A stretch of DNA of 64,000 nt from Schaalia cardiffensis (GTDB lineage Bacteria; Actinomycetota; Actinomycetes; Actinomycetales; Actinomycetaceae): positions 1-64,000 of the forward strand of contig NZ_JAEKIA010000006.1 of assembly GCF_016405145.1 (NCBI RefSeq), given 5' to 3'. Below, in pieces: positions 1-64,000 of this stretch (within the stretch, counting starts at the first letter, position 1; every line of letters begins with the position of its first letter). Both the position numbers and the translations under genes were made by a program. The notes under the pieces were generated by a model. That model was given only the letters and a program-made list of their open reading frames with translations. It was not told the DNA's origin and made no database searches.

Positions 1-2
1 AC

Positions 3-80
3 GGGCCCACACACTACGACAACGCCTACAGCCCCGACACCGGCTTCCACACCCGAAAAGGCTGGGCCGGACGCACATAA
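3..80 (+). CDS. C-terminal tail of an unidentified protein (partial)
   Basis: The third frame is open from the window edge to a TAA at 78-80 and gives 25 residues ending KGWAGRT. The run HYDNAYSPDTGF followed by Arg/Lys-rich residues reads like real protein. The two other forward frames give proline/threonine- or arginine-rich low-complexity peptides. I do not recognise the family. The tandem repeat just downstream leaves open that this is the end of a transposase gene, but nothing here proves it. Confidence 0.35.
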   Translation, partial: GPTHYDNAYSPDTGFHTRKGWAGRT

Positions 81-108
81 CCCCCACGACACGCCCGAGC
101 GATGCCAC

Positions 109-148
109 ACTTTCCTGCCGGTAACCCCACTTTCCTGCCGGTAACCCG
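109..148. repeat. Tandem duplication of a 20-bp unit
   Basis: ACTTTCCTGCCGGTAACCC is present twice head to tail with a period of 20 bp; only the last base of the unit differs. It lies directly behind the partial CDS and before the tRNA-Ala terminator. Short repeated blocks like this occur at the ends of some insertion sequences, so it may mark an element boundary. That reading is inference. Confidence 0.7.
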
Positions 149-240
149 AAGAACACAAGCTCTCCCCCGCTCCTCGACTCTGTTTCGCAAGCCCGGAGCG
201 ATGGCCACACCAATAACAGCACCATGCCGCTTCTTCGCGT

Positions 241-288
241 GAAAACGAAAAACCCCCGTGCACGCTTTCGCCTGCAGCGGGGGTGTTT
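241..288 (-). terminator. Rho-independent terminator after tRNA-Ala
   Basis: On the minus strand a CCCCCG arm pairs with CGGGGG across a shorter inner stem closed by a GAAA loop. The hairpin is followed by TTTTTCGTTTTC. It lies about 10 bases past the 3' end of tRNA-Ala, where a tRNA transcript would end. Confidence 0.75.
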
Positions 289-296
289 CTATTCTG

Positions 297-369
297 TGGA
301 GCTAACGGGACTCGAACCCGTAACCCCCTGCTTGCAAAGCAGGTGCGCTACCAATTGCGCCATAGCCCC
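297..369 (-). tRNA. tRNA-Ala (anticodon TGC)
   Basis: The minus strand folds into a cloverleaf. Acceptor GGGGCTA pairs with TAGCTCC (one G-T pair) before discriminator A. The anticodon arm CCTGC-TTTGCAA-GCAGG exposes TGC, and the T-arm contains GGTTCGAGTCC. The length is 73 bases and CCA is not encoded. It sits about 180 bp downstream of tRNA-Ile on the same strand with a 45-codon gene between them. Confidence 0.95.
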
Positions 370-379
370 CAGTGAAGAC

Positions 380-517
380 TCAGTCTTCGTAAGGTTCGTC
401 CGTGACGGACTTCCACAACTCAACGTTATCGGAGAGATCCTCGAAGATTTGACGAATAACAACGCCGACTGCAACTGCCGCGGTGACCGCTGACAGGGCT
501 GTGATCCACTTCTTCAT
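380..517 (-). CDS. DLW-39-type small membrane-anchored protein
   Basis: This 45-residue protein starts MKKWITALSAVTAAVAV, a short hydrophobic helix behind two lysines, and ends in an acidic tail containing LWKSVTDEP. That plan (N-terminal helix plus a D/E-L-W motif, near 40 residues) fits the actinobacterial DLW-39 family, which is typically encoded near the gyrA-linked Ile/Ala tRNAs as here. The upstream ATG at 574 would run into tRNA-Ile. The ATG at 517 has GGAGA 7-8 bases before it, so I start there. The function of the family is not known to me; a single-pass membrane peptide is likely. Confidence 0.75.
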   Translation of the reverse strand: MKKWITALSAVTAAVAVGVVIRQIFEDLSDNVELWKSVTDEPYED

Positions 518-550
518 TGGGGATCTCCGTCTCTCGTGCGATGCGGATGG

Positions 551-624
551 TGGGCCTAGGTGGGCTCGAACCACCGACCTCAGTCTTATCAGGACTGCGC
601 TCTAACCTACTGAGCTATAGGCCC
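551..624 (-). tRNA. tRNA-Ile (anticodon GAT)
   Basis: The acceptor GGGCCTA pairs perfectly with TAGGCCC before discriminator A. The anticodon arm CAGTC-CTGATAA-GACTG shows GAT, and the T-arm has GGTTCGAGCCC. The length is 74 bases. The Ile-Ala tRNA pair also occurs inside rRNA operons, but no 16S or 23S sequence flanks it here. This is the gyrA-linked pair commonly seen in Actinobacteria. Confidence 0.96.
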
Positions 625-644
625 ATCCGTGCTCTCTCGGGCAC

Positions 645-680
645 CGCATTATCGTAACCGCCCTCGAGTTGCACCGGCAA
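645..680 (-). promoter_or_regulatory. Probable promoter of the tRNA-Ile gene
   Basis: On the minus strand TTGCCG (675-680) is followed after 18 bases by TACGAT (651-656), placing transcription start about 20 bases before tRNA-Ile. The spacing and hexamers fit a housekeeping sigma promoter. The assignment is from pattern only. Confidence 0.5.
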
Positions 681-868
681 GTCCGTGGACGTGAGGTGCG
701 GCACGACGCTCCTTGAAGAGCACAACCTGTCCCGCCTCAAGGCTCAACTAGAAGCCGCGCGCCAGATGAAGCCGCGTGCCACGTCACGCTATGAAGCTCG
801 ACATCAAGCCGTGAAGCTCGGCCCGGCGCACACCCCACCTCAAGGCACGCCAGGGGCGGGCGCGCGCC

Positions 869-1258
869 TCATTCATCCATGAGGGAAACTTTGATTCCGC
901 CCACCAGGGAGGCGATGACGTTGTAGAGCATCGCTCCCAGGGTTGCGGTCGCAGTCAAAAGCACGACATTCGAGACCGCCACGATCGTCGCATAGGACAA
1001 GACCTTCGGCAGGCGCAGGTAGTCGAGCAGGGAGGTGAACTTCTGAGCTCCGATCGTCTTGAGGAACTCCTCAATCGTCGAAAAGACGTGCATCCCATCG
1101 ACCATGAACCACAAGACCGCGGTGCCAATAACCATCGCAATGCCCAGGGCCACGGACAAGAGGAAACTGACCTTCATGACCGTCCAGGCGTCGACGCGTG
1201 CGATCGCGAGATCAACCCTGCGGGGGACGTCATCGTACACGCTGCTCTGCTCGCTCAT
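869..1258 (-). CDS. DUF3566 membrane protein
   Basis: This 129-residue protein has two strongly hydrophobic segments, roughly residues 29-52 and 89-118, joined by an amphipathic stretch. This is the DUF3566 layout found directly after gyrA in many Actinobacteria. Its ATG overlaps the gyrA stop codon as ATGA, so the two are translationally coupled. A role at the membrane in cell-envelope or division upkeep is suggested by that conserved position, not by any motif. About 240 bp without a gene separate it from tRNA-Ile. Confidence 0.85.
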
Positions 1259-3951
1259 TCCTCGTTGCCTTCCTCACTGGATTCCTCCTCAGACGCTACA
1301 GCCTCCGAGCTCTTTTCGATGGTGTTCTCGCCCAGAGTGGCGGTCTTCTCGCTTGAAGACTCCTCCGAAGCCTCACCAGAAAGCTCCTCTGACATCACGC
1401 CTGAGACCTCGCCAGACGTTCCGCCAGAAACCTCATCCGAAAACTCGTCTTCGTCCTCGTCGATGTCGCGCTCCGGATTCGGCGTGATCGCAATAATGCG
1501 GTCATCCTCATCGGGGCGGGCGAAAATCACACCCATCGTATTGCGGGCGGTCGGACGCACATCAGAAGCATTGACTTGAACGAGTTTGCCGGATTCCGTG
1601 ATGACCATGACGTCCTCGTCCGGGTTGACGACGAGGGCGCCCACGAGGCCACCTCGCTCATCGACGAGTTTGCCGACGCGCACGCCAAGAGTGCCGCGCC
1701 CCTTCCTCGGATACTCCTCCACGGGTGTGCGCTTCGCATAACCGGACTCGGTGACGATGAGCAGATCCGAGCCCTCGCGGGGCACCTCCATGGACAAGAG
1801 CTCATCGTCGCCGCGGAACTTCATGCCGCGCACGCCCGAGGTCGAACGCCCCATGGGACGCAGATTCTCATCGCTCGCGGCAAAACGAGCGGCCTGTCCG
1901 TCACGGGACACGAGGATCAGATCCTGGTCGGAGGTGATGACCTGCGCGGACACGAGCTCATCGGGACGCCCCGCCTCGTCCTCGCGAAGGTTGATCGCAA
2001 TGATGCCGCCGGTGCGGGCCGACTCGTAGAGCTTGAGCGGAGTCTTCTTGACAAGACCGGACTTCGTTGCGAGCACCAGGTAGTCGGCGACCTCGTAATC
2101 ACGGATCGCGAGGACTTGCGCGATCTTCTCCTCAGGCTGGAAGGCCAGGAGATTCGCGACGTGCTGGCCCTTGGCGTCGCGACCGCCCTCGGGAATCTCA
2201 TAGGCCTTCGCGCGATACACGCGCCCAAGGTTCGTGAAGAACAGCAGCCAATGGTGGGTGGTCGTGACGAAGAAGTGCTCCACCACGTCGTCGCCTCGCA
2301 GCTGGGTGCCGCGCACGCCCTTGCCGCCGCGCTTTTGGGAACGGTAATGATCGGTGCGGGTGCGCTTGGCGAAGCCGTCGCGAGTGATGGTGACGACCAC
2401 ATCCTCTTCGGGGATGAGGTCCTCCATGCTCATTTCCCCATCGAAGGGGACAATGCGGGTGCGCCTCTCGTCGCCGTACTTCGCGACGATCTCTCCAAGT
2501 TCTTCGGAGATAATGCTCCGCTGGCGCTCGGGGCGCTCCAGGATGTCGCGCAGGTCCGTGACACGCGCAGTGAGTTCGGCGTGTTCGTTGAGGATCTTTT
2601 GGCGTTCGAGGGCGGCGAGGCGGCGCAGCTGGAGGGCGAGGATCGCGTCAGCCTGGACGCTATCCACGTCGAGGAGCTCCATCAAACCGGTGCGCGCCTC
2701 CTCAACCGTCGGGGAACGCCGGATGAGGGCGATGACCTCATCAAGCGCATCCAGGGCCTTGAGGTAGCCCTCGAGGATGTGGAGGCGTTCCAGGGCTTTG
2801 CGGAGGCGGAAGTTCGTGCGCCTTTGGATGACCTGCATCTGGTGGGCGACCCAGTGGCGGATGAAACCGTCAATCGACAAGGTGCGCGGCACGCCGTCGA
2901 CGAGGGCGAGCATGTTCGCTGAGAAGTTCTCCTGCAGGCTCGTCCTCTTATACAGGTTGTTGAGGACGACTTTGGCGGTGGCGTCTCGCTTGAGGACGAT
3001 GACGAGCCTTTGGCCGGTGCGCCCCGAAGTTTCATCGCGGATGTCCGCGATTCCCTGGATCTGGCCGTCGCGCACGAGCTGCGCGATCTTATCTGCCAGG
3101 TTATCGGGGTTGACCTGGTAGGGAAGCTCAGTGACGACGAGGCACTGCCTGCCGTGGATCTCCTCAACGTTGACGACTGCGCGCTGCGTGATTGAGCCGC
3201 GGCCCGTGCGATAGGCGTCTTCAATGCCCTTTCGTCCCAGGATCGTCGCACCCGTCGGGAAATCCGGGCCGGGGATGATCTTCAGGAGGGCTTCGAGGAG
3301 TTCTTCACGGGAGGCCTCGGGGTTGTCGAGCGCCCACTGGACTCCCTTGGCGACCTCGCGCAGGTTATGGGGAGGGATCCTCGTCGCCATGCCGACCGCG
3401 ATACCTTCGGAGCCGTTGACGAGCAGGTTCGGGAAGCGCGAGGGCAGGATCGCCGGTTCTTGGTTCTTGCCGTCGTAGTTGTCTTGGAAATCGACGGACT
3501 CCTCGTCAATGTCGCGCACCATCTCCATGGCGAGGGGCGCCATTTTGCATTCGGTGTAACGCGGAGCTGCGGGCCCGAGGTTGCCGGGGGTGCCGAAATT
3601 GCCCTGGCCGGCGACCAGCGGATAGCGCAGCGACCACCATTGCACGAGGCGCGCGAGGGCATCGTAGATCGCCGAATCACCGTGCGGGTGGTAGTTGCCC
3701 ATGACATCGCCGACGATGCGGCTCGACTTCGAGAAGGACGAGCTCGGACGGTATCCGCCGTCGTACATCGCGTAGAGGACGCGACGGTGCACGGGTTTGA
3801 GGCCGTCGCGCACGTCGGGCAGGGCTCGCCCGACAATGACGCTCATCGCGTAGTCGAGGTAGGACCTTTGCATTTCGACCTGGAGGTCGACCCTTTGAAC
3901 ACGGTCAAAATCGACCGTTTCTTTGCTCGGGGTGGTCTTCTCGTCGCTCAC
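1255..3951 (-). CDS. gyrA: DNA gyrase subunit A
   Basis: The 898-residue protein is the breakage-reunion subunit of gyrase, which introduces negative supercoils with GyrB. The active-site tyrosine is in APRYTE (Tyr132), and the quinolone-interacting loop reads [10 protein letters not shown]. It keeps the Ser (93) and Asp (97) that are usually changed in resistant strains. The C-terminal half contains the repeated beta-pinwheel blades, including the GyrA-box-like QKRGGKG. The last 75 or so residues form an unusual acidic Ser/Glu repeat tail. The GTG start has GAAGGA before it. gyrB ends 66 bp upstream, so they are probably one operon. Confidence 0.98.
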
Positions 3952-4017
3952 ATTCGTCCTTCGTTTGTTTGTCGATGCCCTAGGCCGGGCGTTTCGGCCC
4001 CTGGCGTCGTCTCAGTG

Positions 4018-6045
4018 TCAGATGTCGAGGAAGCGCACGTCGGAGGCGTTGCGCTGAATGAAGGAGCGGCGACGGTCGACGTCGTCCCCCATGAGGATCG
4101 TGAAGATCTCGTCCGCGTCCGCCGCCTCATCGAGGGTGACCTGTTTAAGGATGCGGTGAGCCGGGTCCATGGTGGTTTCCCACAGCTCATGGTCGTTCAT
4201 CTCACCCAAGCCCTTGTAGCGCTGGATGCCGCCTTCCTTCGGGAGGCGGTGTCCGGCAGACTGGCCTGCGGTGAGGAGCTTGTCGCGTTCCTTATCGGAG
4301 TAGGCGAATTCGTGCTCGGCGTTCGTCCATTTGATGCGGTAGAGCGGCGGCATCGCGATATAGGTGTGTCCCTGTTCGATCAGGGGGCGCATGTATCGGA
4401 ACAGGAGGGTGAGCAGGAGCGTCGCAATGTGCTGACCGTCCACATCCGCGTCGGCCATGATGACGATCTTGCCGTAGCGGAGCTTGTTGAGGTCGAAATC
4501 CTCGCCGATTCCCGTACCGAAAGCGGTAATGAGGGAGCGGATGGTGTCTGAAGACAGGGCCCGGTCCAGGCGCGCTTTTTCAACGTTGAGGATCTTGCCG
4601 CGGATCGGCATGATCGCCTGATGTTCGGGGTCGCGTCCACCGACGGCTGAACCTCCCGCAGAGTCGCCCTCGACGATGAAGATTTCGCAGTCTTCGGCCT
4701 TGCGCGAGGAGCAGTCACGCAGTTTGCCGGGCATGGAAGCGGATTCGAGGACGCCCTTGCGTCTTGTCGCTTCGCGGGCCTTGCGGGCGGCGACTCTGGC
4801 GGCCTGAGCTTGCTGACTCTTCTGGATGATCGCCTTCGCTTCGGCAGGGTGGGCGTCGAACCAGTCGCCGAGCTGCGAATACACCTGCTGTTGGACGAAA
4901 GTGCGGGCCTCGGTGTTGCCGAGTTTCGTCTTCGTCTGGCCTTCGAACTGGGGTTCGCTGAGTTTGATGGAGATGACGGCGGTGAGTCCTTCGCGGATAT
5001 CGTCGCCCGTGAGGTTGTCGTCCTTGTCTTTGATGATGTTCTTCTCGCGCCCGTAGCGGTTGACGAGAGTGGTGAGTGCGGTGCGGAACCCTTCTTCGTG
5101 GGTGCCGCCTTCGGTCGTGTTGATCGTGTTCGCGAAAGTGTGGACCGAGGACGAGTAGGCGGTCGTCCATTGCATGGCGATCTCGACACTCATCGTGCCT
5201 TCGTCGTTTTCCGATTCGAAGTCGATGATCTCAGCGTTAACGACATCGTTCTTCTTCGTCGAATCGATGTATTCGACGTAGTCGCGCAGGCCGTGCTCGT
5301 ACATGTAGCTGACGGCGCGGTGACCGGGAACCGGATCGTCGGCTGTGCCGAGCTCGTCGCCGGTGATTTCGTCGCCATCGTCGACGGCGGTGGGCCGCTC
5401 ATCGGTCAGCGTGATGCGCAGGCCCTTGTTGAGGAAGGCCATCTGCTGGAACCGCTGACGCAGGGTCTCGAAGGAGAAGACGGTGGTTTCGAAGATCTCG
5501 GGATCGGGGTAGAAGGTCTGTGTCGTACCGGTTTCCTCGGTTGCTTCTCCGCGGACGAGTTCGGTGATCGGATGTCCGCCGTTCGCAAAAGACATGCGCC
5601 ACACGTAGCCCTGACGGCGGATGACTGTGTCGACGCGGGTTGATAGGGCGTTGACGACGGAAATGCCGACGCCGTGCAGGCCACCGGAAACCGCGTAGCC
5701 GCCGCCACCGAATTTACCTCCGGCGTGCAGGATCGTCATGACGACCTCGACGGTGGGCTTGTGCTCGCTCGGGTGTTCATCGACGGGGATGCCTCGACCG
5801 TTGTCGACGACTCGAAGACCACCGTCTTCGAGGATCGTGACCTCGATGTGGTCGGCGTATCCGGCGAGTGCTTCGTCGACGGAGTTATCGACGACCTCGT
5901 AGACCAGGTGGTGGAGTCCGCGTTCGCCGGTCGATCCGATGTACATGCCCGGGCGTTTGCGGACGGCCTCTAGCCCCTCGAGAACGGTGATGTCCGAAGC
6001 ACCGTAGCCTTCGGACCCGTCGGTCGTCATCTCGTTGTCAGCCAC
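4018..6045 (-). CDS. gyrB: DNA gyrase subunit B
   Basis: This is the ATPase and TOPRIM subunit of gyrase, 675 residues from the start chosen. GHKL ATP-binding motifs are clear ([40 protein letters not shown]). The TOPRIM signature [26 protein letters not shown] and the metal-binding DADVDG also follow in order. I chose GTG 6045 because GAGGGGAG lies just before it. A GTG at 6090 in the same frame adds 15 residues and would be read only if the message is nearly leaderless from the -10 at 6098-6103. Confidence 0.97.
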
Positions 6046-6097
6046 ACGGCTCCCCTCGTACGAGTCGGGCCTTCGGACCCGACGATTCACCTGTGTA

Positions 6098-6106
6098 ATT
6101 CTACCA
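6098..6106 (-). promoter_or_regulatory. Extended -10 promoter element before gyrB
   Basis: The minus strand reads TGGTAGAAT, an extended -10 (TG-N-TAGAAT). Transcription would start about 45 bases before the Shine-Dalgarno-supported GTG of gyrB, or right at the alternative GTG at 6090. I see no convincing -35 box, which is normal for an extended -10 promoter. This would give gyrB-gyrA-DUF3566 their own promoter separate from dciA. Confidence 0.45.
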
Positions 6107-6255
6107 AAAGCACCTATTGGGGCCTTTTTTCCACTGGCTGTGCGCCTTCCTTCATATACTGTCTGAGCTGCGAGAACACTCGTGTGACGAGGGCCACTGG
6201 CGTGCTCGGTGGTCCGGAGCGGAAACTCTCGTGGAAAAAGCGGGTTCCGCTTGCC

Positions 6256-7026
6256 TCATCCGTAGGTGTCGCGAGGGCCGCGGCCGGGCACCGAGAGTGG
6301 CCCTTTTCGCCACGAGGGCGCGACCGGGCCACGGATGATGACCTGAGTGACGACTCCCGGGCCGACTTCTTCGTCGATGCGCCTCTCGATCGTGGCGAGC
6401 AGCAGGTGCAATTGTTTTGCCCATGCGGTCGAAGAGCATCGGATGATCAGCGTCTGGTTCTCGAAGGTCTCCACTTCGGAGTGTTCGGCGACTTGGGGGC
6501 CGACAATCGCCGGCCATTTCGCCATGATCGACCCCATTTTCGTTGGCGTATCCCACTGGTTCTTCTTCACCATTGACGCCAGCACTGAGCCAATCGGCTT
6601 CGAGTCCCTGAACTTCAGGTGCATCGCCGCCATTCCTGGAGCTTTCGCCCATGTCGAGCGCGCGCGGATCCTCGCCCGCTCCAATGCATGCAGATCGCCC
6701 CCGAACTCACCCAAGGCCCCGGTATCACCGGGTTTATCGTGGACTCCCCCACTGTCCTCGCCTGTTTCCTCGGCCTTGGTTCCACCTGACTCATTTCCTT
6801 GTCCAAATTCAATGGCCGAGGCCTCAGAAGTGCCGGTCAAAGAGCCGAGGGAGGGGCGGGTCTCTTCAAGCCCCCAGCTCGGCGCGGCAGAGCGGACATA
6901 GCCCTTCGCCCGGGCGATCCTTTGGGCCTGCGCCAAAGCTCTGGCGAGATATTCTTCGCCGAATCGAGTTCCCGCAGGATCTGGGGCACCCATCGGATCA
7001 CTGTTCACAGGTGGATCGGGAGTCAC
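6256..7026 (-). CDS. dciA: DUF721/DciA-family protein
   Basis: This 256-residue protein has a DUF721 core in its last 100 residues (GSIMAKWPAIVGPQVAEHSEVETFENQ in part, then RCSSTAWAKQLHLL). That fold is shared with DciA, the ancestral loader/partner of the replicative helicase. The first 150 residues are a long charged, low-complexity region. It follows recF with a GTGA start/stop overlap, the standard actinobacterial dnaA-dnaN-recF-DUF721-gyrB order. A role at replication initiation is inferred from family and position. Plain DUF721 proteins are usually shorter. Confidence 0.88.
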   Translation of the reverse strand: MTPDPPVNSDPMGAPDPAGTRFGEEYLARALAQAQRIARAKGYVRSAAPSWGLEETRPSLGSLTGTSEASAIEFGQGNESGGTKAEETGEDSGGVHDKPGDTGALGEFGGDLHALERARIRARSTWAKAPGMAAMHLKFRDSKPIGSVLASMVKKNQWDTPTKMGSIMAKWPAIVGPQVAEHSEVETFENQTLIIRCSSTAWAKQLHLLLATIERRIDEEVGPGVVTQVIIRGPVAPSWRKGPLSVPGRGPRDTYG

Positions 7027-8573
7027 GAGGCCGCCACCGTATCCGCTTCAGGCACAAAAGCCTCATCCTTTGGACTCGAGGCGGAAGCAGGAATCTCAGC
7101 TCTGCGTTCACCCTTGCTCTCAGCATCCTCGCCGATAGCGGGATCGACACCCCCAAGGACATCGGGATTGACACCTTCGCAAACACCGGAGCTTTCGTTC
7201 TCAGCTGCCCCGGATTCATGACTGTCGGAAGTTGCGGATTCAACATTCACGGTAATTGTGGGCCTAGCGCTATCGGAGACGCTGGGGTTGACACCCTCGC
7301 TGACGCTGGGCTCAAAGCCCTCGGAACCACTGGGTTCTTCACTCTCAACGAGAATAGGCTCAGCGCTTTCCTTAGCTCCAGGCTCTTCGAGGAGGACCTG
7401 GGATCCGAGGACCGGATCCCAGTGGATTTTCAGCACATGCGAATCCAACTCGGGGGGAACATCAGCTTCAACAGCGGCCGTAATGATCACCTGGTCGGCA
7501 GCATTGATGCGGGTCGCCAGGCCTGCCCGGCGTTTGGAGTCGAGCTCTGCGAACACGTCATCGAGGATCAATATGGGCGTCTGCCCGTCAAGACGCAGAA
7601 GATCGAAGCATCCCAATCTCAAGGCGAGTGCAACCGACCAGGACTCGCCATGACTCGCGAATCCTTTCACGGGCATGCGTCCGAGCTTCAAGCCCAGGTC
7701 GTCACGATGAGCGCCCACAAGATTCACTCCACGCTCAATCTCTTGGTCGCGCATCCTGTCGAAAGCCGCAAGAAGGCGACGCTGCTGCGCTTCAACATCA
7801 CCGAGATCACCACTGCCAGGATCATCCGGGTTCGTCCCGATTGTCCGATCAATGGAGGCGTCGAAGGAGAGTTCGAGGCGACGATGAGAATCGGCGACAT
7901 CATCATAGGCCCTAGCCGCAGGCTCGGACAGGAGTGAAACAACCTTGAAACGGGCGGCGCTGACCTTCGCTGAGAGTTCCGCGAAGCGTTCATCCCATAC
8001 CTCGATTGTCGACAAATCCGGGGTCCGGCCGCGCCGCAGTTGAGACTGCGCGTGTTTCATGATTGCGGCTCGTTGACGCAATACCCGATCGAAGTCTGCT
8101 TTGACCTGCGCATACAGGGGATGCATCTGGATGGCGATCTCATCGAGGAAGGCTCTTCGCACACTCGGGTCGCCTCGAACGAGTTGCAGGTCTTCCGGGG
8201 CGAACACGACGGTGCGGACAAGGCCGAGGATTTCGCGGGGACGAACATTCGCCCGGTTGATGCGCGCACGATTCGCTTTGCCGCGCACAATCTCGAGTTC
8301 CACGACCTGTTCACGATCCTCATCACGCACGGTCTTCACGCGGACAAAAGCTCTGGCAGGCGCAGGCTCTTCCTCGTGAGTGGGAATGCGTACGAGCGAC
8401 CCTTCAGCGGAAACGCGGTGCGAAGAGAAAGTCGACAGGTAGGCGATCGCTTCAACGAGGTTCGTCTTGCCTTGGCCGTTGTGGCCGAGGAAGACAAGAG
8501 GGCCTGCGGGCAGCTCGAGGACGACGCGCTTCCACGAGCGAAAATCGTCGAGCGCGAGGTGCGAGACCCGCAT
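7023..8573 (-). CDS. recF: RecF with a long repetitive C-terminal tail
   Basis: RecF is an SMC-like ATPase that loads RecA at single-strand gaps. The N-terminus has the Walker A motif GHNGQGKTNLVEAI (about residues 30-43), and ILILDDVFAELD carries Walker B with the D-loop near residue 340. The normal protein ends around residue 385-395. Here a further 120 or so residues of acidic, Ser/Glu/Pro-rich repeats follow (SEGFEPSVSEGVNPSVSD and variants) with no predicted fold. The gene starts 4 bp after dnaN and its stop overlaps dciA. Confidence 0.95.
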   Translation of the reverse strand: MRVSHLALDDFRSWKRVVLELPAGPLVFLGHNGQGKTNLVEAIAYLSTFSSHRVSAEGSLVRIPTHEEEPAPARAFVRVKTVRDEDREQVVELEIVRGKANRARINRANVRPREILGLVRTVVFAPEDLQLVRGDPSVRRAFLDEIAIQMHPLYAQVKADFDRVLRQRAAIMKHAQSQLRRGRTPDLSTIEVWDERFAELSAKVSAARFKVVSLLSEPAARAYDDVADSHRRLELSFDASIDRTIGTNPDDPGSGDLGDVEAQQRRLLAAFDRMRDQEIERGVNLVGAHRDDLGLKLGRMPVKGFASHGESWSVALALRLGCFDLLRLDGQTPILILDDVFAELDSKRRAGLATRINAADQVIITAAVEADVPPELDSHVLKIHWDPVLGSQVLLEEPGAKESAEPILVESEEPSGSEGFEPSVSEGVNPSVSDSARPTITVNVESATSDSHESGAAENESSGVCEGVNPDVLGGVDPAIGEDAESKGERRAEIPASASSPKDEAFVPEADTVAAS

Positions 8574-8576
8574 CTG

Positions 8577-9713
8577 TCACACGCCGAAGCGAATCGGCAT
8601 GAGGAGATAACGGAAGGTCGTGACCTCGCCCTCGTCGACCTTCGTCTGACCGGTCATGACGGCCGGCTTATTCGGGTGGGTGAAGCCGAAGCGCACGTAG
8701 TCCGTGTCCATGACCGAGAGGCCATCAATGAGGAACTGGGGGTTGAAGGCGGTCGCAATGTCTTCGCCATACAGGCTCGCCTCGAGTGCTTCGGAGGCTT
8801 GAGCATTGTCACCCTGCCCGGCTTCGAGAACGAGGCTGCCATCCGTGAAGGAGAGTCGGACGGAGGTTTTTCGCTCGGCGACGAGGGACATGCGCTTCAC
8901 AGCTTCGAGGAGGGCATGACGATCGCACACCGCCTGGATCGGAGTCGATTCGGGGAAGAGTCGACGAACCGGCGGGTAGTCGCCGTCCATCAGGGTTGAG
9001 GTGGTGCGACGGCCCGAGGCTTCAAAGCCGATCAGCGAGGACGCTCCTTGCTGGGAGGAGTCCGAAATGCCGAGTTCAACTGTTTCACCTGAGGTCATCG
9101 ACTTCGCGACATCTTGCAAGATTCGAGCCTTCACGAGGGCGATGTGCTCGAAGGCGGGATCTGCGGGGGTCCATTCGAGCTCACGCATCGCAAGACGGTA
9201 ACGGTCGGTCGCAAGGAATGTCATGTGCTCGCCGTCGATCTCCATGCGCACACCGGTGAGCAGGGGGAGGGTGTCGTCCCTGGACGCGGCGATCGACACT
9301 TGGGAAACGGCCTGGGAGAGGACCTGGGAGTCGACGGTGCCCGCAGTTTGCGGCTGGGCAGGAAGGAGCGGGTACTCGTCAAGAGGCATGACTGCGAGAG
9401 TGAAGTGTGAAGAACCGCAGGTGAGCTTCACTTTTTGACCGTCGAGTTCGATTGTGACGGGCTTGTTCGGAAGGGACTTCGAAATGTCTGCGAGGAGGCG
9501 ACCGGAAACGAGGACTTCACCCGCCTCTTCAACGGTCGCGGGAATGTGGGAGTTCGCAGAAACCTCGTAGTCGAAAGAAGAAAGGGTAAGTTCTTCGGCC
9601 TCAGCCTGGATGCGCACGCCCGCGAGGATCGGTGTGGCCGGGCGAACGGGCAAGGCACGGGCGGTCCACGAAACTGCTTCTGCGAGAACGTCGCGGGCGA
9701 CGGTGAACTTCAT
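8577..9713 (-). CDS. dnaN: DNA polymerase III beta subunit (sliding clamp)
   Basis: The 378-residue protein matches the usual length and three-domain plan of the beta clamp. It begins MKFTVARDVLAEAVSWTARALPVRP and ends with the conserved YLLMPIR. It encircles DNA and tethers polymerase III and many repair factors. A GGAGG site lies about 5 bases before the ATG. The 490 bp to dnaA carry DnaA boxes, so dnaN may have its own DnaA-influenced promoter. Confidence 0.98.
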   Translation of the reverse strand: MKFTVARDVLAEAVSWTARALPVRPATPILAGVRIQAEAEELTLSSFDYEVSANSHIPATVEEAGEVLVSGRLLADISKSLPNKPVTIELDGQKVKLTCGSSHFTLAVMPLDEYPLLPAQPQTAGTVDSQVLSQAVSQVSIAASRDDTLPLLTGVRMEIDGEHMTFLATDRYRLAMRELEWTPADPAFEHIALVKARILQDVAKSMTSGETVELGISDSSQQGASSLIGFEASGRRTTSTLMDGDYPPVRRLFPESTPIQAVCDRHALLEAVKRMSLVAERKTSVRLSFTDGSLVLEAGQGDNAQASEALEASLYGEDIATAFNPQFLIDGLSVMDTDYVRFGFTHPNKPAVMTGQTKVDEGEVTTFRYLLMPIRFGV

Positions 9714-10202
9714 TCCGGCCTCCGTGAGAACAAGACGATATGCCTCCCCACTCTACCCGTGATCTTCGCTTCTTTGACACTGTGAAGAAGAAAGCACTGA
9801 TCGTCAGCGTATTCGACAAGCTCTCGACTGTCTGGAACAGGAGTTTTCAACCCTGTGATCTCAGGTTCGGTAACAAGAAGAGAGTGTCGCCAGCTGCCTG
9901 CGCTGCTGGTGGTGATGGGGTTTTTCTTGTCATTCAAATGACAAAGAATCCTTCATCATCAGCTGTGTGGACACTGTGGAAACACGGACTTGTCCTTGCA
10001 AATCACAAGTTTTCACCCGTGCATCGAGTCGGGGATGAATCTGGGGAGAGGGCACGTTGACCTGTGAATGACAAAATTCCTTGTTCGTCTGTGTCCACAG
10101 ATCCCGAGGAGGAATCCACAGGCGGGGATGTTCAGTGCACTGAGGAACTCACAGAGCCTGTGGACGAGTTTCGCTCCCCCTGTGCGACTCTGCGGCCGTG
10201 TT
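9714..10202. promoter_or_regulatory. DnaA-box cluster between dnaN and dnaA
   Basis: This 489-bp gap holds no gene. DnaA-box-like 9-mers lie at 9966-9974 (TGTGGACAC), 9975-9983 (TGTGGAAAC), 10091-10099 (GTGTCCACA), 10112-10120 (GAATCCACA) and 10159-10167 (TGTGGACGA). Most differ from the TTATCCACA consensus by one or two bases, typical of GC-rich Actinobacteria. Clusters on both sides of dnaA suggest either a bipartite origin or a control region for dnaN. Confidence 0.7.
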
Positions 10203-11672
10203 TCAGTCGCCCCGGGCCTTCTTCTTGATGCGATTCGTCAGCTCCGAGACATGGTTGAAGGTCTCGCGCTTTTCCTTCATGAGGGCGAGGATCTTCTTGT
10301 TCGCATGGATCACGGTCGTGTGATCGCGTCCGAAAGCTTGGCCAATCTTCGGCAGCGACAGATCCGTCAGTTCGCGGCACAGGTACATGGCGATCTGACG
10401 GGCTTCGACGACCGAGTGGGAGCGATCCGTTGAGCACAACTGGTCAATGGTGACGCCAAAATATGCGGCGCACTGGCCCATGATGAGGGCGACTGTGATC
10501 TCATTGTCGTCCGGGTCGGAGACATAGTCCTTGAGCATCATCTCTGCGAGGGAGATATCGATGCGTTCCTTCGTGAGGTTCGCGTAGGCGACGACACGCA
10601 CGAGGGCGCCTTCGAGCTCGCGAATGTTCGAGGAGATTCTCGAGGCAATGAACTCGAAGACCTCAGGTTGGATCTCGAGGGCGTCAGTGGCGGCCTTTTT
10701 CTGCAGGATCGCGATACGTGTCTCGAGATCTGGTGGCTGAACATCAACGAGGAGGCCCGATCCGAAGCGAGAAGTGAGTCTCTCTTCGAAGCCATTGAGG
10801 TAGTTCGGGTGGACGTCGGAGGTGATGACGATCTGCTTATCAGCTTCGTACAGGGCGTTGAAGGTGTGGAAGAAGCCCTCCATCGTCTGCTCTTTATCCC
10901 CAATGAACTGGATGTCGTCAATGAGGAGGATGTCGAGTTCGCGGTAGCGGCGATGAAACTCCTCGACGGCGGAGTTATCGGTCTTGTTCAGTCGGATCGC
11001 GTTGATGAACTCGTTCGTGAACTCTTCAGAGTTGACGTAGCGGACTTTGAGCTTGGGGTAGAGCGAGAGCGCATAGTGGCCGATCGCGTGCAAAAGGTGA
11101 GTCTTGCCCAGGCCCGAATCCCCGTAGATGAACAGGGGGTTGAAGGAGGAGCCCGGTGATTCTGATGCGGCCAATGCGGCGGCGTGGGCGAAACGGTTCG
11201 AGGGGCCGATGACGAAGGTGTCGAAGGTGTACTTCGAGTTCAATCGGGTTGGCTGTCCGCCAAAATCCGCGGGAGATCCCGAAGTCGCTGGGGTCGGGGT
11301 CGACGTTGACGCTGAAGCTGGGGACGGGAAATGTGTGGCTGGGATGGCTGATTGCGCTGGGGAGTGCGCTGGAGTCGCAGGGCCATCCTCTTCGGCCTCG
11401 TCATCTTCAGTGGCGAAGGAGGGATCGACCGTGATAGCGATGCGGATCTTCTTTCCGAGAGTTTCGGATAGAGCCGTGGTCACTTCGTTCGAGGCCTTGG
11501 ATTCGATCCAGGTCTTTGTGAACTCGGAGGGAACGGCGAGGAGGATGGTGCCTTCGATGTTGCCCAGAGGAGTGGCGCTCCTCAGATAGGTCGCGGCTGC
11601 GGGGCCCAAATCATGAGTGGAGACGGCGTCAAGTGCTTTGAGCCATGCATCGGCCAGGGATGTCGTCTCCAC
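10203..11672 (-). CDS. dnaA: Chromosomal replication initiator DnaA
   Basis: DnaA binds boxes at oriC and melts the origin. From the chosen start it has 489 residues. It has an N-terminal interaction domain; a Pro/Ser/Thr-rich linker near residues 110-150; an AAA+ domain with Walker A GDSGLGKTHLL and Walker B LLIDDIQF; and a C-terminal helix-turn-helix with RDHTTVIHANKKI that reads DnaA boxes. GTG 11672 has GGAGGA six bases upstream. The longer open frame would start at a TTG at 11708 without such a site, so I reject it. Confidence 0.98.
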   Translation of the reverse strand: METTSLADAWLKALDAVSTHDLGPAAATYLRSATPLGNIEGTILLAVPSEFTKTWIESKASNEVTTALSETLGKKIRIAITVDPSFATEDDEAEEDGPATPAHSPAQSAIPATHFPSPASASTSTPTPATSGSPADFGGQPTRLNSKYTFDTFVIGPSNRFAHAAALAASESPGSSFNPLFIYGDSGLGKTHLLHAIGHYALSLYPKLKVRYVNSEEFTNEFINAIRLNKTDNSAVEEFHRRYRELDILLIDDIQFIGDKEQTMEGFFHTFNALYEADKQIVITSDVHPNYLNGFEERLTSRFGSGLLVDVQPPDLETRIAILQKKAATDALEIQPEVFEFIASRISSNIRELEGALVRVVAYANLTKERIDISLAEMMLKDYVSDPDDNEITVALIMGQCAAYFGVTIDQLCSTDRSHSVVEARQIAMYLCRELTDLSLPKIGQAFGRDHTTVIHANKKILALMKEKRETFNHVSELTNRIKKKARGD

Positions 11673-11708
11673 GTGAAGTCCTCCAGAATCGATCTTCAGT
11701 GATGTCAA

Positions 11709-12137
11709 TCACCGGATCATAGCTTCGAATGGGCGATCCGGTCGCATGCCACTGTATCTGTCCCCAGGCGCATTCACAGTCTGGGGATGAAACTGTGGAA
11801 AGAGATCTGCGAATCACATAAATGTAGTTACATCAATGGGTTGCGGCGATTCTGCGGAAAGAGGGTTTTCCACAGCCCTGTGGACGCCGAAGCTGCATTC
11901 ACACAATGTGGACAGAAGAGTCCACAGAGAATTCCACAGGTGTGGACACGGGGAGTGCGTCACAACGAGCTCGGGCGCGTTGACTCACTCCCCCACTCCC
12001 CCTAACCTAGGTGTCTGTCTGTGCCCGAAATTCGGGCATGCCATCGATTCCTGCGCAGGTCGTCTGCGGTGGGATCGCCACCAAACGACCGATGAGTGGT
12101 GGATAGCCGTCCACCACTTTCGCCGAGGAGAACTGCA
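11709..12137. other. oriC: Probable origin of replication (oriC)
   Basis: The dnaA-rpmH gap holds DnaA-box-like 9-mers at 11794-11802, 11866-11874 (TTTTCCACA), 11879-11887, 11907-11915, 11918-11926, 11930-11938 and 11941-11949, in both orientations. Five of them are packed into 75 bp. An AT-richer stretch at 11811-11840 (including AAATGTAGTTACATCAAT) lies among them and could be the unwinding element. The position between dnaA and rpmH is the classical bacterial oriC site. The rpmH promoter must also be here. Confidence 0.85.
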
Positions 12138-12278
12138 GTGACCACCAAGCGGACCTTCCAGCCCAACAACCGTCGTCGTTCCAAGACGCACGGCTTCCGC
12201 CTGCGCATGAGCACCCGCGCCGGCCGCGCCATCCTGGCTGCCCGCCGTCGTAAGGGTCGCGCCAAGCTGTCCGCCTGA
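12138..12278 (+). CDS. rpmH: Ribosomal protein L34
   Basis: The 46-residue basic protein contains [20 protein letters not shown] and [17 protein letters not shown], the whole L34 signature. The GTG start is preceded by GAGGAGAA. It is a structural protein of the 50S subunit. It is the first gene of the rightward run and is followed after 10 bp by rnpA, the standard pairing. Confidence 0.97.
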
Positions 12279-12288
12279 GACCGCACTG

Positions 12289-12645
12289 GTGCTGCCTCGC
12301 GCACACCGGATGGTCGATCCTGAAGATTTCCGCCTCACTTTCCGAAAGGGAGCACGAGCCGGGAACCCGGTCCTGATCGTCCACGCTCGAACCGACGAGG
12401 AAGGCAATGACCGCCTCGTCGGTTTCGTCGTGCCTAAGAGGGAGATCAAAAGGGCCAACGGCCGTAACCGTGTGAAAAGGCGGCTCCGACATCTCATGAG
12501 AGAACGCCTCGACACCCTGCCTGAGGGGAGCAGAGTCGTCGTCAGAGCCAGCGGCAAAGCACTCGAACTCAACTCACACCAGCTCGCCCACCATCTCGAT
12601 TCCGCCCTCGAAAGAGCCTGGAAACGCTGGGATCCCACATGTTGA
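12289..12645 (+). CDS. rnpA: Ribonuclease P protein component
   Basis: This 118-residue basic protein assists the RNase P RNA in maturing tRNA 5' ends. The hallmark RNR motif is in [19 protein letters not shown], preceded by [11 protein letters not shown]. It begins with GTG 10 bp after rpmH and its 3' end overlaps yidD by 7 bp, so the genes are co-transcribed. Confidence 0.96.
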
Positions 12646-13142
12646 TTCCCACTCCGAGCGCACTCGTGCGAATGGTGTTCACCGCCCCAATCCGCCTCTA
12701 CCAGCAGTTCCTCTCACCGGCGCTCGGACCGCGCTGCCGCTACTCGCCAAGCTGCTCGACCTACGCCCTCCAAGCGATTGAAACCCACGGAGCGATCAAG
12801 GGCATAGTGCTGGGGTGCTGGCGGCTCCTCAGATGCAACCCTTGGACTCTTGGCGGCGTTGACCATGTCCCCGAAAAGGGACGATGGACCCCGGATCCGT
12901 GGATTCCTCCCGAAGACTGGGTCGGCAACGCAATCATCGAAAGGCCCCTGCCCATGGGCATGAGCCCGAATATGGAGAGCAAGGACAGCATCGACCTCGA
13001 AGACGAGGGCCAGGAAGTGTCGATCCGCCCCGGCAGCGTGCACCACCCCATTGACGAGGCACACAGCCCCGACCTCGTCCCCGAAAACCACCCGGCGAAA
13101 GCCGGACAATCGAAGGGCGCCCCTGGCGTCCGCGCATCCTGA
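12639..13142 (+). CDS. yidD: YidD membrane protein insertion factor with long tail
   Basis: The core of about 80 residues carries the YidD signature: [31 protein letters not shown] and [10 protein letters not shown], with the conserved cysteines. It is a small peripheral membrane protein thought to help YidC-dependent insertion. At 167 residues it is roughly twice the usual size. The extra C-terminal half is charged and low in complexity. The ATG at 12639 overlaps rnpA; Met12 is an alternative start. yidC follows 10 bp later. Confidence 0.93.
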
Positions 13143-13152
13143 AGGAGAACAC

Positions 13153-14493
13153 ATGTTCGACAAGATCCTTCATCCCTTCGCCGTCGCGGTGGCGTGGGTA
13201 TGGGTAAAGATCCACGACTTCCTCGTCCTACTCGGATTCTCCTCCGGATCCGGCGTGGCATGGGTGATTTCGATTGTCCTGCTCACGATCATCGTGAGGA
13301 TCTTGATCCTGCCGCTGTTCCTCAAGCAGATCAAGAGTTCGCGGGCCATGCAGGCCATTCAGCCGGAAGTGAAGCTTCTCCAAGAGAAGTACAAGGGCAA
13401 AACCGATCAGGCTTCGCGCGTCAAACAAAGCGAAGAGACACAAGCCCTGTACAAGAAGTACGGCGTCAGCCCCTTCGCATCCTGCCTTCCGCTCCTCGTT
13501 CAACTTCCCATCCTCTTTGCGATGTACCGCGCAATCTACGCGGTGAAGGACCTCGCGGCCGGCACCTACACCTACGCGGGCATCGAGGCCGATCGCCTCG
13601 GACCGATCACCCAGGAACTGGCCTCCTCCATTAACGGCTCAACCGTTTTTGGCGTGCCCCTCTCGCACACAATCACCTCAGGTGATGGCATCGCAGCGAT
13701 CATCGTTTTCGTCATCCTCATCGGCGCGATGATGATCCTCCAGTTCTTCTCCATGAGGATCTCCATGGTGCGCAATATGCCGCCGATGGACTCGAACAAT
13801 CCGATGATGCAATCGCAAAAGTCGATGCTCTACGTCATGCCGCTCATGTACCTCTTCTCCGGCGGCTTCTTCCAGATGGGCGTCATCATCTACATGGTCA
13901 CAGCTGCCCTGTGGGCGATTGCGCAGACCTACTGGACGATCAAGGTCATGCCCACCCCGGGATCTTCCGCTTACGAGGAACTCCTCAAGCATCGTCACGA
14001 CAAGTACCTCGAATGGGCCAAACCCTTCTTCGCCTCCTACGACGAGGCCCGCTCTGCGCTGCCCTCCGCCGCGGATGATGCCCAAGTCCTTGAGCTCAAT
14101 GAGAAAACCTTCACTGAGGCAGCCGCTCAGGCGAAGAAGCTGAAGGTCGCGACCGACTTCCCCGAGTCTATGAGCCCCGGCGAGAAGATTTCAATTTTGC
14201 GCAATCTGGCGAGCCAGGAATGGACAACCCTGCCCGATGAAGTCTGGATGCGCACGCTTCGCGCGGCCGCCGAAAAGGCCGAGGAACGCCGCAATCAGCA
14301 GGTCAAGCGCGAGCAGAACAAGCGTTTGTCCCGCGAAGAACGTCAAACCAAGGCTCAGCGCCAGCGCGCAGAGGAAGCCCGCAAGGACAGTGCCTCTGAC
14401 AATCCAGCCGGATTGAGTGCCGAGGAGATCGAGCGCCGCCGTCAGGAGCGTCGCAAGGCCCGTCGCAAGCAGAACAAGAAGAAGGGCCACTGA
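13153..14493 (+). CDS. yidC: YidC/Oxa1-family membrane protein insertase
   Basis: The 446-residue insertase places proteins in the membrane alone or with SecYEG. A TM segment near residues 34-57 is followed by the cytoplasmic helical hairpin (KQIKSSRAMQAIQPEVKLLQ in part), then LPLLVQLPILFAMYRAI and three further TM segments. The last 130 residues are strongly basic and charged and probably touch the ribosome. AAGGAGAA precedes the chosen ATG. The open frame upstream overlaps yidD and is not needed. Confidence 0.96.
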   Translation: MFDKILHPFAVAVAWVWVKIHDFLVLLGFSSGSGVAWVISIVLLTIIVRILILPLFLKQIKSSRAMQAIQPEVKLLQEKYKGKTDQASRVKQSEETQALYKKYGVSPFASCLPLLVQLPILFAMYRAIYAVKDLAAGTYTYAGIEADRLGPITQELASSINGSTVFGVPLSHTITSGDGIAAIIVFVILIGAMMILQFFSMRISMVRNMPPMDSNNPMMQSQKSMLYVMPLMYLFSGGFFQMGVIIYMVTAALWAIAQTYWTIKVMPTPGSSAYEELLKHRHDKYLEWAKPFFASYDEARSALPSAADDAQVLELNEKTFTEAAAQAKKLKVATDFPESMSPGEKISILRNLASQEWTTLPDEVWMRTLRAAAEKAEERRNQQVKREQNKRLSREERQTKAQRQRAEEARKDSASDNPAGLSAEEIERRRQERRKARRKQNKKKGH

Positions 14494-14562
14494 GCCTTAA
14501 CACGAGGGCTCAGGCACCCTTGTCCCCCAGCCATCTAGCCCTGTTGAATTGGGAGAACACTC

Positions 14563-15102
14563 ATGACTGAGAACACCAGCACGGACAAGCTCACCCGCCT
14601 CGAGGAGGAGGGTGAACTCGCCGCCGACTACCTTGAAGAACTTCTCGACATTGCCGACCTCGACGGCGATATCGAGATCGATGTGGAGAACGGGCGCGCA
14701 AGCGTTGAGATCATCTCCGAGCACTCCTCTGGCCTGGATCGTCTTGTCGGTGAAGACGGAGAGGTCCTCGACGCCCTCCAAGAGCTCACTCGCCTTGCGG
14801 TCCAGACTGAAACTGGTGAGCGTTCGCGCCTCATGCTCGACATTGCCGGCTTTCGCGCCGAACGCAAGGCCGAGCTCCAGGACCTCACCATGGAGGCGAT
14901 CGCACGCCTTCGTGCCACTGGCGAAGCGCAAAAGCTCGAGGCGATGAACCCCTTCGAACGCAAGGTCTGCCACGACGTTGTCGCCGAAGAGGGCTTCCTT
15001 TCCGAGTCAGAAGGCGCCGAACCTCACCGTTGCGTCGTCATCTTGCCCGCTGAAGAGGACGAGGTCGAAGAGGCGGAGACTGACGGGGCCGAGGAAGAGT
15101 GA
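14563..15102 (+). CDS. jag: Jag/KhpB-type RNA-binding protein (KH + R3H)
   Basis: This 179-residue protein has a KH-like domain around LVGEDGEVLDALQELTRLA and an R3H motif in MNPFERKVCHDVVAEEG. It ends in a strongly acidic tail. Jag/KhpB proteins bind RNA and affect cell-envelope growth. The gene sits in the conserved yidC-jag-rsmG run. GGGAGAAC precedes the ATG, and its stop overlaps the GTG start of rsmG by 4 bp. Confidence 0.93.
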   Translation: MTENTSTDKLTRLEEEGELAADYLEELLDIADLDGDIEIDVENGRASVEIISEHSSGLDRLVGEDGEVLDALQELTRLAVQTETGERSRLMLDIAGFRAERKAELQDLTMEAIARLRATGEAQKLEAMNPFERKVCHDVVAEEGFLSESEGAEPHRCVVILPAEEDEVEEAETDGAEEE

Positions 15103-15863
15103 AAGACCTCAAGGGGGTTGATGACCCCACTCTCAAGGGGGTTGGTAACCTCCCTTCCTCGAAGGAACAGGCTCAACTTGAGGACCCTGCGACCCTTGCC
15201 GTTCCAGATCCCCTTAAGCGTAAAGTCGGTGATCCTTTCGAGCCTGAGCAGCCCACGGAAGCAGTCAAAGAGTTCTTCGGCTCGGCATTCGCCGATGTTG
15301 AGGAATACGTTCACATGCTCGAAGAAGAGGGTGAGCTTCGCGGCCTCGTCGGACCACGGGAAATGCCTCGACTCTGGTCGCGTCACGCGGTGAACGCTGC
15401 CGCTGTCTTGGACTTCCTTCCCCGCAAGGGCCAAGTTCTCGACATCGGCTCTGGCGCAGGCCTTCCGGGGATCGTCATCGCGATTTGCCGACCTGATCTC
15501 GATGTTCACCTTGCCGAACCGATGCAGCGCCGCTGCGAATGGCTTTTCGATGTCGTGGAGAACCTCGGCTTGGACAATGTGACGATCCATCAGGCCCGCG
15601 CCGAAGAACTCAGGGGCAAAGGGCAGGCCGATGTCATCACAGCCCGCGCAGTTGCCAACATGTCGAAGCTCATCCGCATGACGACCCGTTTAATCGCTCC
15701 AGGTGGTTCCCTCGTGGCTCTTAAGGGGCGCCGCGCCGCCATCGAGATTGAAGAGGCCGCTAAGGAACTCAAGAGCCACCATCTGCGCGCTGAGATCCAT
15801 GAGGTCCCATCGATTATGGAGGACGAGTCCACATACGTGGTGGTCTGCAAGCGTCAGAAGTAG
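15099..15863 (+). CDS. rsmG: 16S rRNA m7G527 methyltransferase RsmG
   Basis: The protein methylates G527 of 16S rRNA using S-adenosylmethionine. The SAM-binding motif VLDIGSGAGLPGIVIA and the following acidic turn are present, and the N-terminal helix contains PRLWSRHAVNAA. The 254 residues include about 45 extra N-terminal residues with a short internal repeat (DLKGVDDPTLKGVGN), absent from typical RsmG of about 210. A later start could remove it, but the GTG in the GTGA overlap with jag is the natural one. Confidence 0.94.
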   Translation: MKDLKGVDDPTLKGVGNLPSSKEQAQLEDPATLAVPDPLKRKVGDPFEPEQPTEAVKEFFGSAFADVEEYVHMLEEEGELRGLVGPREMPRLWSRHAVNAAAVLDFLPRKGQVLDIGSGAGLPGIVIAICRPDLDVHLAEPMQRRCEWLFDVVENLGLDNVTIHQARAEELRGKGQADVITARAVANMSKLIRMTTRLIAPGGSLVALKGRRAAIEIEEAAKELKSHHLRAEIHEVPSIMEDESTYVVVCKRQK

Positions 15864-16471
15864 GCCAGGTTGAGAGTGAGAGCGAAAAGCGAGGTGAAGC
15901 CCGGGCCCACGGCGGGGTCGGAGCTCAAGGCTTAGTCGCTGAGGCCGGATTTGAGGCGTGTAGCGGGACGAGGCCGGAGGCGTATGCCCGTGTGAGGACT
16001 GAGGTGTGCGTTGGCACGGGGCCGGGGTGTGCATCTGGGCTGAGTCCGGAGGCGAGTAGCGGGGCGAAGTCCTTGGCATATGTCGCTGTGGGGGCGGAGG
16101 AGTGTGCCGGGACGGGGCCCTTGGCGTACGCCGGTGTGATATGCGGCGTGAGAGCCGCAGTGAGGTCGGTAGCGAAATCGGGGAAAACGCTTCGGGGCCG
16201 TGAGATCCGAGGCGCCTGCCGGGTGAGAGCTGGGACCAGATCTGTGGCGAGATCATCAGATCTGTGGCGAGATCCGGGGAGTAGGCCGAGACTCACTTTT
16301 TGCCCGAGACACGCCCTCTGTGTTTACCCCGATCTGGGACCTGGTCGAGGCCGAAGAGGTTATCCACAGGGGATGTGTCGTCCATCATCCTGAGGTGGGC
16401 ACGCAGGCGGTCTCACTACTTGCCCACGCGGCCACGTACACTGGGCGGGGCATCAAACGGAAGGGAAGAGA
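15864..16471. repeat. Gene-free gap with degenerate repeats before parA
   Basis: I see no gene in these 608 bp; the open frames are low-complexity Pro/Ser/Arg shadows. Blocks resembling GCGTATGCCCGTGTGAGG recur about every 100 bp (near 15979, 16076 and 16122) with ACGGGGCC-like followers. A 20-bp unit built on AGATCTGTGGCGAGATC is duplicated at about 16239-16278. The parA promoter and the DnaA box at 16360 lie at the right end. Confidence 0.6.
16360..16368 (+). promoter_or_regulatory. Isolated perfect DnaA box before parA
   Basis: TTATCCACA matches the DnaA consensus exactly, unlike the variant boxes in the oriC clusters. It lies 104 bp before the parA start and 4.4 kb from oriC. It could tie parA expression to DnaA or act as a titration site. 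Both roles are inference. Confidence 0.6.
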
Positions 16472-17356
16472 GTGAGCAACCCGAAGAGTCAGGATACTCC
16501 CCTGCTCTCCCAGATCGAGCAGAACATGCACGATCAGAGAATGCTTGATAACGCATCTTTCGGTCGGCCTTCACGCACACGCGTCATCGCGGTCGCAAAT
16601 CAGAAGGGCGGGGTCGGTAAGACCACGACAGCAGTGAATCTCGCTGCCGCACTCGCCCTCGGAGGGCTTTCGGTCGTGGTCGTGGATGCGGATGCCCAAG
16701 GTAACGCTTCGAGTGCTTTCAGCATCGAGCATTGCGCAGGAACTCCCTCAACCTACGATGTGCTCATCGGCGGTGCCGCCCTAGCCGATGTTTTACAAGA
16801 GTGCCCCGATATAGAAGGTCTTCGCGTTTGCCCAGCGACGATTGACCTTTCAGGTGCAGAGATTGAACTCGTGGATCTGCCGAGGCGTGAGTTCCGTTTG
16901 GCTGAGGCAATGAAGGAGTTTCTCGCTGTCACGCGCGATGTTGATGTCGTCATTGTCGATTGTCCCCCCTCTCTTGGACTCGTGACTCTCAATGTCATGG
17001 TCTCTGCAGATGAGGTTCTCATTCCGATTCAAACGGAGTATTACGCGCTGGAGGGCTTGAGCCAGTTGTGGAACACGATTGAGCGGATTCGGAGCGAACT
17101 CAATCCAAAGCTTCACGTGTCGACGATGCTTTTGACGATGTTTGATCGGCGTACTCGCCTCTCCGAAGAGGTTGAAGCCGAAGTTCGAGCGCATTTCCCC
17201 GCCCTTACTTTGAACACGGTCATTCCTCGTTCGGTGAGGATCTCCGAAGCGCCGAGCTTCGGCCAATCGATCATCACTTACGAGCCTCGAAACACAGGGG
17301 CCCTTGCCTACCGGAAGGCTGCCCTCGAGTTGAGTTTGAGATTCGCGCAGGACTGA
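16472..17356 (+). CDS. parA: Chromosome partitioning ATPase ParA
   Basis: This 294-residue deviant Walker ATPase binds DNA non-specifically and moves ParB-parS complexes apart. The P-loop KGGVGKTTTAVN is at about residues 45-56, with VVVDADAQGN and VIVDCPPSLG behind it. Start GTG 16472 has GGAAGAGA just upstream. The first 36 residues precede the ATPase core and look disordered. Unusually, parB does not follow directly; about 1.6 kb intervenes. Confidence 0.96.
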   Translation: MSNPKSQDTPLLSQIEQNMHDQRMLDNASFGRPSRTRVIAVANQKGGVGKTTTAVNLAAALALGGLSVVVVDADAQGNASSAFSIEHCAGTPSTYDVLIGGAALADVLQECPDIEGLRVCPATIDLSGAEIELVDLPRREFRLAEAMKEFLAVTRDVDVVIVDCPPSLGLVTLNVMVSADEVLIPIQTEYYALEGLSQLWNTIERIRSELNPKLHVSTMLLTMFDRRTRLSEEVEAEVRAHFPALTLNTVIPRSVRISEAPSFGQSIITYEPRNTGALAYRKAALELSLRFAQD

Positions 17357-18050
17357 GGAGGAGAGCCGAGGGTGGTGCTCAAAGCGGAGTTGAAGGAAAC
17401 TTTGGCGATTTTTGGTTCGGCTTTGACTAAGTGAGCCTCTGATATTCTGCTCTGCTCTGCCCTGGTCTGCCCTGGTCTGCCCTGGTCTCGTCGGGTCTGG
17501 TCTGCTCCGGCCTGGGATGAGTGATTGTCTTCCGGTGTTGTCGTTGCCTGAACATTCGTCTGAGATCGCAATCTCTGAAACGTCATTCGAGCAGCGTATT
17601 GTGCCGAGTGTCTAGACAATGTTGAACCTCGGGGGATCTGTTCTCAGAGCATCGCTGTTCTCAGCGGAGCCTTGGAGTGGAGGCTCGCATAGTTGTGTAC
17701 ACGTTTGATGGTCGGTCCTCCTATCGGATATCGGTCGACGCACCTCGTAATCGTTCCGTTGTGAATCTCGAGGAATGTTGATTCTAGGGAGGAACTTGTC
17801 GAGGTCTTGAGCAAGAGTCGGCATTGAGAAGCAATTGAGGATTCACGACCGCAGTAGTAGAAGGAGTAATTGTGCCGAATCGTCTTTGACTTGGATTGAT
17901 TCATATGGAACGTTTCATTTAACGGGATCTGAGGACGCACCTCTCTTCGTTTTCGTATTGAGCTTGTGCGTTTGAGTTTTTGTCGCTACAGAGTCCAACT
18001 GATGCTCAGAGATGATCGCAGGATTTTATGAGAACGTTTATCACCTTGAG

Positions 18051-18066
18051 TGTTTCACGTGAAACA
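18051..18066. promoter_or_regulatory. parS: parS centromere site 1
   Basis: TGTTTCACGTGAAACA is the perfect 16-bp bacterial parS palindrome bound by ParB. It lies in the parA-parB gap. ParB loads here and spreads as a CTP-dependent clamp. Confidence 0.95.
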
Positions 18067-18912
18067 CTTCGGCGCTTCTGCCCCTGTCTTAGGCGCTGTT
18101 CTTGGCGGGCGGCATCTCCGCGCGCTACTTCGGAATGAGCAACTCGGTGTGATCTGCGGATATATGGAAGAGGAGGCGGTCTTCTCAGATTGATTGCTTG
18201 AGGACCGAGCGAAGAAGGTTGAGATCGCCGAAGTGCAGGGATAACAGCAAAGAGCTGTAAGAAGGCAATAACTCATGAACATCCGCAGGAGCGCTCCTTT
18301 GGATGCAACTGCGAGCACGAGCTTCACCTCGGAGGGCATCTCCGAAGAGGCGGGGCCGGAGGGTATCTCGCTTGTCTGTTCACGGCGAAGCTAAGTCGTC
18401 GCGGTCGCGGGGGCATCTGGCGTCAATGACAGTGCAATGTGGTGATAAGCCGAATGCACGATCAGGCGGTGGTGAGCTTTGGACACCGGGATATGGCGCC
18501 CGTAGCGCAGAGCTCCGCAAAGAATAACGAATGAATAGCGTTCTTGGAGGAGGAGCCCTATACCTGAGTAGATTCACCCATTGAGCAACAGCGCCTCTTC
18601 AATGGTGCGGAGTGAATGCATGAGTTTCGCTGAGTGTCCAATGGGAGGAAGTCGTTCAAACCAGGCCTTGGAGAGTCTTTCTCATAGGCGGTTCGGGGGA
18701 GACAAAAGGCTAAGCAATGAAAGCTGATTTTGGCTGACGAACGGCAACGAAGAAGCCGTCGCTCTCCTCTTTGAAGAGCTGCACCTTGGTTGTCGTGCTG
18801 CTGCCGCAAGGGCCGGGGAAGCCCCGCCTTCGAAGACGCAGATAGTGTTCTTATTCGTAGATGCACAGCGAAGCTAGTGTCCACAGTGAGTTCCATCCCG
18901 GATGAGGATCGT

Positions 18913-18928
18913 TGTTTCACGTGAAACA
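18913..18928. promoter_or_regulatory. parS: parS centromere site 2, before parB
   Basis: The same perfect 16-bp palindrome ends 27 bp before the parB start codon, between any promoter and the Shine-Dalgarno site or overlapping the promoter. ParB bound here could repress its own gene. Confidence 0.95.
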
Positions 18929-18955
18929 ATGGAGTTCGATTCAAGGAGGATACGG

Positions 18956-20494
18956 ATGTCTCAGAAGAAGTCTCCCCGTGGCGCGGGCCGTCATTCAGCG
19001 CTCGGACGTGGGCTTGGTGCACTGATTCCGACGCAGGTTGACGAAGTCAATGTCGAGGAATCGTCGCAGGTAGATCCTCTTGACGTCTTCTTCCCCGCAC
19101 GTCCGAATACCACTGCACTTCAAAGAGGCGGTTCCGCAAAAGGTCTGCTTGTACCGAAGGCCGCAACATCGAAGACCCCCACCTCAAGGAAGACAAGAGT
19201 GAGCTCCTCGGGCTCGCCTCTCACCGAGTTCGAACCTCCTGCCAAAGAACTTCAGGAGGTTGCAGAAGTTGAGGAGACTGCTCCAAGAAGCCCCAACAAG
19301 AAAGCCTCCGACGCAACACATGCCAGCACTAAGATGCTCGGCTCCACCGGTTCAAAGCCGAGAACTACTCATTACAACGCCGAAGCCCAGCGAGAGGTTT
19401 CAGCTAAAAGTCGATTTGCTTCGCAGCAGGATCTCAGCACCACCGCTAAGAAGACGGACGCGATGCTCGAAGAGCAGACCAGTACAACAGCCGAAAAACG
19501 ATCGGGCACGGGGTCATCTTCCACTGCTGAAGAACAACCGCGGGCCGCACTTTCATCGGTTCTCTTAGACGATGCTCTGAAGGATGCTTCAGCTCAGTCC
19601 TGCAATAGTGTTTCACGTGAAACATCGGATGAGCTTCTTCCCGTGCCCGGCGCGAGCTTTGCCGAGATTCCACTCTCGTATATCGTTCCGAACACCCGTC
19701 AGCCTCGTGAAGTGTTCGACGAAGATGATTTGGCTGAGCTCCGAGATTCGGTTCTCGAGGTCGGAATCCTCCAGCCCATCGTTGTTCGTCCGATCGACTT
19801 CACAGCTGACATGTCCAAGCGGTTGGAAGAAAGCCTGGAGGAGAAGCCTGAGGCACGCTTTGAGCTCATCATGGGTGAGCGTCGACTTCGAGCGGCTGAA
19901 CTCGCAGGGCTCGACAGGGTTCCAGCAATCATTCGACAAACTGAAGACCAAGACCTCCTGAGAGATGCTCTACTCGAAAATCTTCACCGAGCCCAGCTCA
20001 ATCCGCTTGAAGAGGCATCTGCATACCAGCAGCTCATGGCAGATTTTGGGGCCACACAGGAGGAGTTGTCGAAGAAAATTGCACGTTCACGCCCGCAGAT
20101 TGCCAACACCCTCCGTCTCCTGAAGCTTCCGCCCACAGTTCAAAAGAAAGTCGCGGCGCAAGTGATCTCCGCTGGGCACGCGAGGGCACTTCTTTCCCTT
20201 GAAACGGTCGAGGATATGGAGCTTCTGGCTGATCGTATCGTTGCGGAGGGTCTCTCTGTTCGCACAACTGAGGAGCTTGTTCGACTTGGACGCGCTAAGG
20301 CCGCACCTCGTCCACGTACCCGAACACGTCCGGTCATTTCTGCACTCGGCGAGCAGGTTGTTTCCGCACTTCAGGATGCCTATGAAACCCGGGTAAGTAT
20401 CACCGAAGGAGCCAAGAAAGGCAGGATCGTCATCGAATTCGCGGGTCCTGAAGATCTTCGCCGAATCGCAGACTTAATTTCTGCACAACACTAA
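18956..20494 (+). CDS. parB: Chromosome partitioning protein ParB, enlarged
   Basis: ParB is a parS-binding CTPase clamp. The N-terminal ParA-contact motif HSALGRGLGALIP is at about residues 11-23. A low-complexity Ser/Glu/Lys/Thr-rich linker of about 200 residues follows. The CTPase domain begins near residue 230 (IPLSYIVPNTRQPRE), with GERRLRAAELAG at about 306 and ENLHRAQLNPLEEA. A helix-turn-helix (SKKIARSRPQIANTLRLLKLP) comes next and a dimer domain closes the chain. At 512 residues it far exceeds the usual 300 or so because of the linker. AAGGAGGA before ATG 18956 decides the start over an in-frame ATG at 18902. A parS site lies within the linker coding sequence. Confidence 0.97.
   Translation: MSQKKSPRGAGRHSALGRGLGALIPTQVDEVNVEESSQVDPLDVFFPARPNTTALQRGGSAKGLLVPKAATSKTPTSRKTRVSSSGSPLTEFEPPAKELQEVAEVEETAPRSPNKKASDATHASTKMLGSTGSKPRTTHYNAEAQREVSAKSRFASQQDLSTTAKKTDAMLEEQTSTTAEKRSGTGSSSTAEEQPRAALSSVLLDDALKDASAQSCNSVSRETSDELLPVPGASFAEIPLSYIVPNTRQPREVFDEDDLAELRDSVLEVGILQPIVVRPIDFTADMSKRLEESLEEKPEARFELIMGERRLRAAELAGLDRVPAIIRQTEDQDLLRDALLENLHRAQLNPLEEASAYQQLMADFGATQEELSKKIARSRPQIANTLRLLKLPPTVQKKVAAQVISAGHARALLSLETVEDMELLADRIVAEGLSVRTTEELVRLGRAKAAPRPRTRTRPVISALGEQVVSALQDAYETRVSITEGAKKGRIVIEFAGPEDLRRIADLISAQH
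19609..19624. promoter_or_regulatory. parS: parS centromere site 3, inside parB
   Basis: The perfect palindrome lies in the parB reading frame and encodes Val-Ser-Arg-Glu-Thr within the variable linker. The surrounding codons are unconserved low-complexity sequence, so the site can be kept without hurting the protein. Confidence 0.95.
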
Positions 20495-20637
20495 AACTCA
20501 AAGACCAAAGTGCCGCTAGGCCCCTCATGCCTGCCCGTTCTAATGGCCACCTTGAGCTCGTGCGATTCACCACTAAAGTGGTCGCATCGAAGCTGAGACG
20601 CGAGAATGGACGCACATGCACTGACAAGGAGGCGTAC

Positions 20638-21267
20638 ATGGTCGAGTCTTCGGCACCCATCACGGCCTTCTTCGATGTTGGTGGGGTGATTGTCAACTCC
20701 CATCCCAGTGCTCAACACATTGCAAGCCTCATTGGCGATGGACGACAGTCTCTTGTGAACTTCGTTGATCAGGCGATGTGGGCGCATCGTGACGGGTATG
20801 ACGCGGGCGCCTCCGACCGCGAGTTCTGGGACCGAGTCGCAGGTGACTGCGGGAAGCCTGCAGTAACTGATGAGCTTCTTGAAACCCTTGTCGAATACGA
20901 CTCAATGCGCGTTCACCAGCCAGTTCCTGAAACAATTGAGCTACTGAAGGACTTGCATGCCCAAGGAATCCGCCTGGGGATCCTTTCGAATGCTCCACGT
21001 CCGATCGCGAATGAGATTCGGCGAACTCAGTGGGCCAAGTATTTCGAGAGCTTCACTTTTTCCTGTGACACCGCGTGCTGCAAGCCCGATCGACCAATCT
21101 ACCGAGCTGCCCTTGAAGCGATGGGGATCGAGGCTAAGGAAGCGGTCTTCTTCGATGACCGGAAGAAGAACATCAGAGCGGCCGAGTTGCTTGGCATTCG
21201 CGGAATCATGTGGACGAATGCCGAACTCGCGCGCCGTGATCTCATTGACCTCGGAATGCTCGCTTAA
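20638..21267 (+). CDS. HAD-superfamily hydrolase
   Basis: This 209-residue HAD subclass IA-type enzyme probably removes phosphate from a small metabolite; the substrate is unknown. Motif I is FFDVGGVIVNS, with the first Asp as nucleophile. Motif II is the LSN of GILSNAPRP, motif III is the lysine in CCKPDRPIY, and motif IV is FFDDRKKN. The second aspartate of motif I (DxD) is replaced by glycine, as in many DxGGV-type members. AAGGAGG sits before ATG 20638. The 37-codon upstream extension lacks support. It follows parB by 143 bp on the same strand. Confidence 0.88.
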   Translation: MVESSAPITAFFDVGGVIVNSHPSAQHIASLIGDGRQSLVNFVDQAMWAHRDGYDAGASDREFWDRVAGDCGKPAVTDELLETLVEYDSMRVHQPVPETIELLKDLHAQGIRLGILSNAPRPIANEIRRTQWAKYFESFTFSCDTACCKPDRPIYRAALEAMGIEAKEAVFFDDRKKNIRAAELLGIRGIMWTNAELARRDLIDLGMLA

Positions 21268-22084
21268 GCCGTTCTGCTCCTCGCGCGTATGCAATAGAAA
21301 AAGCTAGGCAGAGGCAAGACGGAAGTAGGGTCCCACATAGTAGTGCGAGCGCTTGTTGAACTAGCTGCCCAGGACCTAGGCGCGGGCAGATCGATGCAGC
21401 CGGGTTGGATATTCTCGCTGTGTTGCTCAATGAATCGGGCTAGCCATGGGTGGACTGCACGTCGGAACGAAGCAAAAATCTTTCAGAGGCAAAATAGCTC
21501 GGAACAGGCAGCTTGCCGACGAGTCAATAGGGAGGGTTCGCACTCTGGCCCCCACGAGATTGGAACAGAGGTGGAGATGGGAGCGGTGGCGGGGGCAAGA
21601 GGTCCGGGCTAAACGACGTCCCAACTGCCCAATCTGTCGGCTTAGACAGAAGAATCGTGCGGGCCGGTACATCGGCTGAGACAGAAACATCGTGCTAACC
21701 GATAGCCCGGGTTCACCGATAGGAAGACGTAGCTGAGGGGGATAGGTCGCTGGAATCCTCTATGATCTCTCGAATACAGCGGAAATGGCGGAGTCGAGGG
21801 AGAGGGGTGATCTTGATGCGCAGAGCCTGCCGCAGACATGGAGATTTAGCGCAGCTTGAGCGTAGAGCCCAAAATCCCCCGATCCTGAACCAACAGCACG
21901 AGCGAAGAAGGCGTACATAGTTCGCTCGAAGCCCCGTCGATACCATTGAGGGGCAGCAGAGGCCCGGTCTCAGGGAAGACACGCACGTTCCGTAGAGTTC
22001 AGATGTAGTGCCGCCACAACACCCAAGTGAAGCGGAAAACCCACACTGGATTCGGCAGTGACTCCAAGAAGTCCCTCTCCCGCC
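21268..22084. other. Gene-free stretch after the HAD gene
   Basis: About 800 bp show no credible gene on either strand. The short frames are Arg/Trp-rich or interrupted. The only structure I can see is the degenerate direct repeat at 21638-21704 and, at the right end, the decayed parB piece. Together these suggest old, eroding sequence. Confidence 0.5.
21638..21704. repeat. Degenerate direct repeat with 35-bp period
   Basis: CGGCTTAGACAGAAGAATCG at 21638 is matched by CGGCTGAGACAGAAACATCG at 21673, and similarity continues into CGTGCxxxCCGxTA. Two adjacent imperfect copies of about 32 bp are reminiscent of repeated transposase-binding sites at insertion-sequence ends, but no transposase sequence is recognisable beside them. 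Confidence 0.55.
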
Positions 22085-22221
22085 TCAGGAGCTATTCGCC
22101 GTCATGCGAGGACGCTTGAAGCCGCAACCCTCTTGTGAACTGTGGGCGTCGGCTAAAGGAAAGAGAGGCTATTGGCGAGCAGTGGCTGCGAACGGCCAAT
22201 TGTCTTCGACAACTCCTCCTG
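22085..22221 (-). pseudogene. Decayed fragment of a second parB
   Basis: Read on the minus strand from 22221, the translation is QEELSKTIGRSQPLLANSLS, FL, stop, PTPTVHKRVAAS. The intact ParB has QEELSKKIARSRPQIANTLR, LLKLPPTVQKKVAAQ at the equivalent place. By eye about three quarters of bases match over roughly 100 bp, with in-frame stops and a small indel. It starts just after the ddl stop codon. It covers only the helix-turn-helix region; similarity fades before and after. It is a dead duplicate, antisense to parB's own orientation. Confidence 0.8.
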
Positions 22222-22232
22222 CTTGGTTGAGC

Positions 22233-23255
22233 TCAGCCTTCTCCGTCCTCAGAAGCGATTCCATCCTCGGAAAGAATTCCCTCCTCTGAGCCCATTTCGT
22301 CCTCGTCAATGACAGGCCGTCCTGCTGCAACGAAGTCAACGATTCGGCAGCACAATTCTGCGAAACTGCCTGCGTTCTCCGCAGCAAGGGGGAGGAGGGA
22401 GGTGTCGGTCATGCCGGGCGTGACGTTCGCATCTATGAACCAGCATGTGCCCTCATCGTCGACGACGAAGTCAATACGGGACAGATCTCGCAAGCCCAAA
22501 ATTGTATGCGCTTCGATTGCAGCTTCCCGAAGAACATCAAGCTCATCGCGCGTGAAGCGAGCCGGAACAAAATACTCGGTCTCATCGGTCGTGTAACGAG
22601 CGGCGTAGTCGTATTCACCAGTGTCCGTCGCGATCTCAACCGGAGGTAAAGCGAGCGGGCCCTCTTCGAGGTCTATAACGGAGACAGCGATGTCGCGTCC
22701 TTGAATGAACTCTTCGATCATGATGTGCTCGCCATATGCGAATGCTTCAACCATCGCCGAACGCAACTCGGCGGGATCATGCACGGTTGAAATGCCGAGG
22801 GCGGAGCCGCCATCGGTCGGCTTGATGACCAGAGGAAAGGAGGTCTGCGCTTCGATAGCTTCGAGGACTTGAGAGGCACCAAGTTGACGGAAGAGAACCT
22901 GGGGGAGTGCTACCCAACCGGGAGTCTCAAAATCAGCAGCTCCGAGAAGTGCCTTAGCTGTTGGCTTATTCGATGCAAACTTCGCTTGTGTCGATGCTGA
23001 ACCAACGAAGGGAACGCCAATTGCTTCGAGCAGTGTCTGAAGGGAGCCGTCCTCGCCAATAGAGCCGTGGACCAGAGGCCAGATCACATCGGGAGCGAAC
23101 TCTTCAATGACTGAGAGGAGTCCTTGATCAACATCGCTGAGCCGAACCTCGTAGCCCGCCTCTTGGAGAATATTGGCAACTCGGCGACCGGAGCGAACGG
23201 ACACGTCTCTTTCATGCGTGAGACCTCCGGCGATGATGAGGACCTTCGACTTCAC
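22233..23255 (-). CDS. ddl: D-alanine--D-alanine ligase family protein
   Basis: This ATP-grasp enzyme, 340 residues from the chosen start, would join two D-alanines for peptidoglycan. Visible family features are GGLTHERDVSVRSGRRV, WPLVHGSIGEDGSLQ, VIKPTDGGSALGIS, MIEEFIQGRDIAVSV and the metal-binding FIDANVTPGMT. The family usually has NTxPG at that last position, so Val-Thr instead of Asn-Thr is slightly atypical. GTG 23255 has AGGAGA six bases before it. The last 20 or so residues form an acidic MGSEEG/SEDG repeat. A parS site lies 51 bp upstream of the start. Confidence 0.88.
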   Translation of the reverse strand: MKSKVLIIAGGLTHERDVSVRSGRRVANILQEAGYEVRLSDVDQGLLSVIEEFAPDVIWPLVHGSIGEDGSLQTLLEAIGVPFVGSASTQAKFASNKPTAKALLGAADFETPGWVALPQVLFRQLGASQVLEAIEAQTSFPLVIKPTDGGSALGISTVHDPAELRSAMVEAFAYGEHIMIEEFIQGRDIAVSVIDLEEGPLALPPVEIATDTGEYDYAARYTTDETEYFVPARFTRDELDVLREAAIEAHTILGLRDLSRIDFVVDDEGTCWFIDANVTPGMTDTSLLPLAAENAGSFAELCCRIVDFVAAGRPVIDEDEMGSEEGILSEDGIASEDGEG

Positions 23256-23305
23256 GGTGTATCTCCTGTTCTCCTTCAATGCTTCATGCGAGTTCAGAAT
23301 TGCGG

Positions 23306-23321
23306 TGTTTCACGTGAAACA
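23306..23321. promoter_or_regulatory. parS: parS centromere site 4, before ddl
   Basis: A perfect TGTTTCACGTGAAACA between ddl and the aminotransferase gene, 2.8 kb beyond the end of parB and 13.2 kb from parA-proximal oriC sequence at about 10 kb. ParB spreading from it could damp expression of ddl. Confidence 0.95.
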
Positions 23322-23410
23322 TTGAGTGTGAATCACTATAGGTGTTGGCCAAATCGTATGTGATGATCTAAAGCGTTCATGGGCAGCCATAGTCGCTCTG
23401 TTCAGCGAGC

Positions 23411-24742
23411 TCAGAGGGCATTGGGCGCAGGGGCAACGCCCGGCCCGACCTCGTCGATGTCTTGTTTGTGGAAGCCGACGCCGAACATATCCACGAGTTC
23501 TTTCTCGGCATTGACGACAGTCGACAGCCTGCGCACGCCCTCGCGAATCTGCTCCGGCGTCGGATAGCAGAAGGACAGCCGCATGTGGTCTGCGCCCTGA
23601 CCGTCGTAGTAGAAGGCTGTACCGGAGACATAAGCGACCCGCGCACGAACAGCGCGAGGCAGCATGGACTTCGCGTCGAGTCCTTCGGGCAGGGTCACCC
23701 AGGTGTAGAAGCCACCTTCGGGATGGGTCCATGAACAATCAGGCATGTATTCCTCGAGCGCGTTCAGCATCGCCTCGCAGCGCTCCGCATACATTGCACG
23801 GAAGGCCTTCACCTGCGAGTACCAGTCGTAGTCGCTCAGGTAATCGGCGATTGCCATTTGGCCGATCATCGAAGGCGAGAGGATCGCCGACTCTGACGCC
23901 AAGACGAGCTTGTCTCGAATCGCGTGGGGTGCGTAAGCCCAACCAATGCGGAAGCCGGGCGCAAACATCTTCGAGAAGGAACCGAGATAGACGACGCCTT
24001 CGGGGGAGAAGGATTTGAGTGAAGGCAGTGGATCGGCGTGAAAACCGAGGAGACCGTAGGGATTGTCCTCGAGAATGAGGACGTGCTCTCGCATGCAAAT
24101 CTCAGCGATGAGCGGACGACGCTCCAAAGACAGAGTCACGCCCATTGGGTTGTGGAAGTTCGGAATCGTGTAGAGCATCTTGATCGTGCGCCCCGAAGCC
24201 CGAACATCGCGAATGACTTGCTCAAGAGCTTCGGGAATGATGCCCTCATCATCCATGGGGACGTGAACACAGTCCGCCTGTCTGGCGCGGAAAACGCCAA
24301 GCGCGCCCACATACGAGGGTGCTTCAAGCAAGATGACATCGCCCGGGTCGATGAAGAGCTCGGTCATCAGGTCAAGAGCTTGCTGAGAACCGGTCGTGAT
24401 AACGACATCATCTGGGTCTGCGCCGACGATTCCCTCGTAGCTCATGACTTCGGTGATGCGTTCGCGCAAGACCTCCCAGCCCTGACCAGAGCCGTATTGC
24501 ATTGCCTGTGCGCCCCGGGTGGAAATGAGGCGTTTCGCCGACTCTGCGAGGCGATCAAGAGGAAGGTCTTTCAAATTCGGCATGCCACCGGCGAGAGAGA
24601 CGACCTCGGGGCGCGAGACAACGGAGAACAGAGCGCGGATCTCGGAAGCTCGCAGGTTATGAGCTCGTTCAGCGTAGGCATCGAACCACGGGTCGAGTCG
24701 ATTTCCCTGCGGATTGCTGTCCGGATGCGCTGATGTGCTCAC
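23411..24742 (-). CDS. PLP-dependent aminotransferase (class I/II fold)
   Basis: The 443-residue protein has the fold type I plan: SLAGGMPNLKDLP at the substrate end, MQYGSGQGWEVLRERI, TTGSQQALDLM, TIPNFHNPMGVTLS, EDNPYG, and SFSKMFAPGFRIGW, whose lysine should bind PLP. This group is close to 2-aminoadipate/LysN-like and MocR-type aminotransferases, but the substrate cannot be read from sequence. GTG start with GGAAGG upstream. Genes of this type often sit near parAB in Actinobacteria. It lies divergent from the sequence before mgtC. Confidence 0.9.
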   Translation of the reverse strand: MSTSAHPDSNPQGNRLDPWFDAYAERAHNLRASEIRALFSVVSRPEVVSLAGGMPNLKDLPLDRLAESAKRLISTRGAQAMQYGSGQGWEVLRERITEVMSYEGIVGADPDDVVITTGSQQALDLMTELFIDPGDVILLEAPSYVGALGVFRARQADCVHVPMDDEGIIPEALEQVIRDVRASGRTIKMLYTIPNFHNPMGVTLSLERRPLIAEICMREHVLILEDNPYGLLGFHADPLPSLKSFSPEGVVYLGSFSKMFAPGFRIGWAYAPHAIRDKLVLASESAILSPSMIGQMAIADYLSDYDWYSQVKAFRAMYAERCEAMLNALEEYMPDCSWTHPEGGFYTWVTLPEGLDAKSMLPRAVRARVAYVSGTAFYYDGQGADHMRLSFCYPTPEQIREGVRRLSTVVNAEKELVDMFGVGFHKQDIDEVGPGVAPAPNAL

Positions 24743-25473
24743 TGAACCTTCCTTACCTCGTTGATCGTTGCACTCGGGCCGAGCCGGTGGGGCAGCCGTT
24801 CGTGGCCTAAAGCCAGATCGGCGAGAGCCCTGGCTCCAGTCCCGGGCCCGGTGCGCCTATTCACAATGTTCGAGGCCGAGCCGTGGATCCTCAGGCTCCG
24901 ACCTCGTGCCGCCGCCGAAAAGCTGGGAGGCTGACCGGCATACTCGGTGACGAGCACCAGGAGCCGCGAGCCTGTCGGAGCGACACTCCACCTCAGTGTG
25001 CCATGTCACGGGCATCGAGAAGCGTTCGGATCAGAATATGGCGCGCAGCGGGGGGAGTTCCACCCAGCCTCACTTTCTCTTGAGTCGATCCAAGAAGCTC
25101 TCTCAAACAGAAGAGGCGGAGTGGAATCTCAAGATCAAAAGCCACTGAAGTGCCCCAGGCGAGAAGATGATCCCCTTAATGGGCCGAATATTTCACGAGG
25201 TAGAAGCTCTCATCTCAAAGCGAGGGGAGGCCAAAATCATCGTGTGTCCTACTCATGCCAAAACGATGCCCGAATCACCAGAAGATCGGGCGACTCGCTC
25301 TGATTCCTCTGGTAGCCGAGCGCCCCTCTTCGGAGCGAATTGCGCGTCTACGAGGAAAGCTTTCGCCAGCGAAAAACGCGCAGATACAAGCGCAGAGTCC
25401 TAAACTGTTACGCCAAGAACGAGGGTTCGTTGAGAACGCGCCACGAGATCGAAGAGGTGAGGTGAGGGGAACA
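24743..25473. other. 730-bp region without a clear gene
   Basis: This region should hold divergent promoters for the aminotransferase and MgtC genes. A 78-codon forward frame at 25167-25403 begins with a protein-like stretch (MIPLMGRIFHEVEALISKRG) but turns to low complexity and has no clear ribosome site, so I do not call it a gene. No riboswitch or leader hairpin that I recognise precedes mgtC. Confidence 0.4.
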
Positions 25474-26175
25474 ATGCAGGTGATCTCAAATGAGGCTCTG
25501 GTCTTCGGGGCGGGAGCCCTCGCATTGACGATGGTCTTGAGTTTTTTCCTCGGCCTCGAGCGTCACTTCCACCTCAAAGACGCTGGCGTGAAAACGCATG
25601 TCCTCGTGGGAATGGGTTCGTGTCTGTTCACCCTGACCTCGATCTACGGATTCGTCGTCCCTGAAACTTCGACTCTCACTCTCGATCCTTCGCGCCTCGC
25701 AGCTCAGATCGTCTCGGGCATCGGCTTCCTCGGTGCAGGAGTCATCTTCGTCAACAACGACACCGTAAAGGGCCTGACCACTGCCGCGACCGTGTGGCTC
25801 TCGGCGGCAATCGGCGTTGCATGCGGCGCAGGACTCGGAGTACTCGCGGTCATCACACTCGTCTTGCACTTCCTGCTGATCTTCGCCATCGGTCCCCTTG
25901 TGGAAAAAATCCCCTCAAGTCACCGAAACGATCGGACGGTCATTGAATACGAGTCTGCAAAGGGTGTGATGAGAAAGATCCTCGTGGTCGCATCGGAGCA
26001 TGGATACGCAGCTTCAGTGAAATCAACGGAATCCATCCAGACCGAAAACGGTGCGGGAATGCGCGTTGTTCTGCGATTCGAGGGCCCCTACCCCCAAGAT
26101 GCCCTGATGAAGGAGCTTGCCCAGATCGAGGGCATTACGGCAGTGGATCGTGTGGAGCGGGCGGAGTTCGACTGA
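25474..26175 (+). CDS. MgtC/SapB-family membrane protein
   Basis: The 233-residue protein has four or five N-terminal TM helices with the family motifs GLERHFHLKDAGVKTHVLVG, a GIGFLGAGVI turn and GLTTAATVW. A cytoplasmic C-terminal domain of about 75 residues follows. MgtC relatives are linked to growth at low magnesium and to inhibition of the F-type ATPase in pathogens; here the role is unknown. GAGGGGA before ATG 25474 fixes the start. A longer frame back to 25255 is not supported. Confidence 0.9.
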   Translation: MQVISNEALVFGAGALALTMVLSFFLGLERHFHLKDAGVKTHVLVGMGSCLFTLTSIYGFVVPETSTLTLDPSRLAAQIVSGIGFLGAGVIFVNNDTVKGLTTAATVWLSAAIGVACGAGLGVLAVITLVLHFLLIFAIGPLVEKIPSSHRNDRTVIEYESAKGVMRKILVVASEHGYAASVKSTESIQTENGAGMRVVLRFEGPYPQDALMKELAQIEGITAVDRVERAEFD

Positions 26176-26197
26176 GATTCGAATAGCACAGCCCGCT

Positions 26198-26267
26198 GAA
26201 CTTCCCACACAACATGCCAATGAACTCACCAATGTGGGAAGTAATTGGCATGGTGAGTGGAAAGCTC
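26198..26267. repeat. 70-bp palindromic repeat, copy A
   Basis: GAACTTCCCACACAACATGC begins the left arm and TTGGCATGGTGAGTGGAAAGCTC-like sequence forms the right. A 24-bp core contains CCAATGTGGGAAGTAATTGG. It is closely similar to copies B (34529) and C (36047). It lies between mgtC and the kinase operon, 21 bp after the mgtC stop, where its hairpin could also act as a terminator. Confidence 0.85.
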
Positions 26268-26285
26268 ACTGTCTTGTGCTCATGA

Positions 26286-26344
26286 GCGCAACATCGCCGC
26301 TTCTCTTCCGTGATCGCAATATCGCCGCCTTTCTTCCTTGTGAA
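26286..26344. repeat. Imperfect direct repeat of about 29 bp
   Basis: CGCAACATCGCCGCTTCTCT at 26286 recurs as CGCAATATCGCCGCCTTTCT at about 26314, followed in both cases by TCC-T-TGA-like sequence. The two copies abut. No function is evident. Confidence 0.6.
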
Positions 26345-26376
26345 ATAGAAGAAGAACCGCGAAATAGCTGACAGCT

Positions 26377-26388
26377 GCAAACGTTTGC
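26377..26388. promoter_or_regulatory. LacI-type operator before the kinase gene
   Basis: GCAAACGTTTGC is a perfect 12-bp palindrome with the central CG typical of LacI/GalR-family operators. It lies 87 bp before the kinase start. The LacI-family gene at 33412-34464 faces this operon and is the obvious candidate to bind it. Confidence 0.7.
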
Positions 26389-26474
26389 GTTAGCATGGTC
26401 GAACACTTTGCGCATGAACGCCGAGCAAAGAAGCTCGGGATGTGCAAACGCCGTGGTTCCAGGAGGAATGGCCC

Positions 26475-27428
26475 GTGAGCATCACAGTCATCGGATCGAA
26501 TAACACAGACCTCATCACCTACATCACCCGTTTTCCAGTTGAAGGCGAAACCATCGAGGCGCCCGACTTCGAAATCGGCTTCGGCGGAAAGGGGGCCAAC
26601 CAGGCTGTCGCAGCGGCGCGCCTCGGCTCCGAGGTCATCATGATGACCTGCGTCGGCGACGATGCTTTCGGTGCGGCGACGATCGAAAACCTCGCACACA
26701 ATGGCATTGACCTCTCGCTCGTGAAACAGGTTCACGGCACCTCCGGTGTGGCGCCGATCTTCGTCGACCCCGACTCCCACAACCGCATCATCATCGTCAA
26801 GGGCGCGAACAATGGACTATTGCCCGAAGACGTCGAAGCTGGCGCTCACGCCATATCAAAGACCTCACTCATCGTGTGCCAGCTCGAGATCCGCATGAAG
26901 ACCGTCGCGGCTGCGATCGCCTTGGGAAAGAGACTGGGTATTCCGGTTCTTCTCAATCCTGCACCGGCCACGAAAGATCTCGACCTTGAACTCGTCGCTC
27001 AATGCGCCTACGTGATGCCGAACGAGTCTGAGCTCGAACTCCTGACCGGCATCGCGACCGAAACGGAGGAACAGGTGAAGCGCGCCGCCCAAGTCTTTCT
27101 CGAAGCGGGCTGCCCGAATGTCATCGTCACCTTGGGATCACGAGGCGTCCGTTGGCTCTCTCACTCTGGAGACGATGTCTTCATCGCCCCATTCTCCATC
27201 GACCCTGTGGACACCACAGGCGCGGGAGATGCCTTCATCGGTTGCTTCGCGCACTGCCTATCCGAGGGCCTCGAAGTTCGCGAGGGACTTGAACTCGCGA
27301 ATGCATATGCGGCGCTGTCGGTCACTGCACGGGGGACCCAGAAGTCGTACCGCGATGCGCAGGAGTTCCGTTCCTGGCTTTCCGATAGAGACCACGTCCT
27401 TGCCGAGTCCCCTGTATTGCACCGTTGA
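26475..27428 (+). CDS. rbsK: Ribokinase-like PfkB-family sugar kinase
   Basis: This 317-residue PfkB enzyme phosphorylates a sugar or polyol. The family signatures are FEIGFGGKGANQAVAAARLG near residues 33-52 and DPVDTTGAGDAF near 240-251, whose Asp is the catalytic base. AGGAGGA precedes GTG 26475. It opens the uptake operon, with the LacI-type operator upstream. Ribose is the simplest guess, but the RpiB-like partner here lacks a residue needed for ring sugars, so another substrate is possible. Confidence 0.9.
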   Translation: MSITVIGSNNTDLITYITRFPVEGETIEAPDFEIGFGGKGANQAVAAARLGSEVIMMTCVGDDAFGAATIENLAHNGIDLSLVKQVHGTSGVAPIFVDPDSHNRIIIVKGANNGLLPEDVEAGAHAISKTSLIVCQLEIRMKTVAAAIALGKRLGIPVLLNPAPATKDLDLELVAQCAYVMPNESELELLTGIATETEEQVKRAAQVFLEAGCPNVIVTLGSRGVRWLSHSGDDVFIAPFSIDPVDTTGAGDAFIGCFAHCLSEGLEVREGLELANAYAALSVTARGTQKSYRDAQEFRSWLSDRDHVLAESPVLHR

Positions 27429-27444
27429 TAACGATTGCACAACA

Positions 27445-27462
27445 TCGAGCGATAATGCTCGA
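27445..27462. promoter_or_regulatory. Perfect inverted repeat in the leader of the binding-protein gene
   Basis: TCGAGC-GATAAT-GCTCGA lies 17 bp past the kinase stop, in the 242-bp gap before the binding-protein gene. Just upstream is TGATAACGATTGC, resembling half of the kinase operator. It may be an operator or weak terminator that sets separate levels for kinase and binding protein. Confidence 0.4.
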
Positions 27463-27670
27463 CACGCTGCGATGTTCGCCATACGATCAGTAACGTTCGT
27501 TCTAGGGGTCAAGCACGCACCTCTGAGCGTTCGACGGACCGTTCTTTCTTTCTGTCCCTGAGCTCGACGATGAGCTCGAACCCCGGGAAGAAGAAGGGAG
27601 GAGTTGCGATCCGGCGCCCACGCGCGCAAGACGATCCCATCAGCGTTGATGTGAATCACAAGGAGTCATC

Positions 27671-28708
27671 ATGAAGTCTCGAATCGCAGCCGTAAGTGCA
27701 ATCGTTCTCACTTCGGTACTAGGCCTCGCCTCTTGCTCTGGCGGGGACTCGACGAACTGTTCGTCGTCCCCCTCCACAGGGTCATCCTCGAACTACACGA
27801 TTGCCATCGTGCCCAAGGACGCGACGAACCCCTGGTTCGTGCGCATGGAGACAGGCGTCAACAAATACGCCGAAGAAACCGGGCTCAATGTGTTCCAAAA
27901 GGGTCCGGCCGAAACCGATGCCACCATGCAGGCGCAGGTCATCCAAGACCTCATCGCCCAGGGCGTTGACGCGATCGGCGTCGTCCCCGTCGACCCTGGA
28001 GCAATCGAACCCGTCCTTAAAGAGGCCATGGACGCCGGCATCGTCGTCGTCACCCACGAGGGAGCCTCCCAAGAAAACACGATGTACGACATCGAAGCTT
28101 TCAACAACGCCAAGTACGGTGCGTTCATCATGGACAACCTCGCAGCCGCAATGGGTGAAAAGGGGACCTACACGACAATGGTCGGCCACGTCACCAACGC
28201 CTCTCACAATGAGTGGGCGGACGGCGCCATCGCCCGTCAAAAAGAGGCCTACCCGAACATGACCCTCCTTGCAGCCGAACCGCGCGTCGAATCCCAGGAC
28301 AACGGCGAAACCGCCTACCAGGTGGCCAAGGAAGTCCTCAAGAAGTACCCGGAGGTCACAGGCATTCTCGGCACCTCCTCCTTCGACGCCCCCGGCGTTG
28401 CCCGTGCGATCGGCGAGCTCGGCCTGCAAGGCAAGGTCTTCACCGCCGGAACTGGCATGCCCGACGCGAACAAGGAAATCCTGGACAAGGGACTCGTCTC
28501 CGCCCTCACCCTGTGGGATCCGGCGGACGCGGGTTACGCGATGGCTTCACTGGCCACGAAGATCCTCGATGGGGAGAAGATCGAGGACGGAATCGACCTC
28601 GGCCCCAAGGGATACGTCATGCACTTCGCCGAGGGCTCCACGAAGGTCCTCGAAGGTGACGGCTGGATCCAGATCACCAAGGACAACGTCGACAGCTTCG
28701 GCTTCTGA
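27671..28708 (+). CDS. Sugar-binding lipoprotein of ABC transporter (AI-2/rhamnose type)
   Basis: The 345-residue precursor has a lipoprotein signal with lipobox LASC (Cys22), so the protein is anchored outside the membrane. The mature part is a periplasmic-binding-protein type I fold: IAIVPKDATNPWFVRME, GVDAIGVVPVDPGAIEPVL and GILGTSSFDAPGVARAIGELG. This subgroup is often labelled autoinducer-2 or rhamnose-binding, and it also serves other sugars and polyols. AAGGAG before the ATG fixes the start. It is followed by a stable hairpin and the transporter genes. Confidence 0.9.
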   Translation: MKSRIAAVSAIVLTSVLGLASCSGGDSTNCSSSPSTGSSSNYTIAIVPKDATNPWFVRMETGVNKYAEETGLNVFQKGPAETDATMQAQVIQDLIAQGVDAIGVVPVDPGAIEPVLKEAMDAGIVVVTHEGASQENTMYDIEAFNNAKYGAFIMDNLAAAMGEKGTYTTMVGHVTNASHNEWADGAIARQKEAYPNMTLLAAEPRVESQDNGETAYQVAKEVLKKYPEVTGILGTSSFDAPGVARAIGELGLQGKVFTAGTGMPDANKEILDKGLVSALTLWDPADAGYAMASLATKILDGEKIEDGIDLGPKGYVMHFAEGSTKVLEGDGWIQITKDNVDSFGF

Positions 28709-28717
28709 CGATCGCTC

Positions 28718-28744
28718 GGGGGCGTCGGATCTGCCGACGCCCCC
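28718..28744 (+). other. Stable intercistronic stem-loop
   Basis: GGGGGCGTCGG, a 5-base loop and CCGACGCCCCC form an 11-bp perfect stem 10 bp after the binding-protein stop. There is no T-run, so it is unlikely to be a full terminator. Such hairpins shield the 3' end of binding-protein messages and raise their level over the permease messages, which fits its place here. Confidence 0.7.
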
Positions 28745-28811
28745 GCGTTCCGCGTGAAAGGCAGCGGTCTCGAGAACCCCTCAAGGCGCTGCACCTCGGA
28801 AGGAAACGGGA

Positions 28812-30323
28812 ATGGAATCCCCACTCATCTCAGTGAAGAACGTCTCTAAGACCTTCGCAGGCGTCAAGGCGCTCAACAACATCGACCTCGAGATCGCACC
28901 GGGCGAAATCCACTGCCTCGCCGGCGAGAACGGCTCAGGAAAGTCGACCCTCATCAAAGTGATCTCCGGAGTCCACGAACCAGACTCGGGCACCATTGAA
29001 ATCAACGGGCGAACATGGACGAAGATGACGCCCCTCGAAGCGATCGGCGCCGGAGTCCAAGTGATCTACCAGGACTTCTCCGTCTTCCCGAACCTCACAG
29101 TCATGGAGAATCTCGCTCTGACGACCGAGGTCGCAGCGGGGCGAAAACTCGTCAACTGGAAGCGCTTCAGGAAGATCGCCGAGGAGGCGGTGGCGAAGAT
29201 CGGCTTCACCGTAGACCTTGACGCGAAGGTCGGTGAACTCTCCGTCGCAGACAAGCAACTCGTCGCGATCTGCCGGGCCCTCATGTCAGATGCGAAGCTC
29301 ATCGTCATGGATGAGCCGACCACCGCACTGACAAAACACGAGGTCGACGCCCTCTTCTCCATCATCTCCGACCTCAAGGCCCGCGGTATCGCCATTCTCT
29401 TCGTCTCCCACAAACTCGAAGAGGTCTTCGAAATCTCCGAACGCTTCACCATCCTCCGTTCAGGAGAAAAGGTCATCACCTGTGAACGCGATGAGCTCGA
29501 CCGCCACAAATTCGCAAAGTACATGACAGGCAAGGAGTTCACCGAAACCCGTTTCGAAGCAGATGCCCTCACTGAAGAAGTAGTCCTCGAGGTGAAGAAC
29601 CTCTGTGCAGCAGGGGCTTTCGAAGACGTCTCCTTCTCCCTCAAAGGTGGAGAAATCCTCGGCATCACAGGCCTACTCGGATCCGGACGCACGGAACTCG
29701 CACTCGCCCTCTTCGGCTCCCTGCCCACGACCTCGGGAACGATCAGCGTGAAGGGAAGAAACGTCACCCTCTCCTCTGTACAAGACGCCATCAAAGCCGG
29801 CATCGCCCTCGTCCCTGAAGATCGCCTCACTGAAGGGCTCTTTCTCACCCGATCAATCGGGGAGAACATCGTCATTTCAGAACTCGATTCCTTCGCGGGC
29901 GCACTCGGCGTTCTCGATAAGAAGAAGATCGAGAAGGAGGAGATCAGATGGGTCCAAGAACTCGAAGTCGCCACCCCGAATCATGAGAACGCCGTCAACA
30001 CCCTCTCGGGCGGCAATCAGCAGAAAGTCGTCCTCGCCAAGTGGCTCGCGACGAAGCCCGACGTCTTGATCCTCAATGGACCAACCGTCGGCGTCGACAT
30101 CGGATCGAAGTACACAATCCACTCGATCCTTCAGCGCCTCGCTGCTCAGGGCATGGCGATCGTCATCATCTCCGACGATATTGCCGAAGTCCTCACAAAC
30201 TGCTCATCCGTCCTCATCATGCGCGGTGGTCGCATATGTGAATCCATTGATCCGGCTACGACGAGTGAGGCCGAACTCGGCGAGCTCGTCTCCCGCGACA
30301 CGGCCCAGGAAGGAGTGAAGTGA
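28812..30323 (+). CDS. Sugar ABC transporter ATPase, two nucleotide-binding domains
   Basis: The 503-residue protein has two fused ABC domains like RbsA/LsrA. The first has Walker A AGENGSGKSTLIKVI and DEPTTALT; the second has the degenerate P-loop TGLLGSGRTELALALFG and the signature LSGGNQQKVVLAKWL. It powers import through the two permeases that follow. The stop and the next start are only 1 bp apart. The asymmetric second domain is normal for this carbohydrate-uptake type. Confidence 0.94.
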   Translation: MESPLISVKNVSKTFAGVKALNNIDLEIAPGEIHCLAGENGSGKSTLIKVISGVHEPDSGTIEINGRTWTKMTPLEAIGAGVQVIYQDFSVFPNLTVMENLALTTEVAAGRKLVNWKRFRKIAEEAVAKIGFTVDLDAKVGELSVADKQLVAICRALMSDAKLIVMDEPTTALTKHEVDALFSIISDLKARGIAILFVSHKLEEVFEISERFTILRSGEKVITCERDELDRHKFAKYMTGKEFTETRFEADALTEEVVLEVKNLCAAGAFEDVSFSLKGGEILGITGLLGSGRTELALALFGSLPTTSGTISVKGRNVTLSSVQDAIKAGIALVPEDRLTEGLFLTRSIGENIVISELDSFAGALGVLDKKKIEKEEIRWVQELEVATPNHENAVNTLSGGNQQKVVLAKWLATKPDVLILNGPTVGVDIGSKYTIHSILQRLAAQGMAIVIISDDIAEVLTNCSSVLIMRGGRICESIDPATTSEAELGELVSRDTAQEGVK

Positions 30324-30324
30324 C

Positions 30325-31335
30325 ATGACTTCGCTGAAGGCAAAAGTCCTGCGAGCGAATGAGTTCTGGGTCTTCCTCGTGATAGTCCTCCTCGCCCTCG
30401 TCATCCAGATGCGAAGCGGCCAGTTCTTCTCGGCGAATAACCTCGTCGACCTCGCGAACGCGATGGTCGTCCCTGGGCTCTTCGCCATCGCCGCGCATCT
30501 TGTCCTCGTATCGGGCGGAATCGACGTGTCCTTCCCGGCCCTCGCCTCACTCGCGGTCTATGCGACGACTCGCATCCTCGTCGATCAAGGATTCAACGGA
30601 CCGGTGATCGTCCCCTTCCTTCTCGCCATGCTTTTCGGCGCACTCCTCGGAGCGTTCAACGGGTTGTTCACCTCGTGGCTCACAGTTCCGACACTCATCA
30701 TCACGCTCGGTACAGCGAATGTCTTCTCCGGCGTCATGCAGGGCGCGCTCAAATCGGTCCAGATCCCCAACATCCCCCAGTCGATGAAAGCTTTCGGCGA
30801 GTCCACCCTTTTCACGGTGACGAATACCCAATCAGGTCTCAAATCCGTGATGCCGACGAGTATCCTCATCTTCCTCGCCGTTCTCGCCATCGTCTTCTTC
30901 ATCACCCGATACACAATGTTCGGGCGCGGTATCTTCGCGATCGGCGGCGACGAATCAGCCGCAGAGCGCGCCGGATTCAAAGTCCGGCGCACGAAGTTCT
31001 GGCTCTATGTCATCGTCGGAGTCATCGCCGCGCTCGCGGGCATGGTGCGCACCACTTCCATGGGCCAGATGCACCCGACGAATCTTCTCGGCATGGAGAT
31101 GATGGTGATTGCGGCCGTCGTCCTAGGAGGCACGGCGATAACCGGCGGCACCGGTTCACTCACGGGTGTCATCCTCGGCACTCTCCTCATCGTCATCGTT
31201 CAAAACTCAATGATCCTCACCGGCATCCCAACCTTCTGGCAGGGCTTCGCCCTCGGCCTCCTCATCATCATCGGTACCGGCGTTTCTGCCGTGCAGGTGG
31301 CGAGGTCGAAGCGCACCCAAGCAGCGGGAATGTGA
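30325..31335 (+). CDS. Sugar ABC transporter permease 1
   Basis: This 336-residue protein has eight or more hydrophobic segments and the BPD_transp_2 pattern (GGIDVSFPALASLAVYAT, GLFTSWLTVPTLIITLGT, FAIGGDESAAERAGF). It pairs with the second permease to form the channel, as in the LsrC/LsrD or RhaP/RhaQ systems that use two different permeases. AGGAGTGAAG precedes the ATG, overlapping the end of the ATPase gene. Confidence 0.92.
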   Translation: MTSLKAKVLRANEFWVFLVIVLLALVIQMRSGQFFSANNLVDLANAMVVPGLFAIAAHLVLVSGGIDVSFPALASLAVYATTRILVDQGFNGPVIVPFLLAMLFGALLGAFNGLFTSWLTVPTLIITLGTANVFSGVMQGALKSVQIPNIPQSMKAFGESTLFTVTNTQSGLKSVMPTSILIFLAVLAIVFFITRYTMFGRGIFAIGGDESAAERAGFKVRRTKFWLYVIVGVIAALAGMVRTTSMGQMHPTNLLGMEMMVIAAVVLGGTAITGGTGSLTGVILGTLLIVIVQNSMILTGIPTFWQGFALGLLIIIGTGVSAVQVARSKRTQAAGM

Positions 31336-31349
31336 CAGGAGAACCACTG

Positions 31350-32399
31350 ATGAGTATTTCATCCCTTTCCCAACGCAAACGAGTCGGAATGCCGTCCTTC
31401 CTCACGAAGGACACGTACATGACGAGGCTCATTCTCATCCTCGTCCTCCTCCTCATCTTCTTCGCGGTCGTCAAGCCCGGTCCCTTCTTCGCCTTGAGGA
31501 CCTGGCAGTCTATGGCGATCCAGTTCCCCGAATTCGGACTCATGGCACTCGGCGTCATGCTCACAATGTTCACCGGCGGTATTGACCTTTCGGCGGTTTC
31601 GATCGCGAACGTCACCTCGATCTGCACAGCTCTCATCCTGCGAGCAACCCTGACCGGGGATGCGAGCCCCTCCTCGATGGGTCTTGCCATCGCGATCGCT
31701 CTTGGGGTCGCACTCACAACTGGATCAGTGTTCGGCGCCTTCAATGGTTTCCTCGTCTCGGTGCTGAGGATTCCACCGATCCTCGCGACCCTTGGAACCA
31801 TGGAACTCTTCGGCGGCATCGCGATCATCCTCACAGGAGGAAAACCTGTCTCCGGTGTTCCTGATGCCTATGGAGCTGTCTTCGCCGCTCGCATTGGAAT
31901 CGTGCCGATGCCGCTGATCGTCTTCACCGTCTGCGCGCTCCTCATCGGTCTCATCCTCACGCTCACCGGATTCGGCACGAAGATCCTCCTCATCGGTGCG
32001 AATGAGAAGGCGGCGCACTTCTCGGGACTGAAGATCAGAGGTCTTCTCATGAGGACCTATATCCTCTCGGGCATTCTCTCTGCGATGGCCGGCCTCGTCA
32101 TGCTGGCGAATTACAACTCTGCGAAAGCCGATTACGGAGCGAGCTACACCCTTCTCACTGTCCTCATCGTCGTCCTCGGTGGAGTGAACCCGAATGGAGG
32201 AAGAGGACGCATCGCGGGCGTGGTCCTCGCGATCGTCATCCTCCAGGTGCTGTCCTCAGGGCTCAATATGTTCCCCAATATCTCCAACTTCTATCGCGCG
32301 CTGATCTGGGGCGGAGTACTCCTCGTCGTCATCTGTGCGAACGAACTCAATGGCAAGAACCCCTTCAAGGGCCTCCTCGTGGAAAGGAAGAAAGCATGA
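31350..32399 (+). CDS. Sugar ABC transporter permease 2
   Basis: The 349-residue multi-pass protein carries FTGGIDLSAVSIANVTS, LVSVLRIPPILATLGTMELF and LIGANEKAAHFSGLKI, the same family as its neighbour but clearly diverged. ATG 31350 has ACAGGAGAA before it. A much longer open frame reaching back to 30675 lies inside permease 1 in another phase and is spurious. The stop overlaps the next start by 4 bp. Confidence 0.92.
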   Translation: MSISSLSQRKRVGMPSFLTKDTYMTRLILILVLLLIFFAVVKPGPFFALRTWQSMAIQFPEFGLMALGVMLTMFTGGIDLSAVSIANVTSICTALILRATLTGDASPSSMGLAIAIALGVALTTGSVFGAFNGFLVSVLRIPPILATLGTMELFGGIAIILTGGKPVSGVPDAYGAVFAARIGIVPMPLIVFTVCALLIGLILTLTGFGTKILLIGANEKAAHFSGLKIRGLLMRTYILSGILSAMAGLVMLANYNSAKADYGASYTLLTVLIVVLGGVNPNGGRGRIAGVVLAIVILQVLSSGLNMFPNISNFYRALIWGGVLLVVICANELNGKNPFKGLLVERKKA

Positions 32400-32959
32400 A
32401 GACTGTGAGAAGCAAACAGATCGTCGTGGGGGCTGACTTCGCGGGATTCCCACTCAAAGAGGCGGTCAAGGGTCACCTGCAGGAGCGAGGCTGGACCGTC
32501 ACCGACCTCACCCCGGACATCTCTAGCGCCCCCATGTACCACCGCGTCGGTTTCGCCCTCGGTGCGAAGATCGCCGAAGGCGAATTCGAACGGGCCCTCG
32601 CCTTTTGCGGGACCGGAATGGGAATCCACATCGCCGCTTCGAAGGTCCCGCACGTGCACGCCGCCGTTTGCGAGACTGTTCCTTCCGCAAAGCGAGCAGC
32701 TGCGGCGAATAACGCGAACCTCCTTGCGATGGGCGCGTTCTACGTCGCTGAACGCACGGCGATGGCAATGGCTGATGCCTTCCTCGAATCTGAGCTCGGT
32801 ACGGGGTACGAGGACTGGGAAGGCTTCTACGAATACCACCGCATCGGATATGACGAGTGCGAGAGCTTCGATTACGCCGCCTATAAGGCGAACGGCTTCG
32901 AAGTCGTCAATCCTCAGACAGCTCTCCTCGCCCCCGAGCCAAAGGGGTTGGCCTACTGA
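32396..32959 (+). CDS. RpiB/LacAB-family sugar-phosphate isomerase
   Basis: The 187-residue protein starts VVGADFAGFPLKEAVKGHL and has the RpiB active-site loop FCGTGMGIHIAASK with its cysteine. Where RpiB and LacAB carry His-Asn-Asp/Asn (the His opens the sugar ring), this protein has ANNANLLAMG, so that His is absent. The family converts aldose and ketose phosphates. Loss of the ring-opening residue hints at a substrate that need not cyclise, such as a tetrose phosphate. The start overlaps permease 2 (ATGA). Its last codons form unit one of a tandem repeat. Confidence 0.85.
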   Translation: MKTVRSKQIVVGADFAGFPLKEAVKGHLQERGWTVTDLTPDISSAPMYHRVGFALGAKIAEGEFERALAFCGTGMGIHIAASKVPHVHAAVCETVPSAKRAAAANNANLLAMGAFYVAERTAMAMADAFLESELGTGYEDWEGFYEYHRIGYDECESFDYAAYKANGFEVVNPQTALLAPEPKGLAY

Positions 32960-33050
32960 GGTGCGAGGCCTACTGAAGCGCGAGGCCTACTGAGGCGTGA
33001 GGCCTACTGAGGCGTGAGGCCGACTGAAGCGCGAGGCCTACTGAGGCGCA
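32950..33050. repeat. 17-bp tandem repeat, six copies, seeded by the isomerase stop codon region
   Basis: GGCCTACTGAGGTGCGA and close variants run head to tail at 32950, 32967, 32984, 33001, 33018 and 33035. The first unit contains the Ala-Tyr-stop codons of the isomerase gene, so every unit repeats TACTGA. The array therefore arose by amplifying the end of the gene. Confidence 0.9.
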
Positions 33051-33061
33051 CATACGTGGAA

Positions 33062-33100
33062 TCCGCCGCTCCTTCAACCAAAATCGAAAGGAGCGGCGGA
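33062..33100. terminator. Bidirectional hairpin between the sugar operon and its regulator gene
   Basis: TCCGCCGCTCCTT pairs with AAGGAGCGGCGGA across a 13-base loop containing an A-run. The 13-bp perfect stem lies between convergent genes and should stop transcription from both sides, although no long T-run follows. Confidence 0.7.
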
Positions 33101-33180
33101 CTCGTGTTCGCCTTGAGAAGACTCCCCATAAAATCAGTGATCCTGCCTTTGGGTGGGCACAAGACCAATGGACGCCCCTC

Positions 33181-33292
33181 GGGTCGTGCAGGTCTTGGGT
33201 CGTGCAGGTCTTGGGTCGTGCAGGTCTTGGGTCGTGCAGGTCTTGGGTTGTGCAGGCCTCGGGTCGTGCAGGTCTCGGGTTGTGTAAGTCTG
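33181..33292. repeat. 16-bp tandem repeat, seven copies
   Basis: GGGTCGTGCAGGTCTT is repeated without spacers from 33181. The first four copies are identical and the last three are degenerate (for example GGGTTGTGCAGGCCTC). No CRISPR-like spacers exist. It is a minisatellite likely to vary in copy number between strains. Confidence 0.92.
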
Positions 33293-33411
33293 CGGATCCG
33301 CCCCTCAAAAGGTCAGTTGATTCGGCTGAGTGAATTGGCTCGAGTCGACTGAGCGAAGGGTCAGGCGAATGAGGCCAAGAGCATGATTCTTCCCCGAAAA
33401 GCAGGAGCTCC

Positions 33412-34464
33412 TCAGCCCTCGAAACCGGTTGATTCGCGAACAATGAGCTCGCCTCGCACGATGATTCGCTTCTCGATTGGCTCATCTTCGGATAAGAGAA
33501 GATCGACTCCGCGCCGGGCGATCTCAGCGAGAGGTTGGCGAAGTGTCGTCAAAGACGGTCGCATTAATTGGGCGAACTGAATATCGTCAAAGCCTGTGAC
33601 CATGACCTCCTCCGGGATTCGCCAACCGCGGTGGCGAAGCTCTGTCGCCGCGCCAATCGCAATGAGGTCGTTGAGACACACGAAGGCATCCCACTTGTCC
33701 CCGCGGGCCAGCAGAACGCTCACCGCATTGCGTGCGGACTCAACCGAGAAGTTGCATTCAACGACGTCAGTGTCCTTCAGCTGCATCCCGAACTCCTCGG
33801 CCGCAATTCTCGCTTCACTCACGCGCGTCATGGAGGAGACATCAGTTCCCGTGTTTGAGAGGAGGGCGATGCGCTGAGCTCCTTTATCGCGCAAGTGTTC
33901 GAGGATCGCGCGAATACCGTGACGATCATCGACTCCGACCATCGGAAGTTCAGGGAGTTGAACCGCGCGATCGAGCTGCACGGTGTTGACGAGTGATGAA
34001 GTGCGCTCGAGGGCGGGGGTGGAGAATGCCTCATGGCAGGGCACGGAGATCAGTCCGTCAACGGAGCCTCCCTCGAAGGAGCGGAGCTGAAAATCCTCTT
34101 TGATCACCGACATTTGGGAATCTGAGAGCAGCAAAGACAGGCCGCGCTCGGCCAGACAATGCTCCACTTGGACAACGAGCTCCATGAAGAAGGGATTCGA
34201 GATCGAGGGGACCACCATGCCGATCTGCTTGGTCCTCGCGAGTCGTAAGGATCGGGCGACCGGGTTGACTCGATATCCGAGCTCGCGTGCGACCTGGCGC
34301 ACATGATCGCGGGTCTGGGCGCCGATGAGTTCGGAGCCGCGTCCGAGCGCCCGCGAGGCTGTTGAGACGGAGACGCCCGCTGCGCGTGCGACGTCAACTA
34401 ACCGGGGTCTTTGCCTGTCATCGGTCGCCATGGCCTCAGCGTAGTGCTTGTCGATCATTGGCAT
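33412..34464 (-). CDS. LacI-family transcriptional regulator
   Basis: The N-terminal helix-turn-helix reads LVDVARAAGVSVSTASRALG, followed by the hinge VNPVARSLRLARTKQIGMVVP. The rest is the periplasmic-binding-protein-like sensor (VDGLISVPC, GVDDRHGIRAILEHL, VTGFDDIQFAQLMRPSLTT). It faces the sugar operon and probably represses it at the palindrome before the kinase. GACATTCCACAATGCC near its own start contains a CATT/AATG inverted repeat. ATG 34464 is the longest start; Met12 at 34431 would leave a tighter N-terminus. Neither has a strong ribosome site. Confidence 0.92.
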   Translation of the reverse strand: MPMIDKHYAEAMATDDRQRPRLVDVARAAGVSVSTASRALGRGSELIGAQTRDHVRQVARELGYRVNPVARSLRLARTKQIGMVVPSISNPFFMELVVQVEHCLAERGLSLLLSDSQMSVIKEDFQLRSFEGGSVDGLISVPCHEAFSTPALERTSSLVNTVQLDRAVQLPELPMVGVDDRHGIRAILEHLRDKGAQRIALLSNTGTDVSSMTRVSEARIAAEEFGMQLKDTDVVECNFSVESARNAVSVLLARGDKWDAFVCLNDLIAIGAATELRHRGWRIPEEVMVTGFDDIQFAQLMRPSLTTLRQPLAEIARRGVDLLLSEDEPIEKRIIVRGELIVRESTGFEG

Positions 34465-34528
34465 TGTGGAATGTCATCCCTAGTGCCTCGTGTATCAACT
34501 CTGAGATCAGAGAGAAGCACTGTCCGCT

Positions 34529-34598
34529 GAGCTTCCCACATAACATGCCAATGAACTGACCAATGTGGGAAGTAGTTGGCATATTCAGTGGGAAGCTC
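34529..34598. repeat. 70-bp palindromic repeat, copy B
   Basis: GAGCTTCCCACATAACATGC opens the left arm and TTGGCATATTCAGTGGGAAGCTC-like sequence closes the right arm; the core has CCAATGTGGGAAGTAGTTGG. It sits 23 bp beyond the 3' end of the AlbA_2 gene, whose 5' end carries copy C in the opposite orientation. Copies A and B also share GCAC-G-CCGCT just outside the left arm. Confidence 0.88.
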
Positions 34599-34621
34599 GC
34601 CCACGCCTCACCGGATTTCGA

Positions 34622-36064
34622 TCAACGCTCCGGAAGAACACGTCGGTAGCGCTGTCGAGGGCTCTTTGGAGGCTCAGTTGCCTCGACTACGCCGTCCTCA
34701 ATCAGTGAATTCAGGGAGTTCTGTACAGAGGTTCTGCTCAGTCCCGTGGCTCGGACGAGGTCTTTGGTTGAAGCGCTTTCGCGATCTGCCAGGATCGCTC
34801 GTACGACTTCCAGCGCGGTGGTGTACTGCTCAGCTTGAGCGACGCGGCGCCGACGGAACACGACTGTGAACTGGGTGAGATCGTTCTTGAATTCGGCCGG
34901 AGGCATCAAAGCCTCGCGAAGCGCCGCTTGAATCACCTGAATCCCCGTGCCGCGGTTCTCCGCGATGATGCCGCCATCCGCGAGAGCCACGCTCTCCAAG
35001 AAAGTTGCCAAGCGCTGGTTGCGAGTCGCAGAAGTGCCGGCGGCCTCAAGCGTCGCAAGAGTAGTGTTCCCGTAGAGCCCCCCTGGATTCGTGATCTCAA
35101 GACGATCGACGAAGAGGTTGACTTGCACCTGAGTGCCGCGCGCTGCTGGGGAGTAATCGCGGTGCATGAGTGCGTTGACAATGGCTTCTCTCACTGCGAC
35201 GAGCGGGTAGTCGGGAAGTTCTGTCCTGAACCTCTCGCCGATAAGCGCTCCAGTCCGCATGTTCCTCGCAACGAGGTCGAGTGTACGTTCGACGAGTTCA
35301 GGAATCGGGCCAGTCACTGTTGCACTGTCAAGAAGGCGAGTACCGGTTGTGATCTCCCCTTTTGATGTTCCCGGGAACATCGCCCAAGCGACGGTGAGCC
35401 GCGGGAAGAACTCCTGAGGGTACTCACCCATGGCGAGGAGAGCTGCGAGGGTCGGATGCTCTTGCCGGGTGATGCGCAGGCGCGCAAGCGCCAGATCCTC
35501 ACCATGTGCGAAGGTCTTCGGACGTTTTACCCGTTCGCTTTGAAGGAAGGGAGCGAGGATGCTGGAATCGAGATCATCTACGGAAGCATCGTCGACGGGC
35601 TCCTCATCCCATTTCGGCTGTGTTTTCTGCTCGATGAGGCGGTCGACTTCATATTGCGTCATCCGCATATCACCGTCACCGGTGCGTTTGTAAGAACCTC
35701 CGTAGCACCCCTGGTCGGTGACATAGCAGGGTTTATCAAGCGACTGCATTTCCGGGATTTCTGCGACGAGGACGAGAGCGTCGTCGACCTTGAGAATCTC
35801 GATTTCGGGCCGAACGACGGGAGTCATCTGCTCGCACCGGGACATGAGCTGGTTCTGTGCGCTCTGGGGGTCGAAACCCTCGACGGGTGTGAACCCCTGG
35901 GTTTCCGACACACCGATGATGAGGGTTCCACCGTCAGAGTGAGAGAAGGCGCTCAAGGTTTCACGCACGGCTTTGCCGATCCCTGGCTTCACTTGTTCTG
36001 AACTGGTGTCGAAACCGAGAAGACGGAAACGATCGATGCGCTCGCGAAGCTCTTCATCCAACAT
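34622..36064 (-). CDS. AlbA_2-domain ATP-binding transcriptional regulator-like protein
   Basis: The 480-residue protein starts with an AlbA_2 (Schlafen-like) domain: GKAVRETLSAFSHSDGGTLIIGV. The middle holds an ATPase-like region with ALMHRDYSPAARGTQVQV and NRGTGIQVIQAALRE. The C-terminus is a winged helix (STKDLVRATGLSRTSVQNSLNSLIEDGVV). Such proteins are annotated as ATP-binding or putative DNA-binding regulators; the target is unknown. The first ~35 codons of the longer frame lie in palindromic repeat copy C, so I start at ATG 36064; ATG 36082 is also possible. Confidence 0.82.
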   Translation of the reverse strand: MLDEELRERIDRFRLLGFDTSSEQVKPGIGKAVRETLSAFSHSDGGTLIIGVSETQGFTPVEGFDPQSAQNQLMSRCEQMTPVVRPEIEILKVDDALVLVAEIPEMQSLDKPCYVTDQGCYGGSYKRTGDGDMRMTQYEVDRLIEQKTQPKWDEEPVDDASVDDLDSSILAPFLQSERVKRPKTFAHGEDLALARLRITRQEHPTLAALLAMGEYPQEFFPRLTVAWAMFPGTSKGEITTGTRLLDSATVTGPIPELVERTLDLVARNMRTGALIGERFRTELPDYPLVAVREAIVNALMHRDYSPAARGTQVQVNLFVDRLEITNPGGLYGNTTLATLEAAGTSATRNQRLATFLESVALADGGIIAENRGTGIQVIQAALREALMPPAEFKNDLTQFTVVFRRRRVAQAEQYTTALEVVRAILADRESASTKDLVRATGLSRTSVQNSLNSLIEDGVVEATEPPKSPRQRYRRVLPER

Positions 36065-36116
36065 GCCAACTACTTCCCACATTGGTGAGTTCATTGGCAT
36101 GTTGAGTGGGAAGCTC
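36047..36116. repeat. 70-bp palindromic repeat, copy C (inverted)
   Basis: Read on the minus strand, GAGCTTCCCACTCAACATGC begins at 36116 and the core has CCAATGTGGGAAGTAGTTGGC. The far arm is degenerate because it runs into the coding start of the AlbA_2 gene (MLDEEL). The ATG codons at 36064 and 36082 both lie inside the element, so its hairpin would fold over the translation start. Confidence 0.85.
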
Positions 36117-36431
36117 GCCCAAAACTCAGGAAGACTGAAGGAAAGACCTGAAAGCTGAGTCTTCAACGGCCTCCTCTGCCGCATCTCAAGTGGCCGACCC
36201 GGGCACGCCTGACCCTCCAGGGACTCTTCCGATCTGCTTTCTTCGCATTGCCCTCTTCATCATGCTGGGCCTTTTCGCTTCTCGTGCGAATCATCCTAAG
36301 GAAACGTGTTCCCCTTCAATGTCCGCTCCGAACTCGCATCAGGAGGAAGACGGCCCCGCAGTCATCCGACTCGCCCTCGGCTCCTCTCAGAGCGCCCTCC
36401 CTCGGATCGCCTTCTCTCGGGTCACCTTCTC
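36117..36431. other. 315-bp gap with imperfect repeats
   Basis: No gene is visible. Near 36380-36435 short blocks of the type CTCTCAGAGCGCC, CCCTCGGATCGCC and TCTCGGGTCACC recur, giving a weak pyrimidine-rich repeat before the epimerase-like gene's 3' end. The promoter of the AlbA_2 gene should lie at the left. Confidence 0.4.
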
Positions 36432-37406
36432 TTAGAGCGCCTCACCGGTGATGCGGTGTCGGATCTCGTAGATCTGGCCCGCATGCAGCTCAACGGCGGT
36501 GCGGAAACCGGCATCACTGAGAGGATTGGGAGCTCCTGATACGCCTGTTCCGAAATCGAAAGCGGATGTGATCGCCTCAATGCCCAGGCATAGGTTCCTC
36601 CCACACCACGGGGCGCCTTTGCGACCGTAGTTCGAAATCCACAGCATCGCGTGGTCGAGCACCTCGGTATCCCACTCAAGGGCGACACAATATCCCTCGG
36701 CCTCATTGAACAGTGCGACGCGCCCCTCCTTCGGGGCGGCCAAAAGAACGATCTCGTCGACCTCGTCTTTGAGGGGAAGGCGCGTGAGATCCAGCGTGCC
36801 ACCATCAGCTCGAGGTGCCTTGGTCGCATCGTGGAACACCGCGCCCCTGTCCAGTACTGAGGTGCCCGAATCGGCGGGGAAGCTCCACAAGGAATCGCAT
36901 TCGGGCAGCTCAATGCGCGCACCGCCCTCGGCCTCGGGAAGCGAAAAGATCGGATGGAGGCCGAGCGGCAGGCAACAGTCGGAACGAACGAGGATCGAAT
37001 CGAGGAACTCGACCCCGCCTTCGAGGCAGGTGACGCGGCGCTCCACCTTCTCGATCGGAAAATCGGGAGCATATTCGAGGAAGAGCCTCGCATGGTCTTC
37101 ACCGACTTCGCTTGCGCTCCACTCCAAGTTTGCGGAGGGGCCGTGCACCCATTCGCTCGGGCCCGCAAAACCCTGACGCCACGCCTCTGGCAGGTCCTCG
37201 GCCGAGGCGGGGGCCGCACCGAAGGGGGCGCACAGGAAATCACCCCGCAAGCTGTCAAGCAGCGCAAGCTCGGGGAAGCCCTCCCATTTCGCCGTGTACG
37301 AGGGCGAGAACTGGCGCGGGGTCCCGGGGTTGAAGACGAGGGTCGTCATCGCGCCGAGAGGCTGAATGCTTGCGCGCACGCTTTCGTTTCCGATGATGAT
37401 GTCCAT
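36432..37406 (-). CDS. Aldose 1-epimerase (GalM)-fold protein
   Basis: This 324-residue protein has a beta-sandwich layout of the GalM/YihR superfamily. The sugar-binding segments FPELALLDSLRGDFLCAPFG, GLHPIFSLPE (His likely catalytic) and HAMLWISNYG are visible, followed by GRNLCLGIEAITSAFD. It likely inter-converts anomers or reads a sugar, but the key residues differ from textbook GalM, so substrate and activity are uncertain. GAAGGAG six bases before ATG 37406 fixes the start. The sugar porter gene lies upstream on the same strand. Confidence 0.75.
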   Translation of the reverse strand: MDIIIGNESVRASIQPLGAMTTLVFNPGTPRQFSPSYTAKWEGFPELALLDSLRGDFLCAPFGAAPASAEDLPEAWRQGFAGPSEWVHGPSANLEWSASEVGEDHARLFLEYAPDFPIEKVERRVTCLEGGVEFLDSILVRSDCCLPLGLHPIFSLPEAEGGARIELPECDSLWSFPADSGTSVLDRGAVFHDATKAPRADGGTLDLTRLPLKDEVDEIVLLAAPKEGRVALFNEAEGYCVALEWDTEVLDHAMLWISNYGRKGAPWCGRNLCLGIEAITSAFDFGTGVSGAPNPLSDAGFRTAVELHAGQIYEIRHRITGEAL

Positions 37407-37943
37407 GTCGACTCCTTCGTCGAGAACACTGAGGTGACCAGGTGTGGCCGGTGCTGAGGCCAGGAACACCCGGAGTCACCTGGGGCGGGGAGGTCACCCG
37501 GGGCCAGTCTGTACCTGGACCACCCTGGGGTGGCTGCTTCGTGAAACAGATCCAAGTGTAGTCACCTGTGGTCTGCCTACTCTGCGCCCCGTGCCCGACT
37601 GTCAACTCGAAAAAGATGATGTCGGGACTTGGCCCAACTGCTGCGCCCCCGGGGGCCGACTTGTGCCTGATGAACTCGCGTCCGATGAACGCGTACCTGA
37701 TGAGTATGGGGATTATTCACCTGACCCGTGCCTGATGAACCTGTGCCTGGTGGGCGTGGGGGTCGCTCCACCCGACTTGTGCCCGATGAGTGTGTCGTCC
37801 CCGTCTCCTTCCCTCGTCCCTTTCCCACTGACTGATTAGTACGGATGCCGTCGTCGTCCCCTCCTGGTCTTCCTCGCCCGCCTCGTAGCTCTCGTCCTTT
37901 CATCCGCCTCCTCCTCTTCGCTTCCTCGTAGTCCCTGGGTGAG
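37407..37943. other. 537-bp gap with short imperfect repeats
   Basis: No gene is visible. Between 37665 and 37795 variants of GTGCCTGATGAAC recur six or so times at 15-30 bp spacing (37666, 37679, 37695, 37727, 37742, 37771). The last 100 bp before the sugar porter are pyrimidine-rich on the plus strand. Confidence 0.5.
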
Positions 37944-39539
37944 TCAGCGCCCGTAGCGCGCGGCGAAGTCCTCTTCGAGGCGTTCAAGGGAGGTGCCCTT
38001 AGTTTCAGGCACGATGAACAGGTAGAAGCACAGCGCCACCACATTGATCGCACCGAAGGTCGCGTAGGTCCACGCTGCGCCCAGGTGGGTGATCATCACG
38101 GGGAAGACATAGGACACGAGCGCGTTCATCAGCCAGCCGCACCCGACTGCAAAACCCTGTGCGACACCGCGGATGCGCGAAGGGAAGATCTCCGACACGA
38201 GAACCCAGTTCACCGTGCCCGACTGTTTCGCGAACACGAAAAGTGAAACGAGGACGAGGACGAGCCACGGCAAGGCGGAGGGCACATCCGCGGAAATCGA
38301 CCCATCGGGCAGCGTATAAGGCGTGATCCCGAAGGCGAACACGAGGGCGAGAGCAAATAGGAAGAAGGTGACGCCTGATTCTTGGTAGATACCCACATGG
38401 CGGCGCTTGAGTCTGCCGACGAGCCACAAGCCGAAGGCCGCGCCAAGAGTCGCAACCGCGCCCGTAATGACGTTCAGGGAGATCGAATCGGTTGTGGAAA
38501 AGCCCGCCGCCCGCAGAATCTTCGGCAGGTAGTACATCGCCGTGTTGATGCCGGTCAACTGGTCGAAGCAGGCGAGGCCAATGCCGATGAAAGTGAGGCG
38601 CCTCGTCCAACGCACTCGCATCGTCCTCGAAAAGGACCAGGTGCCTTCGCTCTTGGCGCGCTCGTGCAGATCGACAATCTCACGGATCTCATCTGCGATG
38701 TCGTCGCGCTCGGGATCGCGGATCTGTTTGAGAGAGCCGATCGCCTCGACATAGTGGAGGTTCGCAGCGTACCAGCGTCCCGACTCGGGCATAAGGCGCA
38801 TCCCGATCCACAAGAGAATCGCGGGGATCGTCGCGAGGACGAGCATCCACCTCCACGCAGCGCCGTTTCCACTGAGAATGACGATATCGGCCATGGTCGA
38901 GGCCTGATCCCAGCTCAGCTGCGAGGATTGTGCGATTGCCGGGTCAACGGTGACGTGAGGGCCGCCGTGGCCGCGGGCGAGCATTGCATTCATTGAGTAG
39001 GCGAGCAGCTGGCCGAAGACGATCATGAACTGATCGAGGGCGACGAGTTGACCTCGGACTCGTGTTGGCGCGGATTCTGACAGGTAGATCGGCACGGTCG
39101 CGGACGCCCCGCCGACGGCCCAGCCGAGGATGAAACGGAAGAACAGGAGGACTGGGATATTCGGGGAGAGAGTACAGCCCAGAGTTGCGATGGTGAACAC
39201 TCCGGCGAGGAGGAGGATGTTGAAGCGCCTGCCCCTCGAGTCGGAGATTCTCCCACCGAGGATCGCGCCGAGCGCGGCGCCGAGGGCGAGAGTTGCGCCA
39301 ACCAGGCCCTCGTCGAACTCGTTGAGCCCGAGGCCGCCAGCGGCGGGCGGCATGTACATGTACGGCAGTGCGCCTGCGATGACTCCGGTGTCATAGCCGA
39401 AGAGGAGCGAGCCGAAGGTCGCGACCGTTGCGAGGAGAGCAATGGAGCGATGCGGCCCTGAAGCGGGCGTCGCCTCAACGAGGGCGTTGAGCTCGTCATC
39501 AGAAGGAATCGCAGTGCTTCTCGGGGGACTTGATGTCAT
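37944..39539 (-). CDS. MFS sugar porter
   Basis: This 12-TM major facilitator of the sugar porter family would import a sugar or polyol with protons. Landmarks are LFGYDTGVIAGALPY, GGRISDSRGRR, PESGRW, ACFDQLTGINTAMYY and the closing PETKGTSLERLEEDF. I start at ATG 39539 (MTSSPPRS), giving about 531 residues. A GTG eight codons earlier is also open, and neither start has a strong ribosome site. A hydrophilic insert of about 25 residues follows TM6-like sequence (GHGGPHVTVDPAIAQSS). Confidence 0.92.
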   Translation of the reverse strand: MTSSPPRSTAIPSDDELNALVEATPASGPHRSIALLATVATFGSLLFGYDTGVIAGALPYMYMPPAAGGLGLNEFDEGLVGATLALGAALGAILGGRISDSRGRRFNILLLAGVFTIATLGCTLSPNIPVLLFFRFILGWAVGGASATVPIYLSESAPTRVRGQLVALDQFMIVFGQLLAYSMNAMLARGHGGPHVTVDPAIAQSSQLSWDQASTMADIVILSGNGAAWRWMLVLATIPAILLWIGMRLMPESGRWYAANLHYVEAIGSLKQIRDPERDDIADEIREIVDLHERAKSEGTWSFSRTMRVRWTRRLTFIGIGLACFDQLTGINTAMYYLPKILRAAGFSTTDSISLNVITGAVATLGAAFGLWLVGRLKRRHVGIYQESGVTFFLFALALVFAFGITPYTLPDGSISADVPSALPWLVLVLVSLFVFAKQSGTVNWVLVSEIFPSRIRGVAQGFAVGCGWLMNALVSYVFPVMITHLGAAWTYATFGAINVVALCFYLFIVPETKGTSLERLEEDFAARYGR

Positions 39540-39667
39540 AAGCCCATCATCGTCCGATGACACGTGAAAGGGAACACCGAAGTCTCGGGGACTGCGACTT
39601 CATCATCTGTGAACCTGTGGTTGAGGGTTGGTGTGGGTCAACACTGCACTATCGGAACTCCTAGACG

Positions 39668-39720
39668 CCACCTCCTGCTATCTCCTAATGTGGGAATAAT
39701 TAGGAGATTTTAGGAGGTGG
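39668..39720. promoter_or_regulatory. 53-bp inverted repeat covering the ribosome site of fic
   Basis: CCACCTCCT...ATCTCCTAAT pairs with ATTAGGAGAT...AGGAGGTGG around the loop GTGGGAAT. The right arm contains AGGAGG, the Shine-Dalgarno site of the Fic gene, so in RNA the fold would hide it. As DNA it could be an operator. The core TAATGTGGGAATAATTA resembles the core of the 70-bp repeats (CCAATGTGGGAAGTAATTGG). Confidence 0.75.
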
Positions 39721-39725
39721 AGGCA

Positions 39726-41084
39726 ATGAAGCTCCCCATTCCACCACCGGCACCACTGGCGGATATGAGACGCATCCTCATTGGAGGAAACACTGACACG
39801 CGACATCTCGTCGACGTCATCACATCCAGAACATTGGCTGAAGATCCCTTGTACCACCCGTGGGAGTGGTTCTTCCGACATGAACCCCCTGAGGGATTTA
39901 CGCGTGAGGAGTGGTGGGTTGCTGTTCGTTCAGCCCGCGCTGCGACAGCGCGGCCTCTTCCCCTGAGGCTCACAAATGGTCAGGCACTCACATTCAATCT
40001 TCCCGACCCGCTTCTTCGGCTCGTCGACGAGATCTCCGCGCGCGCTCGCGGGCAAATCGAGCTTCCGGAACCCGTTGTGAATACGGCTACCCGCAATCGC
40101 TACCTCGTTCGCTCACTCATTGAGGAATCAATGACGTCTTCCCAGCTTGAAGGAGCCGCAACCTCGCGAATCGATGCAAAGAAGATGTTGAGGGAGAACC
40201 GAAAGCCGAGGGATCGCTCTGAACGCATGATCGTCAACAACTTCCTCGCAATGAAGCGAATCACCGAGTTACGCAATGAATCCCTGACTCCCGAACTCGT
40301 CTGCGAGATTCACCGTCGCGTGACAGATGGGACTATCGATGACCCCGCCGAGGCCGGAAGAATTCAACGTCCCGGTGACAGCCGCGTTCGGATCGTCGGT
40401 GACGCCAGCGATGAACAGATCCTCCATATACCGCCCCCCGCAGCGGAACTACCGAAACGCTTGGAGGAGCTGTGTGCTTTCGCCAATACCTCGTCGAATA
40501 ACGAGGACGGTCCGTATGTCCCTCCCCTCGTACGCTCCATCACCCTTCACTTCATGATGGGACACGACCACTATTTCGCAGACGGGAACGGGCGAACCGC
40601 TCGCGCAGTCTTCTATTGGTCAATGCTCAACCAGGGTTTCTTCCTCACGGAGTATCTTTCCATTTCGCGCTTACTTCTCAAGGCGCCCGCGCGCTACGCG
40701 CGCAGCTTCCTTTACACCGAACAGGACGAGGGTGATCTCACCCATTTCCTTCTTGAACAGGCGAAAATCGTTGAACGGGCGATCATCGATCTTGACGGCT
40801 ACCTCGCTCGCAAGACGAGAGAACTGAAACAGTTCGGCAGCAAGCTCCGCACACTCGGGCTCAATCACCGCCAGATCGCGCTCCTCGAGGCTTTTGTCCG
40901 CGACCCAGGCGCGATCACGACGGTCGCCGAGCATCAACGCACTCACGGTGTCTCGAACCAAACCGCTCGCACTGACCTGCAGGATCTGCATGAACGGGGT
41001 TATCTCCACGTGGTCAAGAGCGGTAAGACCTTCATGTGGTACCCCGGGGATGATATTGCCACGAGGATTGATTCAGGGCACTAG
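39726..41084 (+). CDS. Fic-domain protein with C-terminal winged helix
   Basis: Fic proteins transfer AMP or similar groups onto hydroxyl side chains of targets. The active motif HYFADGNGRTAR is at about residues 282-293 and is complete. An inhibitory-helix motif of the (S/T)xxxE(G/N) type, SSQLEG, lies at about 138-143, N-terminal to the Fic core, so activity should be self-restrained (class II-like). A winged helix (QIALLEAFVRDPG to LHERGYLHVV) ends the 452-residue chain and may bind DNA. AGGAGG 8 bases before ATG 39726 fixes the start. No separate antitoxin-like gene precedes it. Confidence 0.9.
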   Translation: MKLPIPPPAPLADMRRILIGGNTDTRHLVDVITSRTLAEDPLYHPWEWFFRHEPPEGFTREEWWVAVRSARAATARPLPLRLTNGQALTFNLPDPLLRLVDEISARARGQIELPEPVVNTATRNRYLVRSLIEESMTSSQLEGAATSRIDAKKMLRENRKPRDRSERMIVNNFLAMKRITELRNESLTPELVCEIHRRVTDGTIDDPAEAGRIQRPGDSRVRIVGDASDEQILHIPPPAAELPKRLEELCAFANTSSNNEDGPYVPPLVRSITLHFMMGHDHYFADGNGRTARAVFYWSMLNQGFFLTEYLSISRLLLKAPARYARSFLYTEQDEGDLTHFLLEQAKIVERAIIDLDGYLARKTRELKQFGSKLRTLGLNHRQIALLEAFVRDPGAITTVAEHQRTHGVSNQTARTDLQDLHERGYLHVVKSGKTFMWYPGDDIATRIDSGH

Positions 41085-41600
41085 CTGGACTTCCCTGGGA
41101 GGCTGTGGAGGTGAAGGTCTTGTGGGCTGGATGTGGGGTTGTCACGTTCATGTCCGGTTCAAGGAGGCTTTCATGACTGACGCTCATGCAGCTTTGATGT
41201 CTCAGGGAGTCGCTCATCTGGAGGGTGGCCTGGTATTCCGCCAACGACGCGGCGTGGGCCTCTGGGGAATAATCCCTCCTCCCGGATTCTTCTCACTTTG
41301 AGGGAGTGTGCGTCATTGGGGTCGATGAACACGTGTGGCGTCAGCGGGGTGGAGACAGGTACGCAACGGTGATCGTGGACTTGACACCCGTGCGCAACAA
41401 ATACCCCTACACCAGCTCATCAAGACAATCACCAGGCCCGACCTGTTAAAACTCACATCGCACTGGCTCGCATGAGAAGCAGCTTCACTCGCCGAGTCCA
41501 AGACATCCTGGCCTACTTCGACCACTCCAAGCCTGCTCGAAACGAGAGGGTTCAGACCTCACCCACACCCCATCTGCGAAAAGCCTGTTTGATGATCGAC
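41085..41600 (+). pseudogene. Remnant of an ISL3-type transposase
   Basis: At 41309 one frame reads CVIGVDEHVWRQRGGDRYAT, then VIVDLTP, matching the catalytic-Asp block VLGVDEDVWHH of the ISL3 copy at 58 kb. Near 41530-41580 another frame gives LLETRGFRPHPHP, the usual C-terminus of such transposases. The parts between are out of frame or deleted. It is a dead fragment between the Fic and toxin-antitoxin genes. Confidence 0.7.
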
Positions 41601-41637
41601 ACTTCAATCATCTCTATCGTTTCTTTCGTTTCTGACA

Positions 41638-41643
41638 TAGACT
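41638..41643 (+). promoter_or_regulatory. -10 box suggesting a leaderless antitoxin message
   Basis: TAGACT ends seven bases before the ATG at 41650, so a normal start point would fall on or next to the start codon. No Shine-Dalgarno site is present before that ATG, consistent with a leaderless transcript. No firm -35 box is seen. Confidence 0.4.
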
Positions 41644-41649
41644 GGGTCC

Positions 41650-42171
41650 ATGGCGAGCATAACGATGGAAAGAGACGGTATTGGGGTATGTTCGCGAGGT
41701 TCGCGTACGGTTTTGCCCCCTGAAGATCGCCGCGAGCTTCATGAGATCGATCAGTTGCTCGCGGCTCAGCCAAGGCTTGTCGACCAGCAAGGGCATGCGA
41801 TCCCTCTGCCGGAAGAGGTGTTCAGTGTGCTTCGCGATGTCGTTGAAGCCATGCAGGCTGGACGGGCAATCGTGCTGACTCCGACCGCCATGCGTTTGAC
41901 GACCGGGGAGGCTGCGGAGATCCTCGGCGTGTCTCGTCCGACTCTTGTGAAACTCCTTGAGGAAGGAAAGATCCCCTTCGATAAGCCGAATCGGCATCGA
42001 TACGTGATGCTCGAAGACCTTGAGCGGTATCGAGCAAAGCGGGCCGCAGAGCGGCGAGCGGCCATCATGAGGTTCTCGGAGTCGGCTCGAGAACATCAAT
42101 TTGATGATCCGACCCCCGAAGAAGTCGCCGAAGCGGTGAGAGTCGTGAGATCGGGGATGAGTACAGAGTGA
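41650..42171 (+). CDS. Excisionase-type HTH antitoxin of a PIN toxin
   Basis: The 173-residue protein has a MerR/excisionase-like helix-turn-helix: LTTGEAAEILGVSRPTLVKLLEEGKI, then NRHRYVMLEDLERYR, at about residues 83-128. The C-terminal 40 residues would bind the toxin. It would neutralise the PIN RNase and repress the operon. Its stop codon overlaps the toxin start (GTGA). ATG 41665 is an alternative start. The pair fits known HTH_17-PIN modules. Confidence 0.85.
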   Translation: MASITMERDGIGVCSRGSRTVLPPEDRRELHEIDQLLAAQPRLVDQQGHAIPLPEEVFSVLRDVVEAMQAGRAIVLTPTAMRLTTGEAAEILGVSRPTLVKLLEEGKIPFDKPNRHRYVMLEDLERYRAKRAAERRAAIMRFSESAREHQFDDPTPEEVAEAVRVVRSGMSTE

Positions 42172-42746
42172 GTTTCCGAGCCCTTCTTGATGCGAATGTG
42201 CTGGTTCCCATCACTGTTGCGGATGTCTTCCTGCGCTGCGCCGAGCAGGGCTTCTACGATCTACTGTGGTCAGACCGCATCATCGAAGAGGTCTCGCGGA
42301 CGCTGGTACAGCTCAATCCATCGATTCCTCGGAATAACATCGATGAGCGGATTCAGGACATGATAAGAGCCTTCCCACAGGCAACGGTCTCCGATTGGAA
42401 GGTGTTTCGAGAACGATGCCCCGAACTGCCTGACAGTAATGACGAGCACGTATGTGCCGCTGCGATTGCGGGAAATGCCGATGTGATTGTCACATTCAAT
42501 TTAAAAGACTTTCCGCAGGATGCACTGGAGCAGGCCGAATTATTTGCCCAGGGTCCCGATGAATTCATGCTCGACCTGTGGGATCTCAAGCCGTGGTATC
42601 CACAGAGAATTGTCACGATCATCGACGAGATGAGCGATGTGAGAGGTCTCAATTGGAGGGACATGGTTCATCGTTTGTCGAAGGCCGGGCTACCGAAGTT
42701 CGCTAATCTGATCACCGAGTGGCACTACGACAACAACGCTGATTGA
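42168..42746 (+). CDS. PIN-domain toxin (putative RNase)
   Basis: This 192-residue PIN protein starts FRALLDANVLV, whose Asp8 is the first metal ligand. EEVSRTL supplies a second acidic position and DEHVCAAAIAGNADVIVTFNLKDFP holds the remaining acidic residues. The family cleaves RNA, often tRNA or rRNA, when free of antitoxin. Its GTG start overlaps the antitoxin stop by 4 bp. The last 55 residues extend past the common PIN core. Confidence 0.87.
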   Translation: MSFRALLDANVLVPITVADVFLRCAEQGFYDLLWSDRIIEEVSRTLVQLNPSIPRNNIDERIQDMIRAFPQATVSDWKVFRERCPELPDSNDEHVCAAAIAGNADVIVTFNLKDFPQDALEQAELFAQGPDEFMLDLWDLKPWYPQRIVTIIDEMSDVRGLNWRDMVHRLSKAGLPKFANLITEWHYDNNAD

Positions 42747-42825
42747 CTACGGTTCTTAAGACTGGCGCGGAGCGTGGCGGAGCGGCTCCACGCCGCCCAG
42801 CCACACCCCGAGAGTCGTTCCGCCG

Positions 42826-44451
42826 TTACACCTGCTCGGGCACCATCGAAATCGCACCGCAGGGGCACTCCTCGGCGCACAAACCGCAACCCTTGCAGTA
42901 GTCGTACTTGAACTCGTACTCGCCAGGAGTGATCTTCACGATCGCATTATCCGGACACACGCCGAAGCAGTTATCACAGCCGAAACAATTGCCGCAGGAC
43001 ATGCAGCGGCGCGCTTCGAACAATGCCGACTCTTCGTCAAGCCCCTGAACGACCTCGTCAAAAGTCGACGCGCGCCTCGCACCCTCGAGCTTTGCACGCA
43101 CCTGACGTGGAGCATCCGCGTAATACCACGGCGTCATGCGGGAGAACTCCGCATCAGCATGCTTCGGGGCCGGGGTATAGGTCGTACCGTGCAAGTAGGC
43201 GTCAATATAACGCGAAGCCTTCTTCCCATGACCGATTGCGACCGTGACCGTGCGCTCCGAGGGCACCATGTCGCCGCCGGCGAAAACACCCTCAATACCG
43301 GTCATCATCTGGTCACTGACCTTCACTACCCCGTCCTCGATCTCAATGTCGGAGGCATTCTCGATCAAGGACAGATCCGCCTCCTGTCCGAGCGCCATGA
43401 TGAGGGAGTCGGCGCCAAGCTCCTCGAACTCGCCGGTCGGCTGGGGGAAACCTGAATCGTCGAGTTCCATCTTCTCAATGGTCAAAGTCCCCCCGTCCAC
43501 GTGCTTGACCGTGGACAGCCAGCGCATCATGATGCCCTCTTCCTCGGCTTCAGAAACCTCAGAATCGTGGGCGGGCATACGGTCCCGGGTGCGCCGGTAG
43601 ACGATGATCGCCTCTAAAGCGCCGAGGCGTTTCGCCGTTCGAGCCACATCAATCGCGGTGTTGCCGCCGCCGTAGACAACGACCCTTCGGCCGAGCATCG
43701 GGCGCTCACCCGTCTCAACGCCCTGGAGCAGGGAGACGGCATCCACGATCTTCGCCGACTCGCCTGCGGGAATATCAGTGCGACGACCAATATGCGCGCC
43801 GACCGCAAGGAAGATCGCGTCCCATTTGCCGAGCTCGTCCTCGACATTTTCGACCTTCGCGTTGTATTCGATGGAAACACCCATCTCCTCAATCCTGCGG
43901 ATCTCAGCATCGAGGATTCCACGCGGCAGACGATACGAGGGGATGCCGAAACGCATCATGCCGCCCGCCATCGGTCCCGCCTCCTTAATGTGGACGCGAT
44001 GCCCCGCAAGGCGCAGATGGTATGCGGCTGACAAGCCAGAAGGCCCGGCCCCCACAATGAGGACGGACTTTCCCGAATCCGCAGCCAACACCGGGACGCG
44101 CCAGCCCTGCTCGATCGCCTTGTCCCCGAGGAAACGCTCAATCGCATTGATCCCCACGGCCTCGTCGACCTGCACGCGATTACATGCGCTCTGGCACGGG
44201 TGGTAACAGACCCGGCCCATCGTCGCAGGCATCGGATTGTTCACCATGATCTCGCGCCAAGCGGACTGGTAGTCACCCTCCTCGGCGTGGTAGAGCCATT
44301 GTTGAATGTTCTCCCCGGCGGGGCAGGCCTTATTGCACGGGGGCAGGAGGTTCACGTAGACGGGACGCTCCGTGCGCCACGAACCCGTTTCGTTCGCGAG
44401 CGAGGACCCGACGTTGAGGGTGATCGCGAAAGGCTGTTTCTCCATCGTCAT
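42826..44451 (-). CDS. GltD-like flavoprotein fused to ferredoxin clusters (oxidoreductase electron-transfer subunit)
   Basis: The 541-residue protein has an N-terminal iron-sulphur segment (CNKACPAGENIQQWL and CYHPCQSACNR). It also has an FAD site (VLIVGAGPSGLSAAYHL) and an NAD(P) site (VVVYGGGNTAIDVARTAKRLG). At the C-terminus there are two ferredoxin-type Cys clusters (CMSCGNCFGCDNCFGVCP and CKGCGLCAEECP). It resembles glutamate synthase small subunit but sits 4 bp behind the 2-oxoacid oxidoreductase beta gene. It probably passes electrons from that enzyme to NAD(P). Confidence 0.9.
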   Translation of the reverse strand: MTMEKQPFAITLNVGSSLANETGSWRTERPVYVNLLPPCNKACPAGENIQQWLYHAEEGDYQSAWREIMVNNPMPATMGRVCYHPCQSACNRVQVDEAVGINAIERFLGDKAIEQGWRVPVLAADSGKSVLIVGAGPSGLSAAYHLRLAGHRVHIKEAGPMAGGMMRFGIPSYRLPRGILDAEIRRIEEMGVSIEYNAKVENVEDELGKWDAIFLAVGAHIGRRTDIPAGESAKIVDAVSLLQGVETGERPMLGRRVVVYGGGNTAIDVARTAKRLGALEAIIVYRRTRDRMPAHDSEVSEAEEEGIMMRWLSTVKHVDGGTLTIEKMELDDSGFPQPTGEFEELGADSLIMALGQEADLSLIENASDIEIEDGVVKVSDQMMTGIEGVFAGGDMVPSERTVTVAIGHGKKASRYIDAYLHGTTYTPAPKHADAEFSRMTPWYYADAPRQVRAKLEGARRASTFDEVVQGLDEESALFEARRCMSCGNCFGCDNCFGVCPDNAIVKITPGEYEFKYDYCKGCGLCAEECPCGAISMVPEQV

Positions 44452-44455
44452 GGCG

Positions 44456-45712
44456 TTACTCCTGCTCCGGGGCGTTCGTGCGCAGCGACGCCCTCATCAC
44501 TGTGTCGGGCCTGCGGATCTGCGTCGCCGGCCCTCCACTTTCAAAGGCCTCAGCGAAGGCAGCAGCTTCGGCACGTCCCTGCTTCGTCTGCGAGGCGGCG
44601 TGAAGGATGTGCTCGTAGCGCCCCTCCGGATCCTCGGGCGCAGAAAGCACGCGGGCGCGCACATCCTCGTCGAGGTTCTCCTCATCAATGAGGCCGTAGC
44701 GGCGAATATTGCGATCCGCGATCGCCTGGAGGCGCGCAAGAGTCTCAGCGTTGCCCCCGCCCTTGAACAAGTGCGCGAAGCGCCTCTGCGGACGCAGATA
44801 CTCCTCGACGGGAGCCGGGCGGCGAATCTTCGTCACAGAGGTGATCTCCCCGCCCTCGGCCTCGAACACGGGGAAGAGGCCGGTCTGCGTCGCAAGCCGG
44901 GCGAGCTTGACGGTGATACTCGATGCCGCGCCCCACCCCAGCGGACAGGGGACGAGGACGTGGATGTAGCGTGCCCCGTGGTAGCTCATCGCCTTCTTCA
45001 CCTTGTGCTCAAGGTCGCGAAGATCGGCGACGGTCGCAGTCGCGACATAGGGGATCTCGTGGGCCATTGCGATCCGAGCCATGTCCTTGCCCTGGCCGAA
45101 ACGATTGCCCGGATTCGGGCCGACCGGTTGGGTCGTCGCGGTACGAGCCGTTGGGGGAGTGGCGCCCGAACGCTGTACGCCCGTGTTCATGTACGCCTGA
45201 TTGTCGTAGCAGATGTACAAGACATCGTCATTGCGTTCGAACATGCCCGACAGGCAACCCATGCCGATGTCAACGGTTCCGCCGTCACCGCCCTGGGCGA
45301 CGACCCGAGTCGCCTTCCCCTTGGCCGCCAGCCCCGCGGCGGCCCCGGCGGCGACTGCGGGGGCGTTGCCGAACAGAGAATGCAGCCAGGGAACCGTCCA
45401 CGCGGACTCCGGGTAAGGCGTGGAGAAGACTTCGAGACAGCCCGTCGCATTCACCGCGACAATGTCGCCTCCGCTTGCGGCGGCCGCCGAGTCGAGGGCG
45501 TAGCGTGCGCCGAGGGCCTCACCGCAGCCCTGACAGGCGCGGTGGCCAGAGGTGAGGGTGTTCCAGCGGTTCGGGTCGGACTGGAGTGAACGATAGTCCT
45601 CTTCGGCGAGCCTGTTGCCGACCGCATAAGAGCCGACCTGGTAGAACTTCACGTGCTCGCGCGCGGGGATCGCGGTCTCTTGAACTTCGGGGATCCCGAG
45701 GTGGACGGACAT
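44456..45712 (-). CDS. 2-oxoacid:ferredoxin oxidoreductase, TPP-binding beta subunit
   Basis: The 418-residue subunit holds thiamine diphosphate and iron-sulphur ligands: HRACQGCGEALGARYAL, NATGCLEVF and the cofactor loop GGDGGTVDIGMG followed by YDNQAYMNTGVQRSG. With the alpha and gamma subunits it oxidises a 2-oxoacid, most often pyruvate, to acyl-CoA. The C-terminal 100 residues are longer than in small archaeal PorB. GAAAGGAG precedes ATG 45712. An open extension upstream is inside the alpha gene. Confidence 0.9.
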   Translation of the reverse strand: MSVHLGIPEVQETAIPAREHVKFYQVGSYAVGNRLAEEDYRSLQSDPNRWNTLTSGHRACQGCGEALGARYALDSAAAASGGDIVAVNATGCLEVFSTPYPESAWTVPWLHSLFGNAPAVAAGAAAGLAAKGKATRVVAQGGDGGTVDIGMGCLSGMFERNDDVLYICYDNQAYMNTGVQRSGATPPTARTATTQPVGPNPGNRFGQGKDMARIAMAHEIPYVATATVADLRDLEHKVKKAMSYHGARYIHVLVPCPLGWGAASSITVKLARLATQTGLFPVFEAEGGEITSVTKIRRPAPVEEYLRPQRRFAHLFKGGGNAETLARLQAIADRNIRRYGLIDEENLDEDVRARVLSAPEDPEGRYEHILHAASQTKQGRAEAAAFAEAFESGGPATQIRRPDTVMRASLRTNAPEQE

Positions 45713-45725
45713 GATCCTTCTCCTT

Positions 45726-46997
45726 TCAGTTCCCGGTTTCGTTAGCAAGCGCCGCATCGGAGCGCGCATAGGAGTCACGGACGATGTTCTCCGCGAGCGG
45801 GCCAGACAGACGGGAGGCAGCCTCGCGGGCGAGTTCGGCGTCAACGAGTTCCCGGTCGAGGTCGAGGAAGGTCTGCGCTTCGAGAGTGTTCTTTGCGGAG
45901 GCGTCGAGGAGGCCGTGCAGGGAGGCCTTCGTGATCGGACGCCCACCAAGGCCCGCGAAGACCTCGAAGTTCTCAATCCCCATGCCTCGCACGGCGCCGC
46001 GGCAGTAAGAGGAGACGATGCCGCCGATGCCGACGGAGAAGGCCTTTTCAATATTGATGAAGCGCCTGCAGTCCTTCAAAGCGTCGCGCACGGCTTCGGT
46101 GGGGAATGGGCGGAAGCTCGTGATTCCCAGGACCCCGATCTTCTCCCCGCGCTCGCGGCGCTCATCGACGACATCCTTGATGGTTCCGAGGACGGAGCCC
46201 ATCGACACGATGATCGTGTCGGCGTCCTCGATCCTGTAGGGGCGGACGAGGCCGCCGGAGTCTCGGCCGAACACTTTGGCGAACTCCTTTTGGATCTTCG
46301 GGATGAGCTCGAGGGCCTGCATCTGACGGTGGTGCGCGAGATAGCGGACCTCCGTGTAGGCCTCTGGGCCGACCATTGCGCCGATCGACACGGGATTCGC
46401 CGGGTCGAGGACCTGGCGGGGCTCGTAGGGCGGGAGGAAGCGGGCGACGTCCTCGGCCTCGGGCACGTCCACGATCTCCATCGCGTGAGTGAGGATGAAG
46501 CCGTCCATGCAGACCATCACAGGCAGGGAAAGCTCCTCGGCGATGCGGAAGGCTTGGACGTGCAGGTCGGCGGCCTCCTGGTTCGTTTCCGCGTAGAGTT
46601 GGAGCCACCCGGAGTCGCGTTGGCTCATTGCATCCGTATGGTCGTTCCAGATGTTGATGGGTGCGCCGATCGCCCGGTTCGCGACCGTCATGACGATCGG
46701 GAGGCCGAGGCCCGAGGCGTTGTACACGGCCTCGACCATGAAGAGGAGGCCCTGTGAGGCCGTCGCCGTGTAGGTGCGCGCTCCGACCGCTGAAGCGCCG
46801 ATGCACGCCGACATCGCGCCGAACTCGGATTCGACGTTGAGGTATTCGCAGCCCTCGATCTCGCCCTTTTTCACGAGGGCGGAGAGTGCTTCAACGATGT
46901 GCGTCTGAGGGCTGATCGGGTAGGCGGCCACGACCTCGGGCCGACATGCGGCGATGGTCTTCGCGATCGCCTGGGATCCTTCGATCTGTTCACGCAT
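45726..46997 (-). CDS. 2-oxoacid:ferredoxin oxidoreductase alpha subunit
   Basis: This 423-residue subunit begins QIEGSQAIAKTIAACRPEVVAAYPISPQTHIVE, the domain I signature of PorA-type proteins. NVESEFGAMSACIGASAVGARTYTATASQGLLFM and domain II (VSMGSVLGTIKDVVDERR) follow. AAGGAGAA before ATG 46997 decides the start. It overlaps the gamma gene by 8 bp and precedes beta by 13 bp. Pyruvate is the likeliest substrate; related enzymes use 2-oxoglutarate or branched oxoacids. Confidence 0.92.
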   Translation of the reverse strand: MREQIEGSQAIAKTIAACRPEVVAAYPISPQTHIVEALSALVKKGEIEGCEYLNVESEFGAMSACIGASAVGARTYTATASQGLLFMVEAVYNASGLGLPIVMTVANRAIGAPINIWNDHTDAMSQRDSGWLQLYAETNQEAADLHVQAFRIAEELSLPVMVCMDGFILTHAMEIVDVPEAEDVARFLPPYEPRQVLDPANPVSIGAMVGPEAYTEVRYLAHHRQMQALELIPKIQKEFAKVFGRDSGGLVRPYRIEDADTIIVSMGSVLGTIKDVVDERRERGEKIGVLGITSFRPFPTEAVRDALKDCRRFINIEKAFSVGIGGIVSSYCRGAVRGMGIENFEVFAGLGGRPITKASLHGLLDASAKNTLEAQTFLDLDRELVDAELAREAASRLSGPLAENIVRDSYARSDAALANETGN

Positions 46998-47586
46998 CGG
47001 CGTTCTCCTTCGAGTCCGCGCGGCCGCGTTCGGCGGCGACGAGGTCGTATGCGGCGGTCGCGGCGGACACGTTCGCGTCACCGACCTTTCCGGGGAAGCG
47101 GTGGCGGATCGCGTCGGTCACCGACTGCAGGCGGATGAGTCCTGTGAGGGCTGCGATCCCGCCGAGCATGACGGCGTTGGGGACGGGGCGGCCTACATGC
47201 TCGCGGGCGAGGTCGAATGCGGGAAGGGTGATCGCATGGCCCTTCGGCAGTCGATTCACCAGTTCGGATAGACCCAGCTCCTCGAAGCTCTTCGTGGAGT
47301 TGAGCAGCGCGTAGCCTTCGGATTTGAGACCGGCGAACACGTCCATCACGCTCAGGAGAGTCGGGTCCTGGACGACGACGACATCGGGTTCGAGGACGGG
47401 TTCGCGCGTGCGAATCTCCGTCTCGGCGATCCTGCAGAAGGCCACCACTGGCGCGCCGGTGCGCTCTGAACCGAAGGAGGGGAACGCTTGCGCGTGGTGC
47501 CCATCGGTGAATGCTGCCATTGCGAGCAGGTCGGACGCGGTGACGACGCCCTGTCCTCCTCGACCGTGGATTCTCACTTCGACCAT
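46990..47586 (-). CDS. 2-oxoacid:ferredoxin oxidoreductase gamma subunit
   Basis: The 198-residue protein starts MVEVRIHGRGGQGVVTASDLLA, the gamma-subunit hallmark, and contains FPSFGSERTGAPVVAFCRI and PNAVMLGGIAALTGL. It is the first gene of the operon gamma-alpha-beta-GltD-like. Met at 47586 is chosen because the upstream extension has no family similarity. The ribosome site (AAGAG) is weak. Confidence 0.92.
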   Translation of the reverse strand: MVEVRIHGRGGQGVVTASDLLAMAAFTDGHHAQAFPSFGSERTGAPVVAFCRIAETEIRTREPVLEPDVVVVQDPTLLSVMDVFAGLKSEGYALLNSTKSFEELGLSELVNRLPKGHAITLPAFDLAREHVGRPVPNAVMLGGIAALTGLIRLQSVTDAIRHRFPGKVGDANVSAATAAYDLVAAERGRADSKENADA

Positions 47587-48005
47587 GCTCTTGACGCTAT
47601 GCCCAGGGGAGGAAACTCGGTCCCATTTGCAAAGATTTGCGCTTTTCCCTTGAAAACTTGGGCATCGCGGTGACCACAGTGTGAAACGGTGAAGAGCCTC
47701 GGGTGATAAAACACACCACTGCACTGTCGTAAAGGAAACTCCCAGTCAGGTCCCATCAGACTTTTGCGATACCCGCAGAGCGCGCCCAGGAAGAGTTCAG
47801 GACGAGCGCAGGAGAACGTGGCCCAATAGATGCCATATCGACGTTCGCGCGAACCACAGTTTGAGCGGATTCTCCACCCCGAAGCGCAGGCGACCAGAGC
47901 CTGCGAAACAGACGGGCACATGATGAACGGTCCTCGATGAACCCCCAACACCCACGGAGGTGAAGGCCGCGCACCGATTCCGACTCACGTGAAGGACGTG
48001 TGAAT
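47587..48005. promoter_or_regulatory. Divergent promoter region, oxidoreductase operon and DUF4353 gene
   Basis: The 419 bp separate leftward and rightward genes and must hold both promoters. I see no gene in it and no operator that I can name. AAGGA at about 47992-47996 is the ribosome site of the lipoprotein gene. Confidence 0.45.
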
Positions 48006-50027
48006 ATGAGACATCCATTGAGAAAACGAGCGAGCGCAAAGCCACTGAAGCTCGGGTCCATCGCCTTCCTCGCCTCCATCGCGCTCGCCGGATGCTCAGC
48101 CACGAATGCGCTGGACAGCCTCGACAACACTCTTGGCGCCAGTCAATCCGCGAGCGAAGGCACACCCGCATCTCACACCGCAGCGCCACCCAGCGCGGCG
48201 CGGGCCCTCGCCGAAAACGCCGCCGCATCCCATGTCGGCGATGACGAGTGGGACGAGGCCCAGGCTCAGACGATCACCTTGCACACATCGACTGCCACCA
48301 GCGACGCCGAGGGAGTGAGCATCAAGGACTCGACGGTGATGATCACCCAGGCGGGGGTCTATCGGCTCAGCGGCCAACTTAAAGGACAGGTCATCGTCGA
48401 CGCCCCGAAGGATGCCGATGTCATCCTCATTGTCGACAATGCTTCGATTGAGAACGAGTCCGGCGCAGCCATTTGGGCGCACAGCGCGGACAACGTGGTG
48501 ATTTCCTTGGAAGGAAACTCCACCGTGTCAGACGCCTCCTCCTATGAAGATTCGGCGGAGGCGAATGCTGCGATCTACGCGGACTGCGACCTCACAATCA
48601 CAGGGGAGGGGACATTGAAGGTCACCGGGAGGGGGAACGATGCGATCACCTCCACAGACGACCTGTACATCCTCTCGGGAACACTCATGCTCACAGCCGT
48701 AGACGATGGCCTGCGCGGAAAGGACTCCCTCACCATTGCGGGCGGCACGATCAGCGTCGAAGCCGGTGGTGATGGGCTCAAAGCCGATCAGGACACGGAG
48801 CCGGACTCCGGATACATCACGATCCAGGGAGGAGAAGTCTCCATCACCTCCGGTGGTGACGGCATTGACGCCCACACCGACGTCATCTTGACGGGCGGGA
48901 GCATCGATGTGAAGGCCGGAGGCGGCACCTCCTCGGGCGCAAACGCCACTACTTCGACGAAGGGCGTGAAAGCCGGGGTCTATCTCATCAGCGAGGACGC
49001 GAGCCTCAACATCGACTCCGCAGATGACGGACTCCACTCGAATGGGGCTCTGCGCCTGAGCTCGGGGACAATCACAGTGGCCAGCGGCGATGATGGTGCC
49101 CACGCGGAAGTGGCCGCAGTCCTCGACGGTGCTGATCTTGCCGTTTCCCAATCGAATGAAGGTCTCGAAGCCGGTCTGATCACGATTTCCGGTGGCACCG
49201 TTGATCTGGTCGCCACCGACGACGGGGTGAACGCCTCGGGGTCGACAAGCGTTGAAGAAGGAGTGGCAGCTGTGCAGGAGAGCTCATCTTCGACTGAGAA
49301 CGCTCAAACACCGACGAAGGACCCACGCGCCGGGAAACCCGGCCAGGGCACAGCTCCTGAAGGTGCCACCCCTCCGGAGGGTGCCATCCCACCTGAGGGC
49401 ACAACTTCTCCGGAGGGTGCCACCTTGCCTGAGGGCGCCCCTAACGGGGGTTTCGGGGCAGCGACTCCTCCCAATCCTGGGGAGACGGGAGCGGACGCCA
49501 CAGGTCAGGGCGCTCTCGGCGCTGGAGGGGGAGGCGAATTTGAAGACACCGGCGAACAGCTCAACATCACCGGAGGGACCCTCACCGTCAACGCCGGGGG
49601 AGATGGTATCGACTCCAATGGCTCCATCACCATCAGCGGAGGCACCATCACGATCTACGGTCCCGAAAACGGGGCGAATGGGGCGCTCGACTACAACGGG
49701 ACAATGACGCTCAGCGGAGGAACCCTGCTCGCCATCGGCTCTTCGGATATGGCCCAGGCGCCTTCCTCAACGCAAGGTCAAGGGTGGATCTCCTCCACAG
49801 TTTCAGGCTCTGCAGGGTCCACAATCACGATCAGCGATGCCCAGGGCGTCGTCCTGGCGAGCTACACCTCTCCGAAGGCTTTCACTTCCCTGGTCTTCTC
49901 AAGCGCCGAGATGACGGTGGGCGCGCAATACACGCTCAGTATTGACGGGGTCTCGACCTCGGTGACGGCCGGTGAGCCTGGCGCAGGGCAGATGGGAGGA
50001 GGGCAGATGCCAGGGCCTCGCGGCTGA
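48006..50027 (+). CDS. DUF4353 carbohydrate-binding-type lipoprotein
   Basis: The 673-residue precursor has a lipoprotein signal with lipobox LAGC (Cys30). The rest is a right-handed beta-helix made of recurring SGGTI-V-AGGDGI units (GGTISVEAGGDGLKAD, GGEVSITSGGDGIDAH, GGTLTVNAGGDGIDSN), like the Cthe_2159 family. Members bind acidic polysaccharide and calcium. A Pro/Glu/Gly insert near residues 455-480 repeats PPEGA five times. The family is repeatedly found with VTC and DUF4956 genes, as here. ATG 48006 has better spacing from AAGGA than GTG 48000. Confidence 0.85.
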   Translation: MRHPLRKRASAKPLKLGSIAFLASIALAGCSATNALDSLDNTLGASQSASEGTPASHTAAPPSAARALAENAAASHVGDDEWDEAQAQTITLHTSTATSDAEGVSIKDSTVMITQAGVYRLSGQLKGQVIVDAPKDADVILIVDNASIENESGAAIWAHSADNVVISLEGNSTVSDASSYEDSAEANAAIYADCDLTITGEGTLKVTGRGNDAITSTDDLYILSGTLMLTAVDDGLRGKDSLTIAGGTISVEAGGDGLKADQDTEPDSGYITIQGGEVSITSGGDGIDAHTDVILTGGSIDVKAGGGTSSGANATTSTKGVKAGVYLISEDASLNIDSADDGLHSNGALRLSSGTITVASGDDGAHAEVAAVLDGADLAVSQSNEGLEAGLITISGGTVDLVATDDGVNASGSTSVEEGVAAVQESSSSTENAQTPTKDPRAGKPGQGTAPEGATPPEGAIPPEGTTSPEGATLPEGAPNGGFGAATPPNPGETGADATGQGALGAGGGGEFEDTGEQLNITGGTLTVNAGGDGIDSNGSITISGGTITIYGPENGANGALDYNGTMTLSGGTLLAIGSSDMAQAPSSTQGQGWISSTVSGSAGSTITISDAQGVVLASYTSPKAFTSLVFSSAEMTVGAQYTLSIDGVSTSVTAGEPGAGQMGGGQMPGPRG

Positions 50028-50033
50028 AAAGCC

Positions 50034-50675
50034 TCAGTTCGAAGCGGGGGTGAAAAGGGACAGTAAATCCGTCAGGCTCGCCACGACGAGAGCACCCGGC
50101 GCATCATCGGGCAGCGTGACGGAAGTCCCGGGGCGCACGAGCAGGGCCGCGGGCATATGGGCATCGCGCGCGGCGGCGATGTCGATCGGGCGGTCTCCGA
50201 CGCACAAGACCTCACCGGGGTCGAGTCCATGCTTCTTCGCCAGGAGCAGGTTCATCGCCGGACTCGGCTTGCGCTCAATCCCATCAGGGGCACAGACCAT
50301 GTCATCCACGTGCAGGTTCAGGGCACGCAGCAAATGCTGAGCGCTGGTGCGGTCACGGTGGGTCGCCACGAGGTTCAAACCACCGACCTCAGTGACCCGC
50401 TCCATCACCTCAAGCGCCCCTTCCATAACGGGGGCGGGCTGGTGGCGCCAGCGCTCCTTGAGGGCCTCGTAAGCGCTTTCCAGTGCACCCCGTTTGGCGC
50501 CGTACTGGCCCACGAGAGTGTCCATGGCGTGGGCGATGGATCGCCGCGTCGCCAAGGTGACCACACGCAGATTCTCAGGATCACAGTTGCCGAAGGTCGC
50601 TTCGCACAGGCAACGGTCGACCTCGGGATAAGTGTTGACGAGAGTGCCGCCCATGTCCCAGATGATGTGCCTCAT
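50034..50675 (-). CDS. HAD-superfamily hydrolase, antisense within the VTC locus
   Basis: This 213-residue protein starts IIWDMGGTLVNTYPEVD (motif I, with the nucleophilic Asp and DxGGT), has VATHRDR for motif II, a lysine in GIERKPSPAM and LCVGDRPIDIAAARDA for motif IV. It resembles phosphoglycolate phosphatase-like proteins; the substrate is unknown. It is convergent with the DUF4353 gene (6 bp apart) and divergent from DUF4956. ATG 50675 is chosen; the longer frame has no homologous look. Confidence 0.85.
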   Translation of the reverse strand: MRHIIWDMGGTLVNTYPEVDRCLCEATFGNCDPENLRVVTLATRRSIAHAMDTLVGQYGAKRGALESAYEALKERWRHQPAPVMEGALEVMERVTEVGGLNLVATHRDRTSAQHLLRALNLHVDDMVCAPDGIERKPSPAMNLLLAKKHGLDPGEVLCVGDRPIDIAAARDAHMPAALLVRPGTSVTLPDDAPGALVVASLTDLLSLFTPASN

Positions 50676-50852
50676 GTCCCCATTGTCCCCACATCTGCTT
50701 GTCCGGTAAGGCGAATCGGGAGCCGGTCTCGCCCTGCAACGCCTTGAGTTTTGAGAACACCTCAAACCTTAGAAGCCTCTCATCTCCTCCACAGCACAAA
50801 TTTAAGGAGAGGGAGTGCAATAACACCAAGAGATCAAGAAAAGGAGAATACC

Positions 50853-51518
50853 ATGACCGCGCTCATCACGATCGGCATCGACCTCGTCGCTATGCTCGTC
50901 CTCGTCTTCGGCCTCTACTTCCCCAGACACCGGAGGGCAGACCTCGTCGCCGCGTTCCTCGGCGTCAACGTCGGCGTCCTCGCCGTCGCAACGGTCCTCG
51001 CAAACTCCGCAGTGTCCGCAGGCCTCGGCCTCGGCCTCTTCGGCGTCCTCTCGATCATCCGCCTGCGCTCCGACGAGATCACCCAGCACGAGATCGCCTA
51101 CTACTTCGCCTCCCTGTCCATCGGCTTGCTCATGGGAATGACGAGTACGCCGACGCCCCTCGTCGTCGGACTTGTCGCCCTCATCCTCGTGGCTCTCGCA
51201 TTCGGGGACTCTCGTCTCCTCTTCGGGCGCTACTCGAACCAGACTGTGCAACTCGACCGCGCCATCACTGAAGAGGCTGCACTGCGGGCCGCCCTCGCCG
51301 AGCGCCTCGGCGCCACAGTCATCGGCACTCGCGTCATCCGCGTCGACTTCGTCAACGACCTCACCCTCGTCGATGTCCGATTCCGCGACTACACGCGCGC
51401 CGAGCGAACTGCGGCCAGGCAGCGCCAGCTCGACGAACAGGCAGGACCTCGCGTTGAGCACAGCGCTGCCCATCAGGCAAGCGCCCACGCCCTCGTTTCT
51501 GCCGCGCCGAAACCCTGA
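50853..51518 (+). CDS. DUF4956 membrane protein
   Basis: The 221-residue protein has about four TM helices in the first 115 residues (LVAMLVLVFGLYF, LGVNVGVLAVATVL, LGLGLFGVLSIIRLRS, VGLVALILVALAFG) and a soluble domain after them. GVLSIIRLRSDEITQHEIAYYF is the family signature. DUF4956 proteins nearly always travel with VTC-domain polymerases and probably form their membrane partner. AAAAGGAGAA precedes ATG 50853. The VTC gene begins 44 bp after its stop. Confidence 0.88.
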   Translation: MTALITIGIDLVAMLVLVFGLYFPRHRRADLVAAFLGVNVGVLAVATVLANSAVSAGLGLGLFGVLSIIRLRSDEITQHEIAYYFASLSIGLLMGMTSTPTPLVVGLVALILVALAFGDSRLLFGRYSNQTVQLDRAITEEAALRAALAERLGATVIGTRVIRVDFVNDLTLVDVRFRDYTRAERTAARQRQLDEQAGPRVEHSAAHQASAHALVSAAPKP

Positions 51519-51562
51519 CCGATAGTGCACCGAGCATGACACTGGAACCGGAAGGACCTGCG

Positions 51563-52396
51563 ATGACGCCCCACCTCCTCCAACACCAGCGCATCATTCA
51601 GCGCAGTGCCGATGCGCTCATCCCCGCCGACCTCGACACGATCGGACTCGCTGAACTCAACGAACAGGCGGAGATGTTGACGCGAGTCGACCGCAAATAC
51701 ATCGTCACCCGCTCGCATATCCCCGACATCATGTCCGGCCTCGACACGGACACGAAGGTCCTCAGCATCGCAGGGGTCCGCTCCCAGGCCTACGCATCGA
51801 CCTACTTCGACACGCCGGGACTGCGCTCCTTCCTCGATACGGCCAGGCCCCGCAGGCGCCGCTACAAGATCCGCACCCGCGCCTACCTCGACTCAGGCAT
51901 CGCCTTCCTTGAAGTGAAGATCCGAGGAGCGCGCAACACGACCGTCAAGACCCGCATCCCCTGCAGCGTCGAGGACGCCCGCGCGGGAAGGATCACCGCC
52001 GAGGGCGAGGCCTGGATCAGAAAGACTCTCACAAGCGCTGCTTGTGAGGCACCGACCCCGGGCTCGCTTCGTCCGGTCTTACGTGGCTCCTATACGCGTG
52101 CGACTCTCCTCATGCCCCACGGGGATGGGCGGGCGACCATCGACTCCGAGCTGAAGTGGACGAGCCTGCGTCATGTCGGGGCCAGGGATGAGGAGGGCGC
52201 GAATCTTGAAGCGTCCGACTTCGTCATCATTGAGACAAAGTCGGGCTCCACGCCCTCCGCGCTCGACCATCTCCTCTGGGAGAGGGGACACCGCCCGGCG
52301 CGCATCTCGAAATACGCGACTGCAATGGCCGTCCTCGACCCCTCGCTTCCGAGGAACCGGTGGACGAGGACCCTGTCTAGGTACTTCGCCGCTTGA
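51563..52396 (+). CDS. VTC-domain polyphosphate polymerase-like protein
   Basis: This 277-residue triphosphate-tunnel protein of the VTC family probably makes or handles polyphosphate. Tunnel residues appear in DRKYIVTRSHI, RRRRYKIRTR, FLEVKIRG and the closing FVIIETKSGS and RISKYATAMAV. GGAAGGA precedes ATG 51563; ATG 51536 is in frame but weaker. It forms an operon with DUF4956. Whether it polymerises phosphate or another anionic polymer is not shown by the sequence. Confidence 0.87.
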   Translation: MTPHLLQHQRIIQRSADALIPADLDTIGLAELNEQAEMLTRVDRKYIVTRSHIPDIMSGLDTDTKVLSIAGVRSQAYASTYFDTPGLRSFLDTARPRRRRYKIRTRAYLDSGIAFLEVKIRGARNTTVKTRIPCSVEDARAGRITAEGEAWIRKTLTSAACEAPTPGSLRPVLRGSYTRATLLMPHGDGRATIDSELKWTSLRHVGARDEEGANLEASDFVIIETKSGSTPSALDHLLWERGHRPARISKYATAMAVLDPSLPRNRWTRTLSRYFAA

Positions 52397-52695
52397 GCAA
52401 TCGCAAGCAGATCCTCAGCTGCGATTCTTCATGTTGGTCCGTCTTAGTGCGACGAGGCGACGACGTGGGTGGGGTGGGTAGCACTGTCGAAGGGAATTGG
52501 AGATCGCGGGCGACAGGAAGATGGGCATGAGCCCGCCTCGGCCTCTTCCCCATCGGTGTCACCAAAGCCGAGGGCGACAGGCAGATGGGGCATGAGTCGC
52601 AGATATAGTCTTGCAAAGCGCGACGTCAAGGATTGCGCAACAGCACAAGGCTTGGAGATCATCACCCCCTTCGAGCACGACATGAAAGGCGCATC

Positions 52696-53160
52696 ATGAC
52701 TCTCCCCTCCGAAAAGCTCGCCGAACTCGGCCTCGAACTGCCCCCAGTCGCTACCCCAGTCGCCGCCTATGTGCCCGCTGTTCTCGACCGGGGGGTCATC
52801 CGAACCTCCGGCCAGATCCCCGTCGTCGAGGGCGAGCCAGTCTGCATCGGTGCTGTCGGCGAGGACGGGGCCGACCCAGAAGATGCGAAAGATGCCGCGC
52901 GCGTCTGCGCTTTGAACGCCCTGGCCGCCGCCGCTGCGCTCGCCGGAGGCGTCGACCGCCTCGCAGGTGTCGTGAAGGTCGTTGGCTTCGTGGCGTCGCG
53001 CCCCGACTTCTACGCTCAAGCGAGTGTCATCAATGGCGCCTCTGAACTCTTCGGCGAGGTATTCGGCTCCGCCCACGCGCGCAGCGCGGTCGGCGTTGCC
53101 GCTCTGCCTTTGAATGTTTCCGTCGAGGTCGAGGCCGAGTTCGCCCTCGTCGAAGACTGA
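52696..53160 (+). CDS. RidA-family protein
   Basis: The 154-residue protein belongs to the RidA/YjgF family, which removes reactive enamines and imines. It shows VIRTSGQIPVVEGEPVCIG near the N-terminus, NALAAAAALAGGVDRLAGVVKVVGFVAS in the middle and GVAALPLNVSVEVEAEFAL at the end, in the usual positions. It lacks the common C-terminal Arg-E motif exactly as in RidA proper, so it fits an Rid subgroup. AAAGG precedes ATG 52696. It stands alone, with 300 bp of gene-free sequence before it. Confidence 0.88.
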   Translation: MTLPSEKLAELGLELPPVATPVAAYVPAVLDRGVIRTSGQIPVVEGEPVCIGAVGEDGADPEDAKDAARVCALNALAAAAALAGGVDRLAGVVKVVGFVASRPDFYAQASVINGASELFGEVFGSAHARSAVGVAALPLNVSVEVEAEFALVED

Positions 53161-53221
53161 AGACCGACGAAGGCTCATAGCCAGGGGCAAGAGGCGCAGA
53201 CTTGTGGGTGGCGAGGGGCTC

Positions 53222-53290
53222 AGACGGGGTCCCGAAGCCTTAGACGGGGCGCCGAAGCGGCCAGATAGCGTGCCGAAGGCTTAGACGGAG
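53222..53290. repeat. Imperfect 20-21-bp tandem repeat
   Basis: AGACGGGGTCCCGAAGCCTT, AGACGGGGCGCCGAAGCGGCC, AGATAGCGTGCCGAAGGCTT and a final partial AGACGGAGCC run head to tail after the RidA gene. It is another example of small tandem arrays in intergenic space. Confidence 0.7.
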
Positions 53291-53439
53291 CCAATCGCTC
53301 GTGCAGGGCGAACGAGGAATGAGGTGAAGCCCCGCCGATCTGCGAAAGCCTCTCGGGTCTCATGTCTCCGATTCATCGCAATACACTGGACGAGCACCCC
53401 CACCGGGGTATCCCCATTCACAGTTCTTCAGGAGATTTC

Positions 53440-53946
53440 ATGGCCGACACCATGCCCAAGATGGCCGATACCATGCCCGAGGCAGCGCCCACGACGACTC
53501 ACCAGATCTTCACACTCGTTGATGCGAGAACCAAGGTTGAAAATCTCAAGACGAACGACGGCTGCGGTTGCGGCGGGCACGGGGGTAGTCGCGGCGGCTG
53601 TGGTTGCGGTGGGCATGGCCACGGTGGAAGGCGCACTCAGAGCGCTGCTCAGGGAAGGTCTGCCGCCCAGGGGCACCCGGAGGGAAGCGGCGTTGCAGAA
53701 GCAAGCGGCGTTGAGGAGCTCGACATCCACGCCCTCCCGAAAGTCGTGCGCCACGCCCTGGTTTTCCATGCGATGGACATCCTGCCCATTGGAGAGAACA
53801 TTCGTATTCTCGCCCCTCATGCCCCCCAAGCGCTCTTCGAGTACCTCCAGAACTCCGAGTCCCACTACCGAGTGGAGACCTTCGAAGAAGGGCCACTCAG
53901 CTGGCGCTACCGCATCACGCGCCTGAGCAGAGAGGCGTGTTCATAG
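53440..53946 (+). CDS. DUF2249 protein with Cys/His/Gly-rich metal-binding insert
   Basis: The C-terminal 75 residues are a DUF2249 domain (ELDIHALPKVVRHALVFHAM to SWRYRITRLS), a small fold linked to redox and anaerobic metabolism. Before it, at about residues 42-65, is a striking run of CGCGGHGG, then GGCGCGGHGHGG. Four cysteines and three histidines in 25 residues could hold a metal. A low-complexity linker joins the two parts. ATG 53440 has AGGAG upstream; Met at 53362 is unsupported. The length is 168 residues. Confidence 0.8.
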   Translation: MADTMPKMADTMPEAAPTTTHQIFTLVDARTKVENLKTNDGCGCGGHGGSRGGCGCGGHGHGGRRTQSAAQGRSAAQGHPEGSGVAEASGVEELDIHALPKVVRHALVFHAMDILPIGENIRILAPHAPQALFEYLQNSESHYRVETFEEGPLSWRYRITRLSREACS

Positions 53947-54155
53947 ACTGCTGATCGGCCCGAGCCCGGGAGAAAGGTTTTGTTCGGGATCGAAGGGCTC
54001 TGGTCTGCATCCTCGTCCTTTGTTCCGTCCCCTTCGTACCTTGTTCGGACAACGGGTATCGGCGGGTCAAGAGGTGTCGAGTGTCTGACCGGGGTGCCGG
54101 AATCGTCGGAACTGGGCGCACGGCTCGGCGTAAAGGGGTCTGATGTCAGTCCAGA

Positions 54156-54317
54156 GAGTCTTCGAAGAAGCTCCCGTCGATCTCGTGCACCGTGAACGGG
54201 GCGCACCTTCTGCACGGCGACACCGTAATCAAGCATCAGTGATATGAGCTGGATGCCGTTGATGAGGATGATCTTGCCGTGGAGGTAGCTCGCCGTGGTC
54301 TTGACGGCCAGAGGCAC
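54156..54317 (-). pseudogene. C-terminal remnant of an Mrr-like restriction endonuclease
   Basis: The minus strand encodes AVKTTASYLHGKIILINGIQ, then LISLMLDYGVAVQ. This matches the end of Mrr_cat nucleases, which read T-TSSF-x-A...IVLIDG-x-LA-LM-YGVGV. The catalytic D...ExK part is absent and the sequence upstream runs into unrelated IS material. It is only the tail of a lost restriction gene. Confidence 0.6.
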
Positions 54318-54375
54318 TGAACGCGTTCTACAAGCGCGGCTGGTGTGGATCCGCGCCTGGAGGGGTTGCGACGAC

Positions 54376-54435
54376 CAAAAGGCCACCACCGCCTCATGGG
54401 TCGACTGGTACCATCGCACCCGAACCCACCACAGT
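54376..54435 (+). pseudogene. Short remnant of an IS3-family transposase
   Basis: A forward frame reads QKATTASWVDWYHRTRTHHS, the motif near the C-terminus of IS3-type OrfB transposases (A-t-x-WVDWYN-x-RLH). Only about 20 codons are recognisable, and no inverted repeats can be assigned. Confidence 0.55.
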
Positions 54436-54564
54436 ACCCACGACGGGCGATCCCTCATCTGCGAAAAGCTGCTTTAGGCCTGTTGCGCCGCGCGGATTCA
54501 GCAGTGCAAGCGTGATTCGAAGAGACCGAAATCTGCTGCGACCTGACAGACCGGAGCATCGTCA

Positions 54565-54604
54565 CCTGACTCGTGCAGCTTTAGCCTGACTCGTGCGGTT
54601 TTAG
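54565..54604. repeat. Tandem duplication of a 20-bp unit at the IS1634-like end
   Basis: CCTGACTCGTGCAGCTTTAG is followed directly by CCTGACTCGTGCGGTTTTAG. It abuts the 3' end of the IS1634-like remnant. It is formally like the 20-bp duplication at 109-148, though the sequences differ. Confidence 0.7.
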
Positions 54605-56160
54605 TGATCCAGGAGGGTGGGTAGTTTTTGGGTTTGGGGATCGATTTGGGGGTAAGCGGTGTGTTGTTGCCTGTTGGGTAGGGGATGTCGGTTTCTTGCA
54701 GATCGATGAGCTTTTTGACCAGTTGTGGGGCTGTGATTCCTGTTGCCTGGTAGAGATGTTGGGCGAGGGCTAGAGCTTAGGTGACAGTGGTGAGGTGGGC
54801 TTGGATGGTGTCTTTGGTGTGGTGGAAGATGGGCCGGGCTTTGAGGTCGTGCTTACTCATGCAAAAGGACTGCTCTACGTGCCATAGCTCGTGGTAGTGG
54901 GCAATAATCTGCCTACCGTGGCTGAGGTGTGCGGGGATAATTGGTGACATAGCCTTTGAGTCCAGCTAGGCGCTTGGCGCGTTCGAAGGCTTTGTCATCA
55001 AAGCTCATGCCCATACGCCCCTGGGACACGAAGCGAGGCTTGCGCGCGGGTTTGGCCCCTTCGATGGTGTCCATGGCTCGACGTTGTTGCGCGTTGAGGG
55101 TTCTATTGTCACGCGCTGCACGCTTGCTGGAGTAAGCCCATATTGCTCTCCACGCTTCTTGCCCCTTTTGCCTGCTGTTGTCCTGGTCAAGCCTTGGCTG
55201 TTGTGTTCTGCGGTTGGGGATGGGGGGCAATAATTTGCCCATCAACCATGTAATCCCCATGCTGGTCCCAGTACTGTTCGAGGTCGTGGGGTGCTCGGCT
55301 TTGGCGGGCTGCGACGATGAAGGATATCCCTGCCTCGTCCAGGGCTTTGAGGTTTCCTGTACTGAGCATGCCTGCGTCTGCTACCACCACGAAATCATGC
55401 AGACTGTGGCGGTTTTGGAAGCGTTGAATGATGGGGATGAGGGTGTGGGTTTCGGCTTTGTTACCTTCAAAGGCTTCCACCTCTCAAGGGTTTTTCGCGC
55501 GGTCAACGAGTAGGCCAACAATGATTTGGGGGTCAACCCGACGTTCCTTGGAGTACCCCACGCGGCGAAATCCTTTATTTGCCTCCCAATCCTCATCCTC
55601 ACGCTCAGCCTCGAAATGCAGCGTTGTCACGTCATAGAGCACAAGGGACGGACAGGTTTCCATGACGGCTAGCGTGAGTAAAACAAGCCTGGGCTAGAGT
55701 GTCACGGTAAACTCGCTGAGCGCAGCGCTTAAGAGAGTTAAACAGCGTCCGACGGCTGACATGCTCGATTCCTCAACGCTCAAGGACATTGATGGTGGCT
55801 TCCTTCGAGCATGCTTCAATCAAACGCGCTAACACCATCTGCTTAAACGCTTCATCACCCAGGACATCAAAACCAATACCCGCGTAGGCATTTGTCCAAT
55901 GCACTCCACAACAGGACGGAGCGTTTGTCTCCCACGCGCAAAACGCTCGTGACATGGCGTTGCTTAGGCTCAAAACTCTAACGCTGCTTGACCAAGATGG
56001 AGTTCATCATGAGCTGCCTGCATCAACACAGTCAACTCAACCTCATTGTGAGCAGAGCCGACATGCTTGACCACAACATTCTTACGTCCCTACTTTTCCA
56101 TGATCTGCACAGCAGCCGCACCACAAGCAGTTCTCACACGACGAATAAACGGGGCCACAC
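54605..56160 (-). pseudogene. IS1634-like (IS4-superfamily) transposase, broken
   Basis: Read leftward, the fragments come in the right order but in different frames. They are PFIRRVRTACGAAAVQ at 56150, ACSKEATINVLER near 55780 and EAFEGNKAETHTLIPIIQRF near 55470. Then come VVVADAGMLSTGNLKALDEAG with a catalytic-type Asp, LAGLKGYVTN near 54955, and YHELWHVEQSF then ARPIFHHTKDTIQAHLT near 54880-54790. The middle YWDQHG block is followed by a stop. At least three frameshifts or stops inactivate it. Confidence 0.85.
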
Positions 56161-56499
56161 CCCCATCATAAACACCCGCTTAGTGCCCCACCCACACACC
56201 ACAAACCGCAGAATTTCAACAAAAACCAAGACCCCAACACCCGAAAACACCACCACTTGCACAAGTCAGGCGACGCTACGGCAAAAAAGCCCCAGACAAC
56301 GCGTCCACGTCGATATCAAGAAGCCCGGCCGTATCCGCGACGGCTAAGGCTGACGCGCTCGCGAGCGCGGCGCTGGCCTCGCGCTAGCCGCAAGCCGGAC
56401 TGAGACCCGCTCCAGCAATCATGGCAGGAGTGGCGGAGGCTAGTGCTACCTGCACTACGGTGTCGACGAGCATTCGCACGCGGGTCTACTACAAGATGC

Positions 56500-56663
56500 T
56501 GACCAATCAGACCAAAACACTGCCTCGGCGTTTTGCAAGTGCACATCCGCGTTCACAACCTCACGGGGAAGTGCAACTAGGCTTTCAAAACCTCTTTAAC
56601 TACATCGCCTGCGGCCTGCTCGAAATAAAAGGATGCAGACCTCACCTACACCCTCAGTTGTGA
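56500..56663 (+). pseudogene. 3' remnant of an ISL3-type transposase
   Basis: A forward frame ends LGFQNLFNYIACGLLEIKGC, RPHLHPQL, stop. This is the same C-terminal style as the 41.5-kb remnant (LLETRGFRPHPHP). Nothing upstream can be joined to it in frame. It borders the AT-richer island on the left. Confidence 0.55.
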
Positions 56664-56670
56664 GGAGCCG

Positions 56671-56856
56671 TTATCTCTTCTTTCCGCACTTATAGCAGGT
56701 GCTAAATCCTCCTCCGTTCTGAATTCCGCAACTGGTGCAGGTCCAGTCGAGCCAACGAACGTGAATCTCAGACGCGTACCCGTTAAAGTTCTTACACTTT
56801 TTACACTGGTAGCGATCGTCTTCGTTGTTAGTTTTGCAGCGTTCGCAAACCCACAT
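56671..56856 (-). CDS. Small double zinc-ribbon protein
   Basis: This 61-residue protein has two treble-clef-like modules of the CxxC...CxxC type: CERCKTNNEDDRYQCKKC and CTSCGIQNGGGFSTCYKC. Both resemble RanBP2-type zinc fingers (W-C-x2-C-x10-C-x2-C). Eight cysteines should bind two zinc ions; the target may be RNA or protein. AGAGGAG lies 10 bases before the ATG. The message is AT-richer than the surroundings, which suggests transfer. I cannot name a family. Confidence 0.72.
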   Translation of the reverse strand: MWVCERCKTNNEDDRYQCKKCKNFNGYASEIHVRWLDWTCTSCGIQNGGGFSTCYKCGKKR

Positions 56857-56901
56857 TGTGGAAAATCTCCTCTTTGAAAGGTTGGTACTCCTGTTGAGAT
56901 T

Positions 56902-56928
56902 GATTGACTTTAAAGTGCCAAGTCAATC
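56902..56928. promoter_or_regulatory. Perfect inverted repeat upstream of the zinc-ribbon gene
   Basis: GATTGACTT-TAAAGTGCC-AAGTCAATC is a 9-bp perfect inverted repeat with a 9-bp spacer, 46 bp before the zinc-ribbon start. On the minus strand it contains TTGACT, a possible -35 box. It is a likely operator or attenuating hairpin. Confidence 0.55.
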
Positions 56929-56949
56929 TTGTGCTATAGTTTCGCTCGT

Positions 56950-56981
56950 CGCTTTAACGTTAAGAATCAATTATTAAAGCG
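56950..56981 (-). terminator. Hairpin after the 152-residue protein gene
   Basis: CGCTTTAA pairs with TTAAAGCG across 16 bases, 20 bp beyond the stop codon of the gene at 57001-57459. The stem is short and AT-rich and no T-run follows directly, so termination is only possible. Confidence 0.35.
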
Positions 56982-57000
56982 CGCTTTCTTGTGTTTAATC

Positions 57001-57459
57001 TCAAAGACTTTGAATCATTGTTGAGGCTGGAATGGCGATACATTGAGAGGCGAGGTGAGCTGTGAATGTGGATTCAACTCGGCCCCGGTCGATCAGATCA
57101 AACTCATCGCAGTTTGCGCGAACCCAGTCGATAATCTCGGTTGCGGTATGTGCAAGTGCTGCAAAAGTCTCGATTCCCTTTGGTAAACCAATGAATATAA
57201 AGCCACCCGACTCTTCGCCGTGTATTAGGGGTGCCCACGCCCAAAAGCCATCATCGACTTCGTAAAAAAATAATGACGTTTCATCTTCATTGTACGCTGA
57301 CCTTTTCAAGTGCGGTAGATCATGAAGTAGTCGTTGTGTCATAAGTGTGACGTTCGCGTTGGAGAAGTGTCCGAATATTGTAAAAGGGCTAGCGTTTATA
57401 AAACGATTGACTTTCTCGGCAAGGGGGCCTATGTTAGAAATATGAATGTCGGTCGCCAT
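57001..57459 (-). CDS. Uncharacterised 152-residue protein in the AT-rich island
   Basis: The protein is soluble, with a centre rich in aromatic and acidic residues (SLFFYEVDDGFWAWAPLIHG, then GGFIFIGLPKGIETFAAL). It has a long helix (AHTATEIIDWVRANCDEFDLIDRG). I do not recognise it. TAGGAAAAAC before the ATG gives a plausible ribosome site. Codon use is AT-richer than in the flanking chromosome. It lies between two tiny cysteine-pair genes on the same strand, suggesting one acquired cassette. Confidence 0.65.
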   Translation of the reverse strand: MATDIHISNIGPLAEKVNRFINASPFTIFGHFSNANVTLMTQRLLHDLPHLKRSAYNEDETSLFFYEVDDGFWAWAPLIHGEESGGFIFIGLPKGIETFAALAHTATEIIDWVRANCDEFDLIDRGRVESTFTAHLASQCIAIPASTMIQSL

Positions 57460-57720
57460 TGTTTTTCCTATCGCTTGTGGGAAATGAAATATGAAAACAA
57501 TTCTTCTAATTGCTTTATGGAAGCGTGTTGTGTGATGTGTAGATGTGGTAAGGCGGTGTTGTCAATACTGCTCTCAATAGTTTTTTCGTGAAGTGTGTTG
57601 TGCTTTTGTTGATGTGGATTGTGAAAGAGTTGGTAATGCAATTTGAATTTGTTTGATGCGGTGGGGTAGGGTTGGTCTGAAATTGCGAGAGTTCAAATAG
57701 TCAAGTTGTGGTGGCGTGTC

Positions 57721-57810
57721 TCAAAGGTCCTTCCTGTAAAATGGGCAAGCTTCAATGTGTTCATTGGAAGATGTTTTCAGACAATGTGAACACATGCTTT
57801 CATTGGCCAT
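57721..57810 (-). CDS. 29-residue cysteine-pair peptide
   Basis: Starting at the ATG with GAAGGAGCAGGA upstream, the peptide is MANESMCSHCLKTSSNEHIE followed by ACPFYRKDL. CxxC plus His and a further Cys could make a single zinc knuckle. A longer frame to 57906 lacks a ribosome site. It may be translated from its own short message; I cannot place it in a family. Confidence 0.5.
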   Translation of the reverse strand: MANESMCSHCLKTSSNEHIEACPFYRKDL

Positions 57811-58099
57811 TCCTGCTCCTTCGGCTTTGAATTGTCTTGTTCGCGGAAGTTGAATGTATAAAAAAACATAATAATGTAGGTTTATCTTCATCGCAAGGGT
57901 CGACAATATGGGCTCTTCCGAGTTGAGTGTGGGTGGCCGGGTGTTGGTTGGGGGTTGCGAGTAGAGGTCGAGGTCCTTGATGATGAGCGGACTTCTACCC
58001 CCGCGATCTTCAATGACCTCGGCAATGTTTCACACTACCTGCTGCTGCGTTGATTTGCTTGATCGTTGTGATCAGTGTGATCTGCTCGTCGGGCTGGAG

Positions 58100-59339
58100 G
58101 ATTCCACCTGATCGCGGTCGCTCGGCGCGAGTCTGGTCTGGTGTTGGATGTTGAGTCGTGTAATCAGGTGATGGGATGTCCTGGGTGTGGGGTGGTCGCA
58201 CAGGACCACGGGAGAGTGGTGGTGGAGGTGATCGACGTCCCTGGGTCGGGGTACCGGCGCGGCTTCGGTGGCACAAACGCCGCTGGCGCTGCAGCGAACA
58301 CGCCTGCCAGACAGTAACGTTCCTGGAGCACAACAAGGGGCTGTGTGCCTCAGGGTGCGTCTGGGCATGCGGGCGATCCGTCAGCTATGCTTTGGGGGGA
58401 GTCGCCATCGTCGGCCTGGCCCGTCAGCTGGGTACCACGTGGAACACGGTGTGCAGCCACATCAAGCCTTGCCTGCAAGCTGGGGCCGATGACCTCGCCC
58501 GTTTTGCGGGGGTGCGGGTGCTGGGGGTGGATGAGGATGTCTGGCACCATCAGGACCGGCGCCGACGCGGCCCGCGCGAGCGCACCGGCATCGTGGAGTT
58601 GACCCGAGGGGAGGACCATCCCACGGCCCGCTTGTTGGATCTGGTCCCAGACCGCTCCGGTGCAGTCTATCGGAACTGGCTGGAAGAGCGCGGCAAAGAC
58701 TGCCACTCTGGTGTGCAAATAGCGACGCCGGACCCCTTCCAGGGTACAAGAACGCCATCGATGACCAACTCGAGGATGCCACCAGCGTGCTCGATGCCTT
58801 CCACATCGTCAAGCTCGCCGGCGAGACACCAGGTCAGGTGCGCCGCCGCGTCCAACAAGCCACCTTGGGCCACCGCGGGCGCGAGGGCAATCCCGGCTAC
58901 CACATCCGCAATATTTTGCGTGCCTCGCGCAATCGGCTCACCCCACGTCAACAAGAACGACGCCAGGCGGCCTTCGCCATCGATGAGGCACACATTGCTG
59001 CCGAAGTTGCCTACCACTGCGCCCAGCAGGTCCGCGAGGTCTTCCACCAAAACACTCCCGCCCAAGGCCGAGACCTAGCAGCCCACCTCGTCGAACGCCT
59101 GCCAACGTGTCCCATCCCCGAAATTGCTCGCCTGGGCCGAACTCTACGCAAGCGGAAGGACGCGTTCTTAACCTACTTCGACACCAACGGGGCCAGCAAC
59201 GGCCTCCACAGAAGCAATCAACGGCATCATCTAACTCGGCCAATGCACCGCCCACGGATACCGCAACCCCAACAACTACAGACTCCGAATACTCCTAATC
59301 ACCGAAGGCCTCGATGCCTCCACGCACACTCAACTATGA
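58100..59339 (+). pseudogene. ISL3-family transposase with frameshifts
   Basis: The N-terminal zinc part VMGCPGCGVVAQDHGR is in one frame, then VPARLRWHKRRWRCSEHAC in another. The catalytic block VRVLGVDEDVWHHQDRRR, LLDLVPDRSGAVYRNWL is intact. After about 58725 the frame changes again to LDAFHIVKLAGETPGQVRRRV and RKRKDAFLTYFDTNGASNG. A last shift gives EAINGII and GYRNPNNYRLRILLI before a TGA at 59337. At least three frame breaks make it inactive. Confidence 0.88.
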
Positions 59340-59591
59340 AGAGCCACAATATGGTTTGTGATGTGACGATGTTGGGAGGCTTGCCTGTTCGGCGAACGAC
59401 GGTGTGCGAGACGAATTAACGGCCGGAATGTTTGGTATCGATGAAGTGAACACAGTCAGCTTTAATTAAAGCGTTGTCGTACTAACAGGGCATAACGGCT
59501 TCATCGTTGCCGCATGTGCATGGCATGTAGGGTGGAGTCTCATTGTTGTTTATTTCCAGTAGGATTCGAATAAGACGTTGCAAATCGGCCT

Positions 59592-61067
59592 TCACCCCCG
59601 CAGGGGCGCGACCGTCTCGACGGCCCTGTCGATCGCCTCGACACTGTCCTTCGCATCGCCGAAAAGCATCGACGTGTTCTCCCTGAAGAAGAGGGGATTT
59701 TGGACGCCCGCGTACCCGGTGGCCATGGAGCGCTTGAACACGATGACGCGCTTCGCATCCCAGACCTTCAACACGGGCATGCCCGCGATCGGGGAGCCGG
59801 GCTCCTCAGCCGCCGGATTCACCGTGTCATTCGCCCCAATGACGAGAACGACATCGACCTCGCCGAAGTCATCATTCACCTCATCCATCTCGAGGACGAT
59901 GTCATAAGGGACCTTCGCCTCGGCAAGAAGGACATTCATATGACCGGGCAGGCGCCCGGCGACCGGGTGGATCCCGAACGTGACCGTGATACCGCGCGCC
60001 TCAAGATCTTCGACGAGAGCGGCAACCGGGTACTGCGCCTGTGCGACGGCCATGCCGTAGCCGGGCGTGATGACCACGCGCTTGGACCCAAGGAGCAGAT
60101 CAGCGACCGTGGACGTGTCGACCTCGCGGATCTCGCCCTCTTCTTCCCCACCGTGCACATGCGCCGTCGACGCATCCGTGCCAAAACCTCCGAGAAGGAC
60201 ATTGAGGAAGGAACGGTTCATCGCTTCGCACATGAGATAGGACAGGTAAGCGCCCGAAGAACCGACGATCGCGCCCGTGATGATGAGCAGATCATTGTCA
60301 ACGAGGAAACCGGTGAAGGCTGAGGCCCACCCCGAATACGAGTTCATGATGGACACGACGACGGGCATATCGCCGCCCCCGATCGCGATGACAAGGTGAA
60401 TCCCGAGAGTCAGGGCGATGACCGTCATGAGGAGAAGGCACGCCCAAGCCGCGAGCGAGAAATCACCATGCTCCACGAAAAGGACGGCGAGCACGAAACA
60501 CACGACGAGAGCCACGAGATTCAACCAATTGCGGGCAGGCAGGAGAATCGGACGACCGGGAATACGCCCCTGAAGCTTCAACCCCGCAACGATCGACCCC
60601 GTGAAAGTCACCGCTCCAACGAACACGGAGAGAAACACCTCGCCGTAGTGGAAGGACCCGAGGGAAGCGGAGGAAACATCGGGATGCAGATAGGAGTTGT
60701 ATCCGACAAGGACAGCCGCAAGGCCGACGAGCCCGTTAAAAATGGCGATGAGCTGCGGCATCCCCGTCATCTCAACATGGAGCGCCCGATAGATTCCGAT
60801 CGCACCACCAAGACCGATCGCCAAGGCGATGAGCACAGCGGTGACGAGGACGCCGTGAGCCGGTTCACCTGCGAGGACGAGCACGATCGCGGCGGCGCAG
60901 GCGAAAGCCATACCGACCATGCCCGCGATATTGCCCTTCACCGCGCTTTCATGTCGGGACAGGCCTGAGCAGGCGAGGATGAAAAGGATTGACGCAGCGA
61001 TGTAGGCGAGCGTCACCGGCTGGTTGAGAGCGGACAAATCGAGAGGGAGGTTTTCAAGGTTGTGCAT
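59592..61067 (-). CDS. pntB: NAD(P) transhydrogenase beta subunit
   Basis: This 491-residue subunit of the proton-translocating transhydrogenase has about eight or nine TM helices in its first 280 residues. The NADP(H)-binding domain III is at the C-terminus: [53 protein letters not shown] and [19 protein letters not shown]. It uses the proton gradient to make NADPH. Its ATG lies 6 bp after the pntA stop codon, so the two form an operon. Confidence 0.96.
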
Positions 61068-61073
61068 GGCGCT

Positions 61074-62621
61074 TCACTTCCTGAACATCGCGAGCATGCG
61101 GTGCGTGACCGCGAAGCCGCCGAAGATGTTGACGGACGCGAGGACGATCGCGACGAAGCTCGCACCCGCGATGAGCGGATGCGGGTCGCCGATCTGTGAA
61201 ATCGCGCCAATGAGGATGATCCCCGAGATCGCATTCGTCACCGACATGAGCGGAGTGTGTAGCGCCGGAGTGACATTCGAGATGACGTAGAAGCCGAGAA
61301 TCACCGCGAGGATGAGAACGATGTAGTGCCCGGTCGCCGCCGCAGGAGTCACGAGGATAAGAGCGATGAACACTGCGATCGCGAGAATGAGGCCGATCAG
61401 TCCCGTGCGCTTCGCCCTCTTCTCCTTCGCGGCCCTGCGCACCGCCTCTTCAGCGAGCTCCTGCTCGCTCGGCCCGCTCGCGGCTTTCGCAGGGGCAGCG
61501 GACACGCGGATCGGCGGTGGCGGCCACATGATCGAACCTTCGACACTGACGGCGATGCCCCTGACGATCTCATCATCAAGGTCGATGACGAGTTCGCCGT
61601 CCTTGCCTGGCGTCATGAGTTCGAGAAGGTTCGCGACATTGCGCCCATACAAGCCGGAAGCCTGAGTGGGCAGGTGTCCAGCGAGGTCAACGTAGCCGAT
61701 GATCGTCACACTATTGGCAGTCGTCACAACCTCCCCGGGGACGGTGAGCGCACAGTTCCCACCGTTCACGGCAGCCATGTCCACAATGATCGAACCCGGT
61801 GCCATGCCTGCGATAGCGTCCTCGTCGAGCAGGATCGGCGCTGTCCTGCCGGGAATATTCGCGGTCGTGATGACAATGTCGGACTTCGCGGCCTGCTCGG
61901 CATAAAGAGCATTCGCCGCCGCCGCTTCCTCGGTGGACAGAGCCTTCGCGTACCCGTCCTCGGACTTTCCCTGAGAAGTCGGCAGGGGAACGAAACTCGC
62001 GCCCATCGACTCGACCTGTTCGGCGACCTCGGGGCGCACATCCGTCGCCGAGACGAGAGCCCCCATTGAATTCGCAGTTCCAATCGCCGCGAGCCCTGCA
62101 ACGCCCGCACCGATGACGTAGACGCGGGCGGGCGGCATCTTGCCCGCAGCGGTGACCTGACCGGTGAAGACTCGCCCGAAACGATTCGCAGCCTCCACGA
62201 CGGCCCGATATCCCGCAATATTCGCTTGAGAGGAAAGAACATCCATCGCCTGTGCGCGAGAAATCCTCGGGACCGCATCCATTGCGAGCGCCGTGATCCC
62301 CAGGGGCGCCAAACTCTCGGCAAGCCCCGGGGTCTGCTGTGGGGCGAGACGGGCGATGAGAGTTGCGCCGGGCCTCATCGCTGCGAGCTGCTCCTCGTTC
62401 GGAGTGTCGACCGCGATGACAACATCAGCTGCCCACACGCTGTGCGCATCAACGAGGCTCGCGCCCGCGTCCTCGTACAGGGAATCTGGGAAGGACGCGC
62501 GAAGGCCGGCGCCGCGCTCAACGAGGACCTCGTATCCGAGGCGAATGAGAAGCTCGACGGTCTGCGGGGCAGCGGCAACGAGCGGCTGGCCCTCCCTCTC
62601 GCGTGGAACAGCGATTCGCAT
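61074..62621 (-). CDS. pntA: NAD(P) transhydrogenase alpha subunit (unsplit)
   Basis: The 515-residue protein has the NAD(H)-binding domain I (MRIAVPREREGQPLVAAAPQ, VYVIGAGVAGLAAIGTANSMGA, ITTANIPGRTAPILL). Four C-terminal TM helices follow from about residue 408. It is the full-length E. coli-like form rather than the split PntAA/PntAB common in many bacteria. AAGGAG before the ATG fixes the start. A short Glu/Lys/Arg linker joins the two parts. Confidence 0.96.
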   Translation of the reverse strand: MRIAVPREREGQPLVAAAPQTVELLIRLGYEVLVERGAGLRASFPDSLYEDAGASLVDAHSVWAADVVIAVDTPNEEQLAAMRPGATLIARLAPQQTPGLAESLAPLGITALAMDAVPRISRAQAMDVLSSQANIAGYRAVVEAANRFGRVFTGQVTAAGKMPPARVYVIGAGVAGLAAIGTANSMGALVSATDVRPEVAEQVESMGASFVPLPTSQGKSEDGYAKALSTEEAAAANALYAEQAAKSDIVITTANIPGRTAPILLDEDAIAGMAPGSIIVDMAAVNGGNCALTVPGEVVTTANSVTIIGYVDLAGHLPTQASGLYGRNVANLLELMTPGKDGELVIDLDDEIVRGIAVSVEGSIMWPPPPIRVSAAPAKAASGPSEQELAEEAVRRAAKEKRAKRTGLIGLILAIAVFIALILVTPAAATGHYIVLILAVILGFYVISNVTPALHTPLMSVTNAISGIILIGAISQIGDPHPLIAGASFVAIVLASVNIFGGFAVTHRMLAMFRK

Positions 62622-62809
62622 AGGTGCTCCTTATCGTAGGAGTCGAAGGACGTGATGCGGATCATGTCCGTGGTTCTCCGTCACCTTAAAAGGCCCCTCG
62701 ACCTCGACATCGGGACCAAGGCCCGAACTCGGTGTTCCGCTGGGGAAAAACGCGGCTTCCCCACGCCGTTTAGGGTGCCGACATGGCCCTTGACGATTAC
62801 CTTTGAGGC

Positions 62810-63283
62810 ATGAGCTTCTTCGACGATGACACCGCCCAGCCGGAAGAGGACTTCGACCGCATCGAAGTCGATATGACGATCAAAGCGTCCGTCGAGGACG
62901 TGTGGGGCATCGTCGCAGAACCGGGCTGGTGGGTGAACGACGGACCCGTCGGCGACCACGAGGTCACCCGCGATGAGCACGGCTATTACCGTGTGAACGA
63001 CCCGGAAGCGGGTGAATGGCTCGTCGAAAAAGGCGAGGAAGACCCGATGGACATCGTCTCCTTCCGCTGGTATCCGCTCGCCTCCGACGAACTTCCCGAA
63101 GACGCCTCGACGAGCATCGAGATCTCCCTATCCGAAGAAGGCTCAGGCATTGCAGTCCACGTGGAAGAGTCCGGCTTCTCCGCCATCGCCGAAGACGATG
63201 CCTCAGCCCGTTCGATTTGCGAGGACGAGCTCGCCATGTGGGAGGTCGCGCTCGCGGCCGTGAAGGCGCACCTGGAAGCCTGA
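62810..63283 (+). CDS. SRPBCC/START-like domain protein
   Basis: This 157-residue acidic protein has the order expected of small SRPBCC (AHSA1-like) proteins. It has an opening strand RIEVDMTIKASVEDVWGIVAEPGWW, central strands (VSFRWYPLA), and the closing helix ICEDELAMWEVALAAVKAHLE. These fold around a cavity that binds a hydrophobic ligand; the ligand is unknown. The ATG has only GAGG directly before it, so the start is moderately sure. It stands between pntA (divergent) and the permease gene. Confidence 0.75.
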   Translation: MSFFDDDTAQPEEDFDRIEVDMTIKASVEDVWGIVAEPGWWVNDGPVGDHEVTRDEHGYYRVNDPEAGEWLVEKGEEDPMDIVSFRWYPLASDELPEDASTSIEISLSEEGSGIAVHVEESGFSAIAEDDASARSICEDELAMWEVALAAVKAHLEA

Positions 63284-63405
63284 ACCTGGGCGGTCGGAGC
63301 CCACCTTCAAGGTCGAAGAGCGCCCAAAGCCCGCCGTAGAGTAGCGTTATCGGGAATCCCCACAGGCGTGGGCGCATTTTGCCCATCCGATCTTGAAGGA
63401 GTCCG

Positions 63406-64000
63406 ATGACCGCGAAGGACACCGCAGCCGTGTCAGGGACACAGGATCTGCAGCGCACTTTGCAGAACCGTCACGTCCAGCTCATTGCAATCGGCGGAGC
63501 AATCGGCACGGGCCTGTTCATGGGCTCGGGCAAAACGATCGCGACCGCGGGACCCTCGGTCCTCTTCGTCTACACCATCATCGGAGCCGTCCTCTTCCTC
63601 TTCATGCGAGCCATGGGAGAGCTTTTCCTCTCCGACTCGCGCTACACGACTTTCGCCGACATTGCGCGTGACCTCATTGGCCCCTGGGCCGGTTTCGTCA
63701 CGGGGTGGACCTACTGGATGTGCTGGGTCGTCACCGGTGTCGCGGACATGGTCGCGATCACCGGTTACATCCGCTTTTGGTGGCCCACAACGCCTGCGTG
63801 GATCCCGATTGTGATCATGACGGCCCTGCTCTTCACACTCAATGCGATGACGGTCAAGGCCTTCGGTGAAACAGAGTTCTGGTTCGCCCTCGTGAAGATC
63901 ATCGCGATCCTCGCCCTCGTCTTCGTGGGAATCGGAATGGTCCTTATGGGCACCATCGACGAGGCCGGAACCGCTGCCGCGGCCTCGAATCTTTGGTCGC
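63406..64000 (+). CDS. Amino-acid permease of the APC superfamily (N-terminal part)
   Basis: The frame stays open to the window end. The sequence LQRTLQNRHVQLIAIGGAIG then TGLFMGSGKTI is the start signature of AAT-type amino-acid/proton symporters such as CycA or AnsP. TM segments follow (VLFVYTIIGAVLFLFMRAMGELF and others). TTGAAGGAG precedes ATG 63406. About 198 of some 450-490 residues are present. The substrate cannot be told from this part. Confidence 0.9.
   Translation, partial: MTAKDTAAVSGTQDLQRTLQNRHVQLIAIGGAIGTGLFMGSGKTIATAGPSVLFVYTIIGAVLFLFMRAMGELFLSDSRYTTFADIARDLIGPWAGFVTGWTYWMCWVVTGVADMVAITGYIRFWWPTTPAWIPIVIMTALLFTLNAMTVKAFGETEFWFALVKIIAILALVFVGIGMVLMGTIDEAGTAAAASNLWS

What the first reader, a model, noticed from the sequence alone, without database searches (positions are those of the whole stretch)
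26198..36116. Three copies of a 70-bp palindromic element in one 10-kb block
The repeats at 26198, 34529 and 36047 share arms of the type GAGCTTCCCAC...AACATGCCAA / TTGGCATGTT...GTGGGAAGCTC and a core with CCAATGTGGGAAGTA-TTGG. All can fold into long imperfect hairpins. They look like a dispersed miniature element or a regulator binding unit. I know of no name for it.
Basis: partly seen in the sequence, partly recalled or inferred. Interest (0 to 1): 0.65.

Follow-up and report, generated by a model that had tools for sequence, protein, structure and literature searches.

The report
Palindrome-bounded mobile Schlafen gene unit
The three hairpin-like repeats are two ends and one stray copy of a small gene unit that carries a bacterial relative of the Schlafen antiviral proteins; related units, each with its own matching pair of repeats, have spread between actinobacteria, and relatives without the gene often keep a lone repeat.

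Summary
In detail: A (26198-26267), B (34529-34598) and C (36047-36116, inverted) are the three most symmetric 70-mers of the window and the only copies found in the 2.24-Mb genome. They are not a free-standing repeat. B and C bound a gene (34622-36064, minus) for an AlbA_2/Schlafen + GHKL ATPase + winged-helix protein; C contains its predicted start codon, B lies 23 bp past its stop. In 19 of 21 loci with protein identity of at least 55% (this one included) the gene is bracketed by matching long palindromes, in the main group built of 8-bp half-sites mostly 12 bp apart. Palindrome sequence changes between lineages with the winged-helix region rather than the rest of the protein. Units 84-86.5% identical over 1.6 kb sit in four actinobacterial families; nothing outside them matches. 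Where relatives lack the gene, a lone palindrome (intact or decayed) was found at three loci, and at one locus none. Best reading: the palindromes are binding arrays of the encoded Schlafen-like protein and the ends of a horizontally moving one-gene unit; A is a solo end. How it inserts is unknown: no recognised transposase domain, no target duplication detected. New variant of a known kind.

The parts
26198..26267 (+). Palindrome copy A, solo: 22 bp after the mgtC-like stop and 174 bp before the rbsK-like open frame
   Evidence: 88% identical to B over 83 nt including 13 nt of outside flank
34529..34598 (+). Palindrome copy B: right (3') end of the unit, 23 bp after the stop codon of the Schlafen-like gene; 64 bp upstream of the rbsR-like open frame
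34622..36064 (-). Gene for a 480-aa AlbA_2 (Schlafen) + HATPase_c_4 (GHKL) + winged-helix protein
   Evidence: Pfam (on the longer open frame 34622-36184); AlphaFold2 pLDDT 87.5; closest solved structure 3lmm
36047..36116 (-). Palindrome copy C: left (5') end of the unit; contains the predicted start codon (36064-36062)
   Evidence: the predicted starts in G029 and G024 also lie in the palindrome arm
34529..36116 (-). The whole unit, palindrome - gene - palindrome, 1588 bp
   Evidence: anatomy by comparison

Best explanation
Each palindrome is a dyad of phased 12-bp half-sites (typically three forward and three reverse) bound by the winged-helix domain of the Schlafen-like protein encoded between them. 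The left array overlaps the start region of the gene and so most likely mediates autoregulation (inferred). A second, near-identical array closes the unit downstream. Palindrome-gene-palindrome is the unit that moves between genomes and loci; recombination between direct copies can delete gene plus one array, leaving a solo array (lone-array sites shown; the route is inferred). In this window B and C bound the unit and A is a solo array 8.3 kb from B. By homology and published context the cargo is probably a Schlafen-type anti-phage RNase (inferred). The enzyme that inserts the unit is unknown.
For: Matching left/right arrays in 19 of 21 loci at 55% identity or more (window included), 12 of 21 at 45-55%, 2 of 24 at 40-45%, 3 of 32 below 40%; score cut 36, shuffled maximum 33. 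Half-site matches in the CTTCCCAC group: 172 in 34 flanks of 17 loci against 5.95 in shuffles; spacing 12 bp in 82 and 11 bp in 17 of 106 intervals. Partial Mantel, n=39: winged-helix identity against palindrome similarity given the rest of the protein r=0.407 (0 of 2000 permutations); rest given winged-helix r=0.078 (419 of 2000). Units of Gleimia, Pseudoglutamicibacter, Gulosibacter and Brevibacterium, four families, are 84.4-86.5% identical over 1,622-1,667 columns; in loci of 11.0-13.4 kb no other stretch matches at E<=1e-3 in any of the 6 pairs, and the match ends at or within about 30 bp of the palindromes. Two Brevibacterium units at different loci match palindrome to palindrome only. 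Lone palindrome where the gene is absent: Gleimia G156 against G147, Brevibacterium G344 against G435, decayed in G203 and G205 against G204. A second, divergent Schlafen-like gene in G156 has its own palindromes, and G147 has one chimeric copy there and no gene. Pal-free site: rmlCD- and rmlA-like genes 22 bp apart in G912, a unit between them in L057 and L064.
Against: Binding and autoregulation are not shown. No target-duplication signal in 25 units. Left and right copies are inverted, not direct, in this window and in L057; simple deletion between them would not work there. Some homologues have only the left array (L042, L033, L046, L052, by eye), so the right one is not essential. Lone-palindrome sites could reflect ordinary homologous deletion. 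The Gleimia case is not a clean pair: G156 has two gene-free palindromes there (one with a central gap) with an MmeI-type gene between them. G344 has about 1.4 kb of extra DNA near its palindrome. G912 is only 65-74% identical at the rml locus, so its pal-free state could be ancestral or a full loss. In one search flanks of different loci also match (99% quantile 67, maximum 157), because related units share arrays. The half-site motif was chosen by eye from the arrays it was then counted in. The Mantel test does not remove all phylogenetic dependence, four of its palindromes were set by hand, and the one taken for L045 is another hairpin.
Confidence: 0.62

Rival explanations
1. The Schlafen-like protein is itself the recombinase/transposase: its nuclease-like domain acts at the palindromes it binds, excising and inserting the unit, as TnpA does at the subterminal hairpins of IS200/IS605 (recalled).
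For: Unit boundaries, lone-palindrome sites and a pal-free site; no other gene between the palindromes in the loci read; its wHTH tracks the end sequence.
Against: No known transposase or recombinase domain; Schlafen folds are known as RNases; no target-duplication signal; only 3 palindromes and one unit in the genome; ordinary homologous recombination explains the losses.
Confidence: 0.18
2. The arrays are only operators (or operator plus downstream boundary) of an autoregulated defence gene; the gene spreads by ordinary transfer and homologous recombination, and only gene plus operators stay recognisable.
For: The left array is at the gene start in most of the loci printed; distant homologues often keep only an upstream palindrome; wHTH co-variation.
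Against: A matching downstream copy in most close homologues; similarity stopping at the palindromes at unrelated loci; gene-plus-one-palindrome absence in relatives.
Confidence: 0.17
3. Free-standing MITE/REP-like dispersed repeat, with the gene next to it by chance.
For: Copies without the gene beside them exist (A; G344, G506, G154).
Against: No REP-type Y1 transposase found in the genome; 3 copies only; the repeat accompanies one gene family with its sequence co-varying.
Confidence: 0.03

Closest known systems
Bacterial Schlafen proteins (AlbA_2 RNase + GHKL/minimal histidine-kinase ATPase + wHTH; COG2865-like)
   Same: Domain order, fold (3lmm, 2kyy, SLFN13 5yd0), likely defence role; [quoted passage not shown]
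   Different: Here a solitary gene bracketed by matching palindromic arrays that co-vary with its wHTH; ten searches of the open-licence PMC library listed no paper that I recognised as describing this, judged from listings and passages
IS200/IS605 insertion sequences (recalled)
   Same: Single gene between imperfect palindromes, no evident target duplication
   Different: No Y1 transposase domain; gene-free sites often keep a palindrome; arrays made of phased half-sites
REP/RAYT systems (recalled; only the start of the abstracts of PMC3733652 and PMC2817692 seen)
   Same: Extragenic palindromes cognate to one nearby gene, solo copies elsewhere
   Different: 70 bp not 20-40; three copies; no Y1 protein found in the genome
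Integron gene cassettes (recalled)
   Same: One gene plus a foldable site; gain or loss of gene plus one site
   Different: A palindrome at the start codon as well; no integrase in the unit; no attC test done

Membership tests
Bacterial Schlafen (AlbA_2-GHKL-wHTH) | SLFN_AlbA_2 domain (PF04326) | tested here: met
   E 2.7e-12, 47.7 bits against cut-off 25.3
Bacterial Schlafen (AlbA_2-GHKL-wHTH) | HATPase_c_4 (PF13749) and C-terminal winged helix | tested here: met
   83.3 bits against 26, and MarR_2 30.3 against 27; model residues 414-479 match wHTH folds
Bacterial Schlafen (AlbA_2-GHKL-wHTH) | RNase activity and anti-phage effect | not testable with these tools
   inferred from homology and PMC12839542 (passages)
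REP/RAYT | Y1 (PF01797) transposase-like protein in the genome | tested here: not met
   0 matches in own genome; the control rings in 6 of 14 genomes
REP/RAYT | High copy number | tested here: not met
   3 copies
Insertion sequence | Recognised transposase domain in the unit | tested here: not met
   Pfam
Insertion sequence | Target-site duplication | tested here: inconclusive
   25 units: mean longest shared word 3.76 nt against 3.70 in mismatched pairs; exact outer ends uncertain
Insertion sequence | Same unit at different loci with defined ends | tested here: met
Integron cassette | attC-type site and integron integrase | not tested
   no model run
Rfam structured RNA | Match to a curated family | tested here: not met
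   only two tRNAs in the window at gathering threshold

The most novel reading that the evidence does not exclude
A new class of minimal mobile element: a Schlafen-family nuclease with a GHKL ATPase recognises palindromic arrays of phased half-sites at both ends of its own gene and itself excises and inserts the unit, so that an anti-phage effector is its own mobiliser, and array and recognition helix co-evolve.
Probability: 0.17. Interest if true: 0.92.

Novelty: new variant of a known kind. Interest (0 to 1): 0.7.

Why it matters
It gives bacterial Schlafen-like genes a defined cis-acting partner: a long array whose sequence can be read from the genome and which should predict the DNA specificity of each protein. 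It also indicates that such genes move as compact units and can leave a scar when absent, which offers a way to find and date their gains and losses, and it makes testable whether an immune effector can mobilise itself.

Tried and rejected
Free MITE/REP: rejected. Structured RNA family: no Rfam match in the element. Known defence-system assignment: the PADLOC hits were partial (pAgo, Sir2-Argonaute and Csa3 profiles among 14 for the window protein) and I give them no weight. Empty site in the window's own genus: the ribose operon is conserved in G003, G008, G010 and G029, but its borders and the neighbour gene 36432-37469 are arranged differently, so nothing can be read there. Actinotignum (g4; name inferred, G090 equals L077): all five carriers among six genomes have the unit at one locus; G091, without it, matches only part of the left flank. 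G148 as empty site for Gleimia: flank too diverged. Viral contigs: 18 distant relatives, 22-36% identity. Plasmids (L056 protein, E<=1e-40): 1 record at 35%. Phages (L056 protein, E<=1e-10): 37 records, all under 60%, the top-listed 38%; 22 not listed. No target-duplication signal. Ten literature searches listed no paper that I recognised as describing palindromes flanking such genes; two returned nothing; only listed rows and starts of abstracts were seen, plus passages of PMC12839542, PMC7641849 and PMC3710099; the library holds no preprints, among them the cited bioRxiv work on bacterial Schlafens.

Genus names for G156, G266, G344 and G506 are inferred from sharing the genus label of G147 or G435, which are identical to L056 (Gleimia europaea) and L061 (Brevibacterium mcbrellneri). 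The window's genus is inferred as Schaalia because G032, of the same genus, is identical to L065 (Schaalia sp.). One search kept the best 80 of at least 578 relatives. Of 107 loci (80, 27), one search left out 7 duplicates, L040 (broken gene) and L119 (short flank), leaving 98; L077 counts as negative because its mapped start is wrong, although its duplicate L050 has both arrays. The absence of the gene in G344 and G506 rests on DNA comparison, in G154 on a family-wide protein search at E<=1e-100.

Full report
WHAT IS THERE. Copies A (26198-26267), B (34529-34598) and C (36047-36116, inverted) exist as described. Pairwise they share 59-62 of 70 bases, they are the three most symmetric 70-mers of the 64-kb window, fold far better than shuffles, and have no further copy in the 2.24-Mb genome. 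Of the 34 other genomes of the genus, two have a match at E<=0.01 (G024, G029).

WHERE IT SITS. B and C bracket one gene (34622-36064, minus; 480 aa) with AlbA_2/Schlafen, GHKL-type HATPase_c_4 and winged-helix domains. C contains the predicted ATG; B lies 23 bp after the stop. A lies alone between an mgtC-like gene and a ribose operon. In G024 and G029 the hit is at the 3' end of the homologous gene, and a second palindrome lies at its start. In G032 (57% protein identity) the gene is also bracketed, by palindromes of another sequence, CTTCACAC/CTTCGTAC-like.

HOW GENERAL. A family-wide search gave 26 of 213 genomes (own included) with a homologue at E<=1e-100; a scan of genome contigs kept the best 80 of at least 578 relatives, from actinobacteria and, at lower identity, other phyla. 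After removing duplicates and unusable loci (98 left), left and right flanks match each other better than the best of 1000 shuffles in 19 of 21 loci at >=55% identity (window included; the misses are L033 and, just under the cut, L034), 12 of 21 at 45-55%, 2 of 24 at 40-45% and 3 of 32 below 40%. Flanks of different loci also match where the units are related (99% quantile 67, maximum 157), so the test shows matching within a locus, not independence of loci. Array sequence differs by lineage (CTTCCCAC, CTCAACAC, CTCTCAAC, AACACTACAC, CTTATTCAC, CTTACCACC and others) while left and right agree within a locus. Many distant homologues keep only an upstream palindrome.

ANATOMY. In the CTTCCCAC group (17 loci, 34 flanks) the half-site C[AT]T[ACG][CA]CA[CG], chosen by eye from these arrays, occurs 172 times (shuffles 5.95), at 12-bp (82) or 11-bp (17) spacing among 106 intervals, typically three forward then three reverse; the right flank of L038 had none in the stretch scanned. 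Some arrays mix half-site variants so that opposite arms no longer pair (for example L057 and L062, read by eye). That favours a dyad of protein half-sites over a hairpin as the conserved feature, although in this window the variant ATGCCAA is matched on both arms.

WHO BINDS IT. In 39 loci, similarity of upstream palindromes follows identity of the C-terminal winged-helix region after the rest of the protein is accounted for (partial r=0.407, 0 of 2000 permutations), whereas the rest of the protein adds little beyond the winged helix (0.078, 419 of 2000). Helix types LSRTxVQ and ISxGGTR go mostly with CTTCCCAC and CTCAAC/CTCTCAAC arrays respectively; L063, with LSRSAVQ, has another array. Relatedness is only partly controlled, four palindromes were set by coordinates, and one (L045) is a wrong hairpin.

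MOBILITY. Units of Gleimia europaea (L056), Pseudoglutamicibacter albus (L059), Gulosibacter hominis (L060) and Brevibacterium mcbrellneri (L061), four families in two orders, are 84.4-86.5% identical over 1,622-1,667 alignment columns. Across the whole loci (11.0-13.4 kb) no stretch outside the unit matches in any of the six pairs at E<=1e-3, and the match ends at the palindromes or within about 30 bp of them. Large open frames near them differ: DUF4379 and lipoprotein; aspartokinase-like and fumarase-like; exonuclease and solute-binding protein; beta-lactamase-family, CobW and permease; 5 of the 18 neighbouring frames examined had no Pfam match. Two Brevibacterium genomes (G435, G266) carry 88% identical units at different loci, matching palindrome to palindrome only. 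G207 and G204 share the unit and its right flank, but the shared stretch begins at the left palindrome.

ABSENCE. (i) Gleimia: G147 has palindrome-gene-palindrome. In G156 the shared left flank (96% over 5.3 kb) runs into a palindrome with a central gap; then comes an MmeI-type gene; then a second copy of the left flank (87% over 298 bp), one intact palindrome, and G147's right flank (94% over 237 bp). So G156 has two gene-free palindromes where G147 has the unit. (ii) Brevibacterium: G344 against G435, flanks 90-97%, one palindrome and no gene; G344 also has about 1.4 kb of other DNA (a Fic-like frame) to the left. (iii) G204 has the unit; G203 and G205 keep a decayed palindrome between the shared flanks (86% over 36 bp; 78-79% over 56-59 bp); in G208 only a weak 22-bp match was found, and G206 was not read at this point. 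(iv) A second, divergent Schlafen-like gene in G156 (L200:4841-6592) has its own palindromes of another sequence; G147 has one chimeric copy and no gene there. (v) In C. minutissimum (L057) and Corynebacterium sp. MSK008 (L064) a unit lies between rmlCD- and rmlA-like genes; in G912 these are 22 bp apart with no palindrome, at 65-74% identity. Losses by recombination between direct copies fit (i)-(iv); insertion by an unknown route fits (v).

ODDITIES. G029's left palindrome is preceded by a copy of about 40 bp of the gene's 3' end, as if an upstream gene copy had been deleted. L051 and L036/L058 share short stretches upstream of both palindromes, L045 and L049/L076 downstream. In this window and in L057 the two copies are inverted to each other. 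G086 (L042) lacks the right palindrome within an otherwise shared locus. No target-duplication signal was seen in 25 units.

THE PROTEIN. AlphaFold2 from a 40-sequence alignment: mean pLDDT 87.5, pTM 0.75. Best solved matches: 3lmm (DIP2311; VIA Z 21.2, 345 residues, rmsd 16.1, which suggests different domain placement), 2kyy (Z 12.0, rmsd 2.8, 125 residues), SLFN13 5yd0 (Foldseek E 1.5e-4), and winged-helix proteins for residues 414-479. D19, E24 and E54 are invariant or nearly so in the 22-protein alignment; that they correspond to Schlafen nuclease residues is recalled and was not tested. PMC12839542 (passages) reports Schlafen RNases fused to a minimal histidine kinase and wHTH across BREX loci and cites anti-phage work in a preprint I could not read.

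CONCLUSION. Shown: the pairing of arrays with the gene, their phased half-site anatomy, co-variation with the winged helix, the same unit at unrelated loci of different families, and palindromes without the gene in relatives. Inferred: binding, autoregulation, the defence role, deletion between arrays. Unknown: the inserting enzyme and the role of the downstream array and of solo A, which might also affect the ribose operon.

Noticed in passing
window 18041-18067, 18913-18937, 23297-23331; ParB gene 18902-20494: Several TGTTTCACGTGAAACA parS-like sites around a parB gene: the window probably lies near a chromosomal origin (the motif is recalled).
   Followed up: no
window 32933-33065 and 33162-33305: Two different short tandem repeats (17-bp and 16-bp periods) between the rpiB-like and rbsR-like genes.
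   Followed up: no
window 41531-41570 and 56614-56653: Two 40-nt copies, 85% identical, of another dispersed sequence.
   Followed up: no
window 39717-41084 and 41650-42746: A Fic gene and a HTH + PIN pair (toxin-antitoxin-like) within 7 kb of the unit; G344 also has a Fic-like open frame (motif read by eye) beside its lone palindrome.
   Followed up: no
L200:7129-9903: An MmeI-type restriction-modification gene lies between two copies of a ~340-bp flank+palindrome segment in Gleimia G156.
   Followed up: partly
L079, flanks of 6001-7476: A distant homologue in Thermophilibacter is flanked by a ~92-bp direct repeat that looks by eye like the 3' part of a tRNA gene.
   Followed up: no
L110 upstream of 6001: An upstream array of roughly 110 bp of TCACTGA-type half-sites in Gryllotalpicola.
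   Followed up: no
window 30675-32399: Ribose permease open frame with a long N-terminal extension overlapping the preceding permease gene.
   Followed up: no
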